A DNA stretch of 28,453 nucleotides, from IMG/VR virus record IMGVR_UViG_3300047550_005214, positions 1 through 28,453 of that record, one strand, 5' to 3'. This document shows positions 1 through 28,453 of this stretch, one piece after another. Position numbers and translations under genes: made by a program. Position 1 is the stretch's first letter. Every line of letters starts with the position of its first letter. A model generated the notes under the pieces. The model was not told the origin of the DNA. It ran no database searches and saw nothing but the letters and a program-made list of their open reading frames with translations. Origin of the DNA: a virus.

Positions 1-1357
1 CTGTACCATTAGATCCTGAAGTACCTGAAGTTCCATCTGTACCATTAGATCCTGAAGTACCTGAAGTTCCATCTGTACCATTAGATCCTGAAGTACCCGA
101 AGTACCTGAACTTCCATCAGTACCGTTAGATCCTGATGTACCACTAGTACCTGAGCTTCCATCTGTACCGTTGGTACCTGAAGTTCCATCTGTACCATTA
201 GATCCTGATGTACCTGATGTACCGTCTGTTCCGTTTGATCCACTTGTTCCTGAAGTTCCATCTGTACCATTCGATCCTGAAGTACCCGAACTTCCATCAG
301 TACCATTCGATCCTGATGTGCCACTAGTACCTGAGCTTCCATCAGTACCATTCGATCCTGATGTACCTGAAGTTCCGTCTGTTCCGTTCGACCCACTTGT
401 TCCTGAAGTCCCGTCTGTTCCATTAGATCCTGAGGTTCCACTTGTTCCAGAAGATCCGTCTGTACCGTTTGACCCTGAGGTTCCACTTGTTCCAGAAGAT
501 CCGTCTGTACCGTTTGATCCAGATGTACCTGAACTTCCACTTGATCCTGATGTTCCATCAACACCACTGACGCCACTCGTTCCTGATGTACCGTCTGTTC
601 CGTTAGATCCTGAAGTACCTGAAGTTCCGTCTGTACCATTACTACCACTCGTTCCTGATGTACCGTCTGTTCCGTTAGAACCTGATGTTCCGCTAGTTCC
701 TGATGAACCATCTGTACCGTTCGATCCACTTGTTCCTGATGTTCCATCTGTTCCATTAGATCCTGATGTACCATCTGTACCATTACTACCACTCGTTCCT
801 GATGTACCGTCTGTTCCGTTGGAACCTGATGTACCATCTGTACCATTACTACCACTCGTTCCTGATGTACCGTCTGTTCCGTTGGAACCTGATGTTCCGC
901 TAGTTCCTGATGAACCATCTGTACCATTGCTACCACTTGTTCCGTTGGAACCTGATGTTCCGCTAGTTCCTGATGAACCATCTGTACCATTACTACCGCT
1001 TGTACCTGAAGTTCCATCCGTACCATTCGATCCTGATGTACCGTCTGTACCATTGCTACCACTCGTTCCTGATGTACCGTCTGTTCCGTTTGATCCTGAT
1101 GTACCTGAAGTTCCGTCTGTACCATTACTACCACTTGTTCCTGAAGTTCCATCCGTACCGTTCGATCCACTTGTTCCTGATGTACCATCTGTTCCGTTAG
1201 AACCTGAAGTACCATCCGTACCGTTCGATCCACTTGTTCCTGATGTACCATCTGTTCCGTTAGAACCTGAAGTACCATCTGTACCATTACTACCGCTTGT
1301 TCCTGAAGTTCCATCTGTTCCGTTAGATCCTGATGTACCACTTGTACCCGATGTTCC
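1..1357 (-). repeat. Collagen-like triplet repeat tract, about 150 Gly-X-Y units
   Basis: On the coding strand a nearly uninterrupted series of 9-base units encodes Gly-Thr-Ser, Gly-Ser-Asn, Gly-Thr-Asp and rare variants such as Gly-Ser-Ser, Gly-Val-Ser and Gly-Val-Asp. The units combine into higher-order blocks of about 15-27 bases. Unlike animal collagen the X position is Thr or Ser rather than Pro. Synonymous changes are frequent between copies, so the tract is not a recent perfect expansion. It continues past the left edge. Confidence 0.9.
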
Positions 1358-2770
1358 GTTGAAAGAACTCAGGGGTGTTGCAGCATACGAGTAGTGCTGG
1401 CTACCCTCTGACCAAAAAGTAACGTTCGCTAAAGAACCTCCAAAATTTTCTGCTAAAACTTTAACAACAATCCTATCTGTAATATCAATACTTGTTCCTG
1501 AGTAGTAACCATCGGTCAAAATCATTTCGGGTAATGATACCGCAGAGCTAGGTATTGATTCGGGATCTGACGTAAATAATAATGTTTCAGAACCTCCCGT
1601 AGTTCTAGAATATACTTGGGCACTCACTTGAACTGTGTCTCCTGAGTTCCCGATTGAAAAATGTAAATAAAAACTCCAAATTCCCGCTGGAATATATGTA
1701 ACAGCAGGATCTCCACTCATTGTAATATAATCTTCAACGATTATTGTGGATCCCGCACCAACACCATTGTTAATTGAACTTTCGGGAAGATTGTCAGGTG
1801 TGGTTCCCAACTCAGCAAATGATCCATCAGGTATTGAGCTATTAAAATAATATCTCTGTCCTCCTGATATACCATTTATTCCTGAAGTACCACTTGTTCC
1901 TGATGTTCCGCTTGTTCCTGATGTACCACCTGTAATTGTTACTGTTACATTTCCTCCGCCATCATTGGTTACGGATGCACCACTGAAAGTCATACCTGTA
2001 ACTGATGGTACAAATGTAATACCGTCATCAACAGTCAAAGAACCACCCGAAGTGATTCCCGTAATTTGAACTGCTGTTCCGTCACTATTATTCAAAGTAA
2101 GTGTTGATGTTCCACTATTGTAAGTTCCACCTGTTACTGTACCTGTAAATCCTGTAATTGATACGGTTCCACCGTCATTATCCGAAAGAACCAAAGTTGT
2201 AGTTGCAGAATAATATGTTCCACCAGTAATAACGGTGTCGTTCATATTTGCTATTCTCCAACGCGCGTTTGCTCTTGTAACGCCACTAACACCTTCGATT
2301 GTTGATCCTGTCCAAGCATCTACAAAGTTTTGACCAGCAACCGTATTTGTATAACACTGATATCCCGTAACAGAGTCTCCAATCAATGAGCCAGCAATTT
2401 CTGCAGCATCCCACAATGCGGCATAATTGTCAATTTCAAATTGGTATGTTGTAGCAGCAGATATGACATATACCATCATACCTAAACGTCTTCTTCCACA
2501 AGAAATCTCATCGGTTTCTATGTTTACTGCGTCGGGTGAAGACAATGGTGTACCATATACAAAACTAATCGGTATGGTATTTCCTGAATATAAAATTGTA
2601 CCTGAACTGCCTGACGGGATTATAAAATCTAAATCCGCGTGGGAATATACTTCCATGTAACCTCCAATGGAGTACACGCTAAAATTGGTACCTGTATTGT
2701 TGTCTAAAGTGACGGTATCTGCGCCCTGTAAGACAACTGCTGATGTGGGATTTTGATACTTAAAGCTCAT
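1..2770 (-). CDS. Tail fibre with collagen-like Gly-X-Y repeats (3' end beyond window)
   Basis: This is an open frame of 923 codons from an ATG at 2770 to the left edge; I checked the frame codon by codon from 2770 to 1382 and at several points in the repeat, and found no stop. The protein starts MSFKYQNPTSAVVLQ. Residues 1-280 include beta-type repeats rich in Gly, Thr and Ser (around GGTYYSATTTL and GGTYNSGTSTL). Residues 282-302 form a first short GTS tract. Residues 303-471 look like a globular beta domain (YYFNSSIPDG, then IWSFYLHFSIG). From residue 472 to the edge it is pure Gly-X-Y, mostly GTS, GSN and GTD, as in trimeric phage fibres. The C-terminal receptor-binding end is missing. 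It lies 19 bases after the Thr/Pro-rich gene. The role in host attachment is inferred from composition and position among tail genes. Confidence 0.8.
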   Translation of the reverse strand, partial: MSFKYQNPTSAVVLQGADTVTLDNNTGTNFSVYSIGGYMEVYSHADLDFIIPSGSSGTILYSGNTIPISFVYGTPLSSPDAVNIETDEISCGRRRLGMMVYVISAATTYQFEIDNYAALWDAAEIAGSLIGDSVTGYQCYTNTVAGQNFVDAWTGSTIEGVSGVTRANARWRIANMNDTVITGGTYYSATTTLVLSDNDGGTVSITGFTGTVTGGTYNSGTSTLTLNNSDGTAVQITGITSGGSLTVDDGITFVPSVTGMTFSGASVTNDGGGNVTVTITGGTSGTSGTSGTSGTSGINGISGGQRYYFNSSIPDGSFAELGTTPDNLPESSINNGVGAGSTIIVEDYITMSGDPAVTYIPAGIWSFYLHFSIGNSGDTVQVSAQVYSRTTGGSETLLFTSDPESIPSSAVSLPEMILTDGYYSGTSIDITDRIVVKVLAENFGGSLANVTFWSEGSQHYSYAATPLSSFNGTSGTSGTSGSNGTDGTSGTSGSNGTDGTSGSNGTDGTSGTSGSNGTDGTSGSNGTDGTSGTSGSNGTDGTSGTSGSNGTDGTSGTSGSNGTDGTSGTSGSNGTDGTSGSNGTDGTSGTSGSNGTDGSSGTSGTSGSNGTSGSNGTDGSSGTSGTSGSNGTDGTSGTSGSNGTDGTSGSNGTDGTSGTSGSNGTDGTSGSNGTDGTSGTSGSNGTDGSSGTSGTSGSNGTDGTSGTSGSNGTDGTSGTSGSNGTDGTSGTSGVSGVDGTSGSSGSSGTSGSNGTDGSSGTSGTSGSNGTDGSSGTSGTSGSNGTDGTSGTSGSNGTDGTSGTSGSNGTDGSSGTSGTSGSNGTDGSSGTSGSNGTDGTSGTSGSNGTDGTSGTSGSNGTDGTSGTNGTDGSSGTSGTSGSNGTDGSSGTSGTSGSNGTDGTSGTSGSNGTDGTSGTSGSNGT
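1865..1927 (-). repeat. Short Gly-X-Y tract (7 triplets)
   Basis: Seven triplets in a row (GTS four times or more, then GIN and GIS) sit upstream of the main tract in the same protein, separated from it by a globular domain of about 170 residues. This gives the fibre a collagen-knob-collagen layout. Confidence 0.75.
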
Positions 2771-2789
2771 TTTTTCTTGGTTTTTTGTG

Positions 2790-4388
2790 TTATATTAATG
2801 TGTTACCTTTAAAGTAAATATCGTTAGCTGTTCCATTGAACCTGAATGTTGCATTAGTATATGTTGTGTATACTCTATAAACACCAACAGGGATTGTTAA
2901 ACCTGTTGTTGTTACAGTCAGATTATAGATAGCTGCGGTCATATTGGCGGTTGTTAATGTGTTTGGATCACCAGCGTTATTGAATCCAATTTGCGAAATT
3001 TTTTGGTTGTTTGTTGATCCCGTAGGAACAATAAACGTATACCAAGCGTTCCCTGGTACTGTTCCAGCTGGGACTTGAACTGTTTTGAACAGATATGCCT
3101 GAATTAGATTACCATACGCATCTGTGCCCCCACCTGTTGGTTGTGAATATGCTGTCTGAACAGCCGGGAAACTTCCACCCCATCCTGAGAATGAGATGTA
3201 GTTGTTCATCTGCGTGTTAAACGTTACTTGAACTGTAGAAAGTGCGAGACCGTTTGAGAATCCACGGAATAAACCAGGTGAAGATTGAGCTAACATCCAC
3301 GAGTTGATTTCTGTGTTACCACTTGTTGGCTCGATGAATAAATAGTTTTCAAGTTGTGCGTTAGTTGGAGTTGGTGTAGGTGTTCCTGTTGGTGTAGCAG
3401 TGTTTGTAGGCGTAACTGTCGTGGTATTAGTTGGTGTGACAGTTGGTGTTTGAGTTGGTGTTTGTGTACTTGTTTGAGTTGGTGTGTTAGTTGCAGTATT
3501 TGTTGGTGTTTGAGTTGGCGTTTGAGTTGGTGTTTGTGTACTTGTTTGAGTTGGCGTATTAGTTGGTGTTTCAGTTGGAGTTTGAGTTGGAGTCGATGTG
3601 TTTGTAGCCGTAATCGATGGTGTTGGGGTTGCGGTGTTAGTTGGAGTTTGAGTTGGTGTGTTAGTTGCAGTGTTAGTTGGAGTTTGAGTTTGAGTTGGGG
3701 TCTGAGTTGGTGTTTGAGTTGCTGTTGCTGCCGGAGTGTTTGTAGGTGTTGGTGTAACTGTGTTAGTGGCTGTGATTGATGGAGTCGGTGTAGATGTATT
3801 AGTTGATGTTACTGTTGGTGTATTTGTTGCGGTGGTGGTAGGTGTTACTGTGTTTGTTGGTGTTGCAGTATTAGTTGCGGTAACCGAAGGAGTTGGTGTG
3901 GCCGTGTTAGTTGGTGTTGCAGTATTCGTTGCAGTTACCGAAGGAGTTGGTGTAGTCGTGTTAGTCGGAGTAAGTGTTGGCGTGTTTGTTGGAGTAGCGG
4001 TTTGAGTTGCGGTTACTGAAGGCGTAATTGAAGGAGTGACTGATGGAGTTGGTGTCGCGGTAGGTGTTTCGGTGGCCGTTGGAGTAAGTCCCTGAGTGAC
4101 ACTTGGTGTTGGAGTCTGAGTAGAGGTTGGAGTTGGTGTTGGAGTACAAAGAAACTCAACAACAACACCGTTGAACATTTGAGTTCTTGTCTGTGCACTA
4201 TAATATAAAGTTGCCGCAGAAAGAGGGGCGGGCCAATTACTATAATATACGTTGAATGGTCCTAAAGCATTCGAATTCTGTGCTAAACGCACAATGTAGG
4301 ATGTACAACCTGTAACTGTAAGTTGTTGTTCAACACTCGTATCGCAGCCAGGTGCGGTGTTGACAACAAAAATCGAATATAGCGCCAT
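2790..4388 (-). CDS. Thr/Pro-rich tail fibre or adhesin with mucin-like spacer
   Basis: This 532-residue protein has three parts. Residues 1-81 form a small N-terminal module (MALYSIFVVNTAPGC, then GPFNVYYSNW). Residues 82-343 are almost only Thr, Pro, Asn, Gln, Ser, Ala and Val, in TPT, TNT, TQT and PSVTATNT patterns, and look extended and unstructured. Residues 344-532 form a globular, probably beta-rich C-terminal domain with aromatic and Gly-rich segments (SFSGWGGSF, QIGFNNAG). I do not recognise a named family for the ends. A long spacer carrying a terminal domain, among tail genes, suggests a surface fibre or adhesin that presents its C-terminal domain to the host. The start at 4388 follows a 61-base gap with the TATTTAT motif and no Shine-Dalgarno sequence. 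The N-terminal module resembles the neighbouring 120-residue protein. Confidence 0.7.
   Translation of the reverse strand: MALYSIFVVNTAPGCDTSVEQQLTVTGCTSYIVRLAQNSNALGPFNVYYSNWPAPLSAATLYYSAQTRTQMFNGVVVEFLCTPTPTPTSTQTPTPSVTQGLTPTATETPTATPTPSVTPSITPSVTATQTATPTNTPTLTPTNTTTPTPSVTATNTATPTNTATPTPSVTATNTATPTNTVTPTTTATNTPTVTSTNTSTPTPSITATNTVTPTPTNTPAATATQTPTQTPTQTQTPTNTATNTPTQTPTNTATPTPSITATNTSTPTQTPTETPTNTPTQTSTQTPTQTPTQTPTNTATNTPTQTSTQTPTQTPTVTPTNTTTVTPTNTATPTGTPTPTPTNAQLENYLFIEPTSGNTEINSWMLAQSSPGLFRGFSNGLALSTVQVTFNTQMNNYISFSGWGGSFPAVQTAYSQPTGGGTDAYGNLIQAYLFKTVQVPAGTVPGNAWYTFIVPTGSTNNQKISQIGFNNAGDPNTLTTANMTAAIYNLTVTTTGLTIPVGVYRVYTTYTNATFRFNGTANDIYFKGNTLI
3360..4145 (-). repeat. Thr/Pro low-complexity coding repeat
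   Basis: About 260 codons are built from ACN, CCN and AAC/CAA in 6-base steps. A block of about 35 bases encoding QTSTQTPTQTPT occurs twice (near 3450-3500 and 3515-3560), and PSVTATNTATPTNT occurs twice near 3880-3960. Such short-period DNA is prone to length change by slippage or recombination. Confidence 0.85.
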
Positions 4389-4400
4389 TCAAGATTTTTT

Positions 4401-4409
4401 TAATAAATA
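4401..4409 (-). promoter_or_regulatory. TATTTAT motif upstream of Thr/Pro fibre gene
   Basis: TATTTATTA on the coding strand, 13-21 bases before the ATG at 4388, within a 61-base gap. It matches the motif seen in other gaps of this window. The role (promoter or leader) is inferred. Confidence 0.35.
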
Positions 4410-4449
4410 CTTTTTCTTGTGTAATTCGTGCGTTTAATTTTTATAAATT

Positions 4450-4812
4450 TTATGTGGTGACAATTTCGCAAACACAAGATGGTTCGTAAATAGTCAAACC
4501 ACCTGGATCACACACGGTTGATGAAATTGTAATGTCTGTTACACAAGACGCAGTTTCTATTGTAATCAAGAATGAGCATCCGAATCTACATTCTAATAAT
4601 TGTATTTTTTCACACCCATTTGCATCGACCAATTTTAATAAAATTGCCGGTGCAGTAGCAAATGCAGAAGGTAACGTCGCCCCCGTTGGTGGAGGGATGG
4701 TGTCACCCGATAAGATAGTGTATATTAACGTTTCGTTGTTCCCGAAATAATCGGAAACATACACGTTTATTGGGGTAGTTCCTGTGACCGCTAAAATTTC
4801 AACTCTTGTCAT
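4450..4812 (-). CDS. Small Cys-rich tail-associated protein
   Basis: This 120-residue protein starts MTRVEILAVTGTTPINVYVS. I chose the ATG at 4812 over the one at 4821 because it forms an ATGA overlap with the stop of the preceding gene, a common coupling arrangement. The C-terminal half holds seven cysteines (NGC, LEC, FGC, ASC, TVC, PSCVC), which is unusual for a cytoplasmic phage protein and fits an exposed, possibly disulfide-bonded or metal-stabilised structure. The segment PINVYVSDY is close to PFNVYYSNW in the next gene's N-terminus, so the two may share a module. The end of the first half (KLVDANGCEK) resembles the closing strand of the SprB-like repeats encoded just upstream. No family is recognised. 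A role in the tail tip or in fibre attachment is inferred from position only. Confidence 0.65.
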   Translation of the reverse strand: MTRVEILAVTGTTPINVYVSDYFGNNETLIYTILSGDTIPPPTGATLPSAFATAPAILLKLVDANGCEKIQLLECRFGCSFLITIETASCVTDITISSTVCDPGGLTIYEPSCVCEIVTT

Positions 4813-6968
4813 GTCAAGCACATAATATCGTATACTATAATTAGTTCGATAGTCAGTTCTTGATTGTTCATAATTGTTGTTGTCCTGTCAGTTTCGATAA
4901 TAATTTCGTTGTTCAACTGATTAATAGTCACATTTCCAATTCCGTATATTCCTTCGAGTAGATTTTCTATAGTTGAGAACCATAAACTATCCGCAGGAAT
5001 TTGTACTAAACTTGTGCTTGTGAAGAATTGTTGTTGTACCTCAACTCCTAAAGGTTGAATAGATACTTTCGCTGTAAATATGGCTGAAACAAGGTCACAA
5101 TTTGTATTTCCTGATGTCAAATCATCAAATCCTTCGTTATACATTTGACCTATACCTCTTTTTGTTGGAGATGCGACCGTGAATTGTTGTTCTCCCATTA
5201 CATATGATTGGTAGGAAACATAAGTTTGATTACAATCTATAGTCACGGATCTTGTTTGTGAACATCCACTTAAATCGACTATCGTTACTGAATATGTTCC
5301 AGCCGTCAAACCTGTAACTTTAATCCCTTGTGGGTTAGATGGCACATTATCTGACCAAGAAAAAGTGAAAGGAGGTACTCCGTCTGAGATAAATGCGGTA
5401 ATTGACCCGTCATTTCCCGTTCCACAAGAAGTCGAATAAAGATTATATGAAAGAGGAACGCTTCCTGAAACAAAAACATTCGAAACTTGGGTACAACCCG
5501 AAGAATCTGTCACAGTAATTGTATGTTGGCCTGATGAAACGTTTGTAAACGTTACCGCAGAGGCTGTGGAGTCAATATAATTTGTTATACCGTCCAAAGA
5601 ATAATCAAATGGAGAGGTACCTCCCGAAGTTTTTTCAACGTAGATTATACCGTTATTTGCACCACATGTTGTCCCTGTGGTTGAGGTTGTCACAGAGAAT
5701 ATTGCATCCCCAATAATTGTTATTTCTGAGGAAAGATAACAACCACTAATATCTTCAGCTATTACTGTATATGTACCAGCAGATAATTCGGTAAATGTGA
5801 ATGATGCGGCGTTCGAAGTCAAAGTTTCAGTCGAAGCATCGGGATATATTAAAGTATAAGTGAATGGTGATAGTCCACCAATTATAGTGACTAATATAGA
5901 TCCATCAGCCGAGGAACAAGAACTCTGAGTAACTTGAAGTAAAACATCTGTTATACCGTTTTCTGTTGCCAAATCTATACCTGTTGTAAACTTACACAGA
6001 GATGCATCTGTTACTGTGACATTATATGATCCTGCTGGAATTCCTATCATATCGAATTCTTTTAGATAAGAAACTTCCACTTGTCCTGTAGACGCCGAAT
6101 AATAGTATGGTCCTGTTCCACCAGTAATTGTTAATTTTAACCATCCATTACTACTAAAACATGTTGGAATAGTGACAGCAGACCAAAAACCTAATCCAAC
6201 AGGATCCACTTGTCCAACAACTTCTTCCTGTATCAATGAACATCCTGTTGAATCTGTAACTTTTACTGCATATGTACCAGCTGTAAGTCCCGTTAGAGTC
6301 GATCCTGTGGTACCGTCCCCCCAAATATACGTCCATGGCGGAACCCCCGTTTGTCCTGTAATGATCAATTTACCTGACGGTGCTCCACATTGTGTATCTG
6401 GTACTGAATAGAATCCAAAATCTACCGCTACCGAAGGATTAACAACAAAACTTTGGCTAGTTCCGGAACAACCACCTAAATCTACTGATGTTACGTAGTA
6501 TGTTCCCGCAGATAAGTTTGAAAAAGTAAATTGACCGAGACCTGTTGTACCTGATTGTAAGAGTTCGTCGGAGCTTGTATACAAGGCATAAAGAGTTGAT
6601 GAGTAATCAGAACTTGCATCAGCTGTAACCATTCCATTACTTTGGTTACAGGTTGTTGCCGATACATCAATTATACTTGTACAGTTTCCATTGGATATGG
6701 GAACGTTTACTACATACTCCAAGTTGGTTGGTAGTGTAGAATCATTCACTCTAAATCCATAAGTTCCGCTTGTAAGTCCTGTAACTATTGAATAAGTGGA
6801 GTTGTTTCCTGGAATGAAATTATTTATCAAGAAATCTGTGCGACCTATTGGTGAAAACCATTCAACCGTATAAGGTGGAGTACCTCCCGAAAAACCAACT
6901 TGTATTTGTCCAGTTCCAAGACTTTGACAATCACCTGTTATTGATACGATATAGTTAAAATCAGCCAT
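4809..6968 (-). CDS. Tail surface protein of seven SprB-like repeats
   Basis: This 719-residue protein is built from seven repeats of 76-86 residues (about residues 1-585), followed by a different C-terminal domain of about 135 residues. Each repeat has an early Cys, a GG.PP[YF]T-type strand, an AGTY-type turn (residues 69, 155, 231, 313, 398, 480, 557) and, in six of seven, a closing VTD..GC. This is the pattern of the SprB repeat of Bacteroidetes gliding adhesins such as Flavobacterium SprB; the match is from memory, not a search. The C-terminal part (MGEQQFTVASPTKRG to the end) has no repeats and may anchor it to the tail. The start overlaps the previous stop by 8 bases and the end overlaps the next start by 4. 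A role in host binding, or as a decorated fibre shaft, is inferred. Confidence 0.75.
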   Translation of the reverse strand: MADFNYIVSITGDCQSLGTGQIQVGFSGGTPPYTVEWFSPIGRTDFLINNFIPGNNSTYSIVTGLTSGTYGFRVNDSTLPTNLEYVVNVPISNGNCTSIIDVSATTCNQSNGMVTADASSDYSSTLYALYTSSDELLQSGTTGLGQFTFSNLSAGTYYVTSVDLGGCSGTSQSFVVNPSVAVDFGFYSVPDTQCGAPSGKLIITGQTGVPPWTYIWGDGTTGSTLTGLTAGTYAVKVTDSTGCSLIQEEVVGQVDPVGLGFWSAVTIPTCFSSNGWLKLTITGGTGPYYYSASTGQVEVSYLKEFDMIGIPAGSYNVTVTDASLCKFTTGIDLATENGITDVLLQVTQSSCSSADGSILVTIIGGLSPFTYTLIYPDASTETLTSNAASFTFTELSAGTYTVIAEDISGCYLSSEITIIGDAIFSVTTSTTGTTCGANNGIIYVEKTSGGTSPFDYSLDGITNYIDSTASAVTFTNVSSGQHTITVTDSSGCTQVSNVFVSGSVPLSYNLYSTSCGTGNDGSITAFISDGVPPFTFSWSDNVPSNPQGIKVTGLTAGTYSVTIVDLSGCSQTRSVTIDCNQTYVSYQSYVMGEQQFTVASPTKRGIGQMYNEGFDDLTSGNTNCDLVSAIFTAKVSIQPLGVEVQQQFFTSTSLVQIPADSLWFSTIENLLEGIYGIGNVTINQLNNEIIIETDRTTTIMNNQELTIELIIVYDIMCLT
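5214..6968 (-). repeat. Seven tandem SprB-like protein repeats
   Basis: The spacing between AGTY-type turns is 86, 76, 82, 85, 82 and 77 residues. Repeats 2 to 7 carry paired cysteines near their start and end (C107/C167, C194/C243, C270/C325, C351/C410, C435/C492, C515/C569). The copies are diverged and show no obvious DNA identity, so the array is old. Confidence 0.8.
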
Positions 6969-9960
6969 TTGCGCAACTTATCGACATGTTTATTCCAACT
7001 TTCAGACTTAAAACTTCCCCTAAATTTTTGGGTACACAATCTAAATTCGTAACATTCAATATATTACCATTAAGGAAGTAATTCAACCCATATCTATAAA
7101 GATTATCTAAATTGTCTGCTAAGGCATTTCTCCACTGTGAATTGGTTGGTACATCATTGAGTCCAAACCCTTCATAGAAAGGAAAATTAATCAATGAGAG
7201 ATCTCCTAATTTCAAATCAACATACCATTCAGTTGATAAAGTGTTCGAGATACATTCTGTTAACGTTAATCCGCTTTGAGAAAGAAAATTTTGGAGTCTA
7301 TTGAACAAAATACCTTGGAAGTTTGTTACTGATATGTCCCCATTGTTCCATGGGAAAACTCCAAACTCAACGAACTCTGTTGAACAATCATAATTGAAGA
7401 TGTTCGTTATAATAAAACATGGGTCCGTAGGTACTGGAAGAAATTGACATCCTCTTTGTCTTCTCCATGCATATTTTTGTCTATTGAAAATAGAGTTCTC
7501 CATTCTTGTACCACTATTCCAAATAGTTGTGGCTGGTATCATCTGTTCAACTAACTTCATCCAATATGGACCCAACCCATTAATGAAATCAATCATTTTC
7601 TGATATGAATATTCGTTATTAGGTATTCCAATCGTGTTTTGTTGTTCAAGGTATTTCCACCAAATTGATGAAAGAGTTGGATAACCTCCTCCATGTCCGT
7701 CAGTTATGTATAATCTGTTTCTAACGTTGATTGTGTTTTGCCAAAAGGTTTGAGCAAATTCAAAGAAAGTTTTCTTTTTTGGTTCAGGATTAATGTACGT
7801 CCAATCTGTTCCACCTGGTCCTGGGAAAGGTGCAGTAAATCCTGTTTCAGGTATAGGGTAGTTGTAAAGTCTTGACTGATTCCAAACATCATAAACTAAT
7901 CCTTGTGCAGGATTTAAAAACAAATCTACATTCTTAACATTCAGAACTAACTTCTCATTATCCAAATAATAATACGCCTCATAACCAGCGTCAGTTGCAA
8001 TTCTCAAATCATTATCATCTGAGACCCAAGACTTTTTATTATCTAATGTTTTTTCTAATTTGAATCCCTCGGTCATGTATGGAAAATCTCTATATCTTTG
8101 GAGATAGATTTGTCCATATGTAAACGGCTCAAGTTGTGTTTGATAGTCTGGATTAGCTCCTGTATATGTTTGGTTAAGTAATGGCGTGTCAGGACTTCTA
8201 TGTTGTGGTGTAGTCTCGTACCAACCAGCACCCACTTGGAAAAAGTAATCATCCGTGTTTACGGGAGCGTAAGGGAAACCTTCTATATCCACAGGATATG
8301 AGGCAGCATCCAAGTAAACTTGTTCCAAACTTGTTGAGGATGTGTAAGCACTATATGTGACTCCCTTGATTTTGTATGTCACTGTTGAGGACAATGAAGG
8401 AACAGTGTTAACATATGTTCCTCCTGATATCTGCGCGTATTGAACGGCAAATGAATCCATATTTATTTTCTGATCCGCGAGGTAGATTGTTTCATTAAAC
8501 TCTACTAACGCTTCGGGAGCACCAATCAATCTCAATAAAAATTCAACAGATTTTCTTGTTCCCTTGGATCTGAACAAATAACCTGAGTTCAGAATTAAGT
8601 TTCTATAGTATTGATAATTCAATTCATTCGGTGTAAGAGCTCTCGCATATCCTGGATAAGCTGGTTCATTTGTCTGTCCGAAAATGGCATCCAAAAAGTT
8701 TTCATTTGTGATTGGAGATATGTTAGGTTCCCAACCTAAAGTAGCTGCCAAGTTTTTCAATAGCATTGATGGGATATCATTTTGGACAGTATAATTGACA
8801 GAAGTCATATTAGCCATTCCATCGATGAATAGTTTTACCTCATCGAAACTTCTACCATATATCTGAAGTATTTTTTCAACCTTTCTATCTTTTGTATCAA
8901 ACTCTTTGAATGAGTCTTGAATTAAAAATCTTGAAAGTAAATTTGTTTTATAGGAATCAAGTTCTGCAGATACTGTACCAACTTGGTCGAGATAGTATTG
9001 AAAAGCGTTTGTTCTGATGTCCAAATTCCAATCGCCATCCAAAGGCCATGTTAGTGGTGTGAAATTGCTATAGAATTGACCATTTTGATCTTCGGCTGGA
9101 ACTTGAAAAACGGCAGTGTAAATCGGTTCAACTAATCTATTCAACAAAAATTTCTCAACTTCATCGAATGCTTCCGCAAATACCTGATCAACTATCAGAT
9201 CATTAGGTCTGATGTTAAAATTCTGTGAATAGGTTGTTGCTGTAGTTCCAAATGGTGAACCTGAAACATAAAATGTTAGACTACCTGATGATAAAGTTTG
9301 GGATGGCTCAAAAGATAGTACTTTGAAGATATCATAAGGATTTGTTGTATTTCCTGAGTTAGTAATTGCAATACAATAATCCAAATAAGTTTGACTTAAA
9401 TTCCTCAAAGGAGAAGCGACGATTTCTCTTGCAATGATGTTGGTTGATGCTGAGACTGAATAATCAATCGCAAATGGGTTTACTAATCTATCTACGTCAA
9501 CATCAAAGGTCGTTTCATCATTTATCTGATCGTATACAATGTTGTAAGCCGTGAATCCAGTGGTAGACTGTAAATTTATAAATCTTGATTCCAAAGCCGC
9601 AGGGAAATGATTGATAATTCTTGTGATTGAAACCTCCAATCTTTTAGAAAGAGATCCATACATTGAAAAATTAGTAACCTCAGTCAAATCCAAGTTTGGA
9701 TATACCCTGAACTCTTTTGCAAAAATTAATCTACTTTCTGCGACCTTATCTACCTCCAAACTTTCCAAACTTATTGGTTCAGAAAATGCACCTATATTAA
9801 AAGTCCTATTAACCTTTTCAACTATCGAAGTTGTAAAATCAAAATTACCTTGCGTGAGACCTCCTCCCTCTACAAGTTGTAATCCAACTATGTTATCGGA
9901 GAAAGTTCCACCACCTGATCCAGGTCTTGGAGGATAATAATATTTTATTACTTGAGCCAT
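6961..9960 (-). CDS. Large tail/baseplate protein with gpI-like motif
   Basis: This 999-residue protein starts MAQVIKYYYPPRPGSGGG. Its middle (residues 355-490) is helical-looking: KDRKVEKILQIYGRSFDEVK, then NLAATLGWEP, then YYRNLILNSGYLFRSKGTRK followed by SVEFLLRLIGAPEALVEFNE. The pattern of a short helix, SKGT/RKS, and LLRLIGA is like that of P2 gpI-type tail proteins, which join the baseplate wedge to the fibres; this resemblance is from memory. Residues 740-860 contain many aromatic residues (Trp, Tyr) and may be a structural beta domain. The ATG at 9960 is in a TAATG overlap with the previous gene, so the two are probably co-translated. It precedes the fibre genes, which fits a hub or fibre-connector role. 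No exact family is claimed. Confidence 0.65.
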   Translation of the reverse strand: MAQVIKYYYPPRPGSGGGTFSDNIVGLQLVEGGGLTQGNFDFTTSIVEKVNRTFNIGAFSEPISLESLEVDKVAESRLIFAKEFRVYPNLDLTEVTNFSMYGSLSKRLEVSITRIINHFPAALESRFINLQSTTGFTAYNIVYDQINDETTFDVDVDRLVNPFAIDYSVSASTNIIAREIVASPLRNLSQTYLDYCIAITNSGNTTNPYDIFKVLSFEPSQTLSSGSLTFYVSGSPFGTTATTYSQNFNIRPNDLIVDQVFAEAFDEVEKFLLNRLVEPIYTAVFQVPAEDQNGQFYSNFTPLTWPLDGDWNLDIRTNAFQYYLDQVGTVSAELDSYKTNLLSRFLIQDSFKEFDTKDRKVEKILQIYGRSFDEVKLFIDGMANMTSVNYTVQNDIPSMLLKNLAATLGWEPNISPITNENFLDAIFGQTNEPAYPGYARALTPNELNYQYYRNLILNSGYLFRSKGTRKSVEFLLRLIGAPEALVEFNETIYLADQKINMDSFAVQYAQISGGTYVNTVPSLSSTVTYKIKGVTYSAYTSSTSLEQVYLDAASYPVDIEGFPYAPVNTDDYFFQVGAGWYETTPQHRSPDTPLLNQTYTGANPDYQTQLEPFTYGQIYLQRYRDFPYMTEGFKLEKTLDNKKSWVSDDNDLRIATDAGYEAYYYLDNEKLVLNVKNVDLFLNPAQGLVYDVWNQSRLYNYPIPETGFTAPFPGPGGTDWTYINPEPKKKTFFEFAQTFWQNTINVRNRLYITDGHGGGYPTLSSIWWKYLEQQNTIGIPNNEYSYQKMIDFINGLGPYWMKLVEQMIPATTIWNSGTRMENSIFNRQKYAWRRQRGCQFLPVPTDPCFIITNIFNYDCSTEFVEFGVFPWNNGDISVTNFQGILFNRLQNFLSQSGLTLTECISNTLSTEWYVDLKLGDLSLINFPFYEGFGLNDVPTNSQWRNALADNLDNLYRYGLNYFLNGNILNVTNLDCVPKNLGEVLSLKVGINMSISCANG

Positions 9961-10865
9961 TAACTAATAATCGTGTTAAAGTTTTTACTGAAATCGATAT
10001 TCTCTCCTCTGTTCTGTCTAACCTCATATAGAAGTTCATTAAATTGATCTCTAACTTCAAATAGATTGTATTGTCTGTATATGTTGTTGTTCGAGTCGTA
10101 GATTGTGTAGATACCATCATCAATAGATTTCGTTTGATTTCCATAAAGAGCAATCGCGAGAGACGAAACGTCATATTCAACCATCTCTATGTCAATCGTA
10201 ATTGGATTGAAAAATGTGTTACTGATGATAATATCTTGATCAGGTTGTCCAATGTAAGGTGTTGCGTTTGGTTTGTTGGTTGGTGATGATGACGGTGATA
10301 ATGTGAGGAACATTAAGTTCGATGTGCTATCAACATATCTATATCTAATCGACTTTTGTTGTGCATTAACTTGGTTAGTTACTACGGGCTCACAATAAAA
10401 ATTAGATGTAACAACTCTGAAAAAGTTTGGAATCTTTGTGCCATCATCATTCAGGTATTCGATTCTGAATCCCACTAATCCTTGAGGTACAAATTTGTTT
10501 CTGAATTGTTGTGGTATCAAATTGATATCCAAAACCAATCCCTTAACATTAGGTAAGGCACTTAGAACACCACAATCAATGATTGAAGTTCTTATTTGAG
10601 CAGGTCTTATCAACATAGTATAAATTCCAAGAGCGTTGAACTCAGTAGCGGGAAGGGTTAAGTTGTATAATCCTCCCAAAATCTCAACTGATGTTCCTCC
10701 GATTTGTTGATTTGAGAAATATGGTCTTAATAAAGTTTTAGCGTCCAATTTTTTCAATACGAAATTATTGGTTACGTCCCTCGATGGAGTGTAATTCAAA
10801 ATTATCTCCATATCGTCAGGTGAACAATCCGCCGGTCTTATTGTTCCGTATGATGCAATTGCCAT
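9960..10865 (-). CDS. Conserved-looking tail protein of unknown function
   Basis: This 301-residue protein begins MAIASYGTIRPADCSPDDME. No family is recognised. It has no signal peptide, transmembrane segment or low-complexity tract, and alternating hydrophobic residues suggest mostly beta structure. The C-terminal 60 residues are Asn/Gln-rich with a likely amphipathic helix (NLFEVRDQFNELLYEVRQNR). It stands after a 34-base gap from the PKD-like gene and ends in a TAATG junction with the 999-residue tail gene. The gap holds the TATTTAT motif 16-24 bases before the ATG, so it may begin a transcript. Given its neighbours it is probably a virion component (tail completion or wedge), but this is inference. 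Confidence 0.6.
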   Translation of the reverse strand: MAIASYGTIRPADCSPDDMEIILNYTPSRDVTNNFVLKKLDAKTLLRPYFSNQQIGGTSVEILGGLYNLTLPATEFNALGIYTMLIRPAQIRTSIIDCGVLSALPNVKGLVLDINLIPQQFRNKFVPQGLVGFRIEYLNDDGTKIPNFFRVVTSNFYCEPVVTNQVNAQQKSIRYRYVDSTSNLMFLTLSPSSSPTNKPNATPYIGQPDQDIIISNTFFNPITIDIEMVEYDVSSLAIALYGNQTKSIDDGIYTIYDSNNNIYRQYNLFEVRDQFNELLYEVRQNRGENIDFSKNFNTIIS

Positions 10866-10880
10866 TAGTTATCTGTTTTC

Positions 10881-10889
10881 TTATAAATA
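10881..10889 (-). promoter_or_regulatory. TATTTAT motif upstream of 301-residue tail gene
   Basis: TATTTATAA on the coding strand, 16-24 bases before the ATG at 10865, flanked by AAAC and GAAAAC. The same flanking pattern is seen before the 1758-residue gene. On the opposite strand it reads TATAAATA, the T4 late promoter consensus, but facing away from the gene. Confidence 0.35.
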
Positions 10890-10899
10890 GTTTATCTGT

Positions 10900-11976
10900 T
10901 TATTTGACCTCAACATTAAAGAACCTATATCCATAGTTTTGTAAATCTCCAACATTGTCAACTTCCCCTAATCTCTGAATGAATTCATAAGCAGAGTTTT
11001 TCCCCCTCTCGACATACAAGTTTGTTACAATCTCGGCGTCCCCAACTGCTTTTTGAAGAGCCGGATCTTTGTAATAAAAACGTGCAGTCAATTCATTTTC
11101 CGTGAATCCTGAACTCTGAACAAAAAATAGAGTACCTGCATCTTTGTAGTCGTAGTATTCTATATTCTGAATTGTGTAGGCGGTAAAGATTGGAGAAATG
11201 TTGTTTACAACACCATATATTTCACCGTTTTTTATTACGGGAGCACCGACAACAAATCTTTGCGGGCCATACTGTGCCAGTTCTTCCAATCTTGATGTTG
11301 ATGTACCTGAAACTGTGAAAGGTACCGAGATATATGCACTTGTTACTTGATCTGAAACAACATTTTCCGCATCTCCCGAAAAAATAAAATCATAACTGAT
11401 TGGAGTTGCGGACCAACTTCCTGTGTTTGGATAGAAGAACGCTGTTCCGTCAGGGTTAGGAACGTTTGCATTTCTATATGGGGTACGAACTTGTTTCTTA
11501 ATGACGTTAGTTCCCCAAGGATTTGTTTGGGAAAGTGTTATTGTGTACCCACTTGGCATTACTGGATATTGGTGTGATAATGAAGCAGGGGAAAGTTGGT
11601 TGAATGTTTGTGGTGCGGATCCGTCCCCCCAATCGACTTTATATGTTGATAGTTCCAAAAACTTTTTGAACTCGTCCGAAGTGTTGTAAACGTAATAAGT
11701 GTATGGTGATCCCGTAGTTGCGGAGAATAAAAAATTTGTGACAACATCTTTTTGGAGAACAGCTCCATCGAATGGTGAATAATATCCGCAGTCAACCGCA
11801 GTCTCTGTAATCAAAATGGGAATGGTTAGACCAGTCAACAAAGAGGTTCCTTTTGGTCCCCCTGTTAGAATTTGTGTCCATCCTGAATAAACACCAACAG
11901 GCGTTCCTGAATAATTGACCGTGAAGATGTCTCCTTCAATGACCTCGGGTGATATTCTGTAAAAGTAATCTGGCAT
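10900..11976 (-). CDS. Tail protein with PKD-like domain
   Basis: This 358-residue protein starts MPDYFYRISPEVIEGDIF. Residues about 70-165 fit a PKD-type immunoglobulin-like fold: TYKVDWGDGSAPQTF with the signature WGDGS at 116-120, followed by SHQYP at 134-138 and a closing strand after SGYTITLSQTN. PKD folds are common in surface and adhesion proteins of Bacteroidetes, and Ig-like domains are common in phage tail decorations. The rest of the protein (residues 190-358) is unassigned and contains a helical end (AYEFIQRLGEVD). Start and upstream stop share a TAATG overlap. A virion role is inferred from position. Confidence 0.65.
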   Translation of the reverse strand: MPDYFYRISPEVIEGDIFTVNYSGTPVGVYSGWTQILTGGPKGTSLLTGLTIPILITETAVDCGYYSPFDGAVLQKDVVTNFLFSATTGSPYTYYVYNTSDEFKKFLELSTYKVDWGDGSAPQTFNQLSPASLSHQYPVMPSGYTITLSQTNPWGTNVIKKQVRTPYRNANVPNPDGTAFFYPNTGSWSATPISYDFIFSGDAENVVSDQVTSAYISVPFTVSGTSTSRLEELAQYGPQRFVVGAPVIKNGEIYGVVNNISPIFTAYTIQNIEYYDYKDAGTLFFVQSSGFTENELTARFYYKDPALQKAVGDAEIVTNLYVERGKNSAYEFIQRLGEVDNVGDLQNYGYRFFNVEVK

Positions 11977-12761
11977 TATGGATTCACATATTCATACCAT
12001 TTTATGGGTACTAGCCCGCCCACTCTCTGTGGAGTGGCTAAATAGGTGTCGAATACTTGATAGGAATGAGTTTCATAATCAAGATCGACTCTATAATAGA
12101 AATATTCATTGGAGTTGAATGAATACTTATCTCCTTGAATTGAAGATTGAGGTCTGTTCATCATTCTCTTGAATTGTCCTATTTTGGCATTGAAGAATTT
12201 AGCCGACATGTAGAACCTATTAATATTCAAGAATGTTCTTTTCTTTAACCAATAAATAAAAAATCCTTCTTTATCCCCAACATAGTCCAAAACAAACTGC
12301 GGTCTTCTGATCAACACTTGAGTTGTTTGCATTGTTGCAGACATTCTGATTCCCTGTTGTGTTGGTAAAATTATTGTCAGATAGTTTTTCTGTTCTGCTT
12401 CAATTGGACTATCATATAAATCCAATTTGAAAAATGAATTTGTAAATGAGTTTGAATAGTAATAAACTTCCTGTGTTGAGAATCCATCCGCTCTGTAATC
12501 CATTTTCCAATTGTTGATATCGGTAAGACCATTTCCTTCATAGAAATACATTTCATAATTCATGTCAGATCTATTCTGATAATCCGCATGAACAAATCTG
12601 GTAACCTCGAAATCCTTGTCGGTTTTCAAAAGTTGGGAAATTGCCTTATCTTGAAATTCAACAATGTCGGTTTCAACATCCAAATATTCCCAATCTGTAT
12701 TGATTGGAATATTGATTTGGTTTGTTACACCCGAAAATAATATTTGTTTATTCACACTCAT
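11976..12761 (-). CDS. Unknown tail-cluster protein
   Basis: This 261-residue protein begins MSVNKQILFSGVTNQINIPI. It is rich in Tyr, Phe, Asn and Asp and has no recognisable motif, signal peptide or membrane segment. Features include a FYWLKKRTF-like basic aromatic patch (around residue 170) and a C-terminal GGLVPIKWYEYVNP. Its ATG lies 14 bases inside the end of the preceding gene and its stop shares TAATG with the next, so translation is probably coupled and the product amounts balanced with its neighbours. It could be a baseplate wedge or tail fibre adaptor; I cannot say which. Confidence 0.6.
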   Translation of the reverse strand: MSVNKQILFSGVTNQINIPINTDWEYLDVETDIVEFQDKAISQLLKTDKDFEVTRFVHADYQNRSDMNYEMYFYEGNGLTDINNWKMDYRADGFSTQEVYYYSNSFTNSFFKLDLYDSPIEAEQKNYLTIILPTQQGIRMSATMQTTQVLIRRPQFVLDYVGDKEGFFIYWLKKRTFLNINRFYMSAKFFNAKIGQFKRMMNRPQSSIQGDKYSFNSNEYFYYRVDLDYETHSYQVFDTYLATPQRVGGLVPIKWYEYVNP

Positions 12762-14454
12762 CTACAACTGGCTTTGGAACTTTAGTCTCAATGTTAGAGG
12801 ACAGACCAATAACAGGTGAGAATTTAGACCCTTCGGGTATAAGTCTGAAAAAATCATTCTTATATGGATAGTGACTGAAGTTAATAAACGGAAAATCCAC
12901 CCCGTTACCAGCTTCATCCAAGAACCCATATGTATAAAGATCTCTCCAAAAGAATTCTTTGTAATTGTTTGAGTAATATGACCAAAATGGTACGTTGTCG
13001 ACTTGATTAACTTTTCCTCCCTCAACATAATTCGAAAACTCTCTTATTTTCATAGCGATGTGAGGTTGATAGTAAAATCCATTTGGATTTGTTGTTGGGG
13101 TATCGGATGTTTTAAAAATATCTTGATTGTATTTTATCTTATGGTAATAAGGTGAAATGACAGTTTCTTGTTGAGTTATATTATTCCACTCACACCAATC
13201 CCCACAAAGCGTGTCCCCTGAAACTAAATCCAAGTTATAGTAAAAGGTTTCTGTCGATCCACTTGTCAGAGTGTATGAAGAATATGAAATGTTAGAGTTT
13301 GAATTTATATTATTTTGATCCCAATATAGATTATTGTTTTGGGTAATATTGAACTGCCATCCCTGTTTCACTCCAGTGCCTTGATAAGGTTTGTTAAAAT
13401 AACCTGAGAAACCCTTGTTTACAATAGTTAAAAATATTTGGTTGAGGGGTCTTTTTTGGTTGTCCAACTGAGTTTTGAAATCCAAATCATAATTCATTGT
13501 AAAGGTGTATGTTGAAGATCCATTCTTTTGAGATATTCGAGAAATGTTGTTCGGGGTCAAAGATGAGAATTCAAACTTCTTGTTGGCGGTAAATGGAGTT
13601 TCTTCAAATCCAGTTTTGGTTACAACCAAATCATTTGGATTTGTTATTACCTTGTGCATCCTAACATAATAACTTGATATGGTTTCTGCAGAATTTGATA
13701 TGTCTCCGACTTTTCTAAAAATTCCAACCTTGTTGTTTGCGAATGTATTCCCTGTGTATCCGATATTAAAAAGATTGAAAATATATGTATCGGATCCCAA
13801 AGTTCCGTTACCCAAAGCATTCACCTGAAAGAAATTTTGTCCGTTGTATCCAAAGTTGAAATATACGTAATCTCCAACTTTTAAATTATGTTGTGTTATA
13901 CACTTACAAGATATGATGTTCGTTCCATTTATCTTTAGATTACTGATTATAAATGGTATTCCATCACTCGCTATAAAATTAATTTCTGTTACACCATCAG
14001 TCCAATACATTTTTTGGGTGTAGTTGTTTTCGTAAGGAATGGTGATATTGTACATCCAATTGTATGTGTAAGCGCTTTTTGAAATGTATGTAAAGTGTTG
14101 GTCTCTCACATCTGGTCTGAAGAACTCGAACTCATAATACTGAGGGAATCCTTTCCAAAGGCCACTCTTGACTGATGTTACCGCATCTACATAATAAAGG
14201 TTATTAAGGAATGGAATGTATTCGGTTGTACCAGTATATGAATTTTCATATATCGGGGCAATTTTAAATGTGGGTCTGAACGTTGTTGAAGCTTGTCTTT
14301 CATCATCAAATAACTGTGCTAAATTGACGGAAGCAATTCTATCATATTCCGTCAACTCATTAGATTTCGACTCAAAAGGAACTTTGAGTTGTTGATCAAT
14401 GGATGGTGCTGATTTATATCTCAGCTTACTTGGTACTATGGTCACATCTGCCAT
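12748..14454 (-). CDS. Probable baseplate wedge-type protein, unknown family
   Basis: This 568-residue protein starts MADVTIVPSKLRYKSAPSID. I chose the ATG at 14454, which overlaps the previous TGA as TGATG; a TTG three bases upstream would add one residue but is less likely. The composition is dominated by Asn, Tyr, Phe, Thr and Ser with a low charge, as in large beta-structured virion proteins. In T4 the gene after gp6 and gp7 is gp8, and this gene occupies that place, but I do not see enough similarity to claim gp8. No membrane segment or signal is seen. Two paired Cys segments (ISCKC and TLCGDWCEW) might stabilise the fold. Confidence 0.6.
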   Translation of the reverse strand: MADVTIVPSKLRYKSAPSIDQQLKVPFESKSNELTEYDRIASVNLAQLFDDERQASTTFRPTFKIAPIYENSYTGTTEYIPFLNNLYYVDAVTSVKSGLWKGFPQYYEFEFFRPDVRDQHFTYISKSAYTYNWMYNITIPYENNYTQKMYWTDGVTEINFIASDGIPFIISNLKINGTNIISCKCITQHNLKVGDYVYFNFGYNGQNFFQVNALGNGTLGSDTYIFNLFNIGYTGNTFANNKVGIFRKVGDISNSAETISSYYVRMHKVITNPNDLVVTKTGFEETPFTANKKFEFSSLTPNNISRISQKNGSSTYTFTMNYDLDFKTQLDNQKRPLNQIFLTIVNKGFSGYFNKPYQGTGVKQGWQFNITQNNNLYWDQNNINSNSNISYSSYTLTSGSTETFYYNLDLVSGDTLCGDWCEWNNITQQETVISPYYHKIKYNQDIFKTSDTPTTNPNGFYYQPHIAMKIREFSNYVEGGKVNQVDNVPFWSYYSNNYKEFFWRDLYTYGFLDEAGNGVDFPFINFSHYPYKNDFFRLIPEGSKFSPVIGLSSNIETKVPKPVVDECE

Positions 14455-17400
14455 CAATCTAAATATTTTTTAGCAAATCTGTTTAATGCTGTTTTTCCAA
14501 CACCAAGACCGAAATAAAAATGGAAAGGTAATCCTACGGTAAAATATGTGTTTGTGTTTACTGGATCATAACTTGGAGAATCAGGCGTATTTTTATCACC
14601 CTCAAATTGATATGCTTGAGCTTCAGTACCAGGGGAGAATAATATATTACTTCTGTTGTAGATATAACCCTTCATGAAATCGGCCTTTGGATTCTCACCC
14701 ATAAAATAATTCGACATGATATCAGTTCTGTTCAATGATTGGTAATTACTTTTCTGTATTGCTGATGTTCTCCAATCATTATCTTCAGTCCCGAAAATCG
14801 TATTACTATCTTGGGTTGTCCAAGAATAAAACGGAACGGATTGGGATTGGCTTCCTAAGTAATCATATACTGCGACGTTATATGGAACCTCGTCGTTTCT
14901 GATCAATCTTCTAGGTGTAATTAAATCTCTTGTCTGAGTGTCCGAAGAATAAAAAACACCAAACACCGGTTGTTTCGATCTATCTTGGCCGACAAAGAAT
15001 GGATTATTTGTACTTGAGCCAGATTGAGCAGTGTATGCCTCGAAATTGAAAGATTGTACTCCTATTTCAGAGTTGATTGAAATCATTTGAGCAAAGTCTC
15101 CGTCAACTTTATCCTTATTTCTACTAAAAAATGAATTAATAGATCCATCCCCGAGTTGTAATAAGTTGGCCAACCAACTTGAATTAATTTGTCTTGACAC
15201 AATAAACAAATTCAACAAGTCCGATGTGTCTTGGTAAGTTGTTGATTTCATGTTTGTCATATTGTATCCGTAGAAATCCGCATTCAAAGTAATTTCTTGA
15301 GTGAACGCATCTCTCGGACCCATATCCAAAATGGTAGTTGGGAACATGATTTCTTTTTCATTACGTCTGAATTTTGTGTCCGTCCTTGATCTTCCGATAA
15401 AATTTGTTCCGTTGTATGGAGTTGCCCTATAATAGAAATTATTTGTATTATGTAACAAAAGTGTTTGTTTACAAAATGTATTATATGGTCCGTTCGGATC
15501 AACAGGATCAAGTGGTGATTTGAAAAATCTTAAATTTCTGAAAGGAAAATGGTATAACACCCCATTTACCCAGTTATTGATGAAACTCAATCCAAAAACT
15601 CCCCTACATGCGGCAAAGTTCACTCTTGTCCTTGCTTTAAACTCTCCGAGTTGTTTGAAATCATTAGGTAGTGATAAAATTACTTTACTAACGAAAACGT
15701 AACATCCACCTTTAATTACTGTCTTTTTGTAACAATCATTAGTGGTTGGATATACTCCGAAGTTCTCTGAGTCGCCCGAATAACATTTTAGTGGGACGAG
15801 TCCTTGACATGAAAAAGTGCTTTGGAATTGCTCTTCGAATTGACTTGTAACCTCCTGAGCATTACCAATAAGAAATGAACTTGTAGTATCTTCATAACCC
15901 TCAACAACGCCTTCATCACTTATGAAATAAAAACTCATGTTTAAATTTTGGTGAAGAACATATGTATTCTCAAAATTTGTAGTTCGTGAAGTAGATGTTG
16001 GAAGTCTATCTGTTCTCATTACGATTTTTTGTGTTGCAGGTAAAACTTGTAATGTTGTTCCTGTGGAATATGCGGGTGAAAAATAAACGTAACTCGAAGG
16101 TCTGTATCCATACACTCCTGCACCGCCTCCTATTCTTTCCGATGATGCATAAAAATATGATCCCCCTTCAAGATATTCATCATCCCAATATCCATTCATT
16201 TTTTTACCAGGGCCAACATTAGAATAGTAATACCCAAAAGCCCCCCACCATGAATCTCCCATAGCATTTAAAACCGAATTAAAATAAGGTTGTCGGTCCA
16301 CTTGTGGGTAACTTGCTTTTGCGAAAGCATTGACTGACGTTTCTGCTTTGACAAAAGGTCCTAATCCACTATTGTTTACAGATATTTTGGGTGAATTTAG
16401 TCTTGAAAACGAATTAGAAGATGATACTTGAAACGTGTTTATTGAAGTTGAATCGAGTGATGAGTAGTTAGAATGCATGTTTGTAGTATATCCCGAATAA
16501 TTTGATCCTGGTTGGAATGAATAAGAATCAAAAAATATTGGATCATTAGGGTTACTTTCATTGGTGGCGAATTGATTGTGTCTCGGTAAGACTAACCCTT
16601 TTTGGATAGGGATGTTTAATTTATATCGAGATTCTACTTCCACAGATCCGTAGGGTTGGCCAAAGAGTCTACTGATATCGACTTTGGTTTTCTGTCTTAC
16701 TGAATTCGGATCAACTCCTCTTTGTAAAAATACAACGACTACACTTTGAAAATCATCGAAAGCGTAGAATGGTCGTGTTACATAAGTAGGTCCATAAGTT
16801 TCTGTGATTGTTCCTAAAAGAGACGAGTCAATACCAGTATTTTCCCACATGTAATATGCGCCGCCAATATATCTCTCATTTAAACTTTTTTGTCCCGTGA
16901 AGACAGAAGGACAATTAGCCGCAAAGTTTGAATAAGTCATTGCGGTAATAACTTGGTAATATTCACAATCTGATTTTGCTCTATTGTATTTGAGGAACTT
17001 TGGCACTGAACAGGTTGCTGAAGTGACCGAGACTCCCTGGTATTCATATAAACTACTTACACAGATTGCACCTACTACAGGGGTTGTACCTGAATGATAA
17101 ACTCCATCACAGTCAGTATAATACCACTCATCTCCGGTTACTGCGGTAACTGCACCTACATAACAATTTTCTATTACATCAGCTGGTTGGTCAACAACAT
17201 AACTTGTAGATAGATTATTATTTGGGTTGTCTGGATCTGCATACTGCACATGGATAGACGATATATTTTTTGCTGTTCCAACCACTGAAGTGAATCCCGA
17301 AAAATTAATTGGACCCTTGTCAGTGTTCGGGTCCAAAGAATTGAATGGGTTTTGAAATGACAAAACTCTACCCGTTGTAAAATTACTAAGTGAGTCTGGA

Positions 17401-19730
17401 TCACACAAAATCGTTATTGTATTATCGAAATGATATTGACCAGCGTTAGCTGGATTGTCATAATTTACATAAGTTTTCACTTGGTTGAAACCTCCATAAT
17501 CATTAAAATATTGGTGTTTTAAGTTAAAAAGGTTCAATCTTTCTGTGAGAGTCAAATCAAACGAAAGTTTTAATTTATTTACATTTTGATTATTCATACC
17601 CTCAACAGGATTTCCCGTTCTTTGAGCAGCATTATTTTCATTGACTCCGGCAATCAACCTTTGGACAGAAGTCTGTCCAGCAACCATGTTACTTCCAGCG
17701 GTCTGATTGTCACACATAGTTTCGGCAACTTGTTGGGTTAGGAAGTTGGTTGAGTAATATTTGAACCATGGGTCATTAGCACAGTATGAAGTATCAAATA
17801 AATTACCATAAGAAACTGGGTTTGGAGTATTAACAAGTAAACTTAAAGAAGTTGTTTTCAGAGATTCTTCCACGAAAGCTTGAACATTTGGGTTCGATTC
17901 AGGTGTTTCGTTAGTACATGAACATAACTCACAATCAGGATAAGTTATGGTTGGAAGGGCAATATTCTTAAATGGATTCCCAAGTGAATTGAAAATGTCT
18001 TTGAAGGATGGTGGTTTTTTACAGGATATACTTACAAATGGTATTGCATCAATAACCTTACAAATAATATAAACGAACCATGCCAAAGTGCCGTAAACAA
18101 AGGTGATCAATATTTTAAGAATTGGCCATAAAAAAGCCAAGATATGAACAACTATCATCAACGGAATCAACAACAATGTGATGAAGGTGAAGAAAAAATT
18201 GAATAAAATAAAAATCAAATCAAAGTTTTTGACCGCATCATTTGTTGGGAACTTGTTGTTTGTTGAGTCGCAAGTAGATTCTGATATTTCTTTAATACCT
18301 AAAAATCTCCCTCTGTTCAATCCATTGTGATACCCATCCATGAATTGTGAAACAGTATAGACTTTATTGTAGGAGAATTGGTAGAACTTATCTTTACAGT
18401 CAATAGAATCCTGAATCATTTGATTACCTAAAGTTGTACCAGTTTTTCCGTAATCATTCCAATCCAATGAAAACGCATAGGAATTTTGTAGTGCTTGGTA
18501 TTGTGTAGATCCTGTTGGAAATGTTGTGTAAGGGTCAATCGTGGAATTTGTCCATCCATATTCCCTAATATTAGGAACCAAATAATACCCTCGTTTGACT
18601 TGTTCCCCCAAGTCAGGGTTTTGTTCCCACTTTACTTTGAACCTGTATTTTGCTTTAGTTGGAATACCTACATTCGGGTCTAACGAAATTGATCTTTCGC
18701 CAAATTCATTTGTAACGATATATTCTAAATTCATTGGAAGATCCACTAACCAAGCACCGTTCTCGTCGATGACTTTAGCACCTCCATCAAATTCATAAGT
18801 TTCCAAAACAGGTCTTCCATCAGAGTCTTGTCCAACTGTTTGTCTTATACATAAAATCTCTCCAGGTCCCGATACCAAGTCACAAAGATTTCCCGCTTCT
18901 GTAGATGGTTTACAATTTTTTCGTAGTACTCTCGAGTCAGGTGCGGAAACAACTGATCCCATGAAAACTGCGGTCGGTTGAATGTCGATATTCGCATCGT
19001 CTCTCAGATCAAAATCAACTCTATTAATTGCTATCTGACAAACTTCAGGTTGACCCCAAAGTGGTGAAACATCAACTACGGCTTGGAGTTTTATTATCTG
19101 TGGAAGTGAATTCAAATCAGGTGAAGCTTTGAAACTGTTTCCATTCAGTTGGTTCTCGGAAGCCCTCCCCATTCTTATTAAGTCCTGAGGTGTCAAACTG
19201 AATTCACCAATGTCAGAAAGATCTGCATCCATGAAAACTGTCTGTGTACCTAAAGGTACTCCCATAATCATATAGTCTCCGCTATCGTTTGTCCTAACGG
19301 TGTATTTGTAATACTTGTCATATACCGATACAACAGTTGGGTTAGTAAGAACGTCATTCCTTGATGGGAATGTTCCAGTTGGTACATGGGAAGAATATGA
19401 CTTCTCGTACGGTAATAGATTGTATCTATAACCATCCTCGTTATTCTGATTAGTAGACTTATAAGGGTAAAGTGTGGAAATTATCTCGTTGTTCTCATCT
19501 TCTTCTTGTAGCGGAACAAATACTGATACTCTTACATTAGGAAGACCAAAGCCACCGTTAGCCGTTACACGACCAATGATGACCCCGTAGTCGGCACAGT
19601 TTCTTGTATAGATATCCTGACTCTGAATTTTCAAAGAAAGGATTTCAAGAAAATCAAACTCTTGATCTATTTGAACATTGATTGTCTGATCTGACCCAAC
19701 TTGTGTCTTAATTCTATACGAATTACCCAT
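14454..19730 (-). CDS. Giant baseplate/tail protein with hydrophobic block
   Basis: At 1758 residues this is the largest gene of the window. Residues about 48-175 resemble a carboxypeptidase-regulatory-like beta fold (VIIGRVTANGGFGLPNVRVS at 50-69, then NDSGDYMIMGVPLGTQTVFM at 148-167) with an insertion in the middle. Residues 503-565 are almost wholly hydrophobic (FDLIFILFNFFF, LIPLMIVVHILAFLWPILKI, GTLAWFVYIICKVI), enough for two or three membrane helices. A short Cys cluster follows (C570, then C600, C603 and C605 in DCELCSC). The remaining 1100 residues are Ser, Asn, Tyr and Phe-rich and probably beta-structured. It follows gp25 and gp6 homologues, the place of gp7 in T4 (1032 residues), but no clear similarity to gp7 was seen. 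The TATTTAT motif is 14-22 bases before the ATG. Confidence 0.75.
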   Translation of the reverse strand: MGNSYRIKTQVGSDQTINVQIDQEFDFLEILSLKIQSQDIYTRNCADYGVIIGRVTANGGFGLPNVRVSVFVPLQEEDENNEIISTLYPYKSTNQNNEDGYRYNLLPYEKSYSSHVPTGTFPSRNDVLTNPTVVSVYDKYYKYTVRTNDSGDYMIMGVPLGTQTVFMDADLSDIGEFSLTPQDLIRMGRASENQLNGNSFKASPDLNSLPQIIKLQAVVDVSPLWGQPEVCQIAINRVDFDLRDDANIDIQPTAVFMGSVVSAPDSRVLRKNCKPSTEAGNLCDLVSGPGEILCIRQTVGQDSDGRPVLETYEFDGGAKVIDENGAWLVDLPMNLEYIVTNEFGERSISLDPNVGIPTKAKYRFKVKWEQNPDLGEQVKRGYYLVPNIREYGWTNSTIDPYTTFPTGSTQYQALQNSYAFSLDWNDYGKTGTTLGNQMIQDSIDCKDKFYQFSYNKVYTVSQFMDGYHNGLNRGRFLGIKEISESTCDSTNNKFPTNDAVKNFDLIFILFNFFFTFITLLLIPLMIVVHILAFLWPILKILITFVYGTLAWFVYIICKVIDAIPFVSISCKKPPSFKDIFNSLGNPFKNIALPTITYPDCELCSCTNETPESNPNVQAFVEESLKTTSLSLLVNTPNPVSYGNLFDTSYCANDPWFKYYSTNFLTQQVAETMCDNQTAGSNMVAGQTSVQRLIAGVNENNAAQRTGNPVEGMNNQNVNKLKLSFDLTLTERLNLFNLKHQYFNDYGGFNQVKTYVNYDNPANAGQYHFDNTITILCDPDSLSNFTTGRVLSFQNPFNSLDPNTDKGPINFSGFTSVVGTAKNISSIHVQYADPDNPNNNLSTSYVVDQPADVIENCYVGAVTAVTGDEWYYTDCDGVYHSGTTPVVGAICVSSLYEYQGVSVTSATCSVPKFLKYNRAKSDCEYYQVITAMTYSNFAANCPSVFTGQKSLNERYIGGAYYMWENTGIDSSLLGTITETYGPTYVTRPFYAFDDFQSVVVVFLQRGVDPNSVRQKTKVDISRLFGQPYGSVEVESRYKLNIPIQKGLVLPRHNQFATNESNPNDPIFFDSYSFQPGSNYSGYTTNMHSNYSSLDSTSINTFQVSSSNSFSRLNSPKISVNNSGLGPFVKAETSVNAFAKASYPQVDRQPYFNSVLNAMGDSWWGAFGYYYSNVGPGKKMNGYWDDEYLEGGSYFYASSERIGGGAGVYGYRPSSYVYFSPAYSTGTTLQVLPATQKIVMRTDRLPTSTSRTTNFENTYVLHQNLNMSFYFISDEGVVEGYEDTTSSFLIGNAQEVTSQFEEQFQSTFSCQGLVPLKCYSGDSENFGVYPTTNDCYKKTVIKGGCYVFVSKVILSLPNDFKQLGEFKARTRVNFAACRGVFGLSFINNWVNGVLYHFPFRNLRFFKSPLDPVDPNGPYNTFCKQTLLLHNTNNFYYRATPYNGTNFIGRSRTDTKFRRNEKEIMFPTTILDMGPRDAFTQEITLNADFYGYNMTNMKSTTYQDTSDLLNLFIVSRQINSSWLANLLQLGDGSINSFFSRNKDKVDGDFAQMISINSEIGVQSFNFEAYTAQSGSSTNNPFFVGQDRSKQPVFGVFYSSDTQTRDLITPRRLIRNDEVPYNVAVYDYLGSQSQSVPFYSWTTQDSNTIFGTEDNDWRTSAIQKSNYQSLNRTDIMSNYFMGENPKADFMKGYIYNRSNILFSPGTEAQAYQFEGDKNTPDSPSYDPVNTNTYFTVGLPFHFYFGLGVGKTALNRFAKKYLD
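18036..18224 (-). other. Coding segment for 2-3 predicted membrane helices
   Basis: This segment covers residues 503-565 of the giant tail protein, about 63 residues with almost no charges, only one Lys in the centre and one near the end. No other protein of the window has a comparable block. Confidence 0.75.
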
Positions 19731-19743
19731 TAAGAGACTTTTT

Positions 19744-19752
19744 TGATAAATA
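19744..19752 (-). promoter_or_regulatory. TATTTAT motif upstream of giant tail gene
   Basis: TATTTATCA on the coding strand, 14-22 bases before the ATG at 19730, in a 90-base gap. It is flanked by AAAC and AAAAAAG, much like the copy at 10881. Confidence 0.35.
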
Positions 19753-19820
19753 GTTTAACCCCCATTTTCTAAGGAAAAAGCACTTAATCTAATAATAGTT
19801 CAAGGGACGTAAAGATAAAC

Positions 19821-21659
19821 TTAAGAGAACTGAACGTTTTGGAAGTTCTTAACTCTCACCGTGATATCCTTTTGTGGATATCTGATTTGATAAACCTGAT
19901 TTGGTTGTGCAAATATTGTATCGTCTACAGGTAGAATCTGTTTTGTAATTGGGTCTTTATAAGCCATCGATGTTTGTGATGATGAGTATTGACCACCAAC
20001 CTCATTGAATACATCGACTGCCGTTACAGTGATTACTCCGTTTTCATCTTGTATGATACTATTGAGTTGTGATAGATAAATGTTCTGACCAAGATTTCTA
20101 ATTTGTGGATCCAAGAATGCAGATATTTTATTCACAATGTTAGTTACAACTTGTCCTTGGTTTTGTGTTGAGTCTAATACGACTGATATATCTATACTCA
20201 AGTCTATAACTTCTGCTGTCTCTATCGAAATATAGTCATTCATCATTCTATAGTTGGACAGATAGTTGGCTAAGTTTTGTTTAAGAGTGTTTGAAACCAC
20301 TGAGGTCAACTTTCCTGAAGTGTCGTAAGACAATATTTGAACATTAATCTTATTGTTGTTTTCAGTAATTGCTACTTTTGCTGGTGCTCCGAATTGAGAT
20401 GGCATTTTTCTTATGATTGCTTCATAATCATTTACCGTCACGGCTCTGTTTTGTGATGAGAAGTTGAATGATACATAGTTTCTGGCCTCTTCTATAGTGG
20501 GTTGTCCTGCACCTCCAATCGCGGCGGTCACGTTATTACATCTTAGAGATCCTACAACTTGTTGGTTAATGTTCTCTGAAGGACCGTTTACAAAAAAGGT
20601 TACAGTTCCTATTTGATTGATGACATTTGTACCCACATTTGTAGACAATCCACCACCTGTCCTATATTGGATAAACAAAGTAGTATTTGCCTTTAGTGCG
20701 GAACCCAAAGACATGTTGTTTTGGTAAAGCTGGAGGTTAAGAGGAACTCCTAAAGTTGTAAACTGATTTAGAGCATCTTGTGAGGTGTTTGTTCCTCCTC
20801 CAAATGTCATTTTTAAAAATCCTTCGGGTGTATATTCAGTTATGAATCTGTCTTGAGTTTGGATATATCTTCCAACTTTGATACCTGGTTGGTCTGAAAC
20901 CTTTGTTGGGTCCTCGATGAAAATTCTATCTTCGGCTAATGCATCGACTTCATACCATCTATTTTGCAAACCCAAGAACTCATTCACAGTAGGTACTGAT
21001 GTGTAACTTGTACCATCCTTAAGTAGAACGCTCGTAACACCCAAAACATTCTTTTCAGGAAGAAATATTTCTAAGAATGGTCTCACATCACTTGGTCCGA
21101 TTACTCTTTTGAAAACTTTAGTAAGTCCATTAACAACAACCTCTCTTTTAGTTATAGTGTAGTTAACTAACCTATTACTTGAATCAAAGTTTGGAATTTT
21201 AAGTCTATTCGGAAATCCCTGAGAGTTATACGGTGACGCAAAATCTATATCGTCAACATTTTCAAATACTTGACCTGCACCCAAAACTTGTGATCCTCTT
21301 CTGAGTTGTCCCAAATATCTTTCATCCTCTTTATCACCCAAAGCAGGAACCGTAATTGAAAAATCTACAAGAGCAACAGAAGGTCTTTGTCCCGGTAATT
21401 TCAGACCATAAGTTCTGGCGATATTATAAATTGAAGACCTTTGCTGTGCGTATTGTAATACTGTCTCTTGTATACTTCTATCGATGTGATAGTGTAAATT
21501 ATCTGCAACCGCCGCGTTCAAATCCAAGAATACTGAGAATACAGAAGCGTCGTTGAAATTTTGGATAAGCTCAGGATAATAAGTTCTTACATATTGTATA
21601 AGTTCCTGTCTTATTCCTTCAAAATCTCTCGTAGTATATGATATCTTACGGTTGGCCAT
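19821..21659 (-). CDS. Baseplate wedge protein, gp6-like (baseplate J family)
   Basis: This 612-residue protein begins MANRKISYTTRDFEGIRQEL, a typical opening of T4 gp6/baseplate J proteins, followed by FNDASVFSVFLDLNAAVADN and HYHIDRSIQETVL. The C-terminal part carries the usual gpJ-like pattern around PTIEEARNYVSFNFSSQNRA and VNDYEAIIRKMPSQFGAPAK. T4 gp6 has 660 residues, so length fits. In T4 it forms the inner ring of the baseplate wedge and drives sheath contraction. The ATG at 21659 is five bases after the gp25-like stop. The order gp25 then gp6 is conserved in many contractile tail clusters, which supports the call. The family identification is from remembered motif similarity. Confidence 0.85.
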   Translation of the reverse strand: MANRKISYTTRDFEGIRQELIQYVRTYYPELIQNFNDASVFSVFLDLNAAVADNLHYHIDRSIQETVLQYAQQRSSIYNIARTYGLKLPGQRPSVALVDFSITVPALGDKEDERYLGQLRRGSQVLGAGQVFENVDDIDFASPYNSQGFPNRLKIPNFDSSNRLVNYTITKREVVVNGLTKVFKRVIGPSDVRPFLEIFLPEKNVLGVTSVLLKDGTSYTSVPTVNEFLGLQNRWYEVDALAEDRIFIEDPTKVSDQPGIKVGRYIQTQDRFITEYTPEGFLKMTFGGGTNTSQDALNQFTTLGVPLNLQLYQNNMSLGSALKANTTLFIQYRTGGGLSTNVGTNVINQIGTVTFFVNGPSENINQQVVGSLRCNNVTAAIGGAGQPTIEEARNYVSFNFSSQNRAVTVNDYEAIIRKMPSQFGAPAKVAITENNNKINVQILSYDTSGKLTSVVSNTLKQNLANYLSNYRMMNDYISIETAEVIDLSIDISVVLDSTQNQGQVVTNIVNKISAFLDPQIRNLGQNIYLSQLNSIIQDENGVITVTAVDVFNEVGGQYSSSQTSMAYKDPITKQILPVDDTIFAQPNQVYQIRYPQKDITVRVKNFQNVQFS

Positions 21660-21664
21660 TTATC

Positions 21665-22126
21665 TTAAATATTGATTATTATAAAATCACTGCTTGCAAA
21701 AGCTGCGTCCTGAACCGAATATTCTATCTTAACTTTTGCGGTATATTCAGCGGTACCTTTTCCTGGATATTTGTAGATTGAGGATTGAGCTTCATCAACA
21801 ACATATTGATCTTCCGTTTCTTCTGCGGGATCCAAAGGTTCTATCGAAATTTTATCTAGTATTAGGTTCGGAATATACTTTTCTACGTTAGCTCTGATAT
21901 CGGATTCAATTGCGTCAAAAGTTAATCCATCAAATGGTTCGAAAAGAAATTCATACAATCTAGTTCCGAAGTCCGGTAGAAAATATCTTGACCCTTTTCT
22001 TGTTAGTAAAAGATTTATTAGGTCAGCACGTATTTCTTGATTGGCGGTATTGGTAAGCTCCAAATAATCACCCGTCAAAGAATTACGAAAAGGAAAATTT
22101 ATACCATATGTAGTACCATTACCCAT
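21665..22126 (-). CDS. Baseplate wedge protein, gp25-like
   Basis: This 153-residue protein has the gp25/GpW-type core at residues 36-66: NLLLTRKGSRYFLPDFGTRL followed by YEFLFEPFD. This stretch with the RxGxR and FGTRLY motifs is characteristic of the T4 gp25 and type VI TssE family, a wedge component where sheath assembly begins. T4 gp25 has 132 residues; here about 20 extra residues lie in the second half (EEDQ-type acidic part, around 100-110). It is followed after five bases by the gp6-like gene, as is common. The TATTTATG motif starts five bases upstream of the ATG at 22126. Confidence 0.88.
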   Translation of the reverse strand: MGNGTTYGINFPFRNSLTGDYLELTNTANQEIRADLINLLLTRKGSRYFLPDFGTRLYEFLFEPFDGLTFDAIESDIRANVEKYIPNLILDKISIEPLDPAEETEDQYVVDEAQSSIYKYPGKGTAEYTAKVKIEYSVQDAAFASSDFIIINI

Positions 22127-22130
22127 ATAG

Positions 22131-22139
22131 ACATAAATA
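22131..22139 (-). promoter_or_regulatory. TATTTAT motif upstream of gp25-like gene
   Basis: TATTTATGT on the coding strand, directly upstream (5-13 bases) of the ATG at 22126, inside a 21-base gap. It is closer to the start than the other copies, so it could not be a -10 element giving a normal-length leader here. Confidence 0.3.
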
Positions 22140-22147
22140 TACTTGCT

Positions 22148-22345
22148 TTATTTTTCAATTAAAGTAATACTTCCCCTCTCGTGTTTCGGTTGATACGGAC
22201 AGTGTCTACATCCGTTCCCGCAACAAAACCCTCTTCTTATATGAAATTGTTCGGTCATAACTTTACGACCGTTTTCCATATAAAAATCAGAAGGGAGAAG
22301 TTCTTTCTTCTCCCCCTGATTATTTTTCTTTATTTCTTCAGACAT
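22148..22345 (-). CDS. Small DUF5522-like Cys-rich protein
   Basis: This 65-residue protein holds the sequence MTEQFHIRRGFCCGNGCRHC followed by PY near residues 30-51. This matches my memory of the DUF5522 family, small proteins widespread in Bacteroidetes and also in some eukaryotes, with an invariant CCGxGCRHCPY. The function is unknown; four cysteines and a histidine suggest a metal site (zinc or iron-sulfur). The N-terminal 25 residues are charged. Its start is in a TAATG overlap with the ribonucleotide reductase stop, so the two are probably translated together. It is likely host-derived. It could be an electron-transfer or assembly helper for the reductase, but that is only inference. 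Confidence 0.72.
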   Translation of the reverse strand: MSEEIKKNNQGEKKELLPSDFYMENGRKVMTEQFHIRRGFCCGNGCRHCPYQPKHERGSITLIEK

Positions 22346-24207
22346 TACGCCATTACGATTTCACAAGCACCTCCCGCACAAGCAACTTCGCCAGAAAGGT
22401 CGGTGTTATCGTCTACTTCAACAATTTTTGAAAGGTCAACGTCCTTGAGAGTTTCCATCAACTCTTCGTATTTTTCTTTAGTACAATCTTCAAACGGAGC
22501 TTGGATGTATGTTCCACCGTCATAAGGTAGAACTGATAGTCCGTTGTAGTGTTCTCTATTTTCCCACATCCACTCTCCAACTGCCGGCCACTCGTGTTCT
22601 CTGATTGAGATTGTTGCCGATACGTTGTGAGTGTTACTTCCTGATCTGTGTCCGCCTTTAACCCATTCAAGGTGTACCTTTTTAACTCTCTCCAATAGTT
22701 GAATTGGTGATTCGTTTCTTAGGATTGATCCTTCAGGTGCTTTTTGTGGTATTCCAATTACCGCTGTGTCATGTGGTCTGAAATATTCATCTTCAATTAG
22801 TTCAGGATGGTTATTGAGTAGGTAAGAATAGATTGCTTCATTCTTTCCGACTCTAACTCTTCTGATATAATATTCATTGTGCCATGCATGGATACCTGAA
22901 GATGTTCCCAAAGTAAGTGAAGTTGTACCTGCTGGTTTTACAGTTGTACATCTTGCAGCTTTGTTGATACCAAGAATGTTTGCAACTCTTTCGTTTTCTT
23001 CTTTAACAACTTTAGCCGCCGCTTTCATGTTCAAACCAAGAACAGCACCTGATCCGATACCTGTCATTGAGATTCCAACAAGAGCGTCTTTCTCTGTTGT
23101 TCTTTGCCAAATTGGTCTGAGATAGTGAAAGTCTGTGTATCCTGCTTGTAGTGTTCCGATGAACGCCGCCGCCTTTACTCTTGCCTCATAATCTTCTTGA
23201 GATACTACGTTAGAAACGTTCACCTCAGTAAGGTTACAGAATTGGAAAGGACGAAGTGCGATTTCACAACAAGGATTAGTTCCCCAATCTTTATCGTTAC
23301 TCAAATAGATACCAGGTTCACCAGCGCCACTTGCTTCGATTCTCTTCCATAGATCCATAAAGTATTCTTTATCAATCTTATGTCTCATTAGAGTTACAGA
23401 GTTATTAGCTCTACCTCTTTGTGGGTTGTGTTCCCACCAATGACCACTCTTACAACCAATCATCTCATCATCAGATGCTGAGAAGAGAGAGATAAGAGCC
23501 GCTCTTCTGATACCACCAGCAAGAACAGCGTCAGCGATATGACAAACCATATCATGAACTTCAATTGGTCTTAGTTTTTCTCCATCTTCCTTTGAATCCA
23601 AAATACCCTCAAGTTTGATGAGACATTCTTTCAAAGGTTGAGGACCAGGTGCTTTTCCTCCTGATGTTACAAGACGTGCACCTTTTGGTCTGATATCTGA
23701 AAAATCAAATTCAATTTTTGAACCACCGAAGAAGTAAGATTTGATAAGAACCTTAACGGCATCTGCCCATCCTTCAATGGAGTCTGCAACTAACCATCTT
23801 CTACCTCTTTCCTTATTCGGTTTTCTGATTTCAGGAAGTAATTCAACGTGATGTTTTTGTACTGAGTAACCAACTCCTGTTCCACCTAATAGTAGGAACA
23901 TGATTTCTGAGAATACTCTCCAATCGTCAACGGGTGCAAATGCACAGTTGTAAATTCTGTTAGGAGATATTTCAATTGGTTTTCCTGCAAATTGCATTGA
24001 TCTCATTGATGGGAGAACTTGTTTCTTGTAAACATACATGTAGTTCTCACGGATTTCTTTTTCTAATTGGGGATACTTTTTGATGTGCATCTCCATGTTT
24101 CTTGTTACGAGCTCTTGCCAAGTCTCTCTTCTCTTCAACTCAGGAGTATACTTAGCGTATTTCATATACACTGTAATGTCCGAGAGTATTCGGTTTGAAA
24201 TGTCCAT
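22345..24207 (-). CDS. nrdJ: Adenosylcobalamin-dependent ribonucleotide reductase (class II)
   Basis: This enzyme reduces ribonucleotides to deoxyribonucleotides for phage DNA synthesis, using vitamin B12 to make a thiyl radical. The 620-residue protein fits the monomeric class II type (Lactobacillus leichmannii RTPR). The matching features are YNCAF with C88 as one redox Cys; the active-site NxCxE as NPCCE (N311, C313, E315); a second redox Cys C324, eleven after C313 exactly as in RTPR (C408/C419); KPAGTTSLTLGTSSGIH at 424-440; and a C-terminal CAGGAC with C610 and C615, the CxxxxC pair that regenerates the active site (RTPR C731/C736). It is about 120 residues shorter than RTPR. No nrdA/nrdB genes are present in the window. 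The start at 24207 follows a 142-base gap with a stem-loop and no Shine-Dalgarno sequence. It is TAATG-coupled to the DUF5522-like gene. Confidence 0.92.
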   Translation of the reverse strand: MDISNRILSDITVYMKYAKYTPELKRRETWQELVTRNMEMHIKKYPQLEKEIRENYMYVYKKQVLPSMRSMQFAGKPIEISPNRIYNCAFAPVDDWRVFSEIMFLLLGGTGVGYSVQKHHVELLPEIRKPNKERGRRWLVADSIEGWADAVKVLIKSYFFGGSKIEFDFSDIRPKGARLVTSGGKAPGPQPLKECLIKLEGILDSKEDGEKLRPIEVHDMVCHIADAVLAGGIRRAALISLFSASDDEMIGCKSGHWWEHNPQRGRANNSVTLMRHKIDKEYFMDLWKRIEASGAGEPGIYLSNDKDWGTNPCCEIALRPFQFCNLTEVNVSNVVSQEDYEARVKAAAFIGTLQAGYTDFHYLRPIWQRTTEKDALVGISMTGIGSGAVLGLNMKAAAKVVKEENERVANILGINKAARCTTVKPAGTTSLTLGTSSGIHAWHNEYYIRRVRVGKNEAIYSYLLNNHPELIEDEYFRPHDTAVIGIPQKAPEGSILRNESPIQLLERVKKVHLEWVKGGHRSGSNTHNVSATISIREHEWPAVGEWMWENREHYNGLSVLPYDGGTYIQAPFEDCTKEKYEELMETLKDVDLSKIVEVDDNTDLSGEVACAGGACEIVMA

Positions 24208-24242
24208 GTTTTTGTGAATTTTTGTAAAGTTAAATTTATTAA

Positions 24243-24298
24243 AAAATCGGGGATTTTAAATGATAAATATAGGTCTATCATCTAACGGACCCGATTTT
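24243..24298 (-). terminator. Stem-loop, possible terminator between helicase and reductase
   Basis: A perfect 9-base stem (24243-24251 with 24290-24298) encloses a second stem (24260-24265 with 24276-24281) with a 10-base loop. On the coding strand the outer stem ends in CCCGATTTTTT, so it has the run of T expected of an intrinsic terminator, although the outer loop is long. The inner stem contains the TATTTAT motif. It may end the helicase transcript, restart transcription for the reductase, or do both. Confidence 0.5.
24261..24269 (-). promoter_or_regulatory. TATTTAT motif upstream of nrdJ
   Basis: TATTTATCA on the coding strand, 54-62 bases before the ATG at 24207, inside a stem-loop. 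The last four bases pair with upstream bases (TGATAG). Confidence 0.35.
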
Positions 24299-24349
24299 GA
24301 ATAAAAAAATCGTTGTTTTTTTTAAGTTTTTTTTCAAACAAGGAGATAT

Positions 24350-25735
24350 TTAATTCCCTTGTTTTTGTTGTTGTTCTCTTTGCTTTCTCTTGTCAAGAAG
24401 TTCTTTAACGCGATCAGCTTTTTTCTGTTCCTGCTGTTCTTCGAATCCTAAGAAGGTTACAGATGCTTCTGTATCTATTTCAAGGAGTTCGTTGTTGAAC
24501 TTACAGTTTTCAAAGACAACACCATCTTTACCAATACGAGATTTGGTAATCGCAATTGTAGCTAAATTGAGTTCTTTTTGTTGGAGAGTTTTTGCTACAG
24601 AAATGATTACGTGTCCGACTTGAGCTTTCTTGATAGATCCACCCATTTGGTCAGTTGTTACAACCTCTGAAGAGATTGAACTTCTGTTACCTTGAGTTGC
24701 GGTCCATCCTACCAACCCAAGTTCATGACACATGGCTTCGAAGTGTCTCATGACTGATCCTTCGCTTTTCCATTCATCCCCTAACACCTTTTCAGGCATT
24801 ACACAATCAATGTAATCCAACACCACCAAATCAATTTTATTTCCATCCGCTATCATTTTACGGAGTTGATTCTTGATTTGAAGCATTGTAAGTGAATCAG
24901 ATGGTAGTTTTTTCAGAATCAACTTATTCGGCATTGAATTCTGAATCTCATGAATCTTTTCGAATACTTTATCTTTATGGAAGACAAGATTATCTGGTTC
25001 GATACCTGTCCATATGGTAAAATGTTTTCTTTGAATAATTTTGGGATTGTCCTCGAAAAATATTTGTAGGACATTGTATCCCATATTGAAAGCCGTGTTT
25101 GCTATTTTGGTGAGTATGGTAGTTTTACCAACACCAGTTGGAGCAAGTATAACTCCTATTTCACCTTTAGCCAAACCACCTTTCAAAAGATTGTCTATTC
25201 CTTTGATGCCCATTGGTATTGGTGATCTGAAATCTTCATCGAGAACTACGTCTAAGTTTTCAAATACGTCTCCTGTACCAAGGTCTCTTTCTCCGACTTG
25301 GATGGCATCTCTCACTAACTCCTCCACTTTGTCGTACGATTCAAAGTCACCTTCGTCAATAATCTTTTGTGCTTGTTTCATTGCCTTCTGTAATTCTTGT
25401 TGTTTACAGAATTTCAATGCTTTTTCTTGTACAAAAACAGACCCTTCGAACGGAGCATCTTTTACTTGTTTTAGAGTATCCAAAACAATTTTGAGAGCCA
25501 TCTCGTTTGAAATTTCTGATTTTGAAATTTGTTCTAAAGTTTCGAAGGTGGGAGATGATTGATACTTAGTAAAATACTCTCTGATCATTGTGGCAATCAT
25601 CTTGAAGTATTTGTTATCGAAATAGGAACTTTCTAACACATCGACAATGGTGTGAGCAAAGTCTTTGTCTACTATAATTTGGTTTAATAATTGGACCTGA
25701 AATGTGTTACCTAAGTAATCGAAATTCTTCTGCAT
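24350..25735 (-). CDS. Replicative DNA helicase, DnaB/gp41 type
   Basis: This 461-residue protein unwinds the DNA fork in front of the phage polymerase. It has a DnaB-type N-terminal helical domain (residues 1-150) and a RecA-type core. The core contains the Walker A APTGVGKT at 198-205, Walker B DLVVLDYID at 302-310, a TQGNR segment at 347-351 (motif H4-like region) and a TKSRIGKDG segment near 398-405 that may hold the arginine finger. The C-terminal 35 residues are Glu/Gln/Lys-rich (QEQKKADRVK, KQREQQQKQ). Length is as in T4 gp41 (475). No primase is visible in the window. The ATG at 25735 follows a 38-base gap that contains the TATTTAT motif and an AGGGAAC run that could serve as a weak ribosome binding site. 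Confidence 0.9.
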   Translation of the reverse strand: MQKNFDYLGNTFQVQLLNQIIVDKDFAHTIVDVLESSYFDNKYFKMIATMIREYFTKYQSSPTFETLEQISKSEISNEMALKIVLDTLKQVKDAPFEGSVFVQEKALKFCKQQELQKAMKQAQKIIDEGDFESYDKVEELVRDAIQVGERDLGTGDVFENLDVVLDEDFRSPIPMGIKGIDNLLKGGLAKGEIGVILAPTGVGKTTILTKIANTAFNMGYNVLQIFFEDNPKIIQRKHFTIWTGIEPDNLVFHKDKVFEKIHEIQNSMPNKLILKKLPSDSLTMLQIKNQLRKMIADGNKIDLVVLDYIDCVMPEKVLGDEWKSEGSVMRHFEAMCHELGLVGWTATQGNRSSISSEVVTTDQMGGSIKKAQVGHVIISVAKTLQQKELNLATIAITKSRIGKDGVVFENCKFNNELLEIDTEASVTFLGFEEQQEQKKADRVKELLDKRKQREQQQKQGN

Positions 25736-25760
25736 AAAATTGTTCCCTACTCCCTTGAAT

Positions 25761-25769
25761 TTATAAATA
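25761..25769 (-). promoter_or_regulatory. TATTTAT motif upstream of helicase gene
   Basis: TATTTATAA on the coding strand, 26-34 bases before the ATG at 25735 and directly after the previous stop. On the other strand it reads TATAAATA. Confidence 0.35.
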
Positions 25770-25773
25770 CTCG

Positions 25774-26223
25774 TTAAGCAAGCTCAATTCCGCAGTATTC
25801 GTGATTTAATTCTCTTTTTGAAAAAATGTCAGTCAAGTTTGAAAGTATATCTTTCAAATATGGTCTTACGTCCACCGTATAACGAACTTTTGGTGGATAA
25901 AGTTTAGCGTCAAAAATTCTATGACAAATTGTCTCGTCTCCAATCTTGACGTACAGATTGAAATTCTCAGGTCCTTCTGTGAATGAAGTCTCCATAATTT
26001 TTGGATCATGAACGATAGCATCTTTATTATCGAGCATGTATACAACTGTTTTCATTTTGAGATACTGATGTAGGATGTCTCTCACTTTCAACATATACTC
26101 ATATAAGTCTGTCGACAAACGAGCTTTAGGATTGTACCCTCTCACATTGAAAAATCTTTGAACAACAATGTTGTCATTGAGTGTCAAAAGGAATTCCATC
26201 TTTACTTGATCTTGTTCTTTCAT
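25774..26223 (-). CDS. Small protein of unknown function with internal duplication
   Basis: This 149-residue protein begins MKEQDQVKMEFLLTLNDNIV. I do not recognise a family. Two halves align without gaps over 32 residues: residues around 13-44 (LTLNDNIVVQRFFNVRGYNP) and around 93-124 (VKIGDETICHRIFDAKLYPP), with nine identities at matching positions, including R, F, Y, P, K, R, D and Y. So it is probably a tandem duplication of one fold. It is cytoplasmic by appearance (no signal or membrane segment). It sits between the 5'-3' exonuclease (5-base gap) and the helicase, which suggests a replication accessory, such as a loader or clamp-like role, but nothing in the sequence proves this. Confidence 0.68.
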   Translation of the reverse strand: MKEQDQVKMEFLLTLNDNIVVQRFFNVRGYNPKARLSTDLYEYMLKVRDILHQYLKMKTVVYMLDNKDAIVHDPKIMETSFTEGPENFNLYVKIGDETICHRIFDAKLYPPKVRYTVDVRPYLKDILSNLTDIFSKRELNHEYCGIELA

Positions 26224-26228
26224 TTTGT

Positions 26229-27227
26229 TTAGTTTTTGTTTTTTCGTTTTTCTTTTCTAGTAAGTTTCATAAATGGTTTCAGGAAATTGACCCAAGCCTC
26301 GTCATTTTTTGGTAGGTACTTGAATAACCCGTCCTCCATCATGTATTTCATTAAATTTTTATATCCTCTATCGGTTGGATCTAAATTTTCGCGGTAGATT
26401 GATTGAACTAATTCTTTTCCGTCTTCCGTGATTAGTGGATTACTTAAGTCCACAATTGTTTGGTTTATTTGGTAGTATTGTTCTCCAAGTATACCATTTT
26501 TTGACTTACCAGTCAAAATATTTGTTAATACTTTTGATGGTTTATCTTGTTCGATTTTTTGGGCATGACCGAATAATTCGTCTATTGTACAGACTTTTTC
26601 AGTTATGTCTGGAAAAAGTTTCATGAAAGTTTTTTCACCAAGTCCCTCTATACCGTCAATGTTATCGGACTTGTCACCCATAAAAATTTTACAGATCAAA
26701 ACATTTTGATGTGGAACCGATAAATCTTTGAATTTAATCTTATCTCCGAATTTGAAGATAGATTTCTGAACTGGAGAGAATATTGAAACTCTTTCGGATA
26801 TTAGTTGTGTAAGGTCTTTATCTGCGGAAAAAATTGTAATAGTCTCGTTCGTGGAAATTTTGCAATATTGAGCTATTAGATCGTCAGCTTCGTTATTGAC
26901 CATTTCGACCTGACGTACAAACACCTCTTCAAGATATTGTTTGACTCTTACTTTTTGTTGTAAATAAGATTCGTATTTGAACTCATTCATGTTCAATCTA
27001 CGGTTTGCCTTATATTGTGGATATATTCTTTTTCTGTTAGAGGAGTTCGAATCTGCATCCCAAAATACTACCACTTTATCATAGTCATATTCCTCCAAGA
27101 ATCGTCTAAGTGTATTAATGAAGTGGTATACTCCACCAATGTGAGATCCGTCGTTAAAAAGGTCCTTAACACCGTGAAAACCTATTTTGAATAAGTTGTC
27201 TCCATCTACCAGCAAAGTCTTAGTCAC
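26229..27227 (-). CDS. FEN-type 5'-3' exonuclease (T4 RNase H-like)
   Basis: This protein removes RNA primers and flaps during lagging-strand replication. The 332-residue protein shows the full set of FEN/5'-exonuclease motifs: LLVDGDN (5-11), VVFWD (53-57), YPQYKANRR (69-77), EADD (113-116), SADKD (134-138) and the helix-hairpin-helix stretch GDKSDNIDGIEGLGEKT (184-200), with metal-binding Asp and Glu residues intact. The C-terminus is basic (RKEKRKNKN). The start is a GTG at 27227: an in-frame TAA lies 9 bases upstream, and the first internal ATG (residue 80) would delete the active site. T4 rnh has 305 residues. It lies 23 bases after the uvsX-like gene and five before the unknown gene. 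Confidence 0.9.
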   Translation of the reverse strand: MTKTLLVDGDNLFKIGFHGVKDLFNDGSHIGGVYHFINTLRRFLEEYDYDKVVVFWDADSNSSNRKRIYPQYKANRRLNMNEFKYESYLQQKVRVKQYLEEVFVRQVEMVNNEADDLIAQYCKISTNETITIFSADKDLTQLISERVSIFSPVQKSIFKFGDKIKFKDLSVPHQNVLICKIFMGDKSDNIDGIEGLGEKTFMKLFPDITEKVCTIDELFGHAQKIEQDKPSKVLTNILTGKSKNGILGEQYYQINQTIVDLSNPLITEDGKELVQSIYRENLDPTDRGYKNLMKYMMEDGLFKYLPKNDEAWVNFLKPFMKLTRKEKRKNKN

Positions 27228-27250
27228 ATAATCAATTTAGTAGTGAGCAA

Positions 27251-28252
27251 TCAATCTTCTTTTTCTTCTGTTAAAGTGAAATCACCTTCAGCACCAATGA
27301 TATCCTTCCAATAGTCAGCATACTCTTTTTTGTATGATTCAATGGAAGCTTTTTCCTCTGTTGAATCTTTTCCTGCCAAAAATCCGTGTGGAGTAACTAT
27401 AATTCTACCATCATCGAAACCAAGTCCGTTGATATGGTTTTTCATAACAGATACTTTGCTTCTTACTGCGAACTTTACCGAACGTTTGTCTTTGGTTGCC
27501 GTGATTTTAGTTGTACCCGCACCTTTCTGATTGCCAAATAAGAAAACTAATGATGAGTTCAACCAAACTGATTCTCCACCTTTAGCTTTAATTTTGGGTT
27601 GTCCGAACGGATTATCTGGAAGTTCAACCCAAGGTTGGTTGATGATTATAAGTGTGTTTTCGTATTCTGTATCTGCTTTTCTCGATCCCGATATTCTTTG
27701 GTTGATTCCCATTCCAATCTTGTCGGATAGTACAGATGCGTTGTGCTGTTTACCTCCTTTACCTTCGTAGGTCATTTTACATGGAACAGATCCAACCGAG
27801 TCCCAAATGAAACAAAGACTGTAATTCAACTCGCCCTTTTCCTGTGCGTCTAAGAGTTGATTGATGTAATCTGTAATTTGTTCAATATAACTGAAGTTAT
27901 TGTTGAAAAGGAAAAAACCGTCCCAATCCATTTCACCCGTTTCTTTGTCTACCACTTCTTCACATTGGAATCCCATAAGTTTTGCGTGGTCGAAACTCCA
28001 CTTTTGTTCAGTGATTATAAAGACAGGTAGAATTTCTTTCTTTTGAGCATCAACTGCCGCTTTGATGGCTGCGGTTGTTTTACCCGTATCAGAATGACCT
28101 AAGAACATATTGATATGTCCAACTGCAGGACCAGGAAGTCCAACAGCATCTAAAAAGTCAGCACCCAAATCCAAAAATCTTTGGGGTTTATATTTTGCTG
28201 AAGTTGAAAATTTCTTTTTTAAGTTACTAAAATCGTTCTTCTTGATTGCCAT
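27251..28252 (-). CDS. uvsX: UvsX/RecA-type recombinase
   Basis: This protein pairs and exchanges DNA strands in phage recombination-dependent replication. It is 333 residues long, counted from the ATG at 28252 (MAIKKNDFSNLKKKF). An upstream in-frame ATG at 28297 is rejected because it lies in a terminator stem and gives an unusual N-terminus. The Walker A GHSDTGKT is at 52-59; Walker B is LCFIWD at 146-151; the stretch around TYEGKGGKQHNASVLSDKIG (161-180) corresponds to the loop region between them and the DNA-binding loops, and IIINQPWVE follows (202-210). The C-terminus is acidic (EEKED), as in UvsX and RecA. T4 UvsX has 391 residues, so this one is shorter. The start has no Shine-Dalgarno sequence. 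Confidence 0.85.
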   Translation of the reverse strand: MAIKKNDFSNLKKKFSTSAKYKPQRFLDLGADFLDAVGLPGPAVGHINMFLGHSDTGKTTAAIKAAVDAQKKEILPVFIITEQKWSFDHAKLMGFQCEEVVDKETGEMDWDGFFLFNNNFSYIEQITDYINQLLDAQEKGELNYSLCFIWDSVGSVPCKMTYEGKGGKQHNASVLSDKIGMGINQRISGSRKADTEYENTLIIINQPWVELPDNPFGQPKIKAKGGESVWLNSSLVFLFGNQKGAGTTKITATKDKRSVKFAVRSKVSVMKNHINGLGFDDGRIIVTPHGFLAGKDSTEEKASIESYKKEYADYWKDIIGAEGDFTLTEEKED

Positions 28253-28268
28253 ATTATGGTATTGAAAA

Positions 28269-28298
28269 TATGTTCCCGACATTCGTGTCGGGAACATA
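28269..28298 (-). terminator. Hairpin terminator between ssb and uvsX
   Basis: A perfect 12-base stem (28269-28280 with 28287-28298) has a six-base loop. On the coding strand it reads GTTCCCGAC, loop, GTCGGGAAC, and is followed by ATATTTTC. The T run is short but the stem is stable. It lies 7 bases past the stop of the single-stranded DNA-binding protein gene. Confidence 0.75.
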
Positions 28299-28305
28299 AT
28301 ATTAA

Positions 28306-28453
28306 TTAGAATGGTAAGTCACCATCAACATCTGCATCTGCTTGTGGGTCTACATAAGCTGAAGATTTGTTACCACCCATTGAGGTAGTTGATTCTTCTT
28401 CATTTCCATAGACATATCCACCTTTTTCAGAATCCCAACGAGGTACTTCACCT
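28306..28453 (-). CDS. Single-stranded DNA-binding protein, C-terminal 48 residues (5' end beyond window)
   Basis: The frame reads GEVPRWDSEKGGYVYG and ends with an acidic tail, PQADADVDGDLPF. An acidic tail with a D-D/L-P-F tip is the hallmark of bacterial SSB proteins, which use it to recruit partners; T4 gp32 also has an acidic C-terminus but lacks this tip. The position directly before the uvsX-like gene and near helicase and exonuclease genes fits a DNA-binding role. The rest of the gene is outside the window, so the OB-fold cannot be seen. It is followed by a strong hairpin terminator. Confidence 0.6.
   Translation of the reverse strand, partial: GEVPRWDSEKGGYVYGNEEESTTSMGGNKSSAYVDPQADADVDGDLPF

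Follow-up and report, generated by a model that had tools for sequence, protein, structure and literature searches.

A transmembrane-type hydrophobic segment in a giant protein encoded within the baseplate gene cluster of a widespread phage family

To our knowledge, little is understood of how the DNA of contractile-tailed phages crosses the inner membrane once the tube has pierced the outer layers, and most of the membrane-active candidates of which we are aware are tape measures or ejection proteins. In phage T5, the tape measure pb2 harbors a 46-residue hydrophobic stretch that fits two transmembrane helices and has been proposed to insert into the outer membrane (PMC10038345). In the thylakoid-anchored CIS, Cis13 and Cis12 are tail-fibre/baseplate components extended to the membrane, with Cis13 reaching it by a transmembrane helix (PMC8894136); in Streptomyces, CisA is a single-pass transmembrane protein, encoded directly downstream of the baseplate genes, that went undetected in purified particles and carries a periplasmic-binding-like C-terminal domain (PMC12237407). 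Structural cysteines have been described in the contractile tail and baseplate of Agrobacterium phage Milano, with disulfides linking separate chains in its wedge and sheath proteins (PMC10811340).

The 1758-residue protein described here (P0001, hereafter the giant) shares some features with each of these systems. In contrast to pb2, a tape measure in the tube of a siphophage, the giant is predicted to be beta-rich and is encoded between gp6 and an apparent counterpart of gp7, in phages that seem to be contractile-tailed. The thylakoid-anchored CIS, which we liken to the giant on the basis of descriptions, anchors the machine of the producer in its own thylakoid membrane, and CisA, likewise compared by descriptions, differs from the giant in its single pass and its periplasmic-binding-like domain. 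Whereas the bonds in Milano are inter-chain, the giant has a CxxCxC motif beside a hydrophobic block, with bonding that is putative. A membrane-type segment is located here where none was expected, in a family that is widespread yet has no name in any of the family libraries searched.

The giant gene and its place in the baseplate cluster

The window, i.e. the whole stretch of DNA analyzed, is a 28.4-kb virus record in which the giant is a minus-strand ORF (14454..19730). In the order of minus-strand transcription, UvsX-like, exonuclease, DnaB-like and ribonucleotide reductase genes are followed by those for a gp25-type baseplate wedge protein (21665..22126, minus strand; Pfam PF04965, PHROG 261), a gp6-type wedge protein (Baseplate_J; 19821..21659, minus strand; Pfam PF04865, PHROG 219) and the giant, and then by 569-aa (12748..14457, minus strand), 261-, 358-, 301- and 999-aa genes (the last at 6961..9960, minus strand), a protein with SprB repeats and fibre-like repeats. 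At the distal end, a Thr/Pro-rich protein with TPTPTNT repeats (2790-4388, minus strand) adjoins the gene of a fibre-like protein with long GTSGTSGSNGTDG collagen-like repeats (2-2770, minus strand), which is cut by the window end. Among 80 gp6 loci, a giant homologue came after gp6 in 77, and the other three contigs ended soon past gp6; judging from such loci, the family is large, common in IMG/VR and found directly past gp25 and gp6.

The giant had no match in Pfam, NCBIfam or PHROGs and, as a profile, no PDB sequence match, while tblastn retrieved nothing from 50,697 INPHARED phage records, among which its gp6 neighbour gave 102 records with the same tool. A hand-made consensus and the distant relatives, used as queries, likewise found nothing in the libraries searched (Pfam, PHROGs, NCBIfam, PDB, INPHARED), in agreement with the initial annotation, which knew of no matching family. 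For PF13620 (Carboxypeptidase regulatory-like), the giant gave no match and four distant relatives scored 14.5-17.7 bits, below the cut-off of 32.3. A suspected link to a crAss-like phage tail (muzzle) protein was dropped, there being no PDB sequence match even at E 1.

The initial annotation had also called the giant a baseplate wedge protein, a label that proved to be positional only. A 379-sequence search with a profile of the 999-aa protein found the large protein occupying the gp7 position in the Microcystis phage Mel-JY01 (E 2.7e-8) and gave a weak match to its equivalent in Flavobacterium phage immuto (E 3e-4), whereas the giant profile gave nothing significant in the baseplate regions of immuto, LR756508 and Mel-JY01. 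Because it is the 999-aa protein, and not the giant, that matches the gp7-position protein, the giant looks like an additional component encoded after gp6 and ahead of the gp7 counterpart and is unlikely to be the wedge subunit gp7, a reading that we have set aside. The designation of the 999-aa protein as gp7 itself rests on position, with no support from PDB or PHROG searches.

As judged from gene content, these uncultivated phages are contractile-tailed; a sheath match at E <= 0.001 was found in 12 of 17 long records, and six of these matches exceed the family cut-off. The sheath-like ORFs are long, ~910-1290 aa (L333:754-4593; L327, 45401-48604 of its record; L317:6966-9698), T4 gp18 being much shorter, and in L333 a homing-endonuclease-like ORF (4677-6230) directly follows the sheath gene. 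On the phage contig L316, which was binned with a Mycoplasmatota MAG, an ORF for a DnaB-like helicase (1846-4383) contains an intein-like insert. In two long relatives, of 65 and 144 kb, the giant was the only large ORF in the vicinity of the baseplate and sheath genes with hydrophobic segments of this kind, and a 601-aa ORF, tape-measure-like by look and place with no family match, had no such segment in either. Tape measures are long, mainly helical and tube-filling, while the giant is mainly beta in its AlphaFold2 model. The host group is probably Bacteroidota because of the SprB repeats in the neighbouring tail-module protein (4809-6968, minus strand), which are also found in Bacteroidota adhesins, the Flavobacterium host of a gp6 relative and the Bacteroidota MAG labels.

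The hydrophobic block and its flanking cysteines

The N-terminal region of the giant (residues 1-470; 18321..19730, minus strand) is beta-rich and shows the highest conservation in the family, with AlphaFold2 assigning its beta domains a pLDDT mostly >90 from residue 50. Foldseek against the PDB returned generic beta-sandwich matches only for this region, and the same fold was recovered in A0A8S5LA66 from Myoviridae sp. ctPuP5 (E 8.8e-46, 39% identity over 462 columns), an uncharacterised viral protein with a model of 994 residues that is like the giant in the N-terminal part. The C-terminal part (residues 700-1758; 14457..17633, minus strand) is less conserved and mostly beta in the model (mean pLDDT 79); it ends in FHFYFGL and contains a WVNG motif in the alignment, and Foldseek found no PDB fold match for it. 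Between these parts lies the hydrophobic block (residues 505-561; 18048..18218, minus strand), which AlphaFold2, given 96 sequences, predicted as a continuous 57-residue helix with pLDDT of ~84-93 in a model comprising neither membrane nor oligomer.

The initial annotation had pointed to an almost uncharged block at residues 503-565. This description is accurate, with only four charged residues (D504, K539, K558, D561), but low charge is not what sets the block apart, as 36% of composition-preserving shuffles contained a 63-residue window as poor in charge, and we have dropped it as the unusual property. The exceptional feature is hydrophobicity, which is strong over residues 504-565: the best 63-residue Kyte-Doolittle mean of the giant was 2.11 vs. 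0.64 +/- 0.17 in shuffles (maximum 1.32, n=2000), and its 19-residue hydropathy maximum was 2.79 vs. <=1.44 in seven neighbouring tail-module products of the window. Residues 505-522 had an Eisenberg mean of 0.95 and a moment of 0.21, with no amphipathic face, a combination of transmembrane type. By hydropathy computation, the giant has a hydrophobic segment of the bilayer-spanning type, as a membrane-inserting tail protein should, and the membrane-like block that had been noted in a giant of the baseplate locus is borne out by hydropathy and gene context alike.

Among 95 relatives, residues 505-538 had a median identity of 35% to the window protein vs. 60% in the N-terminal domain, yet substitutions at hydrophobic positions stayed hydrophobic in 82% of cases vs. 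67% in the N-terminal domain; in this alignment the block appears to diverge in sequence while remaining transmembrane-like. The first uninterrupted hydrophobic run had a median of 23 residues in the same relatives, and the number of strong segments in the block varied from one to four. Since a polar or Pro/Gly turn (WPILK, WNNFAVP, LLKYILGP) often comes after the first run, we surmise that the block is a probable hairpin, with its turn near residues 534-540; two helices are likely, with three or four in some relatives.

The giant has 27 cysteines, including residues 570, 600, 603 and 605, which had been proposed as a cluster following the block, and CxxCxC turned up in 0.85% of shuffles. Cys 487, directly ahead of the block (18270..18272, minus strand), and Cys 600, 603 and 605 past it (YPDCELCSC; 17916..17933, minus strand) were present in 96 of 96 relatives of the main clade, a set partly chosen by motif, and also in all 24 of its members that were derived from gp6 and not so chosen. 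The cluster as first drawn needs one exchange: Cys 570, with a counterpart in only 15 of the 96, was rejected, and Cys 487 belongs in its place. The stretch from Cys 487 to Cys 605 spans 95 to 178 residues among relatives. The placement of these four cysteines at the base of the putative hairpin suggests a metal site or a disulfide clamp; AlphaFold2 confidence is low around the cysteines. In the C-terminal part, Cys 1308, 1316, 1333, 1343 and 1375 are also invariant in the alignment and may form a second metal or disulfide site.

Relatives with and without the block

Relatives were gathered as three samples: (a) with a DNA pattern for YPDCExCxC, biased toward the Cys motif; (b) as contigs reached via gp6 (n=80), where giant content was no selection criterion; and (c) with a DNA pattern encoding YDKYYKYT, a peptide of the N-terminal region that lies ~370 residues ahead of the block and is independent of block and cysteines, counting assessable loci absent from the other sets (n=73). 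In sample (b), all 49 sequences of sufficient length had both the block and CxxCxC. In sample (c), the block was found in 70 of 73, and each of these 70 had cysteines after it, as CxxCxC in 61, CxxC in seven and CxC in two. L214 and L274 are genuine negatives, and the third, L209, leaves its contig near the expected block site. Block-less homologues, which would weigh against the membrane idea if common, are accordingly rare (two to three of 73 sampled regardless of the block), and judging from these samples the block is nearly universal in the family.

Several apparent exceptions did not hold up. The motif-set records called block-less were 5'-truncated, and the search window had missed the block, which was visible in those inspected; several labels of a block lacking cysteines came from too short a search window, with L007 and L122 having the motif; and L216 was rejected as block-less, a frameshift having moved its block into the next frame. 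The giant ORF is frameshifted at differing places in L216, L033, L145, L160, L043 and L052, probably by sequence errors.

Five block-less relatives were found in all (L214, L274, L315, L317, L318), each of them remote; L315, L317 and L318 are distant relatives on MAG contigs, as is L316, which has a different hydrophobic block. Their gene context is of the same kind: the 569-aa protein, a constant partner downstream of the giant, has homologues after L214, L274, L315 and L317, and gp25 and gp6 lie ahead of L274. All five are homologous to the giant in the N-terminal region. In L315 (747 aa), this region is accompanied by a SWINGSLY motif and the C-terminal sequence YFYFGL, for which the counterparts in the window giant are NNWVNGVLY and FHFYFGL. 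An N-terminal domain tree of 68 rows, with long branches that render its details unsafe, placed four of the five block-less proteins together with block-carrying ones in a single divergent, well-supported group with ten members, and the fifth on a very long branch. We read the block as a segment that an older protein probably acquired or lost and that the main group has nearly always kept. It appears dispensable for such tails, since five distant relatives manage without it.

Possible roles of the giant

The giant is probably borne in the virion, and our leading, albeit tentative, interpretation is that it is a baseplate-associated protein with a hydrophobic hairpin that enters a membrane of the envelope upon infection, in the manner proposed for the T5 pb2 segment. 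The N-terminal region is an old beta-rich module, encoded beside gp6, and in most of the family the transmembrane-type helical segment separates it from the C-terminal part, with conserved cysteines on either side of the segment's base. In the resting tail, the surrounding protein would shield the segment and the Cys site, as a metal or disulfide site, would hold it; contraction would then free the segment for insertion into the envelope membrane, where it might anchor the tail tip or line a passage for tube and DNA. If this were true, a conserved transmembrane-type segment in a baseplate-locus protein would point to a second solution for membrane passage in a contractile-tailed phage. We are more doubtful that the giant exemplifies an undescribed class of envelope penetration, in which a baseplate giant, and not a tape measure, opens or lines the passage with a Cys-clamped hairpin in a very large group of uncultivated phages.

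Insertion is favored by the constant place of the giant in the baseplate gene cluster of phages that appear to bear a sheath, and the variable length of the block and number of its segments seem more in keeping with a membrane segment than with a core that is rigid and packed. Also in its favor are the hydropathy far above that of shuffles, the near-universal presence of the block, the retention of hydrophobic character despite sequence divergence, the lack of such segments in other large ORFs around the baseplate and sheath genes of the two long relatives, and the precedent of pb2. Against it, insertion needs a shielded hydrophobic segment within a water-exposed baseplate, the hydropathy could also fit a buried oligomeric bundle, and the AlphaFold2 helix is continuous, with no hairpin. 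In a first alternative, several copies of the block would pack together in the baseplate as a protein-buried hydrophobic bundle that never meets lipid. In its favor are the single long helix predicted with high confidence at 505-561, in a model with no membrane or oligomer, and the precedent of pb2, in which the hydrophobic helices can coil together in the resting tail (PMC10038345). We consider this arrangement somewhat unlikely, as the absence of a polar face (moment 0.2, mean 0.9), the variation in segment number and length, and the restriction of substitutions to hydrophobic residues would all suit lipid better.

A second alternative retains the membrane but moves it to the producer cell, with the giant serving as an anchor or checkpoint there, e.g. 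by keeping baseplates at the inner membrane while they assemble, and having no role in injection. Such an anchor would parallel Cis13 and CisA (PMC8894136, PMC12237407). The big beta-rich flanks and the constant place in the baseplate cluster look structural, and permanent anchoring would presumably hinder phage exit, rendering this role unlikely in our estimation. Finally, although the giant comes straight after gp6, the place of gp7 in the T4 gene order, and is large like gp7, it is highly improbable that it is itself a gp7-type wedge subunit with the block as an incidental, lineage-specific decoration, given that the product of 6961-9960 matches the gp7-position proteins of Mel-JY01 and immuto, that the giant matches nothing in the baseplate regions of these two phages, and that near-universal conservation of the block speaks otherwise.
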